Positions 1-64,000 of a stretch of 64,000 nt of DNA are shown in pieces. The DNA lies in the NCBI RefSeq assembly GCF_003148475.1, contig NZ_QGGG01000001.1:62001-126000 (forward strand), written 5' to 3'. This DNA is from Pseudaminobacter salicylatoxidans (GTDB lineage Bacteria; Pseudomonadota; Alphaproteobacteria; Rhizobiales; Rhizobiaceae). Positions within the stretch are counted from its first letter, which is position 1, and each line of letters begins with the position of its first letter. The translations under genes were made by a program, and so were the position numbers. Under the pieces are notes generated by a model. The model was not told the origin of the DNA, searched no databases, and saw nothing but the letters and a program-made list of their open reading frames with translations.

Positions 1-790
1 GCTCGGCACCGGTACCTGGACCGTGCGCGTCCTGGGCGGGTTCGTTCTCCTGGCGCTGATGGCACCGATCGTGGTGGTCATGATCCTGTCCTTCAGCAAG
101 GCCAGCTTCCTGACCTTCCCCCCGCCCGGCTTTTCCCTGCGCTGGTACGAGAAATTCTTCTCGGACAGTGAATGGATGACCGCTTTCACCAACTCATTCA
201 CCATCGCCTTGTTGTCGGCTGTCATCGCGGTGACGCTCGGTGGCCTGGCAGCCCTCGGTATCGTGCGCAGTTCGATCAGGGGCAAGGCTGCGATCATGCT
301 GCTCCTTGTCAGCCCGGTCATCGTTCCCCCTGTCGTGCTGGGCCTGTCGCTGTACAGTCTTTTCCTGCGTACCGATCTCGCCGGAACGATCAGCGGGCTT
401 GCTGCGGCGCATGCAATCGGTGGCTTGCCGATCGTGGTGGTCATCATGGCGGCAAGCCTGCAAGGGGTGGATCGCCGCCTCGAACAGGCCGCGGCAGTGC
501 ATGGCGCGTCTCCGCTCACCGTCTTCCGCACGGTAACGCTTCCGGCCGTGGCTCCGGGCATGGCCGCGGCCGCGTTCTTTGCCTTCCTGCATTCATTCGA
601 TGAACTGGTGCTGTCGCTGTTCCTGTCGAGCGCGCAACTCAGGACGCTGCCGCTCCGGCTATGGGCTGATGTCAACTACCAGCTCAACCCGGTACTGGCG
701 GTGGTTTCCACCCTCGAGGTGCTGCTTGTCGTCGGTGGCATCGCCCTTGCCCGGCCCGTATTGGCTGGCCGGACCAAACCCGCTGTGTAA
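1..790 (+). CDS. ABC transporter permease, PotC-like (5' end outside window)
   Basis: This is an inner-membrane permease of the spermidine/putrescine (PotC) type, forming half of the channel of a binding-protein-dependent importer. The frame is open to the left edge of the window (L-G-T-G-T-W-T before the GTG at 23), so the true start probably lies upstream. Several hydrophobic helices are visible. The EAA loop that contacts the ATPase is clear near the middle (EQAAAVHGASPLTVFRTVTL). The binding protein follows 28 bases downstream. PotC-type permeases serve polyamines but also other small cations and organic acids, so the substrate is not fixed. The family call is firm. Confidence 0.9.
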   Translation, partial: LGTGTWTVRVLGGFVLLALMAPIVVVMILSFSKASFLTFPPPGFSLRWYEKFFSDSEWMTAFTNSFTIALLSAVIAVTLGGLAALGIVRSSIRGKAAIMLLLVSPVIVPPVVLGLSLYSLFLRTDLAGTISGLAAAHAIGGLPIVVVIMAASLQGVDRRLEQAAAVHGASPLTVFRTVTLPAVAPGMAAAAFFAFLHSFDELVLSLFLSSAQLRTLPLRLWADVNYQLNPVLAVVSTLEVLLVVGGIALARPVLAGRTKPAV

Positions 791-818
791 TACCTGATTT
801 TTGTGGAGGAAATTCAAA

Positions 819-1907
819 ATGCGAAGGAAATTTCTGGAAAGACTGGCAGGAGGCGTTGCTGCGGCTGCGGTTTATTTCGCCGCTGCGCATGTTGCCGTAG
901 CCCAGAGCAATGAAGTGATCATGCAGGATCCAGGCGGCGCCTATGGCGAAGCTCTGCGTGAGATCATGTACGATCCGTTCGAGAAGGAGACGGGAATCAA
1001 GGTCATTACCGTTCAGGAGGCTCGCAGCGGACCGCGTATCAAGGCGCAGGTCGATGCCGGAAAAACCGAATGGGACCTAACCTTCATCTTCGATCAGGAG
1101 ACGAAGCTGCTGGGGGATTGCTGCCTCGACAAGATCGATTACAGCAAGCTTTCCGAAAGCGCCCAGAAGACCCTGGCAACCATGCCGGATAACCTCAAGC
1201 GGCCCAATGGTGTCGCGCTCCAGGTCATTGGCGTTGCGCTGGCATACAACACGGAGAAATATTCGGGCGAGGTTCCGCAGAGCTGGGCGGATTTCTGGAA
1301 TGTCGAGAAGTTCCCTGGAACCCGCTGCCTTCCCGCCTGGCCGCGTTTCGTCTTCGAAGCCGCGCTGATGGCCGATGGCGTCAAGAAGGAAGACCTTTAT
1401 CCCATCGACATGGAACGCGCGCTCAAGAAGGTCGAGGAGATCAAGCCGCATGTCTCCAAATGGTGGACCACCGCCGCGCAGGCGCCACAGCTTCTCCTCG
1501 ACGGCGAGGCGGATATGTGTATGGCTTATGCCGGACGCATCAACAATCTCGTCGTGGTCGAAGGCGCGCCCGTCGACATGACCTGGAACGAAGGCTTCGT
1601 CTATTACGACTTTTTCTCGATCCCGAAGGGCGCTCCGCATTACGAAAATGCGCTGAAGCTCTTGGCCTGGCGGCTCGATGCCCAGCGTGCAGCCCAACTC
1701 ACGCAGGCTTATCCGGTCGCACTGCCATCGCCGCTGGTCTACGAGGCAGCGGACAAGGACATCAGCCGCCTTTGGGCGAACAATCCTGACAATATCGCCA
1801 AGGCCATTGAATGGAGCCCGGATTACTGGGGTGCGGCCTCTCCGGACGGACGCTCGACCAACGAGGAATATGGCCAGGAGAAGTTGAACGCGCTTCTCGC
1901 CAAATAA
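819..1907 (+). CDS. ABC transporter periplasmic binding protein, PotD-like
   Basis: This is the solute-binding protein of the preceding permease (362 aa). The N-terminus has a basic stretch (MRRKFLERL), an alanine-rich hydrophobic core and a likely cleavage site at AVAQ. The mature part starts with the family pattern GGAYGEALREIMYDPFEKETG. I chose ATG 819 because a GGAGGA ribosome site lies 8 bases upstream; a TTG at 801 in the same frame precedes that site. It belongs to the extracellular solute-binding family 1 group that binds polyamines and other small organic cations. The ligand cannot be read from the sequence. An IclR regulator lies just downstream. Confidence 0.9.
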   Translation: MRRKFLERLAGGVAAAAVYFAAAHVAVAQSNEVIMQDPGGAYGEALREIMYDPFEKETGIKVITVQEARSGPRIKAQVDAGKTEWDLTFIFDQETKLLGDCCLDKIDYSKLSESAQKTLATMPDNLKRPNGVALQVIGVALAYNTEKYSGEVPQSWADFWNVEKFPGTRCLPAWPRFVFEAALMADGVKKEDLYPIDMERALKKVEEIKPHVSKWWTTAAQAPQLLLDGEADMCMAYAGRINNLVVVEGAPVDMTWNEGFVYYDFFSIPKGAPHYENALKLLAWRLDAQRAAQLTQAYPVALPSPLVYEAADKDISRLWANNPDNIAKAIEWSPDYWGAASPDGRSTNEEYGQEKLNALLAK

Positions 1908-1920
1908 CGATTTGAAAAAC

Positions 1921-1946
1921 GGCCGCGCTGGTACACCAGCGCGGCC
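1921..1946 (+). terminator. Stem-loop after the PotD-like gene
   Basis: A perfect 12-base inverted repeat (GGCCGCGCTGGT / ACCAGCGCGGCC) is separated by two bases and lies 14 bases after the stop codon. A run of A precedes it but no T-run follows, so it may be a weak terminator or a 3' stabiliser. Confidence 0.6.
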
Positions 1947-2000
1947 CCATTACGTTTCGCTCAGTGGAACGACATTCGAAATTGCGATAAGAACCAGTTT

Positions 2001-2771
2001 ATGGACAAGGCTTTCATCAAGGGGTTGCGGCTTATCGAGGCGCTTGCGGTGAGTGAAAACCCGCGTGGCGTGACGGATCTCGCTGGCGAACTCGGTTTTA
2101 CCAAAAGCAACGTCCACCGATTGCTGACGACGTTGCAGCACCAGGGCTATGTGCGCCAGGTTCCGCCGCACAGCACCTACGAATTGACGACCCGGCTATG
2201 GGAGCTGGGCAGTCATGTCATCCGCCGCATGGATCTGGTTTCGCTTGCACGGCCTGCCATGGAAAAGCTCGCGGCAGCGACCGGCGAAACGGTCCACCTT
2301 TCCGTCCTCGACGGAACCGACGTGCTTTATCTCGACAAGATCGAAAGCGAGCATCATATCCGCGCTCACACACGAGTTGGCCAACGGGCTCCGGCCTGGT
2401 CGGTTGCGACGGGCAAAGCCATGCTCGCCCACAAGCCTGACAGTTATCTCGAAAGCTTTGTTCCCCACTTCCAGGACTACACGGCTACGTCGCGCGCTTC
2501 CCTCGAAGAACTGCAGGCGGATGTGGCAGCGGCGCGCGCCAATGGCTACGCCATGGTGCTTCATGGAGAATGGCGCGAGGGCATCGCGGCAGTAGCGTCC
2601 GCTATTCTGGGTCCCACGGGCGAACTCGTCGGCGCCATCGGAATGTCGGGACCGGACACGCGCATCAAGAGAAAGCAGCTCAAAGAGTTCTCGGTTCATG
2701 TGCTGGAGGCGGCCCACTCCATTGAAAAAGCATTGGGTCGCTCCACGCGCTGCCTGGGCGTGCGCGCCTGA
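2001..2771 (+). CDS. IclR family transcriptional regulator
   Basis: This DNA-binding regulator (256 aa) has an N-terminal winged helix-turn-helix at about residues 20-55 (GVTDLAGELGFTKSNVHRLL). The C-terminal IclR effector domain runs from about residue 75 to 250. IclR proteins act as dimers or tetramers and sense small carboxylates or aromatic metabolites. It lies 93 bases downstream of the PotD-like gene in the same direction and probably controls that importer. The region before its ATG has no strong ribosome site. The effector is unknown. Confidence 0.9.
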   Translation: MDKAFIKGLRLIEALAVSENPRGVTDLAGELGFTKSNVHRLLTTLQHQGYVRQVPPHSTYELTTRLWELGSHVIRRMDLVSLARPAMEKLAAATGETVHLSVLDGTDVLYLDKIESEHHIRAHTRVGQRAPAWSVATGKAMLAHKPDSYLESFVPHFQDYTATSRASLEELQADVAAARANGYAMVLHGEWREGIAAVASAILGPTGELVGAIGMSGPDTRIKRKQLKEFSVHVLEAAHSIEKALGRSTRCLGVRA

Positions 2772-2775
2772 AGGT

Positions 2776-2805
2776 GATCCAGAAAAGTCTGCACCTTTTC
2801 CGGAT
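2776..2805. terminator. Palindrome between convergent genes
   Basis: An inverted repeat GATCCAGAAAAG / CTTTTCCGGATC with one mismatch and a 6-base loop sits between the convergent IclR and hydrolase genes. This GATCC-GAAAAG pattern resembles short palindromes common in intergenic DNA of Hyphomicrobiales. It could terminate transcription from both sides. Confidence 0.55.
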
Positions 2806-2823
2806 CAACAACTAAGTCCTGCG

Positions 2824-4338
2824 TTAGCCCTTGCGGACATATTCCATCATCCGGCTGCGGCTCAGCACGAGTTCCAGTCTGTCGTCACCCAGCCGATTGA
2901 GGCAGACGCGCTTGATCCACGGGCCGTCATGCAGGGTGAACAGGTAGCGGCCGCCGCCGATGTCGTGCAGCGGCATTGCCCGGCGCGTCGGGCCGATGCC
3001 CATGATGGCGCTGCCGCCGCGGATTTCGAGATGCGCGCCATAGAGTGGCGTTTGCCAGCTTCCGTCGAGTTCGGCGCCGGCAGGTTGCGGCGTCACGGGT
3101 AGGAGGCGGCGCGCGGCATGGCCGATCTCGCCTTCCAGCGCCTCGCCGGTCCAGCGCAGCCGCATGGGCGAGGAGGCCGAGCGCGAGGAGAACCAGCCGT
3201 CGCCGTCGTCGTAGAGCGTGTCCTCGGCGTCGAGGCAATTGGCGATGCCGTTGTGCATTTCCAGCCACAGCGCGCCCGCGTCAGCCACGTAGAGCCCGTC
3301 AGGAATGGTGCAATCGGTGCGCGGGAGTTGCTCGCCGGTCAGCGCGGCCATGGCGCCGAGCGCGATCTTGTAGCCGTTTGTGTCTTCACGGTTGGAGACG
3401 ACGACGAAGCCGGTCTTCTCGACAGGGTCGAGCAGGAAATAGCTTTTGTAACCGGGATGCGAGCCGCCATGGCCGACGAACTTGCGCGCGCCGAGCGAAG
3501 ACCAGCGCAGGCCGAGCCCATAGCCGCTCGCCCGTCCGTCCGCCAGCGGGCGTGCGGCCGAAAGTTTTTGCAGGAGGCCGGCGAACTTGCCTTCGCCGCT
3601 CACCAGCGCTTGCGTCCAGCGGGCCAGCGCCCGGCCGCTGCCGGCAAGGCTGCCGGAGGCGGAGATATGCAGGCCGGCGGCGCTGAGCTGCCATTTTTCC
3701 GGTGCTTTCCAATAGCCAGGCACGAGGCCCGCGACAGGGTCGTTCCAGACGTCCGGCGCCTTCAGGAAGATGCCGAGCGGGCCGGCGATCTCGCGCTGGA
3801 TGAAGTCGTCGAAGGCAAAGCCCTTGCGCTCAAGTGCTGCCTCCACCAGCCGATAGCCGGTGTTGGAATAGGATACCTCGGTGCCGGCATCGAAATTCAG
3901 CCGCGTCAATGTCGCCAGGAATTCCAGCAGCTGCCGGGCTTCGGTCTCGGTGTAGACGGAGAGGCCGAGCAGGGTCAGGCATTCGCGCGTGTCGGGCAGG
4001 CCGCCGCTCATGTCCAGCGCGCGCCCGACGGTGACGTCGGCGAGCGGCTTGCGCAATTCAGGCAGATGGACGCCCAGCCGATCGTCGAGGCCGATGACAT
4101 TGCCATGATGCAGCACCATGGCCGCAAAGGCGTGCTTGGTGACGGAGGCGTAGCGCACCACGCTGTCGGCGGTGAAGGGCGCGAGCGTGGACAGGCTTTC
4201 CACGCCGCCGGCATGGGCGAAGCGCACGCCGCTCGCGTCGAAACCGATGATCGCGCCGCCCGGCTCATCGCCGGGCCATTGATCTGCGAAATCGCGGGCG
4301 AGGGACGACGCGGCCTGCCAGCCGGCTTCAAGCGACAT
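2824..4338 (-). CDS. Serine hydrolase, beta-lactamase / D-aminopeptidase-like fold
   Basis: This is a penicillin-recognising serine hydrolase (504 aa). The catalytic motifs are visible: SVTK at residues 65-68 (nucleophile and lysine), YSN at 157-159 and HGG at 290-292. The length and a C-terminal part of about 170 residues after the catalytic domain match the three-domain layout of D-aminopeptidase (DAP). It is more divergent from O. anthropi DAP than the second copy at 29434-31032. I see no signal peptide, so it probably acts in the cytoplasm. A GGAGAA site precedes ATG 4338. It is the last gene of the peptide-importer operon, which suggests it trims imported peptides, perhaps with D-residues at the N-terminus. 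The exact substrate is inferred. Confidence 0.85.
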   Translation of the reverse strand: MSLEAGWQAASSLARDFADQWPGDEPGGAIIGFDASGVRFAHAGGVESLSTLAPFTADSVVRYASVTKHAFAAMVLHHGNVIGLDDRLGVHLPELRKPLADVTVGRALDMSGGLPDTRECLTLLGLSVYTETEARQLLEFLATLTRLNFDAGTEVSYSNTGYRLVEAALERKGFAFDDFIQREIAGPLGIFLKAPDVWNDPVAGLVPGYWKAPEKWQLSAAGLHISASGSLAGSGRALARWTQALVSGEGKFAGLLQKLSAARPLADGRASGYGLGLRWSSLGARKFVGHGGSHPGYKSYFLLDPVEKTGFVVVSNREDTNGYKIALGAMAALTGEQLPRTDCTIPDGLYVADAGALWLEMHNGIANCLDAEDTLYDDGDGWFSSRSASSPMRLRWTGEALEGEIGHAARRLLPVTPQPAGAELDGSWQTPLYGAHLEIRGGSAIMGIGPTRRAMPLHDIGGGRYLFTLHDGPWIKRVCLNRLGDDRLELVLSRSRMMEYVRKG

Positions 4339-4350
4339 GATATTCTCCGA

Positions 4351-5103
4351 TCAGACCGGGTCTTCGAGGTTGACGCTGAGTGCGCGAAGCTCCGAGGTGT
4401 GCGGGTGCTTCGTGCGGCCGGCACGCAGGTCGTCGGCGGTAAGCTGCTCCACCATCTCGCCGCCCAGCATCACGCCCACTTCCGGGCACAGATGCGCGAT
4501 CACTGCGAGATTGTGGCTCACCAGCACATAGGTCAGGTTCTTGGCGGCGCGCAGATCGGCCAGCAGGTTGAGGATTTCGGCCTGCACCGAAACGTCCAGT
4601 GCGCTGGTGGGTTCGTCCAGCAACAGCACCTGCGGCTCCGCGATCAGCGCGCGGGCGATCGCCACGCGCTGGCGCTGGCCGCCGGAAAGCTGGTGCGGAA
4701 AGCGGAAGCGCACTGCCTTTGGCAGCGCGACATCGGCCAGCGCCTGTTCGATGCGTTCCTCTATGTCGCCGATGCCATGCACCAGCAGCAGCTCGCTCAG
4801 GATGCGGTCGATGGTCTGGCGCGGATGCAGCGAACCGAACGGGTCCTGGAACACCATCTGCACCTGCCGGAAGAACGACGCTGGCAGCTTGCGCGGCACG
4901 TCTTGCCCGCCGAAGCCGATCCGACCCGTCCAGTCGTTGTTCAACCCGGCCATGGCGCGCAGGATGGTGGATTTGCCCGAGCCGCTTTCGCCGACGATGC
5001 CGAAACTGCCGCCCTTGGGCACGCTGAAGGAAACGCCCTTGACGACTTCGCGGTCGCCAAAGCTGATGCGCAGCTTGTCTACCTCGATCATGGGTTCAGC
5101 CAT
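4351..5103 (-). CDS. Peptide ABC transporter ATP-binding protein (DppF-like)
   Basis: This is the second ATPase of the Dpp/Opp-type importer (250 aa). It has a Walker A (GIVGESGSGKST), the peptide-type signature LSGGQRQRVAIARAL and a Walker B (LLLDEPTSALD). The C-terminal extension typical of full-length DppF proteins is short. The start overlaps the end of the preceding ATPase gene by 16 bases. An in-frame ATG at 5091 is an alternative start that would reduce the overlap. It pairs with the 5088-5918 product on the inner side of the membrane. Confidence 0.9.
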   Translation of the reverse strand: MAEPMIEVDKLRISFGDREVVKGVSFSVPKGGSFGIVGESGSGKSTILRAMAGLNNDWTGRIGFGGQDVPRKLPASFFRQVQMVFQDPFGSLHPRQTIDRILSELLLVHGIGDIEERIEQALADVALPKAVRFRFPHQLSGGQRQRVAIARALIAEPQVLLLDEPTSALDVSVQAEILNLLADLRAAKNLTYVLVSHNLAVIAHLCPEVGVMLGGEMVEQLTADDLRAGRTKHPHTSELRALSVNLEDPV

Positions 5104-5918
5104 CCTGCATCGCGATTGAGAACCGGCAGCCGATCTCTCGGATGCGTGAGCGAGGGGATGCAGTCGAGCAGCCCGCGCGTATAGGCATGCTGTGCATGCA
5201 TCAGCTCGGATGCCTTGAGCTCTTCCATCACCCGGCCGGAATACATCACCATCACGCGGTCGCAGAAATGCGAGACCAGCGGCAGGTCGTGGCTGATGAG
5301 GATCAGTCCCATGCCGCGGCGCGAGACGAGATCCTCGATGAGCCGCAGAATTTCGGCCTGCACGGTGGCGTCGAGCGCGCTGGTCGGCTCGTCGGCGATC
5401 AGCAGTTCCGGGTCGGGGGCAAGCATCATGGCGATCATGATGCGCTGGCCCATGCCGCCCGACACTTCGTGCGGATAGGATTTCGCCACCGCGCGCGGAT
5501 CGCGGATCATCACCTGGTCGAGCAGGTCGATGGCCGCTTCAGCGGCCTCCTTGCGACTGCCGCGCTTGTGGGTGCGCCATGCTTCGGCAATCTGGCTGCC
5601 GATGGTCTTGACGGGGTTCAGGGAATATTTCGGATCCTGCAGGATGAAGCCGGCGCGCTTGCCGCGAATCTGGCGCATGTCGCGCTCACCCGCCTTCAGC
5701 ACGTCGATGCCGTCAAAGCTCAGCGTGTCAGCGGTGATCTTCGCGTTGGAGGGCAGGAGCTTCATCAGCGCGCGCGCAGTCAGCGACTTGCCCGATCCGC
5801 TCTCGCCTACGATGCCGAGCTTTTCCTTGCTGAGTTGCAGGGAAATGCCGCGCACCGCCTCGAACCGGCTGGTGCGCGTCTCGAAGGCAATACGGAGGTT
5901 CTTGATATCGACCAGCAT
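5088..5918 (-). CDS. Peptide ABC transporter ATP-binding protein (DppD-like)
   Basis: This is the first ATPase of the peptide importer (276 aa). It shows Walker A (GIVGESGSGKSLTARAL), the signature SGGMGQRIMIAMML and Walker B (LLIADEPTSALDATV). The signature has GGMGQR instead of the more usual GGMRQR. A strong AGGAG site lies upstream of ATG 5918. The gene sits 9 bases after the DppC-like permease in the transcribed direction and is part of a six-gene operon running from 9435 to 2824. Confidence 0.9.
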   Translation of the reverse strand: MLVDIKNLRIAFETRTSRFEAVRGISLQLSKEKLGIVGESGSGKSLTARALMKLLPSNAKITADTLSFDGIDVLKAGERDMRQIRGKRAGFILQDPKYSLNPVKTIGSQIAEAWRTHKRGSRKEAAEAAIDLLDQVMIRDPRAVAKSYPHEVSGGMGQRIMIAMMLAPDPELLIADEPTSALDATVQAEILRLIEDLVSRRGMGLILISHDLPLVSHFCDRVMVMYSGRVMEELKASELMHAQHAYTRGLLDCIPSLTHPRDRLPVLNRDAGWLNP

Positions 5919-5927
5919 CGCCTTCTC

Positions 5928-6830
5928 CTAGTTCTGCTTCGGATCGAGCACGTCGCGCAGGCCGTCGCCGAGGAAATTGAAGGCGAGCGAGACGAGGAAG
6001 ATCGCGATGCCGGGAATGGTGGCGACCCACCACTGCTCGAAGATGAAGCGCTTCGCGGTGGCGATCATGGCGCCCCATTCGGGCGAGGGCGGCTGCGCGC
6101 CCATGCCGAGGAAGCCGAGGCTGGCGGCTGTGATGATGATGGAGCTCATGTCGAGCGTGATGCGCACGATCAGGCTCGGCACGCACAGCGGCGCGATATG
6201 GCGGGCGATGATGCGCCAGGGCGAGGCACCGGTGAGGCGGCTGGCGGCGATGAAATCGCTGCGGCGGATGGTCATCGTCTCGGCGCGGGCAAGGCGCGCA
6301 TAGGGCGGCCATGCGGTGAGCGCGATGGCAAGCACCGCGCTTTCCACGCCGGGCTTCAGCGCGGCGACGAAGGCGAGCGCCAGGATGAGGCGCGGGAAGG
6401 CGAGGAACACGTCGGTCACGCGCATCAGCGCGCTGTCGACGATGCCGCCGAAATAGCCGGCCACGCAGCCGACGGCGAGCCCGATCGGTGCGACGAGGAC
6501 GACCACGGCGATCACCATGCCGAGCGTGACGCGCCCGCCATAGAGGATGCGCGAGAAGATATCGCGGCCAAGCTCGTCCGTGCCGAACCAGTGTTCGGCA
6601 GTGGGTCGCGCAAGGCGGTTGGCGAGTTCCTGATAGCCGGGATCATATGGAGCCAGCAGCGGCGCCAGCAGCGACAGGACGACGAAGGCGACGATGATGG
6701 CGAGGCCGATCATCGCCAGCGGGTTGGACTTCAGGTTGAGCCAGATGCGGTAGCGACGGCCCCAGGCCGCCTGCGACCGGGACGCCGGGGTCTCTTCCAG
6801 CGCCCAGTTGTGAAAGGAAGCGGGTATCAT
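5928..6830 (-). CDS. Peptide ABC transporter permease (DppC-like)
   Basis: This inner-membrane permease (300 aa) has the N-terminal helix and flanking pattern of the DppC/OppC group (LKSNPLAMIGLAIIVAFVVL). It carries the conserved periplasmic FGTDELGRDIFSRILYG motif and an EAA loop with the pattern AASRLTGASPWRII. The start at MIPASFHNW (6830) overlaps the DppB-like gene by four bases (ATGA), as expected in a coupled operon. The frame stays open further upstream but only inside the neighbouring gene. Confidence 0.9.
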   Translation of the reverse strand: MIPASFHNWALEETPASRSQAAWGRRYRIWLNLKSNPLAMIGLAIIVAFVVLSLLAPLLAPYDPGYQELANRLARPTAEHWFGTDELGRDIFSRILYGGRVTLGMVIAVVVLVAPIGLAVGCVAGYFGGIVDSALMRVTDVFLAFPRLILALAFVAALKPGVESAVLAIALTAWPPYARLARAETMTIRRSDFIAASRLTGASPWRIIARHIAPLCVPSLIVRITLDMSSIIITAASLGFLGMGAQPPSPEWGAMIATAKRFIFEQWWVATIPGIAIFLVSLAFNFLGDGLRDVLDPKQN

Positions 6831-7840
6831 CGAACGCGAGGATCCAGAACTTTGTAGAGGATGTCGGCAAGCAGATTGAGGCCGACATAGATGACGCCGA
6901 TCAGCAGCGTTGCGCCGACCACCGGGTTCATGTCCGCATTCATCAGCGAGACGGTCAGATACTGGCCAAGCCCCGGCCAGGCGAACACGGTTTCCGTGAC
7001 GACGGCGCCTTCGAGCAGGCCGGCATAGGTGAGCGCCAGAACGGTGACGAGTTGCACCGCCACGGTCGGGAAGGCGTGCTTCCAGATAACGGCGGCGGCC
7101 GACAGGCCCTTGGCGCGGGCGGTGATGACGAACTCGCCTTTCAGCGCATCGAGCATAAAGGCGCGCGTCATGCGGGTGATGTAGGCCATGGAGAAATAGG
7201 CCAGGATCACCACCGGCTGCACCATATGCGCCAGCGCGTCCCAGAAGGCGTCCCAGTCGCCTGCGATGATGGAATCGACCGTCAGCAGGCCAGTGACATG
7301 CGGCACCATGCCCTCGAAGATGATGTCCTGCCGGCCCGGTCCCGGCGCGATGCCGAGAGCGGCGTAGAAGATCAGCAGCGACAGCAGCGCGAGCACGAAG
7401 ACCGGCACGGAATGACCGGCAAGGCAGACGACGCGGATGATTTGGTCGGTCAGCCTGCCCTGGCGCACCGCTGCCCATACGCCCAGCGGAATGCCGATGA
7501 CGGCCGCAATCAGCAGCGCGGCGGTGGCGAGTTCGAGGGTTGCGGGGAAGTAGCGCGCAATGTCCTCGGTGACCGGGTTGCGGGTCAGGATCGACTTGCC
7601 GAAATCGCCGTGTACGATCTGCGAAAGATAGTGCATGAACTGGTAGACCAGCGGCTGGTCCAGCCCCATTTCGGTGCGTACGCGCTCGATGACCGCTTCG
7701 GGGGCGTTGTCGCCCACCGCTGCGATCACCGGATCGACCGGCATCACCCGGCCGATCATGAAGGTGACGAGCGCGAGCCCGAGCAGCGTCAGGAAGACGC
7801 TGCCCAGTATGCCCGTCAGGTGTTTCAGCCCCTTGCTCAA
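6827..7840 (-). CDS. Peptide ABC transporter permease (DppB-like)
   Basis: This is the partner permease (337 aa) of the peptide importer. It has the N-terminal transmembrane helix, a large periplasmic loop with GLDQPLVYQF, the DFGKSI motif of the DppB family and the C-terminal EAA loop near TARAKGLSAAAVIWKHAFP. Its start overlaps the end of the binding-protein gene by four bases and its end overlaps the DppC-like gene by four bases. Translational coupling of the three genes is therefore likely. Confidence 0.9.
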   Translation of the reverse strand: MSKGLKHLTGILGSVFLTLLGLALVTFMIGRVMPVDPVIAAVGDNAPEAVIERVRTEMGLDQPLVYQFMHYLSQIVHGDFGKSILTRNPVTEDIARYFPATLELATAALLIAAVIGIPLGVWAAVRQGRLTDQIIRVVCLAGHSVPVFVLALLSLLIFYAALGIAPGPGRQDIIFEGMVPHVTGLLTVDSIIAGDWDAFWDALAHMVQPVVILAYFSMAYITRMTRAFMLDALKGEFVITARAKGLSAAAVIWKHAFPTVAVQLVTVLALTYAGLLEGAVVTETVFAWPGLGQYLTVSLMNADMNPVVGATLLIGVIYVGLNLLADILYKVLDPRVR

Positions 7841-9435
7841 GCCTTGGCTATCCTTGCGTAGGAGTGGGAATCCGACAGCGTGCCCAGATGCATGCCCGTC
7901 ACGTCCTTGCGGCAGGCCGCGATCTCGGTCTTCTGCAGCATGATGGTGAAGGGGCTGTTGTGCATGAACTCGCGTTGCAGCTCCTGATAGAGCTTGATGC
8001 GCGTTGCCGGATCGCGCTCGTCACGCGCAGCCACCGCCTTCTTCATGAACTCCTCGTTCTGGTAGGACGAGCGCCAGGCAAACGGCTTGTTCTTGGCGTT
8101 GTCGGAGTTGTCCGGGTTGTTGCAGAAGACATCGACATTGGTATTCGGGTCGAAATAGTCCGAACCCCAGGCCGATAGGGCGATCTGGTGCTCGCGGGCG
8201 CGCATCTTGGTCAGCACCTGCCGGTTCTCGGCCGCCTGAAGCTGCACGCGGATGCCGATCTCGCCCAGATTGGCCTGGATGGCCTGTGCGATGTCGGGGT
8301 AGGGCTGCGCCGAATAGTGGTCCATGACGATGTCGAAACCGTCGGCAAGACCGGCCTCGGCCATCAGTGCCTTGGCCTTCTCGACGTCCTTCTGGAACGG
8401 CGTGTCGTTGACGGCGCCGGCGAAACCGTCCGGCACGATGGTCTGGTGGATTTCATGGGTAAGCGGAACGATGTTTTCCTGAATGCCCTTGTAGTCCACG
8501 GCCCACTTGATGGCCTCCCAGACCTGCGGCTTGGCGAGGTTTTCGTTCTTCTGGTTGAGCGACATCAGGACGAGGCCGGCCACGCCTTTGCGGATCACAT
8601 TGTAGTTCTCGTCGCCCTGCAGCACGCGAAGCTGTTCGGTGGTGAGGTTGCGGGCGATGTCGACGTCACCCTTCTGCAGCATCAGAAGCTGTGAGGACGG
8701 ATCGATCACGTGGCGCAGGATGATGCGCTTGACATTGCCCTTGTAGGCGCCGTGTGGGTTGACCGAAAGCATGATGCTCTCGCTCGGCTTCCAGGACATC
8801 AGTACCCACTCGCCCGAGCCGGCGCTGTTCTTCTGTAGCCAGCCATTGCCGAGGTCATCGCCCGAGGCGTTTTCCAGCACCACCTTCTTTTCCACGATGC
8901 TGCCGACACTGGACGACAGGCAGTAGAGCAGGAAGGAGAGCGAGGTCGGTGTCTCGACGGTCAGCGTCAGCGTGCTGTCATCGACGGCGACGATCGACTT
9001 CTCGACATTGTCAGGCGTGAAGCCGAACTGGTTGATGATGAAGGCCGCGCCTTTGTCCATCTTGATCGCGCGCTGGAGCGAGAAGGCGGCGTCCTCGGCC
9101 GTCACGGGCGAGCCGCTGGCGAACTTGGCTTCCGGGTTGATCTTGAAGGTGAAGACCTTGCCCTCGGCATCGGCCTCCCAGGAGTTGGCGACGCCGCCCT
9201 CGATCTTCTCCGGATCGTCGAAGGCCGGGTGCACGAGGCGTTGGTACATGTTGGAGCAAACTTCGCTGCCGACGGCCTCGAAGCTCTCATGCGGATCGAG
9301 GCTGGTCATGTTGTCGAGCTGCTGGGCGACGACAAGGATGTCCTGGCGGCCGGCCGCGAGGGTGGGGATGATGCTGGCATAGGACAGGAACGGCACCGCT
9401 GCGCTTCCGACCAAAAAACCACGTCTCGAAATCAT
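7837..9435 (-). CDS. Peptide ABC transporter substrate-binding protein, Tat-type signal
   Basis: This is the extracytoplasmic binding protein of the peptide importer (SBP family 5, 532 aa). The N-terminus MISRRGFLVGSAAVPFL has a twin-arginine motif, so it may be exported folded by Tat. I chose ATG 9435 because the signal starts there and a GGGAAGG site precedes it; the frame remains open to 9564 without a better start. It is the first gene of the operon with DppB, DppC, DppD, DppF and the serine hydrolase. Family 5 proteins bind di- and oligopeptides but also nickel, opines or sugars. The peptidase neighbours favour peptides. Confidence 0.88.
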   Translation of the reverse strand: MISRRGFLVGSAAVPFLSYASIIPTLAAGRQDILVVAQQLDNMTSLDPHESFEAVGSEVCSNMYQRLVHPAFDDPEKIEGGVANSWEADAEGKVFTFKINPEAKFASGSPVTAEDAAFSLQRAIKMDKGAAFIINQFGFTPDNVEKSIVAVDDSTLTLTVETPTSLSFLLYCLSSSVGSIVEKKVVLENASGDDLGNGWLQKNSAGSGEWVLMSWKPSESIMLSVNPHGAYKGNVKRIILRHVIDPSSQLLMLQKGDVDIARNLTTEQLRVLQGDENYNVIRKGVAGLVLMSLNQKNENLAKPQVWEAIKWAVDYKGIQENIVPLTHEIHQTIVPDGFAGAVNDTPFQKDVEKAKALMAEAGLADGFDIVMDHYSAQPYPDIAQAIQANLGEIGIRVQLQAAENRQVLTKMRAREHQIALSAWGSDYFDPNTNVDVFCNNPDNSDNAKNKPFAWRSSYQNEEFMKKAVAARDERDPATRIKLYQELQREFMHNSPFTIMLQKTEIAACRKDVTGMHLGTLSDSHSYARIAKA

Positions 9436-9762
9436 TTCGCTGTACCTTCCCGACTTGCTGGCGAAAAAAGAGAGGCCCCAAAAGGGTGCAAGGCCGTTTT
9501 GCCTAGGGTTGAATGCGGCCATTTTCAGGCGGGGGCTTATCACGATCGGTGATTGTCGAGCCAATGCAGAATTTGCCGCGGGTTATGCAGTTTTTGCATT
9601 TCTTCCGCTGCGTGATGGCTGTTGCAGGCCATCCGATGCGCATTCGGAATGAAAAATCACCGAAATCGCATTTGCTATTTCCCAATCGCAGGTCCACTTA
9701 AATGGCCCGCACGCGGACTCAGGCGTCCGCCTTCCCATCATGTGCAAAAGGTTTTCCAGTCG
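9436..9762. promoter_or_regulatory. Divergent promoter region, peptide importer / dipeptidase
   Basis: These 327 bases separate the divergent importer operon and the dipeptidase gene and must hold both promoters. A short palindrome ATCAC-gatcg-GTGAT lies at 9539-9553 and could be an operator. The 3' half is AT-richer than its surroundings. No regulator gene lies next to it and no coding frame looks real. Confidence 0.45.
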
Positions 9763-10803
9763 ATGACGACAGATTCGATCATTCCCGTCTTTGATGGCCA
9801 CAACGACGTTCTGCTGCGTCTGCATATGTCCTCTCAGCCGGACCCGGAAAAGCGTTTTATCGAGGGCGAGAAGGCCGGGCACATCGACCTGCCGCGCGCG
9901 CGCAAGGGCGGGCTGGCAGGCGGGCTTTGCGCCATCTACGTGCCGTCGCCGTCACATGAGCTGGACGCGAATGGCGACTACCCGACGCCGAGCCATACGG
10001 ACGCACTGAACACAACGCTGGCTATGGCATCGCTTCTGGCGCGCATCGAGCGCAAGTCGGGAGGCGCCCTGCGCATCTGCCGTACGGCCGGCGATATCCG
10101 CGCCGCAATGGCTGCAGGCGCCTTTGCCTCGGTGTTGCACATCGAGGGTGCGGAAGCGGTTGGGCCCGATCTCGATGAGCTTTATGTGCTGCATCAGGCG
10201 GGTTTGCGCACGTTGGGCCCGGTCTGGAGCCGTCCCAACATCTTTGCCTACGGCGTACCGTTCCGTTTCCCCAGTTCGCCCGATATCGGCGCTGGCCTAA
10301 CCGACAGTGGCAAGGCGCTGATCCACGCCTGCAACGAGTTGAAGATCATGATCGACCTGTCGCATATGAACGAGCAGGGCTTCTGGGACATCGCCGCCAT
10401 TTCCGACGCGCCGCTGGTCGCGTCGCATTCCAATGCCCATGCGTTGTGTCCGCACAGCCGCAATCTCACCGACAAGCAGCTGGACGCCATCAGGGATACG
10501 GGCGGGCTGGTCGGCCTGAATTTCGGCGTCTCCTTCTTCCGCGAGGACGGACAGAAGAATCCGGACACCGCCGTGGAAGGTCTGGTGCGGCATGTCGATT
10601 ACATCGCCGAGCGCATCGGCATTGAGCATGTGGCGCTGGGTTCCGATTTCGACGGCACGACCATACCCGCAGCGATGCGTCACGCCGGCGACCTGCAGAT
10701 CCTGGTCGAAGCCCTTCGCAAGGCAGGCTATGACGATGCCGCCCTGCGCAAGATCGGCCATGAGAACTGGATCGACGTGCTGGAGCGCAGTTGGGCAAGC
10801 TGA
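9763..10803 (+). CDS. M19 (renal-type) membrane dipeptidase family protein
   Basis: This is a zinc dipeptidase of the amidohydrolase superfamily (346 aa). The binuclear metal site is visible: DGHNDVLLRL near the N-terminus (H-x-D), HIEGAEA with the bridging glutamate, and later histidines at SHSNAHALCPHSRNL. The family pattern LGSDFDGTTIP is also present. M19 enzymes hydrolyse dipeptides and accept a D-residue at the C-terminal side. I chose ATG 9763 (MTTDSIIPVFDGHND), which has an AAAGG upstream; the frame is open to 9622 but that part has no family similarity. It is divergent from the peptide importer and probably processes the imported dipeptides. Confidence 0.88.
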   Translation: MTTDSIIPVFDGHNDVLLRLHMSSQPDPEKRFIEGEKAGHIDLPRARKGGLAGGLCAIYVPSPSHELDANGDYPTPSHTDALNTTLAMASLLARIERKSGGALRICRTAGDIRAAMAAGAFASVLHIEGAEAVGPDLDELYVLHQAGLRTLGPVWSRPNIFAYGVPFRFPSSPDIGAGLTDSGKALIHACNELKIMIDLSHMNEQGFWDIAAISDAPLVASHSNAHALCPHSRNLTDKQLDAIRDTGGLVGLNFGVSFFREDGQKNPDTAVEGLVRHVDYIAERIGIEHVALGSDFDGTTIPAAMRHAGDLQILVEALRKAGYDDAALRKIGHENWIDVLERSWAS

Positions 10804-10825
10804 GCCGCGTGCCCGGTAAAGCGCT

Positions 10826-12136
10826 TCAGGTCGCGGCTGGCGCTTCCGAAAGCCATCCGCCGGTGAAGCCGGCACGCCGCAGCCCGGTCATCAGATAGGA
10901 GCAGCGCCGCATCCAGTCCCACGGCTTGCCGGTCAGGTAGTTCTCGATCATCAGCACGATCGGCCCCTGGTTCAGGCCGTAGTGCCATGGCGAGACCCAG
11001 CCATAGGGATGGCCCGCCTTGTAAGGGTAGGTCGGGTTGAAGGTCGCCTTGAAGCCGTACGGGTTCTTGCGCTTCAGCTTCAGGTCATGGATGAAATGGT
11101 CGATGGCCGGCAGCACGATTTTCGGCGCGAAGGGAAGGGAGGCGACCACCGCCCAGGGCGCTATGGTGCCGTCGTCGGGGCCGAAAGGCACGCCGCGTCC
11201 TACATAGTCGTAGAACTGGCGGGTGATGCCGTTTACTTTCAGCGTCGCCGGTCCCGGACCGTCGGTCGCGGTGATGCCCCAGCAATGTTCGCCGTAATGG
11301 GCAAAGCCAAGTGGATTGTCGATGGCGTAGCGCTGCTGGATGATGGTGGCGCGGCGACTGTTTTCGAAGTAGTCGAGCTCTTTTTCGCGCATCGGCGCGT
11401 CCTGGATTCCACGAAAATCGACCCAGATATGCGAAAGCTGATGGGTGAACAGCGGCCCCGAATAGAGATAGTCGAAGCCATAGAAGTGCTTCCATTCATA
11501 GGTCGAGGCCCAGGCTGTGTAGCTTTCTTCGGGCAGGGGGAAGGTTGGCGAACCCAGTCCCAGGAAATAAAGCAGCAGCGCCTCGTCATAGCCTTCCCAG
11601 CGATACGCGATGAATCCGGTTTCCGGTCGCCAGCCATGGGTCACGGTAGCGCCGCCGTTCAGGGCCCATTGCCAGTCGGCACGGCGGTAGAGTGCATCGG
11701 CCAGTGTGCGGATTTGCTTTTCGTCGGCGGTGTCGCGGTCGAAATACATCGCTGCGGTCAGCCCGCCAGCCAGCAGGAAGGCGCTGTCGATGGTGGAAAG
11801 CTCGCAATTCCAGGCGCGGCGCCCGGTCTCCATGTCGAGGAAATGATAGAAAAAGCCGCGATAGCCCGTGGCGTCGGGCTCCGGACCTTGTGGGCTTTCC
11901 CAGAAGAAGCGCAGCGTTTTCAGCGTGCGCTCCGCCGCCGCTTCGCGTGTCATCAGACCGCGTTCCACCCCGATCGGATAAGACGCCAGTGCCAGCCCGG
12001 TGGCCGCGATACTGGAAGGGCAGCCGTTCTCGGTCTTGTCGATGATCAACCCATTGCGCGGGCTGGCCTCATGCAGGAAATAGCTGAACGCCTCGCGCTG
12101 AAGGACCCGCAGTTCGATATCGGCTGACAGCTTCAT
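10826..12136 (-). CDS. Glycoamylase-like protein (GH144-type alpha/alpha barrel)
   Basis: This 436 aa protein matches the glycoamylase-like family, which includes GH144 beta-1,2-glucan enzymes. Typical patterns are NGCPSSIAATGLAL near the start, TGYRGFFYHFLD, and the HQLSHIWVDFRG block, followed by GEHCWGITATDGPG. There is no clear signal peptide, although many relatives are exported. The gene stands alone: convergent with the dipeptidase and 117 bases from the NADH dehydrogenase. A role in beta-glucan turnover is possible because related bacteria make cyclic beta-1,2-glucan, but this is inference. Confidence 0.8.
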   Translation of the reverse strand: MKLSADIELRVLQREAFSYFLHEASPRNGLIIDKTENGCPSSIAATGLALASYPIGVERGLMTREAAAERTLKTLRFFWESPQGPEPDATGYRGFFYHFLDMETGRRAWNCELSTIDSAFLLAGGLTAAMYFDRDTADEKQIRTLADALYRRADWQWALNGGATVTHGWRPETGFIAYRWEGYDEALLLYFLGLGSPTFPLPEESYTAWASTYEWKHFYGFDYLYSGPLFTHQLSHIWVDFRGIQDAPMREKELDYFENSRRATIIQQRYAIDNPLGFAHYGEHCWGITATDGPGPATLKVNGITRQFYDYVGRGVPFGPDDGTIAPWAVVASLPFAPKIVLPAIDHFIHDLKLKRKNPYGFKATFNPTYPYKAGHPYGWVSPWHYGLNQGPIVLMIENYLTGKPWDWMRRCSYLMTGLRRAGFTGGWLSEAPAAT

Positions 12137-12253
12137 GCAAGCATATCCGGCAGCATCATTGCGGTTGCAATAGTAAAAACCATAACGTGCGATATGCGGG
12201 TTCGCCAGGCAATTTCAGGTGTTTGCGCCGTGAAGCCTGGCAGTGCTCGCCGG

Positions 12254-13564
12254 TCACATCCGCTCATCCGTGCGCGTTGCACGCTCGGCCCTGCTTTCCT
12301 GATGGGAACGGCCCTGCGTGATCAGGAGCGCGCTGCGCTGCCCGGTGGTGTGGATCCACAACCAGCTCAGGGCGACTGACAGCCGGTTGCGCACGCCGAT
12401 CAGGAAGAAGATGTGGGCAATGCCCCAAATCCACCAGGCGAGTGCGCCACGCAGCTTCAGCCAGCCGAAATCGATCACCGCAAGCTTCTTGCCGATGGTG
12501 GCGAGATTGCCGGCGTGCTTGTAGCGGAACGGACGGGCCTCCGGCTTGCCGGCCAGCCGGGCCTTGATCGTCCCGGCGATATGACGACCCTGTTGCTTGG
12601 CGGCGGGTGCTATGCCGGGCACGAGGCTTCCATCCGGCGCCTTGACAAAGGCGGTGTCGCCGATGGCGAAGATTTCGGGATGCCCCGGCACGGTCAGGTC
12701 CTGCTCAACCAGGATGCGGCCGGCCCTGTCTGCCGGTGCGTCGAGCCATTCGGCGGCGCGCGAGGCCGCGACGCCGGCCGCCCAGACCAGCGTGGCAGCC
12801 GCCAGCCGCTTGCCACCATAGATGACGCCATCGGCATCGCAGGCGCTCACCGCCTCGCCGAGCACGACCTCGACACCGAGCGAGCGCAACGCCTTCTCGG
12901 CGTAGGCCGAAAGGTCTTCAGGGAAAGCGGGAAGCAGGCGCGGCCCCGCCTCGATCAGCAGGATGCGCGCCTTGGTGGGATCGATGTTGCGATAGTCGCG
13001 CTTCAGCGTCACATGGGCGAGTTCGGCAATCGTGCCGGCCATTTCCACTCCGGTCGGGCCGCCGCCGACGATGACGAAGGTGAGCAGCGCCTGCCGGCGT
13101 TGCGGGTCGGTCTCGCGCTCGGCGCGCTCAAAGGCCATAAGGATGCGCCGGCGCAGTCTGGTGGCGTCTTCGAGCGATTTCAGGCCGGGCGCGGCGTCTT
13201 CCCATTCGTCATGACCGAAATAGGCGTGGCGCGCGCCCGTGGCAAGCACCAGCGTGTCGTAGGCGATCTCGCTGCCGTTTTCGAGGCGCAATACCCGCCG
13301 GGAGGGATCGACATGGACCACCTCGCCGAGCAGCGTCGTGACTTCGGGCCGGTTGGCGAACAGATGGCGGATCGGCCATGCGATTTCCGAGGTCGCCAGC
13401 GAGGCGGTCGCCACCTGATAGAGCAGCGGCTGGAACAGGTGGTGATTGCGCCGGTCGATAACGGTGATGCGCGTGCCGGCGCCTTTCAGATTGCGGATCG
13501 TTTCCAGCCCGCCGAAGCCCGCCCCCACGACCACTACGTGATGGTTCTGCGACGTCTCGTTCAT
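12254..13564 (-). CDS. ndh: Type II NADH dehydrogenase (NDH-2), NAD(P)/FAD oxidoreductase
   Basis: This is a single-subunit, non-proton-pumping NADH:quinone oxidoreductase (436 aa). The N-terminal FAD-binding motif is VVVVGAGFGGLE and the NADH-binding motif is FVIVGGGPTGVEMAGTIAEL. The C-terminal segment around LAWWIWGIAHIFFLIGVRNR is the membrane-anchoring part of the family. I chose ATG 13564 (MNETSQNHH) with AAGGGGG upstream; the frame runs on to 13705 without a better start. It would pass electrons from cytoplasmic NADH to quinone. It is apparently monocistronic. Confidence 0.88.
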   Translation of the reverse strand: MNETSQNHHVVVVGAGFGGLETIRNLKGAGTRITVIDRRNHHLFQPLLYQVATASLATSEIAWPIRHLFANRPEVTTLLGEVVHVDPSRRVLRLENGSEIAYDTLVLATGARHAYFGHDEWEDAAPGLKSLEDATRLRRRILMAFERAERETDPQRRQALLTFVIVGGGPTGVEMAGTIAELAHVTLKRDYRNIDPTKARILLIEAGPRLLPAFPEDLSAYAEKALRSLGVEVVLGEAVSACDADGVIYGGKRLAAATLVWAAGVAASRAAEWLDAPADRAGRILVEQDLTVPGHPEIFAIGDTAFVKAPDGSLVPGIAPAAKQQGRHIAGTIKARLAGKPEARPFRYKHAGNLATIGKKLAVIDFGWLKLRGALAWWIWGIAHIFFLIGVRNRLSVALSWLWIHTTGQRSALLITQGRSHQESRAERATRTDERM

Positions 13565-13765
13565 GCGGCCCCCTTCGGCGACAATTCGCCTGTCGATGCG
13601 CGTACGGGTTGTGAGCTGTCCAGCCGCCATAGATAGCGCGGATGGTGACAGCTTCCGCATGGAAATGTTAGATTTTTCGCAGCACCGCGTCCAGCGGTTG
13701 GGCAAGACGCGGCTTTGCCGGCTGAACGGATGGCGCTTGGCCGGAGCCTCACACCATCCTTTCGA

Positions 13766-16399
13766 TCAGTCGTCCTGGCCGGGGGTGCCGGCGTGATCGC
13801 GTCGGCCCATGATGATTTCGCGCTTGCCGACATGGTTGGGCGCCCCCACCAGTCCTTCCTTCTCCATGCGCTCCACGAGCGAAGCGGCGCGATTGTAACC
13901 GATGCCAAGGCGGCGCTGGATGTAGGAGGTCGAGCACTTCTTGTCGCGCACCACAACCTTCACGGCTTCCTCATAGAGAGTATCGCCGTCCTCGGCCGCG
14001 ACCGATCCCTTGTCGAAGACCGGACCCTGATCGGCCTCGTCCGCCTCTTCTTCCTCGTCGGCGGTAACCGTTTCGAGATATTCGGGCCGTCCCTGCGTCT
14101 TGAGATGCGCAACGACCTGCTCGACTTCCTCGTCGGACACGAAAGGACCGTGGACGCGCGCGATGCGCCCGCCGCCGGCCATGTGCAGCATGTCGCCCTG
14201 TCCGAGCAGTTGCTCGGCGCCTTGCTCGCCCAGAATGGTGCGGCTGTCGATTTTCGAGGTCACCTGGAAGGAGATGCGCGTCGGGAAATTCGCCTTGATC
14301 GTGCCGGTGATGACGTCCACGGACGGACGCTGGGTGGCCATGATCAGATGGATCCCGGCGGCGCGCGCCATCTGCGCCAGACGCTGGATCGCGCCTTCGA
14401 TCTCCTTGCCGGCGACCATCATCAGGTCGGCCATCTCGTCGACGATGACGACGATGTAAGGCATCGGTGCCAGATCGATTTCCTGCTCCTCGAACAGTGG
14501 CTCGCCAGTGCCCTTCTCGAAGCCGGCCTGCACCTGCATGATCACCGTTTCGCCCTTGTCGCGGGCCGCGGCTGCGCGCTGGTTGTAGCCGTCGATGTTG
14601 CGCACGCCGAGCCGCGCCATCTTGCGATAGCGATCCTCCATCTCGCGCACGGCCCATTTCAGCGCCGTCACGGCCTTCTTGGGGTCCGTGACCACAGGGG
14701 TCAGCAGGTGCGGGATGCCGTCATAGACGGAAAGTTCGAGCATCTTGGGATCGACCATGATGAGCCGGCATTCCTCCGGCTTCAGCCGGTAAAGCAGCGA
14801 CAGGATCATGGTGTTGATGGCGACCGATTTACCCGAGCCGGTGGTGCCGGCCACCAGCAGATGCGGCATCTTGGCAAGCTCGGCGATGACAGGCTCGCCG
14901 CCGATGGTCTTGCCCAGCCCCAGCGCCAGCTTGGCATTGCTGTTGCGGAAGCCGTCGGATTCGATCAGTTCGCGGAAATAGACGGTCTCGCGCGTTTCGT
15001 TGGGCAGTTCGATGCCTATGACGTTGCGGCCGGGAACGACAGCCACGCGCGCCGAGATAGCCGACATGGAGCGCGCGATGTCGTCGGCAAGGCCGATGAC
15101 GCGCGAAGATTTCACGCCCGGCGCCGGCTCGAATTCATAAAGCGTGACGACCGGGCCGGGGCGCACATGAATGATCTCGCCCTTGACGCCGAAATCCTCC
15201 AGCACGCTTTCCAGAAGGTCGGCGTTCTGCTCCAGCCGCTCCTGCGACATGTAGAAGCCCTGACCCGCCGGTGGCTCCTGCAGAAGCTCTTCGGAGGGAA
15301 ATTCGTACGTGTCACCGGAGGCGACGCGCACGACCTTGCCCGACATGGGTAGCGACGGCGCGCGCGGCGCGGGCATCGTGATCTCAACGCTTCTGGCCGC
15401 AGGCGCTGCGTCATTGGCGGCCACCAGTGGCGCGGCTTCGACCTCTTGCGGCGTGCTTTCCACCGGAGCTTCCGCGAGCTTCGCGGGCTCGGCCACGAGA
15501 GGTTCTTCAACCGCCACGGGCACCATTTCCGGAGTGTCGGGAACAGCCGGCTGGTTCGCGTGGCATTCGATGATGCGGTAGAGCGCCGTGATTTCGCTTG
15601 TCGACGCCCGGCGCGCCTCGGGTCTCCGTGCCGCGAAGGTTGCAGGCGACAGGGGAGCTGGAGCCACTACAGGGGAAATTCGCGTGGACGAAAACGGTCG
15701 CGCGGGCGGCAGGCTGGGGGTGGTATCCGGTGCGCCCAGTTCGAAGAAGGCATGATCGGACAGATAGGACCAGCGGGAATCGATCCGGGCGGCTGGCGTC
15801 GGCCGTATGACGGGCTGCACCGACGCAGGAGGCGTGGTTGCTGCTGCCGGGCTCGCCGCCGGCTGGGCCACCGAAGGCAGAACCTGCGCGGTCTCGACTA
15901 CGCGGCTCAGCGACGGATGCGTAGCGGTATGCGTCGGCCGCGCGGGGCTCGTCCGTTCGGTGCGATAAGTCTGGACGCCTGCAGCAATCGCTGGCCGGAC
16001 AGGCGCCGGAACCGGTTGGGACGAAGCCGTTGCGGGCGTGCCGAACCGCCCAGCCGAAGCTGCACCGGTGGTCGCCATTGCGCGTGCGTCCGGGCCGGCA
16101 GCGGTTTCGCTTTGGCCGTTGGCATCCTCAGGCGTGCGTCGCTTCATGAGGTCGCGCTCGGGCGTGCGGGTGAAGCGGACATTGGGCGCCAGGAAAAAAT
16201 GATTCTGCAAAGTAGAGTGCGTGAAATAGCCCTCAGCCCCGGCTGCCTGCGCTGCAGCGCTGGGCTGGACACCGGAATTGCCGTTGGAAACCATTGCCTG
16301 CTGCAACGACTCGCTGACCGAAGGGCGTACCTCTTCGAAATGATCCGCCTCTTCCCCATGGGGAGCGAAGGACGAAAAATTGGCTCGAGGAAAATTCAT
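13766..16399 (-). CDS. FtsK/SpoIIIE-family DNA translocase without membrane segments
   Basis: This 877 aa protein has the full FtsK motor: alpha domain from about residue 400, a RecA-like domain with Walker A ([17 protein letters not shown]) and Walker B ([14 protein letters not shown]), and a C-terminal winged-helix gamma domain ([21 protein letters not shown]). The first 390 residues are rich in Pro, Ala and Thr and look disordered. They contain none of the four transmembrane helices normal in FtsK. ATG 16399 has only a weak ribosome site. It may be a soluble paralogue beside a membrane-bound FtsK elsewhere, or the sole FtsK with an unusual N-terminus. The motor assignment is firm and the cell-division role is inferred. 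Confidence 0.88.
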
Positions 16400-16501
16400 G
16401 GGAACCTACACTCTCAGACTCGGGCGGTGGGACGTCCCCAGCAATAGGAAGCGAGTGGTTAACAGTTCCCTTTTATGGCCTGTCCAAAGGGTGTGGCGAT
16501 T

Positions 16502-16539
16502 TTGCCGCCCGGCCATTTTTCGCAATAACCGGGCGGCAA
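16502..16539 (-). terminator. Stem-loop downstream of copA
   Basis: An 11-base perfect inverted repeat (TTGCCGCCCGG / CCGGGCGGCAA) with a 16-base loop lies 8 bases after the copA stop. There is no real T-run. It probably ends copA transcription before the ftsK promoter, which must lie within 16400-16547. Confidence 0.6.
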
Positions 16540-16547
16540 TTGTCTCA

Positions 16548-19037
16548 TTACGCCGTCGCGTGCGCTGGCGCGCGGAAGCGTTTCAGCCGCAGGGCGTTGC
16601 CCAGCACGAAGACGCTCGACAGCGCCATGGCGCCGGCCGCCAGCATCGGCGAAAGCAGCGTGCCGCTGATCGGATAGAGCACGCCTGCGGCAACTGGGAT
16701 CAGGCTCGCATTGTAGGCAAAGGCCCAGAACAAGTTTTGCCGGATATTGGTGATGGTTGCCCGAGACAGGGCGATCGCATTGGTCACGCCCAGGAGGTCG
16801 CCCGACATCAGCACCACGTCGGCGCTTTCTATCGCGATGTCCGTTCCGGTGCCGACGGCCACGCCTATGTCCGCCTCGGCCAGTGCCGGCGCATCGTTGA
16901 TGCCGTCGCCCACGAAGGTCACGGTGCGGCCCCCGGCGCGCAGGCGCTTGACTGCCTCGATCTTGCCGTCAGGCAGGACTTCCGCAACCACTTCGTCAAT
17001 GCCGAGTTGGGCGGCGATCGCTTCCGCCGTGCGGCGGTTGTCGCCGGTGATCATGGCCACCTTGAGGCCCATATCGTGCAGCGCACGGATGGCCTGCAAC
17101 GTGGTCGGCTTGATCGGATCGGCCACGGCGATGATCGCGGCGAGCTTGCCGTCGATGGCCGCATAAAGCGGCGTCCGCGCTTTGCGGCCAAGGCGCTGGC
17201 TCGTTTCGGAGAAGTGCTGCACGCTGATGCCGAGCTTTTCCATATAGCGGTCGGCACCGACAGCGACGCGATGCTTCCCGACCGTGGCGCTGACGCCAAA
17301 GCCCGGAACGGCCTCGAAGCCGTTCGCGCTGCCGATGGCGAGCCCATCCTCTTGCGCCGCCGCAACGATGGCAGCGGCCACCGGATGCTCCGATTGCCCT
17401 TCCACCGCGGCGACCAGTGCAAGCACGTCGTCGCGATCGAAGCCTTCGGCGACTTCGAGGTCGGTCAGCGCCGGCTTACCGGCGGTCAGCGTACCGGTCT
17501 TGTCGAATGCGACGACCTCCGTGGACCGCAGCGATTGCAGCGCCTCGCCATTGCGGAACAGCACGCCAAGCTCGGCCGCGCGGCCGGTGCCGACCATGAT
17601 CGAGGTCGGCGTCGCCAGTCCCATGGCGCATGGGCAGGCGATGATGAGCACGGCCACTGCGTTGACGAGCGCGAAGGTGAGAGCAGGTTCGGGGCCGACG
17701 ACCAGCCAGATGAGGAAGGTCAGCGCTGCGGCGGCCATGACGGCGGGCACGAACCAGGCCGTAATCTCGTCCACCAGTGCCTGGATCGGCAGCTTGGACC
17801 CTTGGGCGGTTTCCACCATGCGGATGATCTGGGCAAGCAGCGTGTCGGCGCCCACCTTGGTGGCGCGATAGGTGAAGCTACCGGTCTTGTTGATCGTGCC
17901 GCCGATGACTTCAGCGCCTTCGCCCTTGCTGACGGGAACCGGTTCGCCGGAAATCATGGATTCGTCGACAAAGGATGATCCCGAAAGCACAATCCCGTCC
18001 ACCGGAACCTTGTCGCCGGGGCGCACCTGCACGACATCGCCGGTAACGACTTCATCAAGCGGGATGTCCACGAAAGCCCCGCCGCGCTCCACGCGGGCGG
18101 ATTTCGCCTGGAGGCCCATCAGCCGCTTGATCGCCTCGCTGGTGCGGCCCTTGGCCCTGGCTTCAAGCAGGCGACCGAGCAGGATCAGCGTGATGATCAC
18201 TGCGGAGGCCTCGAAATAGACATTCGCCGTGCCGGCCGGCAGCAGGTCGGGCGCGAAGGTGGCAATCACCGAATAGGCCCAGGCGGCGGTAGAGCCCAGA
18301 ACCACGAGCGAATTCATTTCGGGGGCGAAACGCAGCAGTGCCGGCACGCCGCTCCTGTAGAAGCGCAGGCCGGGTCCGAACTGCACGATCGTCGCCAGTA
18401 CGAAGAAGAAAATGTAGAGCGGCTGGCGGCCGATATTCATCAGCAACCAGTGGTGCAGCGCCGGGAAGATATGAGAGCCCATCTCCAGCACGAAGATCGG
18501 CAGGGTCAATGCCGCGGCGATGCCGAGGTCGCGCTTCAGCCGGACCAACTCGCGGTTGCGGGCTTCCTCACGGCTGTCAGCGCCGGTGTCGGCGGCCTTT
18601 TGCCGGGTGGGACGCGGCTCATAGCCAGCCTTGCGGATGGCGGCGTCGATTGCCGCGCGCGATGTCGTGCCAAGGGTTTCGACAGCGGCGCTCTCGGTGG
18701 CGAGATTGACCGATGCCTTGAGCACGCCTGGAACGGCCGAAATGGCACGCTCCACCCGGCGTACGCAGGAGGCGCAGGTCATGCCGTCGATCTCGACCTG
18801 CATCGTCGCAAGCGGTACGTCATAGCCAGCGTCACGGATCGCGGCGACGATGGCGTCAGGATCCACGTTTTCGTCTAAAGCCACGTCGGCGCTTTCCGTG
18901 GCAAGGTTTACCGTCGCCGAGTTCACCCCGGGAACCTTGGCGATAGCTTTCTCGACGCGGCGCACGCAGGAGGCGCAGGTCATCCCTTCAACTGGGAAAC
19001 TGTGTCGGGCTGAAACGGTGTGATCAGAAACGTCCAT
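16548..19037 (-). CDS. copA: Copper-exporting P-type ATPase CopA
   Basis: This P1B-type ATPase (829 aa) exports Cu(I) from the cytoplasm. It has two N-terminal metal-binding domains, each with GMTCASC. The membrane metal site CPC lies in [11 protein letters not shown], the phosphorylation motif is DKTGTLTAG, the actuator loop is ISGEPV and the hinge is [16 protein letters not shown]. The start ATG 19037 is supported by the promoter: the only upstream alternative, GTG 19070, falls on the -10 element of the CueR-type promoter and could not be transcribed from it. The copper chaperone gene copZ is divergent, 185 bases away. Confidence 0.95.
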
Positions 19038-19070
19038 AGCAATATGCCCCTGATTTGAACGACTGGACAC

Positions 19071-19101
19071 AAAATAGGGCTTCCAGCAACTGGAAGGTCA
19101 A
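19071..19101 (-). promoter_or_regulatory. CueR-type copper promoter of copA
   Basis: Read on the minus strand there is a -35 TTGACC (19101-19096), a 19-base spacer and a -10 TATTTT (19076-19071). The spacer holds the dyad CTTCCAGTTGCTGGAAG. A 19-base spacer with a CCTTCC-type dyad is the hallmark of promoters controlled by the MerR-family copper sensor CueR. No cueR gene lies in the window. Confidence 0.85.
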
Positions 19102-19148
19102 CGGGGCTTTTCATTTTTTCTTGTCGCCGAAAATCCTGAAGGGAACGC

Positions 19149-19179
19149 TTGACCTTCCAGTGGCTGGAAGCACCACATT
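19149..19179 (+). promoter_or_regulatory. CueR-type copper promoter of copZ
   Basis: A second copy of the element faces copZ: -35 TTGACC (19149-19154), the dyad CTTCCAGTGGCTGGAAG and a 19-base spacer ending at a weak -10 (CACATT). It differs from the copA box at one base in the dyad centre. The better -10 of copA suggests a stronger copA promoter. Confidence 0.8.
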
Positions 19180-19222
19180 GCGTGGGCGGCGCGGTTGCCG
19201 CCATACCGATCGAGGACATGAA

Positions 19223-19417
19223 ATGCTGAAACTGAAACTTCCCGACATGACCTGCGGACATTGCGCGGGTGTCGTCACCAAGGCCGTGCAGGACGTCGAT
19301 GCCGATGCGCGCATCGATATCGACCTCGCGACGCAAACGGTCTCGATCGAAACCTCCGCCGATTCGGGCAAGGTCGCGCAGGCGCTCGACATGGCGGGCT
19401 ATCCGGTCGAAGCGTAA
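19223..19417 (+). CDS. copZ: Copper chaperone CopZ-like, HMA domain
   Basis: This 64 aa protein is a single heavy-metal-associated domain with the copper motif MTCGHC at residues 9-14 (family pattern MTCxxC). Such chaperones carry Cu(I) to CopA. I chose ATG 19223 (MLKLKLPDMTC), preceded by CGAGGA. The frame is open to 19055, but that part runs through the two CueR promoters. It is divergent from copA and probably co-induced by copper. Confidence 0.93.
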   Translation: MLKLKLPDMTCGHCAGVVTKAVQDVDADARIDIDLATQTVSIETSADSGKVAQALDMAGYPVEA

Positions 19418-19436
19418 CACTTGCAAAAGGCACCTG

Positions 19437-20306
19437 TCACGGTGCCTCGGTGAGGCACTCGATCAGCGTGCGATGCTCGGCAAAAGCGGGTCGGTTTCGG
19501 GGCCATGTGATCCAGTAGCCGGCCTCCATGCGCAGCGGCTTTTCGGTCAGGCGCACGATCCGGCCCTCTTCCAGAGCAGGCCGGCAGAGCGGGAGCGACC
19601 CCAGGAGCACGCCAGCGCCGCTTTCCGCCGCCCGCAAAGCCTGCACGAATGTGTCGAAGCGCAGGATCGGCACCGGAGGCGGTGGCGTTTCCATGGCGAT
19701 CGCCCAGTCGCGCCAGCCGATCCGCGGCCCCGAGACGGCAATGCGCGGCAGCGACTGCCAATCGTCGGCATTTGAGGTCGACAGCGCCGGGCTTGCCACC
19801 GGCGCCAGTTCTTCGGCAAACAACCGCTGCCCATTGCGTTCGGCCCAGCTTCCTTCACCGAAGCGTATCTCGAAATCGGCTTCCGTGCGGGAATAGTCGG
19901 GCAACCTCTGTATCGTCTCGAAGGAAAGCTGGAGGTGGGGCAGGCGCCGGGCGACTTCGGCAAGGCGTGGCACCACCCACAATTCTATCACCGAAGAGGA
20001 TGCCGCGATTGCGAGCTTGCGCCGAGGTGCCTCGAACAGGTTGGCGGTGCTGTGCGCAAGCTGGGCAAGTGCGGCCTGCACATGCGGCAGCCAGGCCTCG
20101 CCCTGCGTGGACAGGCTGACCCCTCGTGCCTGTCGGTCGAACAGGCGCGTACCGAGCCGTAATTCCAGATTGCGGATGCGCTGGCTGACGGCGGCTTGCG
20201 TCAATCCGAGTTCCCTGGCGGCGGCGGTGAAATTTCCCAGCCGCGCCGCGGCCTCGAACACCCTGATCCATTCCAGCGGCGGCAGAACAGGTTCCTGATC
20301 AGTCAT
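19437..20306 (-). CDS. LysR family transcriptional regulator
   Basis: This regulator (289 aa) has the LysR winged helix at about residues 12-65 (NFTAAARELGLTQAAVSQRI). The effector domain follows from about residue 95 and is of the GcvA-like subgroup. It is divergent from the TmpA-like dioxygenase gene with 95 bases between the starts, the classic arrangement of a LysR activator and its target. LysR proteins also accompany aminophosphonate-degradation genes elsewhere. The effector, perhaps the phosphonate substrate or an intermediate, is inferred. Confidence 0.9.
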   Translation of the reverse strand: MTDQEPVLPPLEWIRVFEAAARLGNFTAAARELGLTQAAVSQRIRNLELRLGTRLFDRQARGVSLSTQGEAWLPHVQAALAQLAHSTANLFEAPRRKLAIAASSSVIELWVVPRLAEVARRLPHLQLSFETIQRLPDYSRTEADFEIRFGEGSWAERNGQRLFAEELAPVASPALSTSNADDWQSLPRIAVSGPRIGWRDWAIAMETPPPPVPILRFDTFVQALRAAESGAGVLLGSLPLCRPALEEGRIVRLTEKPLRMEAGYWITWPRNRPAFAEHRTLIECLTEAP

Positions 20307-20308
20307 AA

Positions 20309-22143
<1,835 letters not shown>

Positions 22144-22164
22144 TGGCGAGGGCCGGATTACTGG

Positions 22165-23364
22165 TCAGGGCGTAAGGCCGCATCGGGCGGCCTCACCCGG
22201 AACCGGCGTTTTGGTCAGAAAGTCCGGCAGGTCACGCACCGACCGGCAGCCGAGCTGGGCCAGAGTGCAGCGCAGTTCCTCGCGCAGCAGCGCAAAGGCG
22301 TGATCACCGCCGCGCGCGCCTATTGCCGCCACGGCAAAGATGAAGGCTCGTCCGAGGAATACGAAGTCGGCGCCCGAGGCCAGCATCCGCGCAATGTCCA
22401 GCCCCGTGCGCGGACCGCTGTCGATCATGATCGGCACGTCCGGCCCGAGTGCTGCCCGGATGGCTGGCAGTACCTCCACCGTGGACCAGGCTGCATCCAG
22501 CTGGCGCCCGCCATGGTTGGAAACCCAGATGCCGTCCGCCCCGCAGTCGAGGGCGATGCGGGCATCCTCGGCGGTCATGACGCCTTTCACCACCAATTTG
22601 CCGGTCCATTGGGCGCGGATGCGCGAAAGAACTTCCGTCGTCACGTGACCTTCGACCAGCTCGGTCAGATATTCCGCTTCCTTCGCCATGGAGAGGCCAT
22701 TGGGCGCGTAGGGCTTGAGGTTGCGGAATCTGGGAATGCCGGTCATTGCGGTGGCGAGCGCCCAGCGTGGATGGGTGGCGACCTGCCAGAGCGTGTTCAG
22801 GTTGATTTTCGGCGGCACCGAAAGCCCCACGCGCAATTCGCGGTCGCGGCGGGTCGCGGTGGGAATATCGATCGTCACCACAAGCGTCTCGAATCCCGTC
22901 GCCGCGACATCCTCGATCACGGCTTTCAACGCGTCCGGCTTGCTGAAGGAATAGAGCTGGAACCAGCCGTTGCGGCCCGCAATCGTGCGGAAATCGCTCA
23001 TATGGGTGGTGGCGAAATGCGACAGCACCATCGGCGCATTGGCGGCGACAGCCGCGCGTGCCAGAATTTCCACCGCGCCGGGCCACATCAAGCCGGACAG
23101 GCCAACGGGCGATACGCCGAAAGGCATGTCGAAGTGTTGGCCGAGGAGGGTCGTGCCGAGTTCGGGCCGGTTGGCCGGCTCTTTCGTAAGATAGCAGGGC
23201 TCGAGCAGCACCCGATCAAGCGCCTGACGGTTGCGTTGCAGGCCGACCTCCCGCCCGATGCCGCCGCGCAGATATTCCCACGCGAAATGCGGGATGCGCC
23301 GTGCGGCGGCGCTGGCCATGTCATCGATGCAGGGGAATTTCTGGTCAAGCGTCATGGTGTGCAT
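22165..23364 (-). CDS. FMN-dependent 2-hydroxyacid oxidase/dehydrogenase (LldD-like)
   Basis: This 399 aa TIM-barrel flavoprotein belongs to the lactate dehydrogenase / glycolate oxidase / mandelate dehydrogenase family. The catalytic SNHGGRQLD motif is at 282-290 (H284 base, R287) and K260 (LVVKGV) contacts FMN. The phosphate site is in the DSGPRTG and GRAFIFAVAA segments. No membrane anchor is obvious. The start (ATG 23364, or ATG 23355) lacks a clear ribosome site. It lies 82 bases downstream of the NadE-like gene in the same direction, so it may belong to the ligase/ACP/amidotransferase operon. The hydroxyacid substrate is unknown. Confidence 0.85.
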   Translation of the reverse strand: MHTMTLDQKFPCIDDMASAAARRIPHFAWEYLRGGIGREVGLQRNRQALDRVLLEPCYLTKEPANRPELGTTLLGQHFDMPFGVSPVGLSGLMWPGAVEILARAAVAANAPMVLSHFATTHMSDFRTIAGRNGWFQLYSFSKPDALKAVIEDVAATGFETLVVTIDIPTATRRDRELRVGLSVPPKINLNTLWQVATHPRWALATAMTGIPRFRNLKPYAPNGLSMAKEAEYLTELVEGHVTTEVLSRIRAQWTGKLVVKGVMTAEDARIALDCGADGIWVSNHGGRQLDAAWSTVEVLPAIRAALGPDVPIMIDSGPRTGLDIARMLASGADFVFLGRAFIFAVAAIGARGGDHAFALLREELRCTLAQLGCRSVRDLPDFLTKTPVPGEAARCGLTP

Positions 23365-23446
23365 GTGAATGGGAGGCAGGGGCAATCTGCATAGGGCTAT
23401 CCGAGGTCGCGAGCAATGTGGATTTCGCCACCGGTTTGCGCATGGC

Positions 23447-24451
23447 TCAGGATGGGTGTTGCGCGGGCTCGACGAGTTGCGGCGGCAGGTGCAGGTAGCG
23501 CGCCACCTTGCGTTTTGAAGCGATGTCGGTCCAGACGAACCCGACCTGCTCTTCGCTGAGAGATACGGCGCGCGCGACTTCGGCGGCAGGGATGCCGTTG
23601 TCCAGGCCGTAGAGGCACAAATCCATCTTGTCGTAGGGCAGGGCGAAGTAGAATTCCTCCTGCGTCTGCGCCAGCGAATAGGTATCGGTGGTAGGGGGGC
23701 GGCGGCGCACTTCTTCCGGCACGCCGAGATGTTCGGCAAGCTGGTAGACCTGCGATTTGTAGAGATGCGCAATGGGCTTCACATCGGCCGCACCGTCGCC
23801 GTTCTTTACGAAGAAACCCTGATCGTATTCCAGCCGGTTGGGGGTGCCAACAACGGCATGGTTGAGCCGGTCGGCATGGTAGTACTCGAACTGCTTGCGC
23901 GTCCGCTGCTTCATGTTGGTCGCGGCGACGATGCCAAGATAGACCGGCGCGGGCAGGCGATGCTTTTGCACCTTGCCGTCCGGGCTTTGCACCACCAGCG
24001 ACGAGATGTTGTAGCCTGAGGTGGTGAGTGGGCTGGCGATCACGATCTTTGAACTCCAGCCCGGCCCATAGTCCGGCACCACCTCGCGGATGAAGCCGTC
24101 GCGACGTTCATAGCATCCCATGGCCTCCAGTGCCGGCCCGATGTCTTCCACCACGCCTTCCAGCCCGAAAGTGCGCGCAACCAGTTGGCCAAGCCTCAGG
24201 CTTTCGGGGTCGGAATCGTTTTCCGGCATATAGAGGCAAAACACATTGGCCGCCCCGACCGCTTTCGCCGCCAGCGCCGCACACACGCTGGAATCTATAC
24301 CGCCCGAAAGGCCGAGCACCAGCCCGCGTTTGCGCAAGGGGCCGCGAAGCTGCGCGCGCAGGGCTGCGACGATGCGCACGGTCTCGGCCTCGGCGTCGAT
24401 CTCCAGCGTGCGCGCGCAAAAGGGAAGGGTGCTTCCGTGCATGGCGTTCAT
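23447..24451 (-). CDS. NAD synthase-like ATP-dependent amide synthetase
   Basis: This 334 aa protein has the adenine-nucleotide alpha-hydrolase fold of NadE. Its PP-loop SGGIDSS is at residues 49-55, and there are later NadE-like patterns (GTPNRLEYDQGFFVKNGDG and DVKPIAHLYKSQVY). It lacks the N-terminal glutaminase domain of glutamine-dependent NadE. NadE adenylates a carboxylate and forms an amide with ammonia. Its place in an operon with an acyl ligase, carrier protein and AsnB, and the four-base overlap with the ligase gene, suggest a pathway-specific amide synthetase rather than housekeeping NAD synthesis. A genuine NAD synthase remains possible. Confidence 0.8.
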   Translation of the reverse strand: MNAMHGSTLPFCARTLEIDAEAETVRIVAALRAQLRGPLRKRGLVLGLSGGIDSSVCAALAAKAVGAANVFCLYMPENDSDPESLRLGQLVARTFGLEGVVEDIGPALEAMGCYERRDGFIREVVPDYGPGWSSKIVIASPLTTSGYNISSLVVQSPDGKVQKHRLPAPVYLGIVAATNMKQRTRKQFEYYHADRLNHAVVGTPNRLEYDQGFFVKNGDGAADVKPIAHLYKSQVYQLAEHLGVPEEVRRRPPTTDTYSLAQTQEEFYFALPYDKMDLCLYGLDNGIPAAEVARAVSLSEEQVGFVWTDIASKRKVARYLHLPPQLVEPAQHPS

Positions 24452-25974
24452 TCTCCAGCTTCGGCGGCGAGCCGCCGGATAATTTTGCCGCTTGCCGTCT
24501 TGGGGAGTTCGCTCCTGAACTCAACGGATTTGGGCACCATGAAATCGGGCAACAGCCCCGCACAGTGGCGGATGATCTCGCGAGCGGTAAGCGCGGGATC
24601 TGAAGCGACCACCGCCGTATGCAGCGAAAGCCCGAGGATGGCGTCGGGTTGGCCGATGACAACGGCTTCAACCACGCCGGGACAGGAAACGATCGCTGCC
24701 TCGACCTGTCGCGGCGCGACCTTCTCGCCACGTATCTTCAGCATGTCGTCCTTGCGGCCGACGAAATAGAGGAAGCCATCGGCATCGGCGCGGAAGAGAT
24801 CGCCGGTGTGGAGTTGCGGTTGCCCGGATGCCGGGTCGGGGCATAGCGCTTCCGCGGTGGCCTGCGGGTTTTCCCAATAGCCGCGCATCAGGTGCGGCCC
24901 GCGCACGACCAGTTCGCCAACGGTTTCGGGAGGGACGGGGTGGCCGTGCTCGTCGATCACCACGGCTTCGGTGCCGGGAATGGCCTTGCCCACCGAGCCC
25001 GGCCGGCGGTCGAGCTCCTCCGGCGGCAGGAAGGTGGCGCGCGCGCATTCGCTCAAGCCATACATCGGGTAGACTTTCGTGCCCGCAAACCGCTGCCGCA
25101 AGGCTTCGACATGCACGGGCGGTAGCGGAGCGGCGGCGTTGGTGATGTAACGCAGCCGGGGCAGAGGCTCGATGTCGCGCATGGACAGAAGCATCGCCGC
25201 GATCGTGGGCACCAGCGGCAGGCCGGTCACGCCCTCGGCCCGCGCCTTTTCCAATACGGCATGGGGGAAGGCGAAATTCTTCTCCAGCACCAGCGTCGCG
25301 CCGACCCTCACCGCGACCAGAAGCTGGTAGAGCCCGTAGGTGAAGGAGAGCGGCAGCGCGCAGAGCACGACATCGCCCGCATCGTTCTCCAGATAGGTCG
25401 CGATGGCGCCCGAAGCGGCGTCCATGCTGGCATGGGTCATCATCACGCCCTTGGGGCGGCCGGTCGAGCCGGAGGTGTAGATGATCATGGCAAGGTCGCC
25501 ATCACCGCCTGTCTCGGGCGGGGGCGCGACATCACCGGCGATGCATTCCTCGAAGGACAGCACCTGTGCCGGCAGTGGTCCGGCCGCCTGTGCCGCGACG
25601 ATCAGCGGCGGAGAGGGCATTTCGGCGCAGGCTTGCGCGCACAGGGCCAGAAACTTCGCTTGCGTCAATACCGCGCTGGGGCGGCAATCCCCGATGACGA
25701 AGGCAAGGCCGCCAGCCTTGAGCTGTGGATTGACCGGGCAGAAGATCGCCCCGGCCTTCAGTATGGCAAAGATCGCAATCGCCGTTTCGGGAATATTGTC
25801 CATGAACACGACCACGCGGTCCCCGTGCTTCACGCCATGCGCGATCAGCGACGATGCGAGGCGACTGGAGCGGGCGTCGAGATCGGCATAGGCGAGGCGC
25901 TCTTCCGCGGCGACGATGGCGATGCGGCCTGGCGCGGCCGCCGCTGTTCGCTCAAGGAAGGTTTCGACACGCAT
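24448..25974 (-). CDS. AMP-forming acyl-CoA/acyl-ACP ligase
   Basis: This is a class I adenylate-forming enzyme (508 aa). The ATP-binding loop YTSGSTGRPKG lies at about 166-176, the adenylate motif is MYGLSECA, and the hinge/ATP motif is TGDLFRADADGFLYFVGRKD. The C-terminal catalytic lysine is in LPKTASGKIIRRL. It activates a carboxylic acid as an adenylate and transfers it to a phosphopantetheine thiol. The acyl carrier protein gene lies only 5 bases upstream, so loading of that carrier is more likely than CoA ester formation. The overall look resembles ligases from exosortase-type loci, but no exosortase is present. The acid is unknown. Confidence 0.87.
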   Translation of the reverse strand: MRVETFLERTAAAAPGRIAIVAAEERLAYADLDARSSRLASSLIAHGVKHGDRVVVFMDNIPETAIAIFAILKAGAIFCPVNPQLKAGGLAFVIGDCRPSAVLTQAKFLALCAQACAEMPSPPLIVAAQAAGPLPAQVLSFEECIAGDVAPPPETGGDGDLAMIIYTSGSTGRPKGVMMTHASMDAASGAIATYLENDAGDVVLCALPLSFTYGLYQLLVAVRVGATLVLEKNFAFPHAVLEKARAEGVTGLPLVPTIAAMLLSMRDIEPLPRLRYITNAAAPLPPVHVEALRQRFAGTKVYPMYGLSECARATFLPPEELDRRPGSVGKAIPGTEAVVIDEHGHPVPPETVGELVVRGPHLMRGYWENPQATAEALCPDPASGQPQLHTGDLFRADADGFLYFVGRKDDMLKIRGEKVAPRQVEAAIVSCPGVVEAVVIGQPDAILGLSLHTAVVASDPALTAREIIRHCAGLLPDFMVPKSVEFRSELPKTASGKIIRRLAAEAGE

Positions 25975-25979
25975 GATCG

Positions 25980-26252
25980 TCAGCCGGCCGTCGTCTCGGC
26001 GGTTTCGCGCTTGCGGATGACGAAGGCGTCGATACGCGCGATCGAATCGAGATTGGCCGGCACGATCTCGGCATCGGCCATGACAATGCCGAAACGCTCC
26101 TCAAGGAAGGTCACCATCTCCAAAATGCCGGTGGAATCGACGAGGTCGCTGGCGATCAGCGACTGGTCATCGGCGAGCGGGGCGGTGTCGTCGCCGAACA
26201 GGAAATTTTCCACGATGAAGGCGCGGATCTCGTTCTTGATTGCATCGGACAT
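25980..26252 (-). CDS. Acyl carrier protein, phosphopantetheine-binding
   Basis: This acidic 90 aa protein is a stand-alone carrier protein. The attachment serine is S40 in SDLVDSTGILEMV, which has DST in place of the DSL of fatty-acid ACP. I start at ATG 26252 (MSDAIKNEI), which gives a normal carrier length; the frame extends to 26294. It sits between the AMP ligase and AsnB genes in a tight operon and would hold the activated acid as a thioester. It does not look like the fatty-acid synthesis AcpP. Confidence 0.88.
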   Translation of the reverse strand: MSDAIKNEIRAFIVENFLFGDDTAPLADDQSLIASDLVDSTGILEMVTFLEERFGIVMADAEIVPANLDSIARIDAFVIRKRETAETTAG

Positions 26253-26275
26253 GGAAAATGCCTTTCTCGGACAGG

Positions 26276-28225
26276 TCAGACAGTGGGCTCGCACGTGCGA
26301 TGCGCGTGCGGGCTCGCAAATTCGCGCGACCAGAGTTGTGTGGACAATATGCCGACGAAAGCGGCATTGTCGCGAAAGCCGCCGAGAGGTTCGCGGCGGC
26401 TTTTTTCGAGCAGCTTTGCGGTCGCCAACGGATTGAAAAGACCAGTCGCCGAAACCGCTTCCGGCGACAGTATCTCCTCGACATAGGTACCGGCCGCGCT
26501 TTTGAAGGAGGCGCTGTCGGGCGCGCGATAAGGCTGCTTGGGCCGCTCCGAAATAATCGGCGGGAGAAGGTCGGCGGTGGCCTTGCGCAATATGTGCTTC
26601 TCGCGCAGGCCCCGCAGCTTCATGCCGGGCGGGATGGTTGCCGCGAATTCGACCAGCCGGTGATCGAGGAAGGGGAAGCGCGTTTCCACGCTGTGCGCCA
26701 TCGCCATGCGGTCGCCCTGGCTCGACAGGATGTAGCCGGGAAGCAGGAAGCGGGTTTCGATGAATTGCGCCTGATGTAGCGGATGCCAGCGGGCGAAATC
26801 GTCCGGCAGTGAACTGGCCAGTTCCTCGGCCGCGTCATAGCCGGCGAGTTCCGCGCGCAGGTCGCCCGAAAAGAACATCTTGGCGCCGGCGGTAGCGCGA
26901 AAGCGCGGCCGGTGGGAAAACAGCGGATCGTCCGGAGCATCCGTTTCCGTGCCGAAGAATGCCGCGAGATATTCCGGGGTCTGCTGCTGCAGGGAGGGCA
27001 GGTAGGGGTATATCTTGCGGAAAAGATGCGGCCGGATCCTCGATTGCGGCTGCCGCCCGCAAAAGCGCCGGATGCGCGCTTCCTTGAAGAGATCGTAACC
27101 GGCGAAGATTTCATCGGCACCTTCGCCCGAAAGCACGACCTTCAGTTCCTGTTCGCGCACAAGGCCCGAAAGCTGGAAAAGCGGTGCCGGTGCGGTGCGC
27201 AGGACCGGCTGTTCCATATGCCAGACCACGGCGGGGAAGATGCTGGCTATGTCGTCCGGCCCGCAGTCTATGGTGTGATGCCGGGTGCCAAGCGCGCGCG
27301 CCATGATCTGCTGATAGGCGCTTTCGTCGAATTCAGCATCGTCGAAGGTGACGGCAAAGCTGCGCAGGCCCGCCGGAGCCATGCGCGCGGCAAGTGCCGA
27401 AACGATCGAGGAATCGAGCCCGCCGGAAAGGAAGGAGCCTACTTCGACATCGGCGCGCAGGCGGATGCGGGTGGCATCTTCCAGCAGATCGCGCAGTTGC
27501 GCCGCCATGTCGTCTTCGCTGGGATGGATTGCCGCATCGCGTTCGTCGGGGAAGGTCAGCGACCAGTATGGCCGCACGCGCGCCTGCCCGTTTTCGATGA
27601 TCATCATATGCGCGGGCGGCAGCTCCAAAATGCCCTTGAAGGCGGTGCGCGGCGCAATCGGTGCCCACAGCGTGAATATCTGGTCGAGCGCGATGGGATC
27701 GATGCCGCCTTCGACACCGGGCACCTGAAGCAGGGCCTTCACTTCCGAGGCAAAATAAAGCGTGCCGCGGTGGTGGGTATGGAACAGCGGCCGCACCCCC
27801 ATGCGGTCGCGCGCCAGCACCATGCGGCGGTTGCGCTCGTCCAGTATGACAAGGGCGAAGTCGCCGTTGAGGTGGCAGACGAAGTCAGGGCCAAATTCTT
27901 CATAGAGGTGCAGCAGCACCTCCGTGTCGCTGACGGTGCGGAAACGGTGTCCGCGCGGCTCGAGCATTCGCCGCAGTTCGATGTAATTGAAGACCTCGCC
28001 ATTGTAGGCGATGCGGATCGTGCCGTCCGCATTGGCCATGGGCTGGGCGGCATCGGGCGACAGATCGATGATGGACAGGCGGCGATGAGCGAGCCCCGCG
28101 CCGGAACCCACATGGATGCCTTGGCCATCGGGGCCGCGATGGGCAATCGCCCCGCACATGCGTCTCAGCAGCGGCGCGGCCTCCTCCGGCGGCAGGGCGC
28201 CGCTATAGCCGGCTATGCCGCACAT
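26276..28225 (-). CDS. Asparagine synthase-family glutamine amidotransferase (AsnB-like)
   Basis: This 649 aa protein has an N-terminal class II glutaminase domain with Cys2 as nucleophile (MCGIAGYSG, then AIAHRGPDGQG). A C-terminal synthetase domain follows, with PP-loop SGGLDSS at 267-273 and the ELPPAHMMII linker pattern. AsnB-type enzymes adenylate a carboxylate and amidate it with ammonia from glutamine. Many homologues in secondary-metabolite clusters act on substrates other than aspartate. Here it lies 23 bases before the carrier-protein gene and 16 bases after the GNAT-like gene, so a dedicated role is likely. Ordinary asparagine synthesis cannot be excluded. Confidence 0.87.
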   Translation of the reverse strand: MCGIAGYSGALPPEEAAPLLRRMCGAIAHRGPDGQGIHVGSGAGLAHRRLSIIDLSPDAAQPMANADGTIRIAYNGEVFNYIELRRMLEPRGHRFRTVSDTEVLLHLYEEFGPDFVCHLNGDFALVILDERNRRMVLARDRMGVRPLFHTHHRGTLYFASEVKALLQVPGVEGGIDPIALDQIFTLWAPIAPRTAFKGILELPPAHMMIIENGQARVRPYWSLTFPDERDAAIHPSEDDMAAQLRDLLEDATRIRLRADVEVGSFLSGGLDSSIVSALAARMAPAGLRSFAVTFDDAEFDESAYQQIMARALGTRHHTIDCGPDDIASIFPAVVWHMEQPVLRTAPAPLFQLSGLVREQELKVVLSGEGADEIFAGYDLFKEARIRRFCGRQPQSRIRPHLFRKIYPYLPSLQQQTPEYLAAFFGTETDAPDDPLFSHRPRFRATAGAKMFFSGDLRAELAGYDAAEELASSLPDDFARWHPLHQAQFIETRFLLPGYILSSQGDRMAMAHSVETRFPFLDHRLVEFAATIPPGMKLRGLREKHILRKATADLLPPIISERPKQPYRAPDSASFKSAAGTYVEEILSPEAVSATGLFNPLATAKLLEKSRREPLGGFRDNAAFVGILSTQLWSREFASPHAHRTCEPTV

Positions 28226-28241
28226 CGATCACGCCATCCCC

Positions 28242-29345
28242 TCAAAACCGGTCCCCGATCAAACGCGACCAGGATTCCCCGGCAAAGCCGTTGAAGAAGG
28301 CCTTGCCGGCCAGAAACGGTTCGATCAGTGCGGGGTCGCGTGCATGCACGATCGACGATGAGGCATGGACGAAGGCGAAGCGTCGGCCGAGCATCGCTTC
28401 CAGCAGCGCGGGCTGGGCGCGGCCACGCAAGGCCACCATGCCGCGCTCGTTGGCATGAGCGAGCATGGCGTCGATGACCTCGCCCGCGCGGCCGGGCGCT
28501 GCGAGGATTTGCAGGACGCGGCCGATGCGGCCGGGGTCGCCGTAATAGAGAAACATGCCAACCGGTTTGCCGTCGCGCGTGGTCACCATGCGCCGCACCA
28601 TAGCGCCGAACGTCGCCTTGTGGCGGGATTCCTCGACCATGCGACGCAGGTTTTCCTCGCGCCATGATGGCCGCACGGCAAAGTGCGAGACGAAACGGGT
28701 GAAGAGATGCGCGGCGCTTTCGTCGTCGAGGTCGTGGCTGGCGAGCGTTCCTTCGGCGATAGCAGCGGCCAGACTGGACCATCTCGGTTCGGGCGCGCCG
28801 CGCCGGATCAAGGCATCGGCCGGCCTGGCCAGAGGCGCCAGCAGCCGCGCCGCGCCCACGACATTGGCGGCCATTTCGGTGATGAAACCCGCCGGCCGAA
28901 TGACGCGCAGCCATTCCAGGCTGTGCTCGGGCAGCACTGTGGCGCGTAACCTGCGCCACATGGTGGTGGAAATGTCGTTGGCGGTCTCGGTCAGAGAAAT
29001 GTCCTGCGGGCCTGACAGGAAGGCCCGCATCAGCCGCGCACCGGCAAAGGGGTCGTCGGCGTGGTTGTCGACCATGAAAGTGCCGCAGAGTGCACCGCGC
29101 ACCGGTCTTTCGCCCATCATCAAGGGCAGTGGCAGCACGCCCAGGAAGCCTGAAACGCTGCCGTCGTCGCGAATATGGACGTGGGAATGGATTTCGGAAT
29201 CCTGCTCCGGCCCTTCAAGGAAGAGGCGTGTGAGATAGGCCTCCAGAGCCGGTGTGGCGGGCGCCGAGGTCTTGCGCAGGATACGCTGAAACAGTGCGGC
29301 GACCGTGGCCACATCCGATTGTCTCAGAGCCCTGATTTCCCCCAT
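28242..29345 (-). CDS. GNAT-like acyltransferase-related protein of the ACP cluster
   Basis: This 367 aa protein begins like a GNAT acetyltransferase (MGEIRALRQSDVATVAALFQ). It has further GNAT-like stretches in the N-terminal half (GSVSGFLGVLPL) and in the C-terminal third (GKPVGMFLYYGDPG). It may therefore contain two degenerate GNAT modules. No catalytic residue can be assigned with confidence. It is the first gene of the tight minus-strand operon with AsnB, ACP, ligase and NadE-like genes. A role in transferring the carrier-bound acyl group to an amine is an attractive guess but unproved. Confidence 0.65.
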   Translation of the reverse strand: MGEIRALRQSDVATVAALFQRILRKTSAPATPALEAYLTRLFLEGPEQDSEIHSHVHIRDDGSVSGFLGVLPLPLMMGERPVRGALCGTFMVDNHADDPFAGARLMRAFLSGPQDISLTETANDISTTMWRRLRATVLPEHSLEWLRVIRPAGFITEMAANVVGAARLLAPLARPADALIRRGAPEPRWSSLAAAIAEGTLASHDLDDESAAHLFTRFVSHFAVRPSWREENLRRMVEESRHKATFGAMVRRMVTTRDGKPVGMFLYYGDPGRIGRVLQILAAPGRAGEVIDAMLAHANERGMVALRGRAQPALLEAMLGRRFAFVHASSSIVHARDPALIEPFLAGKAFFNGFAGESWSRLIGDRF

Positions 29346-29433
29346 CCTTCTCGCGACGACGCCTTATGAGCCCGCTCGTCCCCTTCTTGTTCAAGATGAG
29401 GCGGGGATAGCATCGGGGGCTTAATTTTTCGTG

Positions 29434-31032
29434 TCAGGCCGGCTCCCGCGCGGCGCGTTCATCGGGGCAGGAAGCGCGGACAAGATCGTACTCCACCTTG
29501 CGCGCGAGCCAGCAGCCGATGACGAGGCCGCAGACCCGGTCGTCCGCGTCGCGCCTGATCTGGATGGTCCAGTCGCCGGGTGCGGGCGCATCCATGGAAC
29601 GGCGGCAGGAAAGCAGCCACACGTCCTCGCCGGTCGGATAGATCGGATGCATCGCGCCCCTACCGAGAAATCCCTCGAAGGCCCCGTAGAAAGCACCGCC
29701 GACCTCGGTGATTTCCAGCGACGCGTCGAGTTCGGACGAAACGAAGCGGCCGGCAATGTCGCCGCGCGGCGCACCGGAGATGCGGATCGCGACGGATTTC
29801 AGGTTTTCGCCCGGTCGCTCGATGCGCATCGCATCGCCGTCGCGTTCGAGGATGGTCGCAGCGGATATGGCAATACCATCCTGGCCGAGCGCCAGCCTTT
29901 CGGGTGAGCCGGCAAAGCTTGCCGTCAGGTGATCCTCCTGCGCCGTTACCGTGAGCACCAGCCCGGTGGAGGGTTCGATATAGCGGCCTTCCCAGCCGCT
30001 GCCGGGCCTTGCGCCGGCCGGCTTTTCCTCCGGAACGCCCAGTGCGGCTTTCATCAGCATCTGCGCGGCGGCATGGGCGTCGGCGTCATGGTTGAACATC
30101 ACCACCACCGAGAGCCGCTCGAAGGCGGCATGCAGGCGACGGCAGCGAAAGCCGCGCAGCGCGCCGCCATGCCCGGTGACCGCGGTGTTGCCGATCGTCT
30201 CGCGCTGAATGCCGTAGCCGTAGCGAGCGACGCTTCCGTCGGCAAAAGCCTGCGGTGCGGAAATGCGGTTGTAGAGCCCGCTTTCATCGTCGCGCGTGGC
30301 GTCGATGAAGCGTTCCCAGGCGAGCATGTCGTTGAGGCTGGCGGCAATGCCGGCGTCGCCGCTCCAATAGATGCGGTTGGCGGCGGGAAAGAAGCCGACA
30401 TCGGCGTTGCCTTCATAACCGATCACGCCGTTGAGCGGTGCGCTGGTGTCGGTCGCCAATAGCGCGGTTTCCATGCCGGCGGGGCCGAAAATGCGTTCTT
30501 CAAGAAGTGCGCCGAGAGGTCTGCCGGCATGCTCCTCGATGAGATCGGAAAGCAGCCGGAAATTACCGTTGGAGTAGGAATAGTGGTGGCCCGCCGCGAA
30601 ATGTGTGTCGCGCATGCGCGCGAAAAGCCGCCGGGTGTCCTCCCTGGCGAATATGCCATCGGCCAGCGCACCGTGCAGGACAGTCAGCGCCCAGTAGTCG
30701 CGCAGGCCGGACTGGTTGTGGCATAGTTGCGCGACCGTTGGGCGTGCCCCCTGCAGGTTGGGCAGCAGTGGCGCAAATCTGTCGTCGAGGATCGAGGGAT
30801 CGCCTGCAAGGTCGAGCAGCAGCGCGCAGGTGAATTGCTTGCTGATCGAGCAGATAGGCATCAGCGTATCCACGGTCATCGGCACATGCCGGTCGAGATC
30901 GGCATAGCCCCAGGCCTGCCTGAACAGCACTTCGCCGTCCTTCATCACGCCGGCCACGCCGCCCGGCCCCTTGAAGCGAAGGGGAAGCGAACGGATGGCT
31001 TTTTCCAGCGCGTCGAAATCCAGCTTGGTCAT
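29434..31032 (-). CDS. dap: D-aminopeptidase DAP
   Basis: This 532 aa enzyme closely follows the three-domain D-aminopeptidase of Ochrobactrum anthropi from end to end. The catalytic motif SISK is at residues 62-65, matching the known Ser62/Lys65. YSN is at 153-155 and HGG begins at H288. The two C-terminal eight-stranded barrel domains are present, with the conserved SMDAPAPGDW stretch. DAP releases N-terminal D-alanine and other small D-residues from peptides and amides in the cytoplasm. I chose ATG 31032 (MTKLDFDAL), which matches the family start; the frame reaches 31110. It precedes the amidotransferase/ACP operon by 88 bases in the same direction. Confidence 0.93.
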   Translation of the reverse strand: MTKLDFDALEKAIRSLPLRFKGPGGVAGVMKDGEVLFRQAWGYADLDRHVPMTVDTLMPICSISKQFTCALLLDLAGDPSILDDRFAPLLPNLQGARPTVAQLCHNQSGLRDYWALTVLHGALADGIFAREDTRRLFARMRDTHFAAGHHYSYSNGNFRLLSDLIEEHAGRPLGALLEERIFGPAGMETALLATDTSAPLNGVIGYEGNADVGFFPAANRIYWSGDAGIAASLNDMLAWERFIDATRDDESGLYNRISAPQAFADGSVARYGYGIQRETIGNTAVTGHGGALRGFRCRRLHAAFERLSVVVMFNHDADAHAAAQMLMKAALGVPEEKPAGARPGSGWEGRYIEPSTGLVLTVTAQEDHLTASFAGSPERLALGQDGIAISAATILERDGDAMRIERPGENLKSVAIRISGAPRGDIAGRFVSSELDASLEITEVGGAFYGAFEGFLGRGAMHPIYPTGEDVWLLSCRRSMDAPAPGDWTIQIRRDADDRVCGLVIGCWLARKVEYDLVRASCPDERAAREPA

Positions 31033-31228
31033 GAAAATCCACTTTTGATTTATGCGCGGGCCAGCATTTCCGTCGCGCCGGCCGGAAACCGACCGCCGGC
31101 GACGGAGCAACCGACCCGACTTGTATCCGGCTGCTTGATTCCTTGCAGATTACCTGGGCGCATGTGCTGCGCAAGCGCGCGGTGGAAAAATCCGGCGTGA
31201 AGAAAGGTCCGAAATATGCGCGCCCGGT

Positions 31229-32755
31229 TCAGGCGTTCCTGAGTTCTTCGCCTGCGCGAAGCGCTTCCTGATCGCGTCCCAGCGTAGCAACCGCCACGGT
31301 GCGGCCCTTCACCTTGTAGCGCAGGGCGGCGTCGCCGGCCTTGATGTCGCCGTCCACCTCAACGCTGTCCCAGCCCCCGGCATAGCCGACATAGCGGATC
31401 GAGGTGTCGTAATGCGCGCTCCAGAAGAAGGGCGTGTCGGTGAAGGGTTGCCTTGCGCCCAGCATATTGAGCGCCGCCACTTGCCCCTGCCGCTCGGCCA
31501 CCACCCAGTGCTCCACCCGGCGCGGCTCCGCACTCGAGCTGCTTTGCCATTCGGCCACATCGCCGGCGGCGAATATTCCCTGAACGCTGCTTTCGAGGAA
31601 GGCATCGACCTTGATGCCCGAGCCGGTCTCCAGCCCTGCATCCCTGGCAAGCGATATGCGTGGCTTCACGCCGACGCCGGTCACGATGAGGTCGGCCTTG
31701 AGTTCGGCCCCGTCCTTGAGCCTGACCGCGTCCTTGCCGATGCTTTCGACCGTGTTTTCGAGATGGAACGTGACGCCCTTGTCTTCATGCAGCGCGCGGA
31801 TGAACTTTCCCAGCTCGGGGCCAAGCACTTTTTCCAGCGGCAGCGCTTCCGGTGCTACGACATGCACCTCCAGCCCTCTGGTGCGCAAGGCCGCCGCGGT
31901 CTCCAGGCCGATGAAGCTTGCGCCGATCACCACGGCAACCTTCGAGGCCTGCGCGCGCTCAATGATGGCGCGGCTGTCAGCCCAGGAGCGCAGTGTGAAG
32001 ACATTGTCCCCATCCGCGCCCGGTATGGGCAGGCGCACCGGTTCGGCGCCCGTCGCGATCAGCAGTCGCTCGAAGGGGAGGGACGTGCCGTCTGCCAGGG
32101 TCACGGTGCGCGCGGAGGGATCGATGCGCTCGACCGTCGCGCCAAGCCGCAAATCTATGTCCCTCTTCTCGTAGAACCGTTTGGAACGCAACGGTATCCA
32201 TTCGGCAGGCGCTTCTCCTGCCAGAAAATCCTTCGACAGGTTCGGTCGGTCATAAGGCGCGTCGTCGTCGCTGCTCAGAACTGTCAGCTTTCCGGCATAG
32301 TTGTGCCGTCGCAGCATCTCGGTCGCCGCGAAGCCGGCCGCACCCCCACCTATGATCACGATGCTTTCCGGATGGGCGGCGGCCTCCGCGGTCGTTACAG
32401 GCGCCGGCACTTTCCCGGCCTTGCCGGTGATGAAGACCTTGCCGTCTCGCTGCTCGATGTTCCAGCACTGGATGGGGTCGAAGGCGGGCGCGCCCAGCGC
32501 CTCGCCGGTGCGCAGGCTGAAGCAGGCATGGTGCCAGGGGCAGCGTACCGTTTCGCCGACCACCAGACCCTTCGCCAGTGGGCCGCTATAGTGCGTGCAG
32601 GTGCCGCTTACCGCGAAAATCTCCTCACCCTTGCGTGCAAGGATAACCGTTTCGCCGTCCACCTGTCCTTCGAGAATCTGCCCTTCCCTGATCGCTTCCG
32701 CAGCTACGCCCTGCGTGAGATCCGGTCCTTCGTTCCTCTCCGATTGCGCACCCAT
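31229..32755 (-). CDS. Rieske-FAD ferredoxin reductase-type oxidoreductase
   Basis: This 508 aa fusion has an N-terminal Rieske [2Fe-2S] domain (CTHYSGPL and CPWHHACF, residues about 52-80). A pyridine-nucleotide-disulfide-type FAD/NAD reductase domain follows (VIIGGGAAGFAATEML, VVIGASFIGLETAAAL, GIFAAGDVAEW) and then a reductase C-terminal domain. The layout is that of AIFM3-like and some dioxygenase ferredoxin reductases. It stands alone with an AGGAT site before ATG 32755 and no oxygenase next to it. It could supply electrons to an oxygenase elsewhere, but the split oxygenase at 37314 has its own reductase. The physiological partner is unknown. Confidence 0.88.
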   Translation of the reverse strand: MGAQSERNEGPDLTQGVAAEAIREGQILEGQVDGETVILARKGEEIFAVSGTCTHYSGPLAKGLVVGETVRCPWHHACFSLRTGEALGAPAFDPIQCWNIEQRDGKVFITGKAGKVPAPVTTAEAAAHPESIVIIGGGAAGFAATEMLRRHNYAGKLTVLSSDDDAPYDRPNLSKDFLAGEAPAEWIPLRSKRFYEKRDIDLRLGATVERIDPSARTVTLADGTSLPFERLLIATGAEPVRLPIPGADGDNVFTLRSWADSRAIIERAQASKVAVVIGASFIGLETAAALRTRGLEVHVVAPEALPLEKVLGPELGKFIRALHEDKGVTFHLENTVESIGKDAVRLKDGAELKADLIVTGVGVKPRISLARDAGLETGSGIKVDAFLESSVQGIFAAGDVAEWQSSSSAEPRRVEHWVVAERQGQVAALNMLGARQPFTDTPFFWSAHYDTSIRYVGYAGGWDSVEVDGDIKAGDAALRYKVKGRTVAVATLGRDQEALRAGEELRNA

Positions 32756-33117
32756 GACATCCTATCCCTGTGAAAAATATCGACGCGTTGCAACTCTTCC
32801 TTTCGACGCTGGGCCCAGCGAAAAGTTCCCTCGAAATGCCCGTGAAAACTGCGTTCCTGCATCATTCGAGGGTTTATTTCGTCGGCCGAATGGGAGTTTC
32901 TGTACACTTGATTGCAACCCAAGATTGTCATGCGGGTGGCTTTTTGGTAGACAGTTTCCCCCGCGCCGCTTATATAAAGGCTCTGGCTGCCGAATATCGC
33001 TTCCGTTTTATGGACGTTATCGGCACCAAGTCCCGAATTCAGTATGGGATATTCGTTGTCCATTTCATAGCAAAGGAGAGATAATCTGCTGATGCAGGCA
33101 GATTTTAATCTTTTAGT
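32756..33117. promoter_or_regulatory. Divergent promoter region, Rieske-FAD reductase / proVWX
   Basis: This 362-base region lies between divergent genes and is AT-richer than its surroundings. It must carry the promoter of the betaine importer and that of the reductase. A TATATAAAG stretch near 32971 could be part of a -10 element. A 104-codon plus-strand open frame here has no recognisable features and I do not consider it a gene. Confidence 0.4.
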
Positions 33118-33127
33118 ATGGCATTAA
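33092..33127 (+). CDS. Possible 11-codon leader peptide overlapping proV
   Basis: An ATG at 33092 lies 13 bases after a strong AAAGGAGAG ribosome site (33072-33080). It opens the short frame MQADFNLLVWH, whose stop (33125-33127) lies just inside proV. The proV ATG at 33118 has no ribosome site of its own and is the first start after an in-frame stop. Translation of this leader could therefore deliver ribosomes to proV. The peptide sequence itself suggests no function. Confidence 0.35.
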   Translation: MQADFNLLVWH

Positions 33128-34350
33128 GTAATGAAAACACAAAATCAGATGCCTCGAACGTCATCAAGGTAAGTCTGAAGAACGTTTATAAGGTTTTTGG
33201 AGACGACTCCGGGCGAGCGCTGGAAATGGCGCATGCGGGCAAGAGCAAATCCGAAATCCACGCGTCCACCGGTTGTACGATAGGGGTGGACGATGCGAGT
33301 TTCGACATCATGGCCGGCGAGACTTTCGTCATCATGGGCCTGTCCGGTTCCGGCAAGTCGACTCTGCTGCGCCTTCTCAATCGCCTGATCGAACCGACCA
33401 CAGGCGCCATCGAGATTGATGGCCGCGACATCACGAAAATGTCGAAGCGCGAGCTTATCCAGTTGCGGCGGCGCGACATGAGCATGGTGTTCCAGTCGTT
33501 CGCGTTGCTGCCCAACCGCAATGTTTTGAACAATGCCGCCTTTGGGCTGGAGGTTTCGGGCATAAGCGAGGCCGAGCGCACCGAAAAGGCACTCGCCGCC
33601 CTCGACGCGGTTGGCCTCAAGGATTATGCCTACAGCATGCCCGACGAGCTTTCGGGCGGCATGAAGCAGCGTGTCGGTCTGGCGCGGGCGTTGGCCAGCG
33701 AGCCGACCATCCTGCTCATGGACGAGGCTTTTTCCGCCCTCGATCCGCTCATCCGCACCGAGATGCAGGACGAGTTGATGCGCTTGCAGAGCGAAAATAC
33801 CCGCACTGTCATTTTCGTCAGCCACGACCTCGACGAGGCGATGCGCATCGGCGACCGCATCTGCATCATGCAGCATGGCAGGGTCGTGCAGGTCGGCACG
33901 CCGGACGAAATCGTCTCGAAACCCGCCAACGACTATGTGCGTTCCTTCTTCCGCAATGTCGATGTCTCGCAGGTGTTCAAGGCCGGCGACATCGCGCGCA
34001 GGACACAACTCACCATCATCGACCGGCAGGGCGTCTCCGTGGCGGCCGCGCTGGAACAGATGGAGCAATCGGGCCGCGACGTGGCCATCGTGATCGGCCG
34101 CGACCGCAGATATCACGGCATGGTCAGCCAGGATGCGCTGATCGAGAAGGTCAAGGCCAAGGTCGCGGAGCCTTACCGCAACGCCTTCCTGCAGGACGTA
34201 CAGCCGATAGCGTCGGCTGAATCCGTGTCGAACGTGCTGGGCCGGGTTGCCGAGAGCCGCTGGCCGGTCCCCGTTGTCGACGAGTTGGGCCGCTATGTCG
34301 GCTCCATCAGCAAGTCGTCACTTCTGGAAACGCTCGACCGCGCCGGTTGA
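33118..34350 (+). CDS. proV: Glycine betaine/proline ABC transporter ATP-binding protein
   Basis: This 410 aa ATPase matches ProV/OpuAA. Walker A is VIMGLSGSGKSTLLRLLN, the signature is LSGGMKQRVGLARAL and Walker B is ILLMDEAFSALDP. Two C-terminal CBS domains (about residues 290-405), characteristic of this family and involved in sensing ionic strength, are present. ATG 33118 is the only reasonable start, yet it has no ribosome site; see the leader frame overlapping it. It forms an operon with proW and proX for uptake of betaine-type compatible solutes. Confidence 0.93.
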   Translation: MALSNENTKSDASNVIKVSLKNVYKVFGDDSGRALEMAHAGKSKSEIHASTGCTIGVDDASFDIMAGETFVIMGLSGSGKSTLLRLLNRLIEPTTGAIEIDGRDITKMSKRELIQLRRRDMSMVFQSFALLPNRNVLNNAAFGLEVSGISEAERTEKALAALDAVGLKDYAYSMPDELSGGMKQRVGLARALASEPTILLMDEAFSALDPLIRTEMQDELMRLQSENTRTVIFVSHDLDEAMRIGDRICIMQHGRVVQVGTPDEIVSKPANDYVRSFFRNVDVSQVFKAGDIARRTQLTIIDRQGVSVAAALEQMEQSGRDVAIVIGRDRRYHGMVSQDALIEKVKAKVAEPYRNAFLQDVQPIASAESVSNVLGRVAESRWPVPVVDELGRYVGSISKSSLLETLDRAG

Positions 34351-34371
34351 GCCGAACCGAAGGGAAAAATC

Positions 34372-35304
34372 ATGGATCTGGATTTTAGTGTCGGCCACGG
34401 CGCCGACGTCACAGTCAATTACATTCTCGACAACTTCACACCCGCGCTGGATGCGATCGCCACGGCGATCGGTTTTGTCACCGGCGGCATTCAGGGTGTG
34501 CTGGTCGGCATACCGCCACTTGCCGGCATCGCCATTCTGACGATCCTGTCGCTGTGGCGGGTGGGCTGGAAGTTCGCTATCTTTGCGCTTGTGTCGCTTG
34601 CGCTGGTCAATCATATGGGCCTGTGGGAAGGCACCATGGAAACATTGTCCCTGGTGCTGTCGGCCACCGTCATCGCGGTCGTTATCGGCATTCCTGCAGG
34701 TATTGCCATGGCGCGTTCCGACAGGGTGGCGGGCCTGCTGCGGCCCGTGCTCGACCTGATGCAGACGATGCCTGCCTTCGTCTATCTTATCCCGGCCGCG
34801 ATGTTCTTCGGCCTGGGCGCGGTGCCGGGCACGATCGCCACGGTCATCTTCGCCATGCCGCCCGTGGTGCGCCTGACCAATCTCGGTATCCGTCAGGTTC
34901 ATTCCGAGTTCATCGAGGCGGGTTTGGCCTTCGGCTGCACGCCCTCGCAGCTCCTGTTCAAGGTGCAGCTGCCGAATGCCATGCCCTCCATCATGGCCGG
35001 TGTGAACCAGACCATCATGCTTTCGCTGTCGATGGTCGTGATCGCCTCCATGATCGGCGCGGGCGGCCTCGGCAATTCCGTGCTGACCGGCATTCAGCGC
35101 CTCGATGTGGGCGCAGGCTTCGAGGGCGGTCTGGCCGTCGTCATCCTGGCCGTGGTCCTCGACCGCATCACCCAGAGCTTCGGCAAGGGCAGTTCGGGCC
35201 TTCTGAGCTTCCTTGCCTTCCGGAAAGCCAGCGGGCGCATTCAGGCGGCTTCGCAAGCCGCCGGCGTTCCGGCTGACAACGAGCGGCGCTCGGCCGCCGC
35301 TTGA
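34372..35304 (+). CDS. proW: Glycine betaine/proline ABC transporter permease
   Basis: This 310 aa inner-membrane protein is the ProW-type channel subunit with about seven hydrophobic segments. It shows the family block VLDLMQTMPAFVYLIPAAMF and the EAA loop EAGLAFGCTPSQLLFKVQLP. It starts 21 bases after proV and is followed by proX 26 bases later. Its long hydrophilic N-terminus before the first helix is normal for ProW. It works with ProV and ProX. Confidence 0.93.
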   Translation: MDLDFSVGHGADVTVNYILDNFTPALDAIATAIGFVTGGIQGVLVGIPPLAGIAILTILSLWRVGWKFAIFALVSLALVNHMGLWEGTMETLSLVLSATVIAVVIGIPAGIAMARSDRVAGLLRPVLDLMQTMPAFVYLIPAAMFFGLGAVPGTIATVIFAMPPVVRLTNLGIRQVHSEFIEAGLAFGCTPSQLLFKVQLPNAMPSIMAGVNQTIMLSLSMVVIASMIGAGGLGNSVLTGIQRLDVGAGFEGGLAVVILAVVLDRITQSFGKGSSGLLSFLAFRKASGRIQAASQAAGVPADNERRSAAA

Positions 35305-35330
35305 CCTCCCGAAAACCAGAAGGAGAAAAT

Positions 35331-36194
35331 ATGTTTAAAGCATTGACACGCATTGGCCTGGCCGCGCTCGTAGCGGGTGGCATGGCTACCTCGGCCTTTG
35401 CGCAGGACAACAAGCCTGTGAAGCTGGGCTGGGCTGCGTGGTCCGACGCCGAATTCGTCACCAAGCTCGCCGCGAAGCTCATCCAGGACAAGCTCGGCCA
35501 GAAGGTCGAACTGGTGCAGACCGATGTGGCGCCGCTCTATCAGGGCGTCAGCCGCGGCGATATAGACGCCATGATGATGGCCTGGCTGCCGGAAACCCAC
35601 GCCGACTATTTCAAGCGCGTGGAATCCAAGGTGGACACCCTCGGCACCATCTATGATGGTGCGAAGCTGGGCTGGGTCGTGCCGCAGTATATTCCCGAAA
35701 GCGAGATCGGCTCCATCGAGGACCTGAAAAAGGACGAGGTGAAGCAGAAACTCGGCGGCACCATCCAGGGCATTGATCCGGGTGCCGGCCTCACGCGGCT
35801 TTCCGAGCAGGCGATCAAGGACTATGGCCTGGACTACAAGCTGCAGATCTCCAGCGAGGCTGGCATGCTGACCACCGTTGATCGCAGCATGCGCTCCGAA
35901 AAATGGTTCGTTGCCACGGCCTGGAGCCCGCACTGGATGTTCGGCAAGTACAAGCTGCGCTATATCGACGACCCCAAGGGCTCGCTCGGCAAGGCCGAAC
36001 ATATCGATATCCTCGCCCGCAAGGGGTTCAAGGAAGACAACCCCAAGGTTGCCGAACTCCTGTCGCGCATGAACCTGCCTATCCCCGAACTGGAGGCGGC
36101 CATGTTCGATGCGCAGGAGACTTCCTATGACAAGGCGGTGGACAAATACATCGCCGACCATCCCGACCGGGTGAAGGAGTGGCTCGGCGAATAA
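35331..36194 (+). CDS. proX: Glycine betaine ABC transporter substrate-binding protein
   Basis: This 287 aa periplasmic protein has a signal peptide (MFKALTRIGLAALVAGG, cut after SAFA). It also has the ProX/OpuAC pattern LGWAAWSDAEFVTKLAAKL at the start of the mature chain. Several tryptophans (for example AWLPETHADY and ATAWSPHWMFGKY) are in positions that form the aromatic cage for quaternary amines in this family. An AGGAG site lies upstream of ATG 35331. Binding of glycine betaine, proline betaine or choline-type ligands is expected. Confidence 0.93.
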   Translation: MFKALTRIGLAALVAGGMATSAFAQDNKPVKLGWAAWSDAEFVTKLAAKLIQDKLGQKVELVQTDVAPLYQGVSRGDIDAMMMAWLPETHADYFKRVESKVDTLGTIYDGAKLGWVVPQYIPESEIGSIEDLKKDEVKQKLGGTIQGIDPGAGLTRLSEQAIKDYGLDYKLQISSEAGMLTTVDRSMRSEKWFVATAWSPHWMFGKYKLRYIDDPKGSLGKAEHIDILARKGFKEDNPKVAELLSRMNLPIPELEAAMFDAQETSYDKAVDKYIADHPDRVKEWLGE

Positions 36195-36221
36195 CCGAAC
36201 CGTCTCTCGGCAGCAGGCATG

Positions 36222-36253
36222 GACCGGCGGCAGACTTTGCCGCCGGTCTTTTT
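36222..36253 (+). terminator. Rho-independent terminator of proVWX
   Basis: An 11-base perfect stem (GACCGGCGGCA / TGCCGCCGGTC) with a 5-base loop is followed directly by TTTTT. It lies 28 bases after proX and before the convergent LysR gene. This is the most canonical terminator in the window. Confidence 0.9.
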
Positions 36254-36264
36254 GCAGCGGCGTT

Positions 36265-37209
36265 TCAGTTGCGCCCGAAGGTGCTCTTTCTGGTTGCCTG
36301 GTAGGGATAAGAGAAGACTTCGTTGAAGTTCTCGGTCAGCGAGCTGATGAGCAGGCGCAGGCTGGGGTTCTGGAGCCGGTGGCTGGCGAACAGGGCGTAC
36401 ATCGCGACATCCTTCGAACGCCATTCAGGCAGAACGGGCTTCAGCAGGCCTGCCTCCACTTCGGCATTTGCAAAGAAGACGGGCATGAAGCAGATGCCAT
36501 GGTCGTGGACAGCGGCCAGCTTGGCCACCCAGTAGTCGTTCGTGAGAAAACTGGTGTGGGGCTGTACGCTGAACTCCCTGGGGCCGTTCTTCAGGTTCCA
36601 AAGTGTAAGGCCTTCGCCGCTGTGCACGCCGATGAGATCGTGCTTCCTCAATTCGGCCGGCGAATCGGGGCTTCCGCGCCGCGCCAGATAGCCTTCGCCG
36701 GCATAGAGCCCGAAGGAGAACCGGCCCACGATGCGGGCGGTCAGTTCGCCGACCTGCGGAACCGGCGGCTCGCCAAGATAAAGGATGATATCCAGGCTGT
36801 CGCGCGCCGCCAGCAGGGCGTCACCGTGGAAGACCATGACTTCCAGCCGCAGATCCGGGTGATGGCGCGCAAAATGCAATATCAGCGGCGCCATCAGGTT
36901 GGAGGAAAACTCCCCGCCCGATCCGATCCGCAGGGTTCCGAAGGCAAGCTCGCGTTGCCGGCGCGCCGTATCGAGACCGCGTTCGCAGGCCCGCCTTATA
37001 TTCTTCGCATGTTCGAGAAAATCGCGGCCCGCCTCGTTGAGAATCAGGCGGTTGCTTGACCGGACGAACAGCGGGACGCCGATCTCGCTTTCGAGACGCT
37101 TCAGTTGATGGCTGATGGTTGTCTTGGGCTTTGCGGAAGCCCTTGCGGCCGCGGAAAGCGATCCGCTGGACGCGATTTGCAGGAAAACGAGGACGTCATC
37201 GAATTGCAT
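36265..37209 (-). CDS. LysR family transcriptional regulator of the oxygenase operon
   Basis: This 314 aa regulator has the LysR helix-turn-helix at residues 10-60 (SLSAAARASAKPKTTISHQL) and a type-2 periplasmic-binding-like effector domain. It is divergent from the Rieske oxygenase operon with 104 bases between the starts, so it most likely controls that operon, probably in response to the substrate or product. It is convergent with proX across a strong terminator, so a link to the betaine importer is unlikely. Confidence 0.9.
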   Translation of the reverse strand: MQFDDVLVFLQIASSGSLSAAARASAKPKTTISHQLKRLESEIGVPLFVRSSNRLILNEAGRDFLEHAKNIRRACERGLDTARRQRELAFGTLRIGSGGEFSSNLMAPLILHFARHHPDLRLEVMVFHGDALLAARDSLDIILYLGEPPVPQVGELTARIVGRFSFGLYAGEGYLARRGSPDSPAELRKHDLIGVHSGEGLTLWNLKNGPREFSVQPHTSFLTNDYWVAKLAAVHDHGICFMPVFFANAEVEAGLLKPVLPEWRSKDVAMYALFASHRLQNPSLRLLISSLTENFNEVFSYPYQATRKSTFGRN

Positions 37210-37313
37210 GTACGAGAATCTCGCAAGGTCGTTTCAAAATAATGGTCTATAGTGCCCGTGCGATCAAGAATATGGTCCGGGGAAAATAAGCCAGATAACC
37301 AGGGGAGGAGCCC

Positions 37314-37997
37314 ATGGGCATCGAGCACAATCAATGGCGAGGCATTGGTCTCGACCGGCAGGTTCAGCCCGCATCGAGCAATCCGGTCATCGTGAACGGC
37401 GAAATGCTGGCCATGTGGCGCGGCGAAAACGGCCCCGTCCGGGTCTGGGAGGATCGCTGTCCGCATCGCGGCATGCGCCTGAGCTTCGGTTTCGTGCGCG
37501 GCGATTCCCTGCGCTGTATCTATCACGGCTGGGCCTATCGCACGGACGGGCAGTGCGTGGAGATTCCCGCACATCCCGACCTGACGCCTCCCAAGACGAT
37601 TTGTGCCGCATCCTACCCCGCCGAGACCCGCTACGGCATCGTGTGGACGAATCTGGAGCGTGCCGCACCTTCGCCGCTTCCCGATCTCGGACCGGAGGAT
37701 GGTTGGGAGCCCGTGCGCAGCCTCTATGTCAACGGTTCCGCCGCTCAGGTCGAGGCGGCAATCGAAGCCTTCGATTTCGGGGCGCCGTCAATGGTCAGAC
37801 TGAAGCATGCGAACGCCATCGCGCTCGGTATTGGAGTCGAATTGGAACTGCTGATCGCGCTGCAGCCGGTCGCCGACAATCGCATCGGCCTTCATGTGGT
37901 GGCGCGTGGCGCCAGCACGCCTGAGACCAGGGCAAGCCTGGCCAGGCGTCTGCAGCGGCTGCGCACCGAAATCGAGATGGCACAGGAGAAGAAGTGA
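37314..37997 (+). CDS. Stand-alone Rieske [2Fe-2S] protein of a split oxygenase
   Basis: This 227 aa protein carries a complete Rieske motif of the ring-hydroxylating oxygenase type: C49-P-H51-RG and C68-IY-H71-GW. Only about 110 residues follow, far too few for the usual catalytic domain, and I find no mononuclear iron motif in them. The chain is followed by a catalytic-type subunit lacking a Rieske centre (TGATG overlap at 37995-37999), a GST-like protein and a reductase. It therefore probably acts as the electron-carrying Rieske component. A strong GGGGAGGAG site precedes ATG 37314. The weakly conserved C-terminal part may bind the partner or be a remnant. Confidence 0.83.
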   Translation: MGIEHNQWRGIGLDRQVQPASSNPVIVNGEMLAMWRGENGPVRVWEDRCPHRGMRLSFGFVRGDSLRCIYHGWAYRTDGQCVEIPAHPDLTPPKTICAASYPAETRYGIVWTNLERAAPSPLPDLGPEDGWEPVRSLYVNGSAAQVEAAIEAFDFGAPSMVRLKHANAIALGIGVELELLIALQPVADNRIGLHVVARGASTPETRASLARRLQRLRTEIEMAQEKK

Positions 37998-38872
37998 TGG
38001 TTGCGACGACCGACACCGTTGCCAGGAATGAGTGGGTGCCGTGCGGCTGGCTCGGCCAGATTGCTATCGGAACCAACCTCGATACCATGATTTTCGGCCA
38101 GCCGATCCGTGTCGCGCGTATCGCGCAGGATGACTATCGTGTGGTGGAATTGTCGGATGCCGGCACCGAGGGCAGGTCCCTGCCGGTGCAGACCCGCTAC
38201 AATTGCATCTTCACGACCCTCGGCGAGCCGACCCGCGCCTTGCCCGAGATTAGTGAGTTCGATGAGCCGGATCGTCGCATCGTGGGATGCGGCAGCGTCG
38301 GCGTCAGCACCTGCCCCTACCGCCTGATCGAGAACTTCCTCGACCTTGCGCATCTATGCTTCATCCACAAGGACATTCTCGGCGATCCGGAAAAGTCCGA
38401 GGTGCTCGCCTACAAGACCGAGCACCGCAAGGACGCCGACGAGATATGGGCGGTGGATTGCTCGTTCTACCAGCCGGCGGCTTCGAAGGCATCGACTTCG
38501 GGACAGATGACCAAATACATCTACCGTGTCATGTCGCCGTTCAGCGTCATGCTTTACAAAACGGTGAACAGCGACCCGAGCCGCAACGACGCCATTTGCG
38601 TGTTCATCCAGCCAATCGGTGAAACGCAATGCCTGGCTTATATGCCGATGGCTCTGGTGGACGATGTCAGCACCGATGGCGACATCATCGAATTCCAGCA
38701 GTCCATCTTTCTGCAGGATCGTGTGATCCTGGAAAACCAGCGGCCTGCGCTTCTGCCGCTCGACCCGACATATGAGTTGCCGACGCGTGCCGACGCCAGT
38801 TCGATTGCCTATCGCCGCTGGCTGAAGGCAATGAACATCCAGTTCGGAATTCTCGAGAAGCAGGCAGCCTGA
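37997..38872 (+). CDS. Rieske-oxygenase catalytic subunit with degenerate Rieske domain (NdmC-like)
   Basis: This 291 aa protein has the catalytic motif of Rieske oxygenases: N113, D116, H119 and H124 in ENFLDLAHLCFIHKD, with D241 (FLQDRVILENQ) placed to be the third iron ligand. The first 105 residues keep a Rieske-like outline (NEWVPCGWLGQI ... IFTTLGEP) but have lost both Cys-x-His pairs, so they cannot hold the [2Fe-2S] cluster. The same peculiarity is known for NdmC, the 7-methylxanthine N7-demethylase subunit that works with NdmD and the GST-like NdmE. Substrate oxidation, perhaps N-demethylation of a purine, is inferred from this and from the transporter downstream. Confidence 0.82.
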   Translation: MVATTDTVARNEWVPCGWLGQIAIGTNLDTMIFGQPIRVARIAQDDYRVVELSDAGTEGRSLPVQTRYNCIFTTLGEPTRALPEISEFDEPDRRIVGCGSVGVSTCPYRLIENFLDLAHLCFIHKDILGDPEKSEVLAYKTEHRKDADEIWAVDCSFYQPAASKASTSGQMTKYIYRVMSPFSVMLYKTVNSDPSRNDAICVFIQPIGETQCLAYMPMALVDDVSTDGDIIEFQQSIFLQDRVILENQRPALLPLDPTYELPTRADASSIAYRRWLKAMNIQFGILEKQAA

Positions 38873-39498
38873 TGACGATCACCCTCTATGACTACACGCT
38901 GTCGGGAAGCTGCTACAAGGTTCGGCTACTGCTGCGTTTCCTTGGGCTGGCCTATGAACGTCAGCAGATCGATTTCTTTCCCGGCCGCCAGCACAAGTCG
39001 CTGGAATTTCTCGAAATCAATCCGCTTGGACAGCTCCCGGCGCTCCGTGACGGCACTCTCATGCTGCGCGATGCGCAGGCGATCCTGTGCCACCTTGCCA
39101 ACACATACGACACCAGCGGCCAGTGGTTGCCACGTGACGAGCGCTTCGGCGAAGTGATGATGTGGGTGATGTTCGCCGGCGGCGAACTCATGAATTCGTC
39201 GGCGGCGCGGCTGCACGATGCACTCGGCTACAAGCTCGACATCGAGGCCGCACGGGCGAACGCGCATGCCGCCTTGCGCGTGCTCGAAGATCACATGACC
39301 GGGCGCGAGATTGCGGGGCGCAAGTGGATTGTCGGCGGCGCCCCGACAATCGCCGATATCGCTTGCTTCCCCTATATCGCCCTGTCGGGTGATGGCGGGA
39401 TCGGTCATGAGGATTATCCGGCATTGCGCAACTGGATGCGGGATTTCCGGCGTCTCGACGGTTTCCATGCCATGCCTGGCGTTGCCGAGTTCGTGTGA
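38872..39498 (+). CDS. Glutathione S-transferase-like protein (NdmE-like position)
   Basis: This 208 aa protein has both GST domains: a thioredoxin-like N-terminus (TLSGSCYKVRLLLRFLG, cis-proline segment GQLPALRDG) and an all-alpha C-terminus (GGAPTIADIACFPY, a GST N-capping motif). S11 or C14 could contact glutathione. Its place between an oxygenase subunit and the reductase is the same as for NdmE, a GST-like structural partner of NdmC needed for activity. It overlaps both neighbours by one base (TGATG). A structural rather than catalytic role is likely but not shown. Confidence 0.82.
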   Translation: MTITLYDYTLSGSCYKVRLLLRFLGLAYERQQIDFFPGRQHKSLEFLEINPLGQLPALRDGTLMLRDAQAILCHLANTYDTSGQWLPRDERFGEVMMWVMFAGGELMNSSAARLHDALGYKLDIEAARANAHAALRVLEDHMTGREIAGRKWIVGGAPTIADIACFPYIALSGDGGIGHEDYPALRNWMRDFRRLDGFHAMPGVAEFV

Positions 39499-40460
39499 TG
39501 GACGGAGAGCTCGAAGTCATCGTCCGCCAGATCCAGTCGGAAACCTCCGAAATCCGCAGCTTCGTGCTGGAGCCTGCGTCCGGATCGCTTCCTCCATTCC
39601 AGGCCGGGGCGCATATCGACGTGTTCCCGATCCCCGGCATCAGCCGCCAATATTCTCTGGTCAACGATCCGGCTGATTGCTCACGCTATGTACTGGGGGT
39701 CAAGCGCGAGCCCAACAGCCGGGGCGGCTCGAGCGCCATGCATGGCAATCTGCAGGAGGGATCGCGGCTGCGCATCAGCCGGCCGAAGAACAATTTCGCC
39801 CTGCGCAGCAACAGGGGCAGGAGCATTCTTCTGGCGGGCGGCATCGGCGTGACGCCGCTGCTGTCCATGGCGCAGGCGCTTTGCGCGCGGGGCGTCGATT
39901 TCCAGCTACATTATTTCGTGCGCTCCAACAGCGAAATGGCTTTCCGCGACCTGATCATCGGCAGTGCCTGGTCGAGCTGCGTGAACTACCATTTCGGCTT
40001 GGTGCCGCCGGTGCTCAACGACGTGCTGGAGGAAATTCTGCGGGGCCCGGTTGCCGATGATCTCGTCTATCTGTGCGGCCCCGGCCCGTTCATGGATGCG
40101 GTGCGCAGCGTCGCCACCAATGCGGGCTGGACGGCGGATCAGGTCGTGCTGGAGCATTTTTCGGCCGAGCCGCCCAAGCTGGAAGCCGGTGCGGACGAAT
40201 TCGTGGTGCGTCTGGCGCGGCGCGGGATCGAACTGGTCGTGCCGTCGGAAAAGACGATCATCGAAGTGCTGCGCGAGGCGGGGGTCGAAATCCAGACCAG
40301 TTGCGAGCAGGGCGTTTGCGGAACCTGCGTCACGCCGGTGCTGGAGGGAGACCTGCTCCACAACGATCTCTATCTCTCGGACGACGAGCATGAAGAGGGC
40401 CGGTTGATGACCCCGTGTGTTTCGCGCTGCAAGTCCAAGCTTCTCATACTGGATATCTAG
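39498..40460 (+). CDS. Phthalate dioxygenase reductase-type flavoprotein with [2Fe-2S] domain
   Basis: This 320 aa reductase passes electrons from NAD(P)H through FMN to a plant-type [2Fe-2S] cluster. It has the FMN motif RQYS (50-53), the nucleotide motifs GGIGVTP and CGPGPFM, and C-terminal cluster cysteines C269, C274, C277 and C307. It is the VanB/PDR class. NdmD of Pseudomonas has the same three parts plus an N-terminal Rieske domain; here that domain is the separate protein at 37314. The start ATG 39498 overlaps the GST-like stop as TGATG. Confidence 0.9.
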   Translation: MDGELEVIVRQIQSETSEIRSFVLEPASGSLPPFQAGAHIDVFPIPGISRQYSLVNDPADCSRYVLGVKREPNSRGGSSAMHGNLQEGSRLRISRPKNNFALRSNRGRSILLAGGIGVTPLLSMAQALCARGVDFQLHYFVRSNSEMAFRDLIIGSAWSSCVNYHFGLVPPVLNDVLEEILRGPVADDLVYLCGPGPFMDAVRSVATNAGWTADQVVLEHFSAEPPKLEAGADEFVVRLARRGIELVVPSEKTIIEVLREAGVEIQTSCEQGVCGTCVTPVLEGDLLHNDLYLSDDEHEEGRLMTPCVSRCKSKLLILDI

Positions 40461-40590
40461 AAGCGGTCTGGAATTCGGAATGGAGGTAGCATTTTGAAGC
40501 CGACATCCCTTCATCGCCCGGCGTTGGAAAGGGGTGATCATGTCACTGAGGATTAGCCATCGCTGATGGCCGTCACAAGCTAGGTACCCA

Positions 40591-42168
40591 ATGGCAAGCG
40601 TCACAGGACAAGCCTGGGCAGGCACCGATCAGGGAAAGCCCCTTCTGCAGTTGGATCGACTGTCGAAATCGTTCGGGGCGACGCGCGCCAACGAAGACGT
40701 TTCACTCAGCATCCATCCCGGCGAGATTCACGCGATACTGGGTGAGAACGGTGCCGGCAAAAGCACGCTGATGAAGATGATCTACGGTGTGCTCACACCC
40801 AGTTCCGGTCGTATAATGTGGCGGGGGCAGGAAGTTGCGATCCAGTCGCCCGCAGTCGCCCGCGCCCTTGGCATTGGCATGGTGTTCCAGCACTTTTCGC
40901 TGTTCGAAACCCTGACCGTGGCCGAGAACATTTCCCTTTCGGTGCCAGAAAGCGCGGCGGCGCTGGCACCGCGCATCGCGGAATTCGGAGAGCGTTTCGG
41001 CCTGCCGGTGGACCCGTCTGCGCTGGTTCATTCCCTGTCTGTCGGTCAGCGGCAGCGTGTCGAACTGATCCGCTGCCTCCTGCAGAAACCCAGCCTGATC
41101 ATCATGGACGAGCCGACCTCGGTGCTGCCGCCAAGCGGTATTCCGCCGCTGTTCGACACGCTGCGCAAGCTTGCCGCGGAAGGTTGCGCCATCCTGTTCA
41201 TCAGCCACAAGCTCGACGAGATACGCTCGCTCTGCCACCACGCCACGATCATGCGGGCCGGCAAGGTGGTGGGGGCAGTGGACCCGACCCGCGAGACCAA
41301 CGAAACCCTTGCGCGTTTGATGATCGGCCGCGAACTGCCGCAGCCGACCAGATCGCCGGCAAGGCCGGGCGAGAACCCGGCGATGGAGCTGCGTGGTCTC
41401 AGCAGCATTCCATCCGATCCGTTCGGGGTCGTGTTGCATGAAATCGACCTGTCCCTGCGGCCTGGTGAAATCCTCGGCATCGCCGGCGTTTCCGGCAACG
41501 GGCAGAAGGAACTGGCGTCGATCCTGTCGGGGGAGACGCCGCTCAGCGGGGCGGGGCGGGACCGTGTCCTGATCGATGGCGCTGCCTGCGGTCACATGAA
41601 TGCGGGGCAACGGCGCGCCATCGGGCTGGCTTTCGTGCCCGAGGAGCGGAACGGGCGCGGCGCGGTGCCGGAAATGAGCCTTGTCCAGAACACGCTGCTT
41701 ACGGCTCACCCGAAGGGGCTCGTGCGGCGCGGTTTGATCAGCCGCCGGGAGGCCCAGACCCTTGCCGAACAATGCATTGCCGAGATGAATGTGCGCTGCC
41801 ATGGCGCACATGCCGAAGCCAGAAGCCTTTCCGGCGGCAATCTGCAGAAATTCATCGTCGGGCGCGAGATCAAGCTCAAGCCGAAGATCCTGATTGCCGC
41901 ACAGCCCACCTGGGGTGTCGATGTGGGGGCGGCGGCGGCCATTCGGCAGGAACTCATCCGGTTGCGTGACAGCGGCGTGGCGCTGCTCGTCATCAGCGAC
42001 GAACTGGAGGAACTGATGGAAGTTGCGGACCGCATGCAGGTGATCTTCCGCGGCCGCCTGTCGCCGTCGCTGTCGCGCGCCGAGGCCAATACGGCGATGA
42101 TCGGAAACTACATGACCGGCGGCTTTCTCCAGCAGCCGCGCGGTGCACAGCAGGTGGAGGCAGCCTGA
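40591..42168 (+). CDS. Nucleoside/purine-type ABC transporter ATP-binding protein (BMP system)
   Basis: This 525 aa protein has two fused ATPase domains, as in BMP-family (NupO/YufO) and sugar (RbsA) systems. The first has an intact Walker A (ILGENGAGKSTLM) and the signature LSVGQRQRVELIRCL. The second has the degenerate GVSGNGQKELASIL and the signature LSGGNLQKFIVGREI, which is normal for the family. It lies 130 bases after the reductase gene; that gap has no terminator-like hairpin, so the oxygenase and transporter may be co-transcribed. The ribosome site is weak. It energises the two permeases that follow. Confidence 0.9.
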   Translation: MASVTGQAWAGTDQGKPLLQLDRLSKSFGATRANEDVSLSIHPGEIHAILGENGAGKSTLMKMIYGVLTPSSGRIMWRGQEVAIQSPAVARALGIGMVFQHFSLFETLTVAENISLSVPESAAALAPRIAEFGERFGLPVDPSALVHSLSVGQRQRVELIRCLLQKPSLIIMDEPTSVLPPSGIPPLFDTLRKLAAEGCAILFISHKLDEIRSLCHHATIMRAGKVVGAVDPTRETNETLARLMIGRELPQPTRSPARPGENPAMELRGLSSIPSDPFGVVLHEIDLSLRPGEILGIAGVSGNGQKELASILSGETPLSGAGRDRVLIDGAACGHMNAGQRRAIGLAFVPEERNGRGAVPEMSLVQNTLLTAHPKGLVRRGLISRREAQTLAEQCIAEMNVRCHGAHAEARSLSGGNLQKFIVGREIKLKPKILIAAQPTWGVDVGAAAAIRQELIRLRDSGVALLVISDELEELMEVADRMQVIFRGRLSPSLSRAEANTAMIGNYMTGGFLQQPRGAQQVEAA

Positions 42169-43250
42169 TGCGCGCACCCTGGATGATCGAGCCGCGAACC
42201 AGCCTGCCACCTTTCATGAGCCTCGTGCCGCCGCTTGCGGCGGTGGTGGCCACAGTGATCGGCGGCATTGCCCTGCTGACGTTCCTGGGCATTTCGCCCG
42301 GCACCGCGCTTTTCCAGCTTTTTCTGGCGCCGTTCAGCTCGCTCTTCAATCTGAGCGAGGTGCTGTTGAAAGCGACCCCGCTGTTGCTGATCGCGCAGGG
42401 GCTCGCCATCGGCTTTCGGGCAAAAGTCTGGAACATCGGCGCCGAAGGCCAGCTCATTGTCGGCGCCATCGGTGGAAGCCTGCTGCCGATCTTCTACAAT
42501 GACAGCCAGAACCCGTTCATGCTGGCCGGAATGGCGCTTATCGGGGTTCTCTGCGGCATGGCCTGGGCAGGCATCGCGGCGGCATTGCGCACGCGCTTCA
42601 ACGCCAATGAAATCCTCGTCACCCTGATGCTGAACAGCCTGGCGCTGCAACTGCTTTATTATCTCGTCGGCGGGCCGCTGCGCGATCCGTTCGGCTTCAA
42701 CTTCCCCCAGTCGGCCATGTTTCCGGATGTGGCCATGCTCCCGGTGCTGAGCAGTGCCGGGCGGGTGAATGTCGGTTTGCTCGCAGCGGTTGCCCTGTCG
42801 GTGGTGGCCTGGCTGTTCGTGGAGCGCAGTCTGATCGGCTACAAACTGCAGGTTGGCGGTGCGGCACCGGATGCGGCCCGCTATGCCGGCTTCAAGGAAA
42901 GTCGCGCGATCTGGATCAGCCTGCTGGTCGGCGGTGCAGCGGCTGGTCTTGCCGGCGTCTTCGAGGTGGCGGGTCCGCTCGGCCAGCTCCAGCGAGTGGT
43001 TTCTCCCGGCTACGGCTTCGCCGCCATCATCGTGGCGTTTCTTGGCGGGCTGAATGCCATCGGCATCCTGTTCGCCGCCTTCTTCATGGCCGTGATTTAT
43101 GTCGGCGGCGATATTGCCCAGGCCTCCGCCGGCGTTCCTTACGCGGTCATCTCCATTCTGCAGGGCATCATGCTGGTCAGCTACATCGCGGCGCGGATGT
43201 TCGTCGACTACCGCGTGATTTTCCCCTGGTCGCTGGCAAAGGCTAACTGA
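42168..43250 (+). CDS. BMP-system ABC transporter permease 1 (NupP-like)
   Basis: This 360 aa inner-membrane permease has the BPD_transp_2 fold. The segment GFRAKVWNIGAEGQLIVGAI and the block RFNANEILVTLMLNS are typical of the first permease of nucleoside ABC importers. Its ATG overlaps the ATPase stop by one base (TGATG). Systems with this gene order take up purine nucleosides, purines or related heterocycles such as urate-like compounds. Confidence 0.9.
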   Translation: MRAPWMIEPRTSLPPFMSLVPPLAAVVATVIGGIALLTFLGISPGTALFQLFLAPFSSLFNLSEVLLKATPLLLIAQGLAIGFRAKVWNIGAEGQLIVGAIGGSLLPIFYNDSQNPFMLAGMALIGVLCGMAWAGIAAALRTRFNANEILVTLMLNSLALQLLYYLVGGPLRDPFGFNFPQSAMFPDVAMLPVLSSAGRVNVGLLAAVALSVVAWLFVERSLIGYKLQVGGAAPDAARYAGFKESRAIWISLLVGGAAAGLAGVFEVAGPLGQLQRVVSPGYGFAAIIVAFLGGLNAIGILFAAFFMAVIYVGGDIAQASAGVPYAVISILQGIMLVSYIAARMFVDYRVIFPWSLAKAN

Positions 43251-43251
43251 G

Positions 43252-44172
43252 ATGACTTGGCTCACATTCCTGATTTCGGGAACGCTTCTGGCCGCAACGC
43301 CGCTGCTGATTGCAGCGCTCGGCGAAGTGGTCGTCGAAAAGTCGGGCGTGCTCAATCTCAGCATCGAAGGCATGATGTCGGTTGGCGCCGTCACCGCCTT
43401 CATCGTGGTGTTCGAAACGGGCAATCATTGGCTGGCGCTGGCGGCGGGCGGTGTGGCCGCCATTGTTCTGTCGGTCGTCTTTGCCTGTGTCGTCCTGTTC
43501 GCACTCGGCAATCAGGTGGTGTCGGGTCTGGCCGTCGGCCTTCTGGGCATAGGCATTGCCGGGCTGGCAGGAGGCTCCTACGAGAACATGACGGTAGCGC
43601 CGATGGCGCGCTTGCAAATCCCGTTCCTGTCCGAACTGCCGGTGATCGGCCCCGGCCTGTTCAACCATCCGTTGCCCGTCTATCTGGCGCCGCTGCTGGC
43701 CGTGGTCCTGTGGTGGGCGCTCAAATATTCCAAGGTCGGGCTGGTGGTGCGTGCGGTCGGGGAATCGCCGGAATCGGCCAACGCCGTTGGCTACAATGTC
43801 GTCGGCATCCGTTTCCTGGCCATCATGTTCGGCGGCTTCCTTGCCGGCGTTTCCGGCGCCTTCCTGTGCGTTGCCAGTTCGACCCTGTGGGCGGACGGTA
43901 TGGTCGCCGGGCGTGGCTGGATCGTCATCGCACTGGTTGTCTTCGCCATGTGGCGGGTCGAGCGCGTCGTCATCGGCGCTTATCTGTTCGGCGCGGCCTC
44001 GATCGCCGAGTTGCTCGTCCAGAGCGCGGGCATTTCCGTGCCTTCGCAACTCATGACCAGCATTCCCTACATCGTCACGATTGTCGCCGTCTCCATACTG
44101 TCGATGGACGGCAAGCGTGTTCGGCTGAACGCGCCCGTTTCGCTCGGGAGGGTCTATCTGGGAACGCACTGA
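43252..44172 (+). CDS. BMP-system ABC transporter permease 2 (NupQ-like)
   Basis: This 306 aa permease is the second channel subunit. It begins with the family pattern LAATPLLIAALGEVVVEKSG and has VLNLSIEGMMSVGAV and the loop VRAVGESPESANAVGYNV. It starts one base after the stop of the first permease. The binding-protein gene follows 44 bases later with its own strong ribosome site. Confidence 0.9.
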   Translation: MTWLTFLISGTLLAATPLLIAALGEVVVEKSGVLNLSIEGMMSVGAVTAFIVVFETGNHWLALAAGGVAAIVLSVVFACVVLFALGNQVVSGLAVGLLGIGIAGLAGGSYENMTVAPMARLQIPFLSELPVIGPGLFNHPLPVYLAPLLAVVLWWALKYSKVGLVVRAVGESPESANAVGYNVVGIRFLAIMFGGFLAGVSGAFLCVASSTLWADGMVAGRGWIVIALVVFAMWRVERVVIGAYLFGAASIAELLVQSAGISVPSQLMTSIPYIVTIVAVSILSMDGKRVRLNAPVSLGRVYLGTH

Positions 44173-44216
44173 TCAAACGGGAAGCAAAATAACAACGAGA
44201 TCCAGGGAGGAACTTG

Positions 44217-45290
44217 ATGCTGAATATACTGAAGAAACTGGCGATGGCGGCCTGCGTGTCTCTGGTCGCCGCGACCGCGCAGGCGGAGCCGACCAAGCTC
44301 GGTTTCATCTATCCCTCGCCGACCGGCGATGTCGGCTGGGCCAAGCAACTGGACCTTGCGCGCGAGGCGGTGGTCAAGGAGTTCGGCGACAAGGTAAGCA
44401 CGCGCGTGGTCGAGAATGTCGCCGAAGGTCCGGATGCGGGCCGTGTCATCAACCAGATGATCAGTGACGGCGCAAAGTTTGTGGTGCTCGGTTCCTTCGG
44501 TTATTTCAACGATGGTCTGCGGTTGGCCCGTCAGTTCCCCGATGTCGCCTTCCTGCACGCCAGCGGTTTCAAGCAAAGCAAGAATTTCGGCACGTTCACG
44601 GCGCGCAACTATGAGGGCTTCTACCTCGCCGGAATGGCCGGCGGCATGGTCACCAAGTCGAACACGCTGGGCATCGTCGCGGCATTCGCCGTGCCGGAGG
44701 TGGTGGCCGAGGTGAATGCTATCGCGCTGGCGGTGAAGAAGGTCAATCCGGATGCGAAGATCAAGATCGTCTGGGTGAACACCTGGTTCGATCCGGCCAA
44801 GGAACAGGATGCCGCGCGCGCGCTGATCTCGCAGGGCGCGGACGTCTTGTTCTCGCTGCATCAGGACACCCCGTCGGTCGTCAATGTCGGCCAGGCGCAG
44901 AAGGTCTTCGTCGTCAACACCAACTCCGACATGACATCGCATGGCCCCGATGCCGTTCTGGCCTCCGTCACCACGGATTGGGCGAAGTACTTCGTGAAGG
45001 AAGTAGGCGACAAGCTGGCCGATAACTTCAACGGAACCGATTTCCGGGGCGGCATCGCCGACGGCACGGTGAAGGTGGTGGCCTGGAACAAGGCGATCTC
45101 CGCAGACCAGATGGCCCAGATCAAGCAAGCCGAAGCGGATTTGACGAGCGGCAAGATGCATGTCTTCGCCGGGCCGCTGCGCGATCAGTCCGGCACGGAG
45201 CGCGTTGCCGAAGGCGCCAATCTGCCGGATCCGGATATCTTCGCGATGAACTGGCTGGTCGAGGGCCTCGACGGATCGTTGCCGAAATGA
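44217..45290 (+). CDS. BMP family ABC transporter substrate-binding protein
   Basis: This 357 aa binding protein has a signal peptide (MLNILKKLAMAACVSLVAAT, cut near AQAE). It shows the BMP/PnrA patterns LGFIYPSPTGDVGWAKQLDL and NQMISDGAKFVVLGSFGY. BMP proteins of Gram-negative bacteria bind purine nucleosides and some purine bases. I chose ATG 44217 with AGGGAGG upstream; a TTG lies one codon earlier. Its link with the N-demethylase-like operon suggests an N-methylated purine or a related heterocycle as ligand, which is inference. Confidence 0.9.
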   Translation: MLNILKKLAMAACVSLVAATAQAEPTKLGFIYPSPTGDVGWAKQLDLAREAVVKEFGDKVSTRVVENVAEGPDAGRVINQMISDGAKFVVLGSFGYFNDGLRLARQFPDVAFLHASGFKQSKNFGTFTARNYEGFYLAGMAGGMVTKSNTLGIVAAFAVPEVVAEVNAIALAVKKVNPDAKIKIVWVNTWFDPAKEQDAARALISQGADVLFSLHQDTPSVVNVGQAQKVFVVNTNSDMTSHGPDAVLASVTTDWAKYFVKEVGDKLADNFNGTDFRGGIADGTVKVVAWNKAISADQMAQIKQAEADLTSGKMHVFAGPLRDQSGTERVAEGANLPDPDIFAMNWLVEGLDGSLPK

Positions 45291-45333
45291 CGTGTATTCA
45301 TTGGATTGGCTCGAACGGGGTTCAGTGACGGGG

Positions 45334-45639
45334 ATGGAATATTTCAGCGGCAGGCTGGGATTGGGTGGCGCCAATGAACGCGCGGCCGAGATCTGTTTCG
45401 AAGGCGAGCTTGGCCTGCCGTTCGTCACCTTCGTCACCGCTCGGGCGAAACGTCTCGGCCTGAAGGGCTGGATAGAGGAAGCTGGCTCTTCGGTATTGGT
45501 TCTTGTCGAAGGCCCCGAAGCGCTGGTCGATTCATTCGAGATCACCTGCAGTCTTGGACCTATCGATGCCCGCGTCGACCACTGGCTGAGAACCGATCGG
45601 CCGCTCGGCCTGAACGAGGCTGGCTTCGAAAGACGATAA
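45334..45639 (+). CDS. Acylphosphatase-fold protein lacking catalytic residues
   Basis: This small protein (101 aa from ATG 45334; GTG starts at 45325 and 45292 are alternatives) keeps the acylphosphatase scaffold: the helix plus ARAKRLGLKGWI, then LVEGPEALVDSF, SLGPIDARVD and a GFERR end. The substrate loop, normally G-x-V-Q-G-V-G-F-R, reads GELGLPFV here, so the catalytic arginine is replaced by valine. The catalytic asparagine after GW is replaced by glutamate (GWIEE). It should be inactive as an acylphosphatase and may bind a ligand or protein. It is the last gene of the importer operon. Confidence 0.65.
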   Translation: MEYFSGRLGLGGANERAAEICFEGELGLPFVTFVTARAKRLGLKGWIEEAGSSVLVLVEGPEALVDSFEITCSLGPIDARVDHWLRTDRPLGLNEAGFERR

Positions 45640-45754
45640 TACTCCGGCTTCTGCCCCGTGATCCGGGCGGAAGCGCTCCATCAAGCAGATACGCCCGGCT
45701 ATCGCAGGCCTTCAGCCTTATCGGCGCGCCTTGCGTGTTCCCAAGCCCGGCGTT

Positions 45755-45797
45755 CCCGGTGGCATGGCATGCGACAATTCCATGTCGTGCCACCGGG
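45755..45797. repeat. Long imperfect hairpin
   Basis: The arms CCCGGTGGCA (45755-45764) and TGCCACCGGG (45788-45797) pair perfectly. Inside them CGACA (45772-45776) pairs with TGTCG (45783-45787). The 5' arm carries a 7-base bulge that looks like a local duplication of TGGCATG. It may end the importer operon or be part of a palindromic intergenic repeat. Confidence 0.6.
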
Positions 45798-45873
45798 CTC
45801 CAATCTTTCTGAAATGTCGTTGCCGGCATTTGCCAGCGCCTCCTGTTGTGCTGGCAGATCGGCAAGTCTTTCG

Positions 45874-45903
45874 AACGCCAGCATCGCAAAGTGTGCTGGC
45901 GTT
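45874..45903. repeat. Second hairpin in the same gap
   Basis: A 10-base perfect inverted repeat (AACGCCAGCA / TGCTGGCGTT) with a 10-base loop lies 76 bases after the first hairpin. No T-run follows. Two strong dyads in one gap suggest a mosaic of palindromic repeats. Confidence 0.6.
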
Positions 45904-46015
45904 GCCGCATGCTGTGATCACGGACCCGACGACGCTCCTCCGGGGTGAGATGCGCTCTATCAAATTGATTTTGCGACGAAATATGCGCTTGCTCGGCGTG
46001 TTCCTGCGCGTCCAA

Positions 46016-46029
46016 TATTGTATACAATA
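46016..46029. promoter_or_regulatory. Candidate GntR operator
   Basis: The 14-base perfect palindrome TATTGTATACAATA fits the T-x-GT-N-AC-x-A consensus of GntR/FCD regulators. It contains a possible -10 (TACAAT) and lies 13 bases before a perfect TTGACA (46043-46048). The GntR/FCD gene at 51819, at the far end of the same cluster, is the natural candidate to bind it. Confidence 0.55.
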
Positions 46030-46132
46030 ATTTCAAATCATGTTGACAATCCTGTATTCTTGCTGTTTGCTTACGTTACTTCACGCAGCCGCAGAGCATT
46101 TGAAACAAGCGCGAAGAACAAGGGGAATGAAG

Positions 46133-47329
46133 ATGATCAGCAGACGCATCGCCTTGAAATCCATGGCGCTCGGCGCGGCTTCCGCGCTGGCCATCGCCGG
46201 CATGCTCGCTTCCGCGCAGGCCGAGAACAAGAAGCTGAAGATCGGCTTCGTAGGCGTCACCAGCGGTCCCGCCGCCGCCTGGGGCACCTCCAATGTGCGC
46301 TCCATGCAGGTGCGCGCCGACTGGCTCAACGAGAAGGGCGGGGTCAAGATCGGCGACGACACCTACGACATCGAAATCGTCACCTTCGATGACCAGAAGG
46401 ATCCCAAGCGGGCCATTGCCGGCATGGAGAAGATGGCCGAGCAGGGCATCCACTACGTCGTCGGCCCCAATGTCGATGACGGCGCTGCCGCGGTACGTCC
46501 TGTGGCGGAATCCAAGGGGATCATCTACTTCCCCTATTCCTTCCCCAAGGCGCTCTACACGCCGCCCGCCTCCAACGCGGTGCTGGGCATGGTCGCCAAC
46601 TACCAGTCGGCGCCGGCCATCTACAAATATCTGAAGGAGAACAAGGGTGTCACCAAGGTCGCCTTCGTCGCGGCCAACGAGTCCGATCCGCTCAGTCAGC
46701 GTGACGGCGGTGTCGAGGCGGCCAAGGCGCTGGGGCTGGAGGTCGTTGCCCAGAACGACACCTATCCCAACGACACGCGTGACTTTACCCCCGTGCTGAC
46801 GCCGATCGTGCAGTTGAAACCGGACCTTCTGGTGCTGTCGGGCGTAGCGCCCGCCAATGCACCACTGCTGATACGCGCCGCGCGCGAACTGGGCTATGAG
46901 GGGCTGATCTCGGCCGAGACGGCGCAGGATGCCACCGTGCTGCAGGAAGGTGCTGGCGAGCTTGCCAACGGCTTCATTTCCGTGGGTGGAGCTTCTACGC
47001 CGGAAATACGTTCGCCCGAGATGGAGGAATTCATCGACCGCTATACGAAGAAGTATGGCGAGTACAATGACGAATCCAACACCAAGGTCTATGCGCTGGA
47101 GTACATCGTCGAAACGCTGAAGGCGAACCCGGCGGCGATCGACAATGTCGAGGAATACAAGAAGACCATGGAGACCTTCTCGGCGCCCAATCCCTTCGTG
47201 AAGGAGGGGACGTTGAAATATGTCGGCATGACGTCTTTCGGCCAGAAGCGCCAGATTTCGGTGCCGATGGTGGTGACCGAGTTCAAGGACGGCAAGTTCG
47301 ACACGCTGTTTGTCGGCGAGGTGGACTGA
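46133..47329 (+). CDS. Branched-chain-type ABC transporter substrate-binding protein
   Basis: This 398 aa protein belongs to the LivJ/receptor family. The N-terminus MISRRIALKSMALGA has a twin-arginine-like motif and a signal cleaved near AQAE. The mature part starts KIGFVGVTSGPAAAWG. I chose ATG 46133 because AAGGGG lies 7 bases upstream; ATG 46127 is too close to it. LivJ-type systems transport many compounds besides amino acids, including amides, ureides and aromatic acids. The racemase at the end of the cluster suggests a hydantoin- or allantoin-like ligand. Confidence 0.88.
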   Translation: MISRRIALKSMALGAASALAIAGMLASAQAENKKLKIGFVGVTSGPAAAWGTSNVRSMQVRADWLNEKGGVKIGDDTYDIEIVTFDDQKDPKRAIAGMEKMAEQGIHYVVGPNVDDGAAAVRPVAESKGIIYFPYSFPKALYTPPASNAVLGMVANYQSAPAIYKYLKENKGVTKVAFVAANESDPLSQRDGGVEAAKALGLEVVAQNDTYPNDTRDFTPVLTPIVQLKPDLLVLSGVAPANAPLLIRAARELGYEGLISAETAQDATVLQEGAGELANGFISVGGASTPEIRSPEMEEFIDRYTKKYGEYNDESNTKVYALEYIVETLKANPAAIDNVEEYKKTMETFSAPNPFVKEGTLKYVGMTSFGQKRQISVPMVVTEFKDGKFDTLFVGEVD

Positions 47330-47350
47330 CGCCGACCCGGCCGGATCGTT

Positions 47351-47387
47351 TCCGGGGTGCTTGCGGCTTTTGCACAGGCGCCCCGGA
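47351..47387 (+). terminator. Stem-loop between binding-protein and permease genes
   Basis: A 10-base stem (TCCGGGGTGC / GCGCCCCGGA, one G-T pair) with a 17-base loop lies 21 bases after the binding-protein stop. Such hairpins often protect or partly terminate the mRNA so that the binding protein is made in excess over the membrane parts. Confidence 0.6.
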
Positions 47388-47472
47388 CCGACCTGACATG
47401 CGGCATGCCGCGGTGTGATCGCGCCAGCTTCCGGCGATGCGCCGGACCCTTTCGCCAACCGGATTTGACATC

Positions 47473-48339
47473 ATGGAACAGGTGATTGCCAACGGGCTTT
47501 ATCTCGGCGCCCAATATGCGCTCATCGCGCTCGGCCTGACGCTGATCTTCGCGCTGATGAATGTGCTCAACTTCGCCCACGGGCAAATGTATGTGCTGGG
47601 CGGTTTCGTGACCTATACGATCTACGGCCGGCTTGGTCTGCCGTTCCCGGTGGCGCTTGCCGCTTCCTGCGTGACGCTGGGGGTGGTCGGCGCGCTGATT
47701 GAAAAGTTCCTGTTCCGCCCGGTGGTGCGGCGTAGCGAGCGCGAGGAGAGCACCATGCTGCTTGCCGCCGCAGTCGCCTTTTTCCTGGACGCAGTCATCC
47801 TGCTTTTGTTCGGCGAGAAGCAGCGCGGCGTGCCCAAGATCGTCAATGGCGTCTTCGTTTCCGATCAACTCATCATGCCCTATGACCGCATCGTGGTGGG
47901 CGTGGTCGCCATCGCCATGATCGCCGCCTTCGTGCTCTACATGCAGTACAGCCGGCCCGGCCGCGCCATGCGCGCGCTCGCCCAGGACCGCACCGCCGCG
48001 CAGCTGATGGGCGTCAATGTCGATCGTTATTCGATGATCGGCTTCGCGCTCGGCGCGTTGCTGGCGGGTGCGGTCGGCAGCCTGCTGGTGACGATTACCG
48101 GCGTCAACTCCGGCATCGGTGGCCCGATTTCCATCAAGGCCTTCCTCATGGTGATGATTGGCGGTGCCGGTGTCGTCGGCGGCGCGATTGCCGGCGGCTT
48201 CATCCTCGGCATGATGGAATCGGTGGGGCTGACGGTGCTGCGCGAATATGGCGACATCACCTATCTCGTCATCTTCGCGCTTCTCATGGTCTTCCTCAGC
48301 ATCCGCCCGAACGGGCTGATGGGCAAGCCTTGGGGTTGA
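47473..48339 (+). CDS. Branched-chain-type ABC transporter permease (LivH-like)
   Basis: This 288 aa inner-membrane protein has the LivH pattern at its N-terminus (GAQYALIALGLTLIFALMNVLNFAHGQ). The family block RAMRALAQDRTAAQLMGVNVDR is also present. I start at ATG 47473 (MEQVIANGLYLG), which matches the family; upstream codons to 47437 lack similarity. The LivM-like gene follows after 3 bases. It has no close-range evidence for its substrate. Confidence 0.9.
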   Translation: MEQVIANGLYLGAQYALIALGLTLIFALMNVLNFAHGQMYVLGGFVTYTIYGRLGLPFPVALAASCVTLGVVGALIEKFLFRPVVRRSEREESTMLLAAAVAFFLDAVILLLFGEKQRGVPKIVNGVFVSDQLIMPYDRIVVGVVAIAMIAAFVLYMQYSRPGRAMRALAQDRTAAQLMGVNVDRYSMIGFALGALLAGAVGSLLVTITGVNSGIGGPISIKAFLMVMIGGAGVVGGAIAGGFILGMMESVGLTVLREYGDITYLVIFALLMVFLSIRPNGLMGKPWG

Positions 48340-48342
48340 GCC

Positions 48343-49392
48343 ATGACCGCGACAGCCAAGCTCTTCGCTTCGGCGGCATTGCTGCTGCTCCTCCTTGTGG
48401 GCGTGCCGCTTTTCATCAACGCCACCGGGCGGTCGGATCTCTATTACACGCTCACCTCGGTGGCGTTGCTGTCCATCATCAGCGCCGGCGTGTGGATCAC
48501 CTTCTATATCGGCCGCATCAATATCGGGCAGGGCGCCTATGCGCTGATGGGCGGCTATGTGTCGGCCATACTGGTCATGGAATATGGCGTTTCCTTCTGG
48601 GTCACGCTGCCGCTGGCGGGCCTGTTCTGCATGGCCGCCAGCGTGCTGATCGGCCTGCCGATCCTGCGCCTGCGCGGCGTCTATTTCGCCATGGTCACGC
48701 TGGTTCTGACCGAGGTGGCGCGGTTGCTGGCGTTGGCGCTTCCCATCACCAATGGCGCCAAAGGCATCGTCAGCATCCCGCAGCCGGGCCGTATTGGCCT
48801 GTTCGGGCTCACCATCGTTCCGGATTTCGCGACGCTCGCAAATCCGCGCTTTGCCTTCTACGTCGTGTCGGTGCTGTTGATGGCACTGTGCTTCGCCGCG
48901 CTCTACCGGCTGAAGAATTCGCGCATCGGGCAATTGTGCCAGTCGCTTCAGCAGAATGAGGAACTGGCCTCGTCCATCGGCGTCAACATCACCTATCTGC
49001 GCGTGCTGGCTTACGCCATTTCCTCCTTCCTCGGCGGCGTCGGCGGGGCGATGTTCGCGGCCATCTCACAGTCCATCTATCCGTCGAGCTTCACCGTGGC
49101 CGACTCCATCAATTTCATGCTCAACTGCTTCCTTGGCGGGCTGGGCTACGTGTTCGGGCCGATGCTCGGCACCTTCGTGCTCTATTTCGGCTGGGACCTG
49201 CTGTTCCAGACAGGTGAGTTCCAGCTTCTCATCTTCTCCACGATCCTGATCGCGCTGATGCTGCTTCTGCCCAACGGACTGCTCAGCCTCAGGCTGTCGG
49301 GCCGGCCCAAGGCGACCGCCGCTGCCCCGCCGGCGCATCGGCAGGAGGAGGCGCAAGCCCGCAGCACTGCCGCCGGGAGGGCATCGTCATGA
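48343..49392 (+). CDS. Branched-chain-type ABC transporter permease (LivM-like)
   Basis: This 349 aa permease has the LivM outline with about ten hydrophobic segments. It carries the motif YIGRINIGQGAYALMGGY and the loop IGQLCQSLQQNEELASSIGVN. The C-terminal 30 residues are hydrophilic and rich in Ala, Arg and Gln. Its stop overlaps the LivG-like start by four bases. Confidence 0.9.
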   Translation: MTATAKLFASAALLLLLLVGVPLFINATGRSDLYYTLTSVALLSIISAGVWITFYIGRINIGQGAYALMGGYVSAILVMEYGVSFWVTLPLAGLFCMAASVLIGLPILRLRGVYFAMVTLVLTEVARLLALALPITNGAKGIVSIPQPGRIGLFGLTIVPDFATLANPRFAFYVVSVLLMALCFAALYRLKNSRIGQLCQSLQQNEELASSIGVNITYLRVLAYAISSFLGGVGGAMFAAISQSIYPSSFTVADSINFMLNCFLGGLGYVFGPMLGTFVLYFGWDLLFQTGEFQLLIFSTILIALMLLLPNGLLSLRLSGRPKATAAAPPAHRQEEAQARSTAAGRASS

Positions 49393-50168
49393 GCGCCATT
49401 CTCGAAATCTCGGGGCTTACCAAGCGCTTCGGCGGTCTGGTTGCGGTCAACGCCGTGTCGTTCACCGTGGGCGAGCGCGAAATCGTTTCCGTCATCGGGC
49501 CGAACGGGGCAGGCAAATCCACCCTGTTCAAGCTGATCGCTTCCTTCCTGCGGCCGACCGAGGGTGAGGTGCGTTTCAAGGGAGAGCGCATTTCCGGACT
49601 GGCTGCCCATATCGCAGCCCGCAAGGGCGTGGTGCGCACCTTCCAGGAAACCACCATTTTCAAGAACATGACGGTGCGCGACAATGTCATCACCGCGCAT
49701 CACCTGCGCTCCCGCGCGAGCCTCGCCGGCTTTTATTTCAGCACGCCGATGGCGCGGCTCGACCAGGAGGAATTCGGTCGCTCGGCCGACGAAATCATCG
49801 ACTTCCTCGGCCTTTCCGAAATGAGGAACGAGATCGCCTCCAACCTGCCCCATGGGCATCTCAGGGCGCTCGGCATCGCCATCGGCCTTGCCACCGATCC
49901 GGCGGTGCTTTTGCTGGACGAACCCTTCGCCGGCATGAACCACGACGAGACGCGGCGCGCGGTGGAGATGGTGCGCAAGGTGCGCGAGCGTGGCATCACC
50001 GTGCTTCTGGTGGAGCACGACATGCCCGCCGTGATGAACATTTCCGATCGCATCGTCGTGCTCAATTTCGGTCAGAAGATCGCCGAAGGTACGCCGGCCG
50101 AAATCCAGCAGGATGCCAGGGTCATCGAAGCCTATCTGGGTGCCGAAGACGAATCGATCGGGTTGTAG
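49389..50168 (+). CDS. Branched-chain-type ABC transporter ATP-binding protein (LivG-like)
   Basis: This 259 aa ATPase has Walker A (VIGPNGAGKSTLFKLI), the LivG-type insert after VVRTFQETTIFKNMTV, and Walker B (LLLDEPFAGMNHDETRR). The signature region LPHGHLRALGIAIGLAT deviates from the usual LSYGQQRRLEIARAL: GHLRALGIA replaces GQQRRLEIA. That is unusual, but the rest of the protein looks functional. A GGGAGGG site precedes ATG 49389. Confidence 0.9.
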   Translation: MSAILEISGLTKRFGGLVAVNAVSFTVGEREIVSVIGPNGAGKSTLFKLIASFLRPTEGEVRFKGERISGLAAHIAARKGVVRTFQETTIFKNMTVRDNVITAHHLRSRASLAGFYFSTPMARLDQEEFGRSADEIIDFLGLSEMRNEIASNLPHGHLRALGIAIGLATDPAVLLLDEPFAGMNHDETRRAVEMVRKVRERGITVLLVEHDMPAVMNISDRIVVLNFGQKIAEGTPAEIQQDARVIEAYLGAEDESIGL

Positions 50169-50171
50169 GCC

Positions 50172-50894
50172 ATGGAAAAACTGCTCACATTCGACGATGT
50201 CGAACTCTATTACGACCATGTCTACGCGCTGAAGGGCGTTTCGCTCGAGGTCCGGGAGGGCGAGACGGTGGCGCTGATTGGCGCCAACGGGGCGGGAAAA
50301 TCCTCCATTCTGCGCGCCATTACCGGCCTGAAGAAGCCGCGCACGGGCGAGATCCGCTTCCGCGGCCGGCGCATCGACGGGGTCGGCCCCGATGAGATCG
50401 TACGCATGGGCATATCCATGGTGCCCGAAGGCCGCAGGGTGTTTCCCTACATGACGGTCAGGGACAACCTCCTGATGGGTGCCTTCACGCGTGCCGACAA
50501 GGCGGAGATCGCAGACTCGCTGGAGCGCGTGCTGACCCGCTTTCCGCGGCTGAAGGAGCGCTACGCGCAGCAGGCCGGAACGATGAGCGGCGGCGAGCAG
50601 CAGATGCTGGTGATCGGCCGAGCGCTGATGGCCCGGCCGAAGCTGCTTCTGCTCGACGAGCCCTCGCTTGGCATTGCGCCAAAGCTGGTGCAGGACATCG
50701 CCCGCTCCATCGTCGCCATCAATCGCGACGAGAAGGTCAGTGTGCTTCTGGTGGAGCAGAATTCCCGCATGGCGCTGCGTATCTCCCAGCGCGCCTATGC
50801 ATTGACCACGGGCTCGATCGCGCTCAGCGGGCAATCCGCTGAACTGCTCACCGACGAGCGGGTCAAGCGCCTCTATCTGGGTGGAGAAGTTTAG
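50172..50894 (+). CDS. Branched-chain-type ABC transporter ATP-binding protein (LivF-like)
   Basis: This 240 aa ATPase has Walker A (LIGANGAGKSSILRAI), the signature MSGGEQQMLVIGRALM and Walker B (LLLDEPSLGIAPKLV). It completes the importer of binding protein, two permeases and two ATPases. It starts 3 bases after the LivG-like stop and is followed 8 bases later by the racemase gene. Confidence 0.92.
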   Translation: MEKLLTFDDVELYYDHVYALKGVSLEVREGETVALIGANGAGKSSILRAITGLKKPRTGEIRFRGRRIDGVGPDEIVRMGISMVPEGRRVFPYMTVRDNLLMGAFTRADKAEIADSLERVLTRFPRLKERYAQQAGTMSGGEQQMLVIGRALMARPKLLLLDEPSLGIAPKLVQDIARSIVAINRDEKVSVLLVEQNSRMALRISQRAYALTTGSIALSGQSAELLTDERVKRLYLGGEV

Positions 50895-50902
50895 GAAGTC
50901 GC

Positions 50903-51664
50903 ATGCGCATACTTGTCATCAACCCGAACACGACCGCATCCATGACCGCCAAGATCGGCAAGGCCGCATCCCTGGCTGCGGCTTCGGGCACGGATATCCT
51001 TGCCGTCAACCCGCAGGACGGTCCGCCCAGCATCGAAGGCTATTTCGATGAGGTGTTCGCCGTGCCGGGCATCATCACCGAGATGGCGCGCAACCGCGAC
51101 ATGGATGCCTATGTCATCGGCTGCTTCGACGATACGGGCCTCGATGCCGCCCGCTGTGCCACGACCGCACCGGTGATCGGCATTGGCGAGGCGGCTTTCC
51201 ACATGGCAAGCCTGATCGCCGGCAAGTTCAGCGTGGTCACCACGCTTGCCCGCTCGGTGCCGGCGATAGAGCACAATCTGGTGAAATACGGGCTCGCCTC
51301 GCGCTGCGCCAGGGTCAGGGCCTCCGATGTGCCCGTGCTCGACCTTGAGAAGCCGGGCTCGGATGCACGCTCCAGGATTTCCGACGAGATCGCGCGGGCG
51401 GTGGCCGAGGACGGCGCCGAGGCGATCGTGCTCGGCTGCGCGGGCATGGCTGACCTTGCCAACCAGTTGACGCAGGCACATGGCGTGCCGGTGCTGGATG
51501 GTGTGGCCTGCGCCGTCAAGCTGGCCGAGTCCCTGCACGCGCTGGGTCTCCATACTTCGAAAGTCGGCAGCTATGCCGCCCCGCGGGCCAAACGCTTCGC
51601 CGGCTTCTACGCGCCACTGTCGCCTTCCGTCGAGGCGGGAGAGGGGATAGTGGCGGCATCGTAG
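50903..51664 (+). CDS. Asp/Glu/hydantoin racemase-family protein
   Basis: This 253 aa cofactor-independent racemase-fold protein has the two catalytic cysteines, C74 (VIGCFDDTG) and C179 (VLGCAGMADL). It starts with the family pattern RILVINPNTTASMT. Members racemise hydantoins, allantoin, aspartate or glutamate; NPNT with GCFDD fits the hydantoin/allantoin group best. It is the last gene of the importer operon, so the imported compound is probably chiral with an acidic alpha-carbon, such as a 5-substituted hydantoin or allantoin. No hydantoinase or allantoinase gene is in the window. Confidence 0.83.
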   Translation: MRILVINPNTTASMTAKIGKAASLAAASGTDILAVNPQDGPPSIEGYFDEVFAVPGIITEMARNRDMDAYVIGCFDDTGLDAARCATTAPVIGIGEAAFHMASLIAGKFSVVTTLARSVPAIEHNLVKYGLASRCARVRASDVPVLDLEKPGSDARSRISDEIARAVAEDGAEAIVLGCAGMADLANQLTQAHGVPVLDGVACAVKLAESLHALGLHTSKVGSYAAPRAKRFAGFYAPLSPSVEAGEGIVAAS

Positions 51665-51818
51665 GTGGATTTCTTGAAAGCGTTTCAAAGCCTCGCCACG
51701 GCTCCCGGCATTGACCGGCGGGCCGGCCGCGTGAGATTCAGGAACGTTTCATCTGAGCGCTACGGGCGTCGATCCTGCAACGCCTGCGCGTTCTGAAGAT
51801 ACGCCGGAAAAGAACGAT

Positions 51819-52523
51819 ATGTTGACCGTACTTCAGCCGGAGAAAAAGAGCGGGAAGCCGGCCTCCCGCTGGGCGGGTGTCTACCGGAGCATCAACGATG
51901 CCATCATCGGCCGTCGCCTGATGCCGGGAACCAAGCTGCCCGAGGATGAACTCGCCGCCATATTCGAGGTGAGCCGCACCGTCGTGCGCGCCGCATTGCA
52001 GGCCCTTGCGCATGACAGGCTTGTGCGGCTGGAGCCCAACCGTGGCGCCTTCGTTGCCCAGCCCACCAAAAAGGAGGCGCTCGACGTGTTCGAGGCGCGC
52101 GCCCTGATTGAGTCGGAAGTCGCGGCGCTGGCTGCCCAGCGCGCGACGCCGGAAGATATTGCCCTGCTGCGGCGTCATCTCGAAAGCGAACACGAGGCGC
52201 TCCAGGCCGGCCGCGACAGCGAGGCCATCCTCCTGTCGGCCCGTTTCCATGTCGGCGTGGCCGAGATCGCTGACCAGTCGGCATTGACCGAGATCGTGCG
52301 CGACCTGGTTTCCCATTCCTCGCTGATCATCACGCTCTACTGGACGCGCCGGGAAACCACCTGCCACACCCACGCGCATCATGGCCTTGTCGATGCGATC
52401 GAGGCGCATCGTCCCGCCGAGGCGGCACGGCTGATGAGGAGCCATCTGGCCGATCTTCTGGCAGGACTGGATCTGGGACGCGAAGACAAAAAGCCCGGCA
52501 GATTGGCTGACATATTGAGCTGA
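51819..52523 (+). CDS. GntR family transcriptional regulator, FCD domain
   Basis: This 234 aa regulator has an N-terminal winged helix (PEDELAAIFEVSRTVVRAAL, about residues 42-61). An all-helical FCD effector domain follows, with histidines in metal-site positions (SARFHVGVAEIA, HTHAHHGLVDAI). It lies 154 bases after the racemase gene in the same direction and probably controls the importer/racemase operon. A GntR-type palindrome lies upstream of the first gene of that operon at 46016-46029. Confidence 0.9.
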   Translation: MLTVLQPEKKSGKPASRWAGVYRSINDAIIGRRLMPGTKLPEDELAAIFEVSRTVVRAALQALAHDRLVRLEPNRGAFVAQPTKKEALDVFEARALIESEVAALAAQRATPEDIALLRRHLESEHEALQAGRDSEAILLSARFHVGVAEIADQSALTEIVRDLVSHSSLIITLYWTRRETTCHTHAHHGLVDAIEAHRPAEAARLMRSHLADLLAGLDLGREDKKPGRLADILS

Positions 52524-52698
52524 CGGTTTTGAGCGTGACCGGTTCCGTGAGCCGGCTGGTCATCCGGCAGCATCGGTGCAATCTCGATCTGAGGCTTGTA
52601 TCTGAACAGGAACCGCGAACGGTATTTCCGCGCGCTCCCTTGATTTGCCTGCGGCATGGGCCATAGTTGGACATCAGGCACGCATGAGGGAAAGCATC

Positions 52699-52854
52699 AT
52701 GAAAGCCTTTATTTCAGCCGTTATCGCCGCCATCATTCTTGCAATTGCAGGTTCCTTTGCGCTCGCTGCGGTTCAGGAGCCGGCCTACAAGGCATTCGCA
52801 ACTTCCGGCGCCCGCGTTGGCGACCCTGGACACAATCTCGTCGGTAACTGGTGA
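52699..52854 (+). CDS. Small conserved single-helix protein
   Basis: This 51 aa protein starts at ATG 52699 after a GAGGGAAAG site. It has one hydrophobic N-terminal helix (AVIAAIILAIAGSFALAAVQ) that could be a signal or an anchor. A short tail follows with the pattern SGARVGDPGHNLVGNW. Small proteins with a similar helix and a VRVGDPG-type tail recur in Hyphomicrobiales, as I recall, with no known function. It stands alone between the GntR gene and the formate dehydrogenase locus. Confidence 0.7.
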   Translation: MKAFISAVIAAIILAIAGSFALAAVQEPAYKAFATSGARVGDPGHNLVGNW

Positions 52855-53014
52855 AGCCGAAGCGGCGGTCGGCACCGAAGTGCGAGGCACTCTGGCCCTT
52901 TGCGGGGCCTTCTTCGACGTTTTTCCGGTCTGGCTTACATCTGAATTGCATGTAAGCTGAAGCTACGGGCGGCTGTCGCCTCTGAGGCGCAATGCTGACG
53001 CGGGGAGGAGCAGA

Positions 53015-55048
53015 ATGGCTGATGCAAAGCGGCATCTGATGATCTGCACATGCGAAAGGTCGATGCCGCTCGACCGGGAAGCCATCGCACGCGGGTGCGG
53101 AGGCTGCGGCATCACTCAAGCGAACCATCTGTGCGGAGCGGACCTGCCGCTGTTTCGCGAAGCGATCGCACGCGGCGAACCGGTAACTGTCGCCTGCACG
53201 CAGGAGGCCCCATTGTTTCGCGAAGTGGCGGCCGAAACCTCCTTCGTCGATCTCATCTTCGCCAATATCCGCGAAAATGGCGGCTGGTCGAAGGATGCCG
53301 GCTCGGCCGGCCCAAAGGCTGCCGCCTTGCTTGCCGCGGCAGAACCGGAACAGGCGGTCGCCCCGATCAGCTTCGAGAGCGACGGCATCATTCTCATCTA
53401 TGGTCGTGACGAGGCCGCTATCGAAGCGGGCCGCCGGCTGGCCGGCCGGCTCGACATCACCGTGCTTCTCTCACATCCTGAGAACGTTGCGCCACGACCG
53501 GTCGATGATTTTCCGGTTCTGAAAGGCGACATCCGCACGGCACATGGGCACCTCGGAGCCTTCGAGCTGACGATCGACGGCTTTGCGCTTCCGTCGCCAT
53601 CCTCGCGCGAAGTGCTGCGGTTCGGGGCGTCGCGTGACGGCGCTGTTTCCAATTGCGACATCATTCTCGACCTGACGGGAAATCCTCCGCTCTTTCCTGC
53701 ACCCGATCTGCGTGCCGGCTATCTGCGTGCCGATCCGCGCGATCCACTTGCCGTGGAAAGGGCGATCTTTCAGGCCGGCGATCTCGTCGGAACCTTCGAC
53801 AAGCCGGTCTTCATTCGCTTCGATGCATCGCTGTGCGCGCATTCGCGCTCGGGCATAACCGGGTGCCGCCGTTGCCTCGATCTATGCCCGGCGGGTGCGA
53901 TCACCCCCAATGGCGATGCCGTTGCCATCGACCCGGCCATATGCGGCGGTTGCGGATTCTGTGCCGCAGCCTGTCCCACCGGGGCGGCTACCTATGCCGT
54001 GCCGGGGCCGGAAGGACAGATCGGCCGGCTGCGCACAATGCTTTCGGCTTACCACGCCGCCGGTGGCAGGCAGGCGACGGTGCTGTTCCATGACGCAGAC
54101 CATGGCGAACCGCTGGTCGATGCGCTCGCCCGCTATGGCGATGGTCTGCCGGCCAATGTCATTCCGTTCCGGGTCAACGAGGTCACGCAGGTCGGGCCGG
54201 AAAGCATTGCGGCGACCCTCGCCTATGGCGGCTCCGGCGTCGTCTTCCTGACGCGTGAACGGCCGCGCCACGACATAGCGGGCCTCAGGCAAGTGGTGGA
54301 CTGGAGCAACACGACAGCCACCGCGCTGGGGTTCGGCAGCGATGCCGTGCGCATTATCCAGGCCGATGATCCGGATCGCCTGCGCGCCGATCTCGACGAT
54401 ATTCCCCTGGGTGGGGAGATCGCTGAACCCTCCTCATTCATGCCGTTGGGTGGCAGACGCAGCCTCATGGAGACAGCATTTCGCGAACTCCACCATGCTG
54501 CGCCGTCACCGGTCGAACGCATTGCCTTGTCGCAGGGCGCGCCGTTCGGCAGTGTCGACCTCGATGTGGGGCGCTGCACGCTCTGCCATGCGTGTGTCAC
54601 GGCTTGCCCGACCGGAGCGCTTTCGGCGGAGCCTGATCGGCCCATGCTGCGCTTTGCCGAAATCGCCTGCGTGCAATGCGGATTGTGCGAGGCGACCTGC
54701 CCGGAAGACGCCATCACGCTCGATCCGCGCCTGGATTTCGCAGCGTGGGAGGCGCCCCGGCGCACCTTGAAGGAGGAAGAGCCGTTCCTGTGCATTTCCT
54801 GTGGCACGCCCTTCGGCACCAAAAGCACCATTGAGCGTATCGTTGCCAAGCTGGAGCAAAAACACTGGATGTATCGCGGTGCCAATGCAAACCATCTCGA
54901 TCTGGTGCGCATGTGCGAGAATTGCCGTGCGACGGCCATGGTGCATGAAGGCTTCGATCCGAGCGCGCCACAGCGACGCCCGGTGTTGACGACAGACGAT
55001 TTCCTGCGCGCGCGTGATGCCGGCAAGGACAGCGGCTCTGCTGGTTGA
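53015..55048 (+). CDS. Polyferredoxin-type 4Fe-4S protein of the formate dehydrogenase locus
   Basis: This 677 aa protein has two pairs of [4Fe-4S] motifs: CRRCLDLCPAGA and CGGCGFCAAACPTGA in the middle, and CTLCHACVTACPTGA and CVQCGLCEATCPEDA in the C-terminal third. Extra cysteine pairs at the N-terminus (CTCERS, GCGGCG) and near the end (CISCGTPF, CENCRA) could bind another cluster or zinc. There is no signal peptide, so it is cytoplasmic. A GGGGAGGAG site precedes ATG 53015. It lies at the head of the formate dehydrogenase locus, as in related bacteria, and may shuttle electrons during assembly or activity. Its precise role is not established. Confidence 0.83.
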   Translation: MADAKRHLMICTCERSMPLDREAIARGCGGCGITQANHLCGADLPLFREAIARGEPVTVACTQEAPLFREVAAETSFVDLIFANIRENGGWSKDAGSAGPKAAALLAAAEPEQAVAPISFESDGIILIYGRDEAAIEAGRRLAGRLDITVLLSHPENVAPRPVDDFPVLKGDIRTAHGHLGAFELTIDGFALPSPSSREVLRFGASRDGAVSNCDIILDLTGNPPLFPAPDLRAGYLRADPRDPLAVERAIFQAGDLVGTFDKPVFIRFDASLCAHSRSGITGCRRCLDLCPAGAITPNGDAVAIDPAICGGCGFCAAACPTGAATYAVPGPEGQIGRLRTMLSAYHAAGGRQATVLFHDADHGEPLVDALARYGDGLPANVIPFRVNEVTQVGPESIAATLAYGGSGVVFLTRERPRHDIAGLRQVVDWSNTTATALGFGSDAVRIIQADDPDRLRADLDDIPLGGEIAEPSSFMPLGGRRSLMETAFRELHHAAPSPVERIALSQGAPFGSVDLDVGRCTLCHACVTACPTGALSAEPDRPMLRFAEIACVQCGLCEATCPEDAITLDPRLDFAAWEAPRRTLKEEEPFLCISCGTPFGTKSTIERIVAKLEQKHWMYRGANANHLDLVRMCENCRATAMVHEGFDPSAPQRRPVLTTDDFLRARDAGKDSGSAG

Positions 55049-55089
55049 CGCTATTTGCCGCTCTTCAGGACGGCCGTGAAATCGCAGTT

Positions 55090-55707
55090 TCAGTCGAAGC
55101 GCGGAGTGGCGCTGCCGTGATGGCGCGGGCGGGCGTCGGGCTCGCTGGATTCCGGAGCTTCATCGGATGGAACGCCTGCCTGTTCCGGTTCTGTCCCGGC
55201 GCTTGTTTGGAGCGGGGTCTGCGCCCCGACGGGCGGCGCCGCGATCGACACTTGCGCGAGCGCTGCCGGAGGAGCCTCGACGGTGTCGCCATGCGGCTCC
55301 TCATCCACCAGTTGACCAAGCAGGCGCTTGGCTGCATCCACGGCGAGCGGCCGAAAACCCGGAACGCTGCCTGCCGTATGATCCCAGAAATTCTCGTTTG
55401 GTCCGATGAAATCGCGGATCGCGAGGTCGGCCGACCAGGCGCGACGCAGCGCGGCGTTGCGCAGCGAGGTCGGCACCCCTGCCGCCAGAAAACCGCGCAG
55501 GTCGGTGGTGGCATCGATGGAGTCGAGAGCAGGCAGATGCGAGAGGTCGGGGGCGTCTTCCGCATCCGGCGTGGGCTCGGTGGCGGCTGCGCCGTGCGTA
55601 GCTTCCGCATCGTTGGTGCTTTCGGGCGTAGACGCTTCTTGTGTCTCGTCCTTGGCCTGCGCCTTCAGGCGTGACCAGCGCGCAAGGATGCCTTCATCTT
55701 CGGCCAT
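55090..55707 (-). CDS. DUF3306 domain protein
   Basis: This 205 aa protein has the DUF3306 core: ILARWSRLKAQA at the start, then LRGFLAAGVPTSLRNAALRRAWS and DFIGPNENFWD. Long acidic, Pro/Ala-rich stretches before and after the core look disordered. The start ATG 55707 (MAEDEGIL) lies inside the DUF3305 gene by 14 bases. DUF3305 and DUF3306 genes pair next to formate dehydrogenase genes in many Proteobacteria. A role in assembly is suspected but unproved. Confidence 0.8.
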   Translation of the reverse strand: MAEDEGILARWSRLKAQAKDETQEASTPESTNDAEATHGAAATEPTPDAEDAPDLSHLPALDSIDATTDLRGFLAAGVPTSLRNAALRRAWSADLAIRDFIGPNENFWDHTAGSVPGFRPLAVDAAKRLLGQLVDEEPHGDTVEAPPAALAQVSIAAPPVGAQTPLQTSAGTEPEQAGVPSDEAPESSEPDARPRHHGSATPRFD

Positions 55708-56218
55708 TGTTCGTTCCATCGGCAGGGAGCCGCCGCGCCAGTGCTTCCGGGTCGGCGCGATCGCGTTCGCGTTTGACGAAATTGTCCTGGATGGGATGGC
55801 GTGCGACGAATTCGGCGACTTGCCGGACAATCGCCGGCGGCAGCGGAACGGCCTCCACCACCACCGTGCCTGCTTCGGCCAGCGCTTCTCCCTCGGCGGG
55901 GTCTATTGTCGCGCCGGCTATGACGCAGGGCGGCGTTCCGCCGGTTTCGGAGATAGCCACCCAGGCGCAGGGTTGCGGCGAGGTGAGATTGTCGCGGTAG
56001 TGAGCGGCTTCGGTCTTGTAGAGGTCGAGGGATACCGCGCCGGCATAGAAAGTCGCGGTCGTTCCGTCGTCGTCGAGGCAGATCCAGGGCGTGGCCGCCG
56101 GGGCGCCTGCCAGCAGCGCAACCGGCCGCCAGGTAAAGTCGACCCAGGGCGAAGCCGCGCTGCGCCGTTCCACCACGATCCCTGCCGGAATGCTGAAATG
56201 CGATGCCGGATTGCTCAA
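55694..56218 (-). CDS. DUF3305 domain protein
   Basis: This 174 aa protein has the DUF3305 beginning FSIPAGIVVERRSAASPWVDFTWRPV and the conserved IYKTEA-like segment (LYKTEAAHYRDNL). I chose the TTG at 56218 because AAGGAG lies 7 bases upstream and the family starts here; the frame is open to 56521 without a good ATG site. It overlaps the DUF3306 gene by 14 bases. Its function is unknown but it is tied to the formate dehydrogenase genes, which are divergent. Confidence 0.78.
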   Translation of the reverse strand: MSNPASHFSIPAGIVVERRSAASPWVDFTWRPVALLAGAPAATPWICLDDDGTTATFYAGAVSLDLYKTEAAHYRDNLTSPQPCAWVAISETGGTPPCVIAGATIDPAEGEALAEAGTVVVEAVPLPPAIVRQVAEFVARHPIQDNFVKRERDRADPEALARRLPADGTNNGRR

Positions 56219-56420
56219 CCTGCCGCTCCTTGCAAGCCACCTGGTGACATCGCCACGAAAGATAGCGGGATTTCGGGGCCATGACACCCGACCGAAAGTC
56301 TTATTCCAGACGGTTGACGTTTCAACCTTTTCAGTAGACCCTCCCGTTTGTAGGCAGGTGCGGGTGGGCCGCATGTTACCGAACGGCGCTCCCGCCACCG
56401 CACATGGTGGAGGGATGCGC

Positions 56421-56504
56421 ATGCACAAAATCCACTTTGTCGAAACTGTCGCCGGGCGTGATGCGCCGCGCGATGTGATGGCGTTGCCGGAGGTGGCGCT
56501 ATGA
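56421..56504 (+). CDS. Possible 27-codon ORF coupled to torD-like gene
   Basis: ATG 56421 lies 6 bases after GGAGGG (56409-56414) and opens a 27-codon frame beginning MHKIHFVETV. It ends with a TGA overlapping the TorD-like ATG (ATGA at 56501). The good ribosome site and the overlap argue for translation, but the peptide has no recognisable family and torD also has its own GGAGG. It could equally be chance. Confidence 0.3.
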   Translation: MHKIHFVETVAGRDAPRDVMALPEVAL

Positions 56505-57172
56505 CGCCGGCCGCCGCGCAATCCGCGAAGACTGTATCAAGGACATTTACGGCCGAAGGCGAGGATGGCGACATCGTCTGTGCCTCGTTCCCCGGACCTG
56601 ACGAGGTGGATTGCGCGCGGGCGCTCGAATATGCGCTGCTGGCCACCTTGCTTCTCGTTCCTCCTGATCACGAGTTCCTGTCACGCCTTTCGGCAATAGA
56701 AGGCGATGGCACTCAACTCGGCCGAGCGCATGCGGCGCTGGCGGCGGCCGCAGGCGAGACGGATCCCGAAACGCTGGAACGGGAGCATTTCCGGCTTTTC
56801 GTCGGCGTCGGCCGCAGCGAGCTTCTGCCTTACGCCTCCTACTATCTCACCGGCTTCCTCAACGAGCGGCCGCTGGCGCTGTTGCGCGGCGACCTGCGCC
56901 GACTGGGCATCGAGCCGGTTTCGGGACATACCGAGCCGGAGGATCACGCCGGGATGCTGTGCGAAGTCATGGCCGGCTTTGCCGCAAAGGTCTACGGCGC
57001 AATGGATCCGGCTGTGCAGGCGGTGTTTTTCGACACCCATCTGAAACCGTGGTGCGGCCGCTTCTTCGCGGATGTGGAGCGCGCGGCCGACTGTGAGTTC
57101 TATCGGCAATTCGGCGCGCTTGGCCGGCTGTTCATCGAGATTGAGACGGAGGCCTTTGCCTTGCCGGCGTGA
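56501..57172 (+). CDS. TorD-family molybdoenzyme chaperone
   Basis: This 223 aa all-helical protein is a TorD/DmsD-like chaperone that holds a molybdoenzyme until its cofactor is inserted and Tat export can occur. The family pattern EREHFRLFVGVGRSELLPYASYYLTGF is clear, followed by EPEDHAGMLCEVMAGFA. A GGAGG site lies upstream of ATG 56501. It is placed directly before the Tat-exported formate dehydrogenase, its likely client. Confidence 0.88.
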   Translation: MTPAAAQSAKTVSRTFTAEGEDGDIVCASFPGPDEVDCARALEYALLATLLLVPPDHEFLSRLSAIEGDGTQLGRAHAALAAAAGETDPETLEREHFRLFVGVGRSELLPYASYYLTGFLNERPLALLRGDLRRLGIEPVSGHTEPEDHAGMLCEVMAGFAAKVYGAMDPAVQAVFFDTHLKPWCGRFFADVERAADCEFYRQFGALGRLFIEIETEAFALPA

Positions 57173-57200
57173 CGCGTCAACAGGAGTGGGAGGAAGAGAT

Positions 57201-57407
57201 ATGGCATCCGGAAACGAGCATGGTGTGAAGCGACGAGACTTCCTGCGCGCGCTCGGCCTTTCTCCTCTGGCCGCGGTTCCCACGCTTGGCGCCGAGGCAC
57301 GCGCTGATAGCGAAAGCCGGGACGAGCGGCTGAAAGCCCGCTACCGGGAAACCGAGCACGTGAAGACCTATTATCGTGTCAACCGCTATCCGGGCAGGGG
57401 AGAGTGA
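57201..57407 (+). CDS. Formate dehydrogenase region Tat-signal small protein
   Basis: This 68 aa protein has a twin-arginine signal (VKRRDFLRALGLSPLAAV) and a short charged tail ending TYYRVNRYPGRGE. Small proteins of this kind occur immediately before the formate dehydrogenase alpha gene in many Proteobacteria. Their function is unknown. A GGGAGGAAGAG site precedes ATG 57201. The next gene begins one base after its stop. Confidence 0.85.
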   Translation: MASGNEHGVKRRDFLRALGLSPLAAVPTLGAEARADSESRDERLKARYRETEHVKTYYRVNRYPGRGE

Positions 57408-57408
57408 C

Positions 57409-60318
57409 ATGCTGATCAAGCGTTCGGACCGTCCCGCCCGCCAAACCCGTCTGGCGGGATTCGCTGAAGGGCAGGGGCTGGCCCGGCTCGACCGACGCAG
57501 CTTCCTGCGCCGCTCCGGGCTCGCCGCCGGCGGACTTGCCGCCATCGGCGCCTTGCCGCTCGCCAATATGCGCAAGGCCGAGGCAGGCCCGCCGCCGGAA
57601 CCGGGCGCTACGGTGGAAATCCGCAAGAGCATCTGCACGCACTGCGCGGTCGGCTGTACGGTCACGGCGGAAGTTTCCAACGGTGTCTGGATCGGTCAGG
57701 AGCCGAGCTTCGACAGTCCCATCAATCGCGGCTCGCATTGCGCCAAGGGCGCGTCCGTTCGCGAACTGGTGCACAGCGAGCGGCGTCTCAAATATCCGCT
57801 GAAGCTGGTCGATGGCGCATGGAAACGGGCGAGCTGGGACGAGGCCATCACCGACATCTGCGACAGGATCACGCAAATCCGCGGCGCGTCGGGAGCGGAT
57901 GCGGTCTATTGGCTGGGTTCGGCCAAATTCACCAATGAAGGCGCCTATCTGTTCCGCAAGCTCGGCGCCTTCTGGGGCACCAACAACACCGACCATCAGG
58001 CCCGCATCTGCCACTCCACCACCGTCACCGGCGTTGCCAATACATGGGGCTACGGCGCCATGACCAACAGCATCAACGACATGCGCAACGCCAAGACGCT
58101 GCTCTATCTCGGCAGCAATGCGGCCGAAGCGCATCCGGTGGCCATGCAGCACATGCTGGAGGGCAAGGAACTCAACAACGCCAACATGATCGTGGTCGAC
58201 CCGCGCATGACGCGCACTGCCGCCCATGCCACCGATTATGTGCGGCTGCGGCCGGGGACCGACATTCCCTTCCTCTATGGGCTCATGTGGCACATCGTGA
58301 AGAACGGCTGGGAGGACAGGGAATTCATCCAGAGCCGTGTCTACGGCTATGACGATGTCCTCAAGGAAATCGAGAAATGGCCACCCGACGAGGTGGAGCG
58401 CGTCACCGGCGTGCCGGGCGGACAGGTCGAGCGCATCGCTAGGCTGTTTGCGACGGAGAAGCCCGCGACCCTGATCTGGTGCATGGGCCAGACCCAGCAC
58501 ACTGTCGGCACGGCCAATGTGCGGGCGAGCTGCATCCTGCTGCTGCTCACCGGCAATGTCGGCAAGCCGGGCACCGGCGCCAACATCCTGCGCGGGCATG
58601 ACAATGTGCAAGGGGCCACGGATGTCGGCCTCGATATCGTGACGCTGCCTTTCTATTACGGCCTCAAGGACACCGCCTGGAAGCATTGGTCGCGCGTGTG
58701 GGAGGTCGATTACGAGTGGTTCGTGTCACGCTTCGACAACAAGGAGATCATGGAAGCGCCGGGCATTCCGCTGACGCGCTGGTTCGATGCAGTGCTCCTG
58801 CCCAAGGATCAGGTGCATCAGAAGGACAATGTGCGGGCGATGTTCGTGCAGGGGCACGCCTCCAACAGCATCACCCGCATTCCAGAGTCGATCAAGGCGC
58901 TGGCCAAGCTCGATCTCCTGGTGGTGGTCGATCCGCATCCCACGACCTGGGCATCGCTTGCGCTCAAGGCGGGGCGCAAGGGTGACACCTGGCTGCTGCC
59001 GGCCTGTACGCAGTTCGAGGCCAAGGGCTCGCGCGTCGCCTCCAACCGTTCGCTGCAATGGGGCGAGCAGATCGTGAAGCCGAGCTTCGAGGCCAAGGAC
59101 GATCTGGAGATTATGTATCTCATCGCCCAGAAGCTCGGCTTTGCCGACAAGATGTTCAAGAATATCAAGGTCGAGAACAACCTTCCCGAAGCCGAAGACA
59201 TATTGCGCGAGATGAATCGCGGTAGCTGGAGCACCGGCTATTGCGGGCAGTCGCCCGAGCGCCTGAAGCTGCACATGGCCAACCAGAAGGATTTCGATCT
59301 GGTGGACCTGCGCGCCAAGGACGGTCCCGCCAGGGGCGACTATTATGGTTTGCCGTGGCCATGCTGGGGCGCGCCGGAAGTCAAGCATCCCGGCAGCCCG
59401 CTGCTCTACAACACCAATTTGCACGTCATGGATGGCGGCGGTACGTTCCGCGCGCGCTTCGGGGTGGAGCGCGATGGCGTCAACCTGCTTGCCAGCGGCT
59501 CCTATTCGCTCGGCTCCGAAATCCAGGACGGCTATCCCGAATTCACTTATGGTGTCCTGAAGAAGCTCGGCTGGGATCAGGACCTGACGCCCGACGAGCT
59601 TGCCACCATCGAGAAGATTGGCGGTGACAAGGCCGATGCGGTTTCATGGTCCACGGACCTTTCCGGCGGCATCCAGCGCGTGGCGATGAAGCATGGCTGC
59701 GTGCCCTACGGCAATGCGCGGGCGCGCATGAACGCCTTTGGCGTGCCGGATCCGATACCGGTCCATCGCGAGCCGATCTACACGCCGCGCGTCGATCTGG
59801 TGGCCAAATATCCCACCCGCGAAGACGAGGTGCAGTTCCGCCTGCCCAATATCGGCTTCTCGGTGCAGAAGTCGGCGGTAGACCGGCAGGTGGCCAAACA
59901 GTTCCCGCTCATCCTCTCTACCGGCCGGCTGGTCGAGTTCGAGGGTGGTGGCGAGGAAACGCGCTCCAATCCATGGCTGGCCGAATTGCAGCAGGATATG
60001 TTCATCGAGATCAATCCGGGCGATGCGAGCGAGCGGGGCATCGTCGATGGCGGCTGGGTCTGGGTTACGGGCGCGGAGAATGGCTCGAAGGCCAGGATGC
60101 GGGCTCTGGTGACGGAGCGCGTCGGCAAGGGCCTGGCCTGGATGCCCTTCCATTTCGGCGGCTGGTTCGGCGGCGAGGATTTGCGCGCCAACTACCCCGA
60201 GGGCGCCGACCCGATCGTGCTTGGCGAAAGCGCCAACACCATAACCACCTATGGCTACGACCCTGCCACCGGTATGCAGGAACCCAAGGTCACGCTCTGC
60301 CAGATCGCGGCGGCGTAA
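57409..60318 (+). CDS. fdhA: Respiratory formate dehydrogenase, alpha (catalytic) subunit
   Basis: This 969 aa molybdopterin enzyme oxidises formate to CO2. It has a Tat signal (DRRSFLRRSGLAAGG, residues 28-42) and the [4Fe-4S] ligands C76, C79, C83 and C111. The metal ligand is C201 in ARICHSTTVTG, a cysteine where FdnG and FdhF of E. coli have selenocysteine. The C-terminal molydopterin-dinucleotide domain begins around LSTGRLVEFEGGGEETR. The signal implies that the active site faces the periplasm, with electrons passed to the beta and gamma subunits and quinone. GGGGAGAG precedes ATG 57409. It belongs to the FDH3-like group. Confidence 0.93.
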   Translation: MLIKRSDRPARQTRLAGFAEGQGLARLDRRSFLRRSGLAAGGLAAIGALPLANMRKAEAGPPPEPGATVEIRKSICTHCAVGCTVTAEVSNGVWIGQEPSFDSPINRGSHCAKGASVRELVHSERRLKYPLKLVDGAWKRASWDEAITDICDRITQIRGASGADAVYWLGSAKFTNEGAYLFRKLGAFWGTNNTDHQARICHSTTVTGVANTWGYGAMTNSINDMRNAKTLLYLGSNAAEAHPVAMQHMLEGKELNNANMIVVDPRMTRTAAHATDYVRLRPGTDIPFLYGLMWHIVKNGWEDREFIQSRVYGYDDVLKEIEKWPPDEVERVTGVPGGQVERIARLFATEKPATLIWCMGQTQHTVGTANVRASCILLLLTGNVGKPGTGANILRGHDNVQGATDVGLDIVTLPFYYGLKDTAWKHWSRVWEVDYEWFVSRFDNKEIMEAPGIPLTRWFDAVLLPKDQVHQKDNVRAMFVQGHASNSITRIPESIKALAKLDLLVVVDPHPTTWASLALKAGRKGDTWLLPACTQFEAKGSRVASNRSLQWGEQIVKPSFEAKDDLEIMYLIAQKLGFADKMFKNIKVENNLPEAEDILREMNRGSWSTGYCGQSPERLKLHMANQKDFDLVDLRAKDGPARGDYYGLPWPCWGAPEVKHPGSPLLYNTNLHVMDGGGTFRARFGVERDGVNLLASGSYSLGSEIQDGYPEFTYGVLKKLGWDQDLTPDELATIEKIGGDKADAVSWSTDLSGGIQRVAMKHGCVPYGNARARMNAFGVPDPIPVHREPIYTPRVDLVAKYPTREDEVQFRLPNIGFSVQKSAVDRQVAKQFPLILSTGRLVEFEGGGEETRSNPWLAELQQDMFIEINPGDASERGIVDGGWVWVTGAENGSKARMRALVTERVGKGLAWMPFHFGGWFGGEDLRANYPEGADPIVLGESANTITTYGYDPATGMQEPKVTLCQIAAA

Positions 60319-60328
60319 GGAGGCAACA

Positions 60329-60925
60329 ATGGCACGGATGAAATTTCTCTGCGATGCCGAACGCTGCATCGAATGCAATGCCTGCGTCACCGCCTGCAAG
60401 AACGAGCACGAGGTGCCGTGGGGCATCAACCGGCGCCGCGTGGTGACCATCAATGACGGGTTGCCGGGCGAACGCTCGGTCACCATGGCCTGTATGCACT
60501 GCACCGACGCGCCCTGCATGGCGGTCTGCCCGGTCGAATGCATCTACACCACCGACGATGGCGTGGTGCTGCATTCCAAGGATCAATGCATCGGCTGCGG
60601 CTACTGCTTCTACGCCTGTCCGTTCGGTGCACCGCAATATCCGCGTCTCGGCAATTTCGGCTCGCGCGGCAAGATGGACAAATGCACCTTCTGCGCCGGC
60701 GGGCCGGAGCCGGACGGCAGCAAGGAGGAGTATGAGAAATACGGTGCCAATCGTCTCGCCGAGGGCAAGCTGCCGCTTTGCGCCGAGATGTGCGCGACCA
60801 AGTCGCTGCTGGCTGGCGATGGCGAGGTCATCGAGCAGATATTCCGCGATCGGGTGGAGCAGCGCGGCTACAGCTCGGGCGCCTGGGGATGGCAGACAGC
60901 ATATGGCGAGGATGTCACGTCGTGA
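60329..60925 (+). CDS. fdh3B: Formate dehydrogenase beta subunit (four [4Fe-4S] clusters)
   Basis: This 198 aa electron-transfer subunit has four cysteine groups for [4Fe-4S] clusters: CIECNACVTACKNEHE, CMHCTDAPCMAVCPVE, CIGCGYCFYACPFGAP and CTFC...CAEMCATK. It resembles the FDH3 beta subunit and the HybA/FdnH group but lacks the C-terminal membrane helix of FdnH. An AAGGAGG site precedes ATG 60329. It wires the alpha subunit to the cytochrome b subunit. Confidence 0.92.
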   Translation: MARMKFLCDAERCIECNACVTACKNEHEVPWGINRRRVVTINDGLPGERSVTMACMHCTDAPCMAVCPVECIYTTDDGVVLHSKDQCIGCGYCFYACPFGAPQYPRLGNFGSRGKMDKCTFCAGGPEPDGSKEEYEKYGANRLAEGKLPLCAEMCATKSLLAGDGEVIEQIFRDRVEQRGYSSGAWGWQTAYGEDVTS

Positions 60926-60983
60926 TGCCCGGTCGTTGCCAAGGGGGTTGCGGCGAGCAACCATGAACAAGGGAGGATGAGAC

Positions 60984-62021
60984 ATGAGCAGTCTTGCCGC
61001 CGGAATTCGCAATGTCGCGGGCGCTTGCGTTCTCGCGGGGCTGACGGCGCTTTCCACTCCCGGCAGCGCGCAGGAGCAGACGCAGCAGCCGGCCGAGACG
61101 ACAATCATCAATCCGACCGCGCAAGGCGTAACCCAGCAGCAGCTTCTGCAGCAGGAGCCGCGGATCACCGGCCGCATCACCATACCGGACAGCCGAGCCG
61201 CCGTTCTGATCCAGCCCGCCGGCAGGGAATGGCGCGCCTTTCACGAAGTCGCGCTGCGCTGGATCGCGGCGATTGCCATACTCGGCATGCTGGTCATCCT
61301 GGTCGCCTTCTACCTGACGCGCGGCATGGTACGACTGGAGAGCGGCCGCTCCGGGCGAACCATCGTGCGCTTCAATGCGTTCGAGCGTTTCGTTCACTGG
61401 ATGACCGCGACCTGTTTCATCATCCTTGGCCTGTCGGGCCTTAACATCACTTTCGGCAAGAAACTGCTGATGCCGTTGATGAGTCCGGACGCCTTCGCGA
61501 CGTTCTCGGACTGGGCCAAGCACGCGCACAATTATCTCAGTTTCCCGTTCACGATCGGCGTGGTGCTGATTTTCCTGATGTGGCTGGGGGGAAACATTCC
61601 CAATCGCAGGGACGTCGAGTGGCTGAAACGTGGCGGTGGCATCGTCGGGCATGATCATCCGCCTGCGGACCGGTTCAATGCCGGCCAGAAAGCCGTCTAC
61701 TGGATCGTCGTGCTGGGCGGAGCGGCGGTGGCGATCAGCGGCTATGTGCTGATCTTTCCCTTCTACGGCACCGGCATCGGCGACATGCATACGGCCCACA
61801 TCGTCCATTCGGTGATCGCCGTGCTGTTCTTCGCAGTGATGCTCGCGCATATCTATATCGGCACGATCGGCATGGAAGGCGCTTTCGAGGCGATGGGCAG
61901 CGGCACGGTCGACGAGAACTGGGCAAGGGAGCATCACAGCCTGTGGCTCGAGAAGGAGCTGCGTGAAGGCAAGGCCGATGGGCCGCGCGGGCCTGAGCCG
62001 TTCTCGACGCCAGCGGAATAA
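60984..62021 (+). CDS. Formate dehydrogenase gamma subunit (cytochrome b556)
   Basis: This 345 aa membrane subunit has an N-terminal hydrophobic signal-like segment and a Gln/Thr-rich periplasmic stretch. It then has about five hydrophobic segments. Histidines suited to heme b ligation occur in FERFVHWMTATCF, KHAHNYLSF and HTAHIVHSVIAV. Relatives of FdnI reduce quinone with two b hemes. It lies 58 bases after the beta subunit gene and completes a membrane-anchored enzyme. Confidence 0.9.
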   Translation: MSSLAAGIRNVAGACVLAGLTALSTPGSAQEQTQQPAETTIINPTAQGVTQQQLLQQEPRITGRITIPDSRAAVLIQPAGREWRAFHEVALRWIAAIAILGMLVILVAFYLTRGMVRLESGRSGRTIVRFNAFERFVHWMTATCFIILGLSGLNITFGKKLLMPLMSPDAFATFSDWAKHAHNYLSFPFTIGVVLIFLMWLGGNIPNRRDVEWLKRGGGIVGHDHPPADRFNAGQKAVYWIVVLGGAAVAISGYVLIFPFYGTGIGDMHTAHIVHSVIAVLFFAVMLAHIYIGTIGMEGAFEAMGSGTVDENWAREHHSLWLEKELREGKADGPRGPEPFSTPAE

Positions 62022-62341
62022 CCGGCTAGGAGTCCGCTGCTGGTGGCCATCTCGCCTCGGCGATGCCCGATCACGGGTAAATGACCTGAAGCGCGCCGCA
62101 GTCCTGCGGGAGCGTCGCGCGCCTGTCAGTGCACGACTTTCCAAAAACCGGTTGTCCCTTGCGCCGACACGCACCATTCCGTTGGGAATGGCGCTCGAAC
62201 CCGGTTTGCATCGACGGTATAAACCGTGCCCGACCGATCCATTATCGTCATCCTGCGGCTGCTGCAAAACGATCTGCGAATGTGGCTTGGCAAGAAATGT
62301 TATATATGCATGGATATAGATAATTAGATATGGAGACTACC
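62022..62341. other. Intergenic region before the rhodanese gene
   Basis: This 320-base gap has no convincing gene. A 7-base stem (CCATTCC / GGAATGG, 62174-62191) may end the formate dehydrogenase operon. The last 45 bases are strikingly AT-rich (TTATATATGCATGGATATAG near 62300-62319) and probably hold the rhodanese promoter or an operator. Confidence 0.5.
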
Positions 62342-62926
62342 GTGCGGTTTCAGGCCATCCTTGTTGCGCTTCTCACCCTCTTTTCGTCGCACGCCTTTGC
62401 CGTGGACGAAGCGAGCCTGCCCAAAGCGAAGCAGACGAAGCTCGGTCTCTACCTGACGCCCGCGGAAGCCTACGAAATGATTGAGCCGAACCCGCAACAG
62501 GTTCTGTTCATCGACGTGCGCGCGCCGGCGGAGGTGGCTTTCGTCGGCATGCCGTCTGCCGCCGACGCGAATATTCCCTACATGGTCCTGCCGGATTTTC
62601 CTGTCTGGGATGAGGCGAAGTCGACCTTCAAGCTGGAAGCCAACCCGGATTTTGTGTCGGACGTGCGCAGCTTGGCTGAGAAAAAAGGCCTTGGTCCGGA
62701 CGCCAGGGTGATTGTCATGTGCCGGTCGGGCGACCGCAGTGCCGCATCGGCAAACCTGCTGGCTGAAGCCGGGTTCACCCATGTCTATACCGTTGTCGAA
62801 GGTTTCGAGGGCGACATGGCCAAAGAAGGCCCGAAAGCGGGAACCCGCAGTGTGAACGGATGGAAGAATGCCGGCCTGCCCTGGTCCTACAAGCTCGACC
62901 GGGAAAAGATGTACGGCTTGCAATAG
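62342..62926 (+). CDS. Exported rhodanese-like sulfurtransferase
   Basis: This 194 aa protein has a signal peptide (MRFQAILVALLTLFSSHAFA) and one rhodanese domain with the active-site loop C127-R-S-G-D-R. Rhodaneses move sulfane sulfur from thiosulfate or persulfide to an acceptor. I chose GTG 62342 because GGAGA lies 5 bases upstream; the ATG at 62330 overlaps that site. A structural insertion before the active loop (PYMVLPDFPVWDEAKSTF) resembles rhodaneses of respiratory or sulfur-oxidation loci. Its neighbour is formate dehydrogenase, but a functional link is uncertain. Confidence 0.85.
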   Translation: MRFQAILVALLTLFSSHAFAVDEASLPKAKQTKLGLYLTPAEAYEMIEPNPQQVLFIDVRAPAEVAFVGMPSAADANIPYMVLPDFPVWDEAKSTFKLEANPDFVSDVRSLAEKKGLGPDARVIVMCRSGDRSAASANLLAEAGFTHVYTVVEGFEGDMAKEGPKAGTRSVNGWKNAGLPWSYKLDREKMYGLQ

Positions 62927-62940
62927 ATCGGTATCAAGCT

Positions 62941-62972
62941 GCTCCATTATATCCGCTTGGATATAATGGAGC
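62941..62972. terminator. Perfect 14-base hairpin between convergent genes
   Basis: The arms GCTCCATTATATCC (62941-62954) and GGATATAATGGAGC (62959-62972) pair perfectly around the loop GCTT. It lies between the convergent rhodanese and LivF-like genes and could terminate both, though it lacks a T-run. Its AT-rich arms share GGATATA with the DNA just upstream of the rhodanese gene. Confidence 0.65.
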
Positions 62973-62987
62973 CGACAGCGCCTTGCG

Positions 62988-63710
62988 CTAGGCGATCCCT
63001 TCGACGTGACCGCCCAGGAAAAGCTGGCCGACGCGCGGATCGCCCAGCAGGGTTTCGGCTCTGTCGTGCATCCGCGTCTGGCCAAGTTCCAGCACCAGCC
63101 CGTAATCGGACATGGCAAGCGCCGCCTTGGCGTTCTGTTCCACCATCAGGATGGTCACGCCGTTGTCGCGCAGGCGCATCAGCGTCTGAAACACTTCCTG
63201 CACCAGATTGGGCGACAGGCCGATCGACGGCTCATCGATCAGGATCAGCTTTGGGTCGAGAAGCAAGGCGCGGGCGACTTCGAGTTGCTTCTGCTGCCCG
63301 CCGGAGAGTTCTATGGCCTTGCGGTTGCGAAACTCGCGCAACATGGGGAACTGGTCCATCACCTTCTCGATGCGCTCGCGCACCCTGGCCTGATCGGGCG
63401 AGGTGATGCCGCCGAGTTCCAGGTTGTGATAGACGGAAAGCTGCGGCACCACGTTGCGCCCTTGCGGCACATAGGTCACGCCATGGGCGATCATCTGCCG
63501 GGGTTTTTGCCGCGTCACATCCTTGCCGTCGAGCAGGATCTGCCCGGACTGGATGTTCAGCAGACCGAATATCGCCTTGAAGACGGTGGACTTGCCCGCG
63601 CCGTTCGGCCCGATCACCGTGGTGATCGAGGCCTTCGGGACCGAAAACGACACGCCGTTGAGGATCGTGATCTTGCCGTAGCCGCCGTGCACATCTTTCA
63701 GTTCAAGCAC
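62988..63710 (-). CDS. Branched-chain-type ABC transporter ATP-binding protein (LivF-like)
   Basis: This 240 aa ATPase has Walker A (VIGPNGAGKSTVFKAI), the signature LSGGQQKQLEVARALL and Walker B (ILIDEPSIGLSPNLVQ). I chose the GTG at 63710 (first residues MLELKDVHGGYGK) because GGGAGG lies 6 bases upstream and homologues begin there. The start lies two bases after the LivG-like stop. It belongs to another Liv-type importer whose remaining genes lie beyond the right edge. Confidence 0.9.
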   Translation of the reverse strand: MLELKDVHGGYGKITILNGVSFSVPKASITTVIGPNGAGKSTVFKAIFGLLNIQSGQILLDGKDVTRQKPRQMIAHGVTYVPQGRNVVPQLSVYHNLELGGITSPDQARVRERIEKVMDQFPMLREFRNRKAIELSGGQQKQLEVARALLLDPKLILIDEPSIGLSPNLVQEVFQTLMRLRDNGVTILMVEQNAKAALAMSDYGLVLELGQTRMHDRAETLLGDPRVGQLFLGGHVEGIA

Positions 63711-63712
63711 GC

Positions 63713-64000
63713 TCAGCCTCCCAGATACGCATCGATGACGGTCTGGTTCGCGCGGATTTCCTCCGGCTTGCCCTCGGCGATGATGTGTCCTTCCGCGAGC
63801 ACGATGATGCGTGTGCACAGGCTCATGACGAATTCCATATTGTGCTCGATCACCACGAAAGTCGTACCGTGCTCGGCATTGTAGGTGACAAGCCGCTCCT
63901 TCAGATTGGCAAGCATGGTGAGGTTGACGCCGCCGGCAGGCTCATCGAGCAGCACAAGGCTGGGGCCCGCCATCAGCGCCATCGCCGCATCGACCAGCTT
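63713..64000 (-). CDS. LivG-like ABC ATP-binding protein (5' part outside window)
   Basis: Only the last 95 codons are present. They include Walker B (LVLLDEPAGGVNLTML), the switch histidine in VVIEHNMEFV and the LivG-type end (GKPEEIRANQTVIDAYLGG). The frame continues to the window edge (KLVDAAMALM), so the gene is cut by the window rather than broken. It is coupled with the LivF-like gene that follows on the minus strand. Confidence 0.88.
   Translation of the reverse strand, partial: KLVDAAMALMAGPSLVLLDEPAGGVNLTMLANLKERLVTYNAEHGTTFVVIEHNMEFVMSLCTRIIVLAEGHIIAEGKPEEIRANQTVIDAYLGG

Follow-up and report, generated by a model that had tools for sequence, protein, structure and literature searches.

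A putative NdmCDE-like Rieske oxygenase with a free Rieske protein, a candidate fifth subunit and a predicted purine-base importer in Pseudaminobacter salicylatoxidans

The window, a 64,000-nucleotide stretch of Pseudaminobacter salicylatoxidans contig NZ_QGGG01000001.1, contains four plus-strand genes joined by three 1-base TGATG overlaps, as an earlier sequence-only reading of this DNA had described. The operon extends further, to approximately 45639, through an importer (40591-45290) and an ORF for an acylphosphatase-like protein. The features are as follows:

36265..37209, minus strand: LysR-type regulator, divergent from the operon; at the same place in loci L017, L018, L128, L167, L168 and L169, with 54-81% identity
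37314..37997, plus strand: Rsk, free Rieske protein, 227 aa (Pfam PF00355, 68.7 bits)
37997..38872, plus strand: Cat, NdmC-like catalytic subunit, 291 aa (PF19112, VanA_C, 82.3 bits)
38872..39498, plus strand: NdmE-like glutathione-S-transferase-fold protein, 208 aa (Pfam GST_N/GST_C models; 54% to NdmE)
39498..40460, plus strand: Red, flavin/NADH reductase with plant-type 2Fe-2S domain, 320 aa (Fer2, 52.6 bits)
40591..42168, plus strand: ABC importer ATPase (PF00005, two stretches)
42168..43250, plus strand: ABC importer permease 1 (PF02653)
43252..44172, plus strand: ABC importer permease 2 (ORF; homologue at the same place in six relatives)
44217..45290, plus strand: BMP-family periplasmic binding protein, AtzT-like (PF02608)
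45334..45639, plus strand: acylphosphatase-like small protein, 101 aa (PF00708, 31.4 bits)

Rieske was the only Pfam domain matched in Rsk, whose cluster ligands C49, H51, C68 and H71 fall in invariant alignment columns; VanA_C was the only domain matched in Cat, and the Pfam search found no Rieske match there. In hhalign profile alignments, Rsk 2-226 aligns to residues 11-299 of a full Rieske oxygenase but lacks a large part of the catalytic core, while Cat 2-290 aligns to residues 6-335 of a full oxygenase, minus the stretch bearing the cluster ligands. The first reading of Rsk as a Rieske protein without a catalytic domain is upheld by Pfam; the profile alignment reveals a shrunken remnant of that domain, without the iron motif. 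Its claim that the catalytic subunit is devoid of Rieske ligands was borne out by Pfam, profile alignment and motif counts alike: all 93 of the 93 split catalytic subunits counted lack the cluster motif and carry D/E-x2-H-x4-H, and E112, N113, D116, H119, H124 and D241 of Cat are kept in 90/90 aligned relatives. Both the Rieske 2Fe-2S ligands (Rsk) and a 2-His-1-carboxylate iron site (Cat H119, H124 and D241) are present, but in two proteins; by Pfam and profile alignment the system departs in this from the standard Rieske non-heme iron oxygenase, where a single alpha polypeptide carries the two centres. Cat and Rsk resemble what complementary losses would leave of a single alpha chain, and Rsk by descent looks like an alpha chain with a shrunken catalytic domain; they are not adjacent pieces of a single chain, because both begin at its N-terminal part. 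The best solved sequence matches of both, SxtT and SxtDIOX (GxtA), are complete alpha chains carrying both centres, unlike Cat or Rsk. AlphaFold models made from four-row alignments were poor (mean pLDDT 41.2 and 50.5), and the fold of Cat and all subunit interfaces are therefore putative; a Foldseek search with the poor Rsk model ranked Rieske oxygenases top, which we set aside as evidence because the rmsd was about 12 A. Red gave a weak NAD-binding Pfam match (26.6 bits, cut-off 22), and matched phthalate dioxygenase reductase 2pia as its best solved relative (E 5.7e-60) and the NdmD ferredoxin domain 6icm_D (E 2.3e-23). Pfam models and the 2pia match thus agree with the original assignment of the third protein as GST-like and of the fourth as a reductase of PDR type.

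For comparison we used the NdmABCDE cluster on a plasmid of P. putida MT178, standing in for the NdmCDE of Pseudomonas putida CBB5; its NdmA and NdmB are confirmed by PDB matches and its NdmD by a solved ferredoxin domain, while NdmC and NdmE are assigned by their place. Against this cluster, Cat is 39% identical to NdmC over 284 aa, the GST-like protein 54% to NdmE over 206 aa, Red 41% to the C-terminal half of NdmD and Rsk 37% to its N-terminal half. Because the parts match NdmC, NdmE and both halves of NdmD, the window system is, on sequence, the NdmCDE plan with NdmD divided. The proposed likeness to NdmC/E/D is hence upheld, at 37-54% identity, and the account of Rsk as the NdmD Rieske domain encoded by a separate gene is a fair one. 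A grouping of the catalytic subunit with an oxygenase of other chemistry, named beforehand as a possible refutation, did not apply, the nearest characterised relative found being NdmC. Both systems combine a catalytic subunit that has a mononuclear iron site and no Rieske cluster, a GST-like partner and a flavin/NADH/plant-ferredoxin reductase, and in both the Rieske donor lies outside the catalytic subunit. In NdmCDE, however, the Rieske domain is fused to the reductase, whereas the window has separate genes (37314-37997 and 39498-40460), an added acylphosphatase-like gene, and an importer of the BMP/AtzT-like rather than the NCS2 type. Homologues of ndmCDE have been named in Sinorhizobium, Mesorhizobium and Klebsiella (PMC4408171, in excerpt); an S. 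meliloti locus (L133) and a Klebsiella locus (L132) belong to the same family as the window system but, unlike it, encode a Rieske-reductase fusion and lack the acylphosphatase-like gene.

The Rieske tree places 17 fused proteins (98/94) and 34 free ones as sister groups, so that the window system does not group with the fused sequences; support for the free branch is 87/91, which is not starred, and 84% of bootstraps recover it as one group. The fused rows do not form one group in the Cat tree, although the topology test does not reject a single group (p-AU 0.274), which would take one change of state; NdmD may have undergone fission, or may have arisen by fusion. Window-type Cat falls in a well-supported clade separate from NdmC.

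The identical four-gene order, again with this ABC importer behind it, occurs in six further loci (L017, L018, L128, L167, L168 and L169), a recurrence beyond chance. In L018, a draft contig, the catalytic and binding-protein genes are each split over frames; L019 has the Rieske, catalytic and GST genes plus a reductase match before its contig ends. A free Rieske gene was found in 52/74 split loci, in a fetched sample that favours this form because proteins of the window served as queries. Every free-Rieske locus (52/52) has a GST match, and eleven loci carry two catalytic subunits with one Rieske gene. The acylphosphatase-like gene is present in 47/52 free-Rieske loci and 0/18 fused loci. Its window product exceeds the PF00708 cut-off of 22.5 bits, and a relative on pRL10 falls just under it (20.7 bits). 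At the alignment positions that we take to be those of the catalytic Arg and Asn, Arg occurs in 3/47 and Asn in 0/47 aligned members, the window protein having Val and Glu. This protein is a candidate fifth subunit; a literature search pairing acylphosphatase with Rieske gave no occurrence of acylphosphatase among the matches listed. The sequence-only reading stands in its likeness and its free Rieske part, but had missed that such a partition is not uncommon in this sample, the fifth gene and the setting of purine uptake and catabolism.

That setting is suggested by the importer. The binding protein belongs to the family of the purine-binding BMP proteins AtzT (6pi5, E 4.8e-83) and 3s99 (E 7.4e-75), and its pocket residues (W41, S93, F94, E161, W190, H215 and D217) form a pattern, WSFEWHD, common to all seven window-type operons. 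The equivalents of AtzT Ser97, Phe98, Glu165 and Trp194 are kept, while Tyr45, Asn218 and Asn220 become Trp, His and Asp in the window clade, by a manual reading of the alignment. For AtzT, guanine binding at 110 nM is documented (PMC6834077, in excerpt), and the window protein is predicted to be a purine-base binder. Many two-Cat loci have importers that show WS-SWID in place of the AtzT-like pocket pattern. We preferred the AtzT match to a B6 importer, as the ABC subunits match NCBIfam 'putative B6 transporter' models far under the cut-off.

A purine-deaminase-type amidohydrolase match was found in 32/52 free-Rieske loci, a count that rests on five amidohydrolase references, of which two pass an NCBIfam cut-off, and a xanthine dehydrogenase match in 14/52. 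Neither was matched in the scanned window stretch (26001-54000), nor was a formaldehyde gene, and a riboswitch search of the window with 4227 Rfam families, judged by gathering scores, gave no match. A glutathione-dependent formaldehyde dehydrogenase gene (frmA) directly follows the acylphosphatase-like gene, on the same strand, in three of the seven window-type copies (L017, L018 and L168), the contig ending inside this gene in L017 and L018; L128 has an 8-oxoguanine deaminase at that place, and L167 and L169 have neither. Elsewhere among free-Rieske loci frmA occurs in 2/44 (L115 and L134; Fisher p 0.015, with relatedness ignored and L019, which is cut short, left out), and the three cases, all in one clade, may represent one event. 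The window genome has two strong formaldehyde dehydrogenase matches on other contigs; because one is 91-95% identical to the three operon copies, these are no distinct operon-specific type. Within the NdmC clade, frmA and frmB accompany L117, L136 and L137, and neither was seen in L116, L131 and L132 within the stretch examined.

From gene order and its recurrence, reciprocal domain loss, conserved iron ligands, relatedness to NdmCDE, the fifth gene and the purine-type neighbours of relatives, all read from the sequence, we infer a complex, an electron path, a purine substrate and N-demethylation. The alpha chain would be divided into two complementary subunits, Rsk and Cat. Electrons from NADH would enter Red and travel through flavin and then the plant-type 2Fe-2S centre to the cluster in Rsk; from there they would cross a subunit interface via the conserved Asp116 to the mononuclear iron of Cat (His119, His124 and Asp241), which would activate O2. 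Such a division of the electron path between Rsk and Cat is very probable. In NdmA the cluster lies 44.7 A from its own iron and 12.1 A from that of the neighbouring subunit, and the NdmCDE complex has 3:3:3 stoichiometry and a mass of 360 kDa (review PMC10380055, in excerpt). The GST-like and acylphosphatase-like proteins would hold Rsk and Cat together. The AtzT-like importer would take up a purine base, and we consider a purine-type substrate probable; from this base Cat would most likely remove an N-methyl group, the released formaldehyde passing to glutathione-dependent formaldehyde dehydrogenase. N-demethylation of a methylated purine base is favoured, if modestly, over ring hydroxylation because frmA directly follows the operon in 3/7 copies. 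Taken as a whole, a divided-alpha-chain oxygenase of purine bases, most likely N-demethylating, has an even chance of being correct.

The principal alternative, possible yet appreciably less probable, retains the divided electron path but has Cat hydroxylate a purine ring carbon, no methyl group being involved, in the manner of HpxDE, the alternative named in the first reading. HpxDE of Klebsiella, held to oxidize hypoxanthine, similarly pairs an oxygenase with a reductase in purine catabolism; it is set apart from the window system by HpxD, which is presumably a complete Rieske oxygenase. Consistent with hydroxylation, the 8-oxoguanine deaminase after the L128 operon scores 669 bits against a family cut-off of 532, and many free-Rieske relatives lie near guanine-/adenine-deaminase-type genes and xanthine dehydrogenase, without frmA. 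A xanthine riboswitch was also found in one of 13 relatives scanned (L025), a class associated with hpxDE-like genes and the oxidation of purines (PMC7373994, in excerpt). The position of frmA, and the fact that NdmC is a demethylase, argue against it. A plain NdmCDE equivalent, demethylating 7-methylxanthine at N7 in a caffeine or theobromine pathway, is improbable: all parts are homologous and NdmCDE acts on 7-methylxanthine (PMC4408171, in excerpt), but Cat lies in a clade apart from NdmC, the importer type and the unfused Rieske domain differ, and the scanned window stretch (26001-54000) has no match to NdmA, NdmB or NCS2. Still more doubtful is a heterocyclic substrate other than a purine, for instance an N-alkyl triazine, which would make the purine genes around relatives an ancestral trait; AtzT, the closest solved relative of the binding protein, does bind 2-hydroxyatrazine, but 20-fold more weakly than guanine (2.2 uM versus 0.11 uM; PMC6834077, in excerpt), and purine enzymes are among the relatives' neighbours. 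That this is a broken or wrongly assembled ordinary oxygenase can practically be dismissed, even though Rsk and Cat each align to portions of a single alpha chain, given the recurrence of the split, the ligands retained in the correct halves and the shared N-terminal start; finding the operon in the same order at six more fetched loci rules out an assembly error, and the breakage raised at the outset as a possible refutation did not apply.

The NdmCDE plan is known; what the comparison adds is a sister branch with a free Rieske protein and a recurrent fifth small protein. The available parts of PMC4408171, PMC13237722, PMC8055839 and PMC10380055 contain no description of a free Rieske partition, and the terms 'NdmC' and 'split' are absent from a 2025 Rieske review. 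More tentatively than the enzyme itself, we suggest a large and so far undescribed modular Rieske lineage for (methylated) purine bases, in which duplicated alpha chains would have decayed reciprocally to an Rsk donor and a Cat acceptor, a pseudo-acylphosphatase would be an obligate extra subunit, one Rsk/GST/acylphosphatase module would serve two interchangeable Cats of different specificity, and NdmCDE would be the caffeine-adapted member of a fused sister branch. With the donor as a free subunit, electron transfer from cluster to iron across subunits is open to direct mixing and omission tests, and the pairing of two Cats with a single Rieske gene in some loci suggests a plug-in design useful for engineering. 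The system also hints at a way in which methylated purine bases may be used by bacteria in soil.

A Rieske oxygenase divided over four proteins had been proposed in the sequence-only reading, and its coordinates, TGATG overlaps and domain content were all confirmed. The operon extends further, through an ABC importer to a small acylphosphatase-like ORF, which that reading had overlooked; the window that holds it belongs to contig 1, in a genome of 4.84 Mb and 43 contigs.

Features of the operon
37314-37997, + strand: Rsk (P0001), Rieske domain only
37997-38872, + strand: Cat (P0002), VanA-type catalytic domain, Rieske match absent
38872-39498, + strand: P0003, GST-like
39498-40460, + strand: Red (P0004), flavin/NADH reductase with plant-type 2Fe-2S domain
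40591-45290: ABC importer, continuing the operon
45334-45639: acylphosphatase-like ORF (101 aa), continuing the operon after the importer

Neighbours among the four oxygenase genes share one base, in TGATG. Downstream of the operon (46124-51664) lie branched-chain-type ABC importer genes, then an Asp/Glu/hydantoin racemase-family gene and a GntR regulator.

For comparison with NdmCDE, the N7-demethylase complex of caffeine-degrading Pseudomonas, we used the NdmABCDE cluster on a Pseudomonas putida MT178 plasmid (L136), in which NdmA and NdmB match the solved proteins (E 1.1e-229 and 9.5e-236), NdmD contains the solved NdmD ferredoxin domain (E 4.7e-47), and NdmC and NdmE are identified from their position next to NdmD. 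The suggested likeness holds: Cat is 39% identical to NdmC over 284 aa (E 1.7e-70), the GST-like protein 54% to NdmE over 206 aa, Red 41% to NdmD residues 278-588 and Rsk 37% to NdmD residues 4-150, while Rsk residues 29-221 also align with residues 30-239 of a Sinorhizobium meliloti NdmD homologue. Since Rsk and Red align to separate stretches, together they represent the two halves of NdmD. The window system differs from NdmCDE in that Rieske and reductase are divided, whereas NdmD joins both in one protein, and in having an additional small protein as well as an importer that probably takes up purine bases. It represents a divided version of the NdmCDE type, from a sister group, and no description of it was found in the literature searched.

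The loci used gave 100 Cat-like matches, from which five with a Rieske motif (complete oxygenases) and two short pieces were dropped; in all 93 remaining Cats the cluster motif is absent and D/E-x2-H-x4-H present. With three divergent or partial rows omitted, the other 90 were aligned, and every one has E112, N113, D116, H119, H124 and D241. By profile alignment, Cat covers a full alpha chain apart from the cluster-ligand stretch, and Rsk corresponds to an alpha chain that has lost much of its catalytic domain; by sequence, the two appear to be reciprocal remnants of the same type of chain. This fits electron transfer between neighbouring subunits; cluster-iron distances are published for NdmA (PMC10380055).

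The order LysR / Rsk-Cat-GST-Red-ABC-permease-permease-BMP-acylphosphatase-like recurs in seven loci: the window, L017 (Pseudaminobacter soli), L018 (Mesorhizobium sp. YM1C-6-2), L128 (a Paracoccus alcaliphilus plasmid), L167, L168 and L169, with L166 left out as the same record as L017. In the L018 draft the start region of Cat is out of frame (9905-10675) and BMP lies in two frames (15461-17044), reflecting either draft sequencing errors or decaying genes. The short contig L019 carries Rsk-Cat-GST and then a reductase match at its end. Searches at E <= 1e-20 gave Cat relatives in 50 of the 297 genomes from the order and in 25 of the 398 from the phylum; both counts include the window's own genome, and both lists take in complete Rieske oxygenases at their weak end (e.g. 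L083, L084, L121, L123).

We scored 74 fetched split-Cat loci (at least 9 kb, plus L019 and the window), a part of all matches found, without dereplication: 52 have a free Rieske gene, 18 a fused NdmD-like one and four neither, counts that favour the free form because the queries were Cat and Rsk from the window or Cats from relatives (L167-L182 in particular were retrieved through Rsk).

Matches anywhere in the stretch scanned, mostly 20 kb
Free-Rieske loci (n = 52): GST 52, acylphosphatase-like 47, standalone reductase 11, BMP importer 39, purine-deaminase-type amidohydrolase 32, xanthine dehydrogenase 14, frmA 5
Fused loci (n = 18): GST 17, acylphosphatase-like 0, BMP 11, purine-deaminase type 2, xanthine dehydrogenase 2, frmA 4

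Rooted on complete oxygenases, a Rieske-domain tree with 34 free sequences and 17 of the 18 fused ones shows the two architectures as sister groups (support 87/91, not starred, for free; 98/94 for fused); in the Cat tree the window falls within an eight-row clade (100/100). The loci of neither class are L116, with a Rieske ORF (8604-9860, - strand; ~395-418 aa) whose length lies between those of free Rieske proteins and NdmD, and L062, L064 and L065, in which a lone Cat adjoins xanthine dehydrogenase and an amidohydrolase; the 20 kb fetched there gave neither a Rieske nor a GST match. On a Komagataeibacter nataicola plasmid from kombucha (L134, 7816-13306) two split systems are adjacent, the first having a very divergent Cat (28% to window Cat) and a 177-aa Rieske-like protein; because this lacks the second cluster cysteine, the donor may be dead or its cluster altered. 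The megaplasmid of the Gram-positive Niallia taxi (L135) carries an NdmA-like oxygenase with a Rieske motif, and guanine deaminase and NCS2 importer matches.

Presence of the acylphosphatase-like protein follows architecture (Fisher p 1.5e-12, with no correction for relatedness). Each architecture forms one group on the Rieske tree, so the comparison is nearly a single evolutionary contrast. The free-Rieske loci L019, L022, L024, L079 and L115 have no match in the stretch scanned. RefSeq annotates the protein as acylphosphatase. At the sites taken to be catalytic, Arg is found in 3 and Asn in 0 of 47 aligned members (49 matches minus two fragments). It is a candidate fifth component of the system.

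Two Cats accompany one free Rieske gene and one GST match in L021, L023, L066, L120, L130, L170, L172, L173, L179, L181 and L182. The two Cats of these loci fall into separate supported clades: one clade lies mostly close to guanine deaminase and the importer, the other close to xanthine dehydrogenase. Seven of the 18 fused loci also have two Cats. As 41 of the 52 free-Rieske loci show no reductase match in the stretch scanned, their reductase may be supplied from elsewhere in the genome. The purine islands L021, L023, L066, L130, L170-L175, L181 and L182 also encode a two-subunit sulfopyruvate-decarboxylase-like TPP enzyme and, next to the amidohydrolase of the second Cat, a GMC oxidoreductase.

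The closest relatives of the window's binding protein are AtzT (E 4.8e-83) and 3s99. AtzT carried guanine on purification and binds it with a Kd of 110 nM, and adenine was modelled in 3s99 (PMC6834077). Among seven AtzT contact positions, Ser97, Phe98, Glu165 and Trp194 are retained, and Tyr45, Asn218 and Asn220 become Trp, His and Asp. All seven window-type operons have this pattern, which is not family-wide, since position 218 is Ala, Tyr or Met in other importer groups and importers of most two-Cat loci diverge further (WS-SWID). The operon importer probably brings in a purine base. Family cut-offs are exceeded by the 8-oxoguanine deaminase after the L128 operon and by a guanine deaminase from L130, but not by the other 'purine-deaminase type' references: two amidohydrolases and an adenine-deaminase homologue, the last of which passes the Pfam adenine-deaminase model. 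Catabolism of methylated guanine has a recent precedent in N2,N2-dimethylguanine hydrolases (PMC13054789). A xanthine (NMT1) riboswitch lies at L025:3689-3773 (- strand), in a stretch that also carries deaminase-type genes and those for a split oxygenase and xanthine dehydrogenase.

The reaction itself is approached through frmA, encoding glutathione-dependent formaldehyde dehydrogenase, which lies directly 3' of the acylphosphatase-like gene on the same strand in L017, L018 and L168 (the contig ending inside frmA in the first two) and is absent from that position in the window, L128, L167 and L169. The caffeine-type clusters L117, L136 and L137 have frmA and frmB; L116, L131 and L132, of the same clade, do not in the stretch scanned. 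The window genome has two strong formaldehyde dehydrogenase matches on other contigs, one of them 91-95% identical to the three operon copies. Also in this genome, a second PDR-type reductase gene directly precedes a formaldehyde dehydrogenase gene (L177, contig 5, 9332-11441, - strand), hinting at another demethylase.

This gene evidence favours, but does not prove, N-demethylation in the window clade. A possible, if less probable, alternative is that the same divided electron path serves ring hydroxylation of a purine, as may be the case in other free-Rieske clades, which occur in deaminase or xanthine-dehydrogenase settings mostly without frmA; the three operons directly followed by frmA speak against it. 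That operon frmA is close to a copy elsewhere in the window genome, and is cut by a contig end in two of three cases, slightly weakens the demethylating reading and slightly strengthens hydroxylation. The best explanation, which we hold with about as much confidence as doubt, is a divided purine-base oxygenase that would most likely be N-demethylating.
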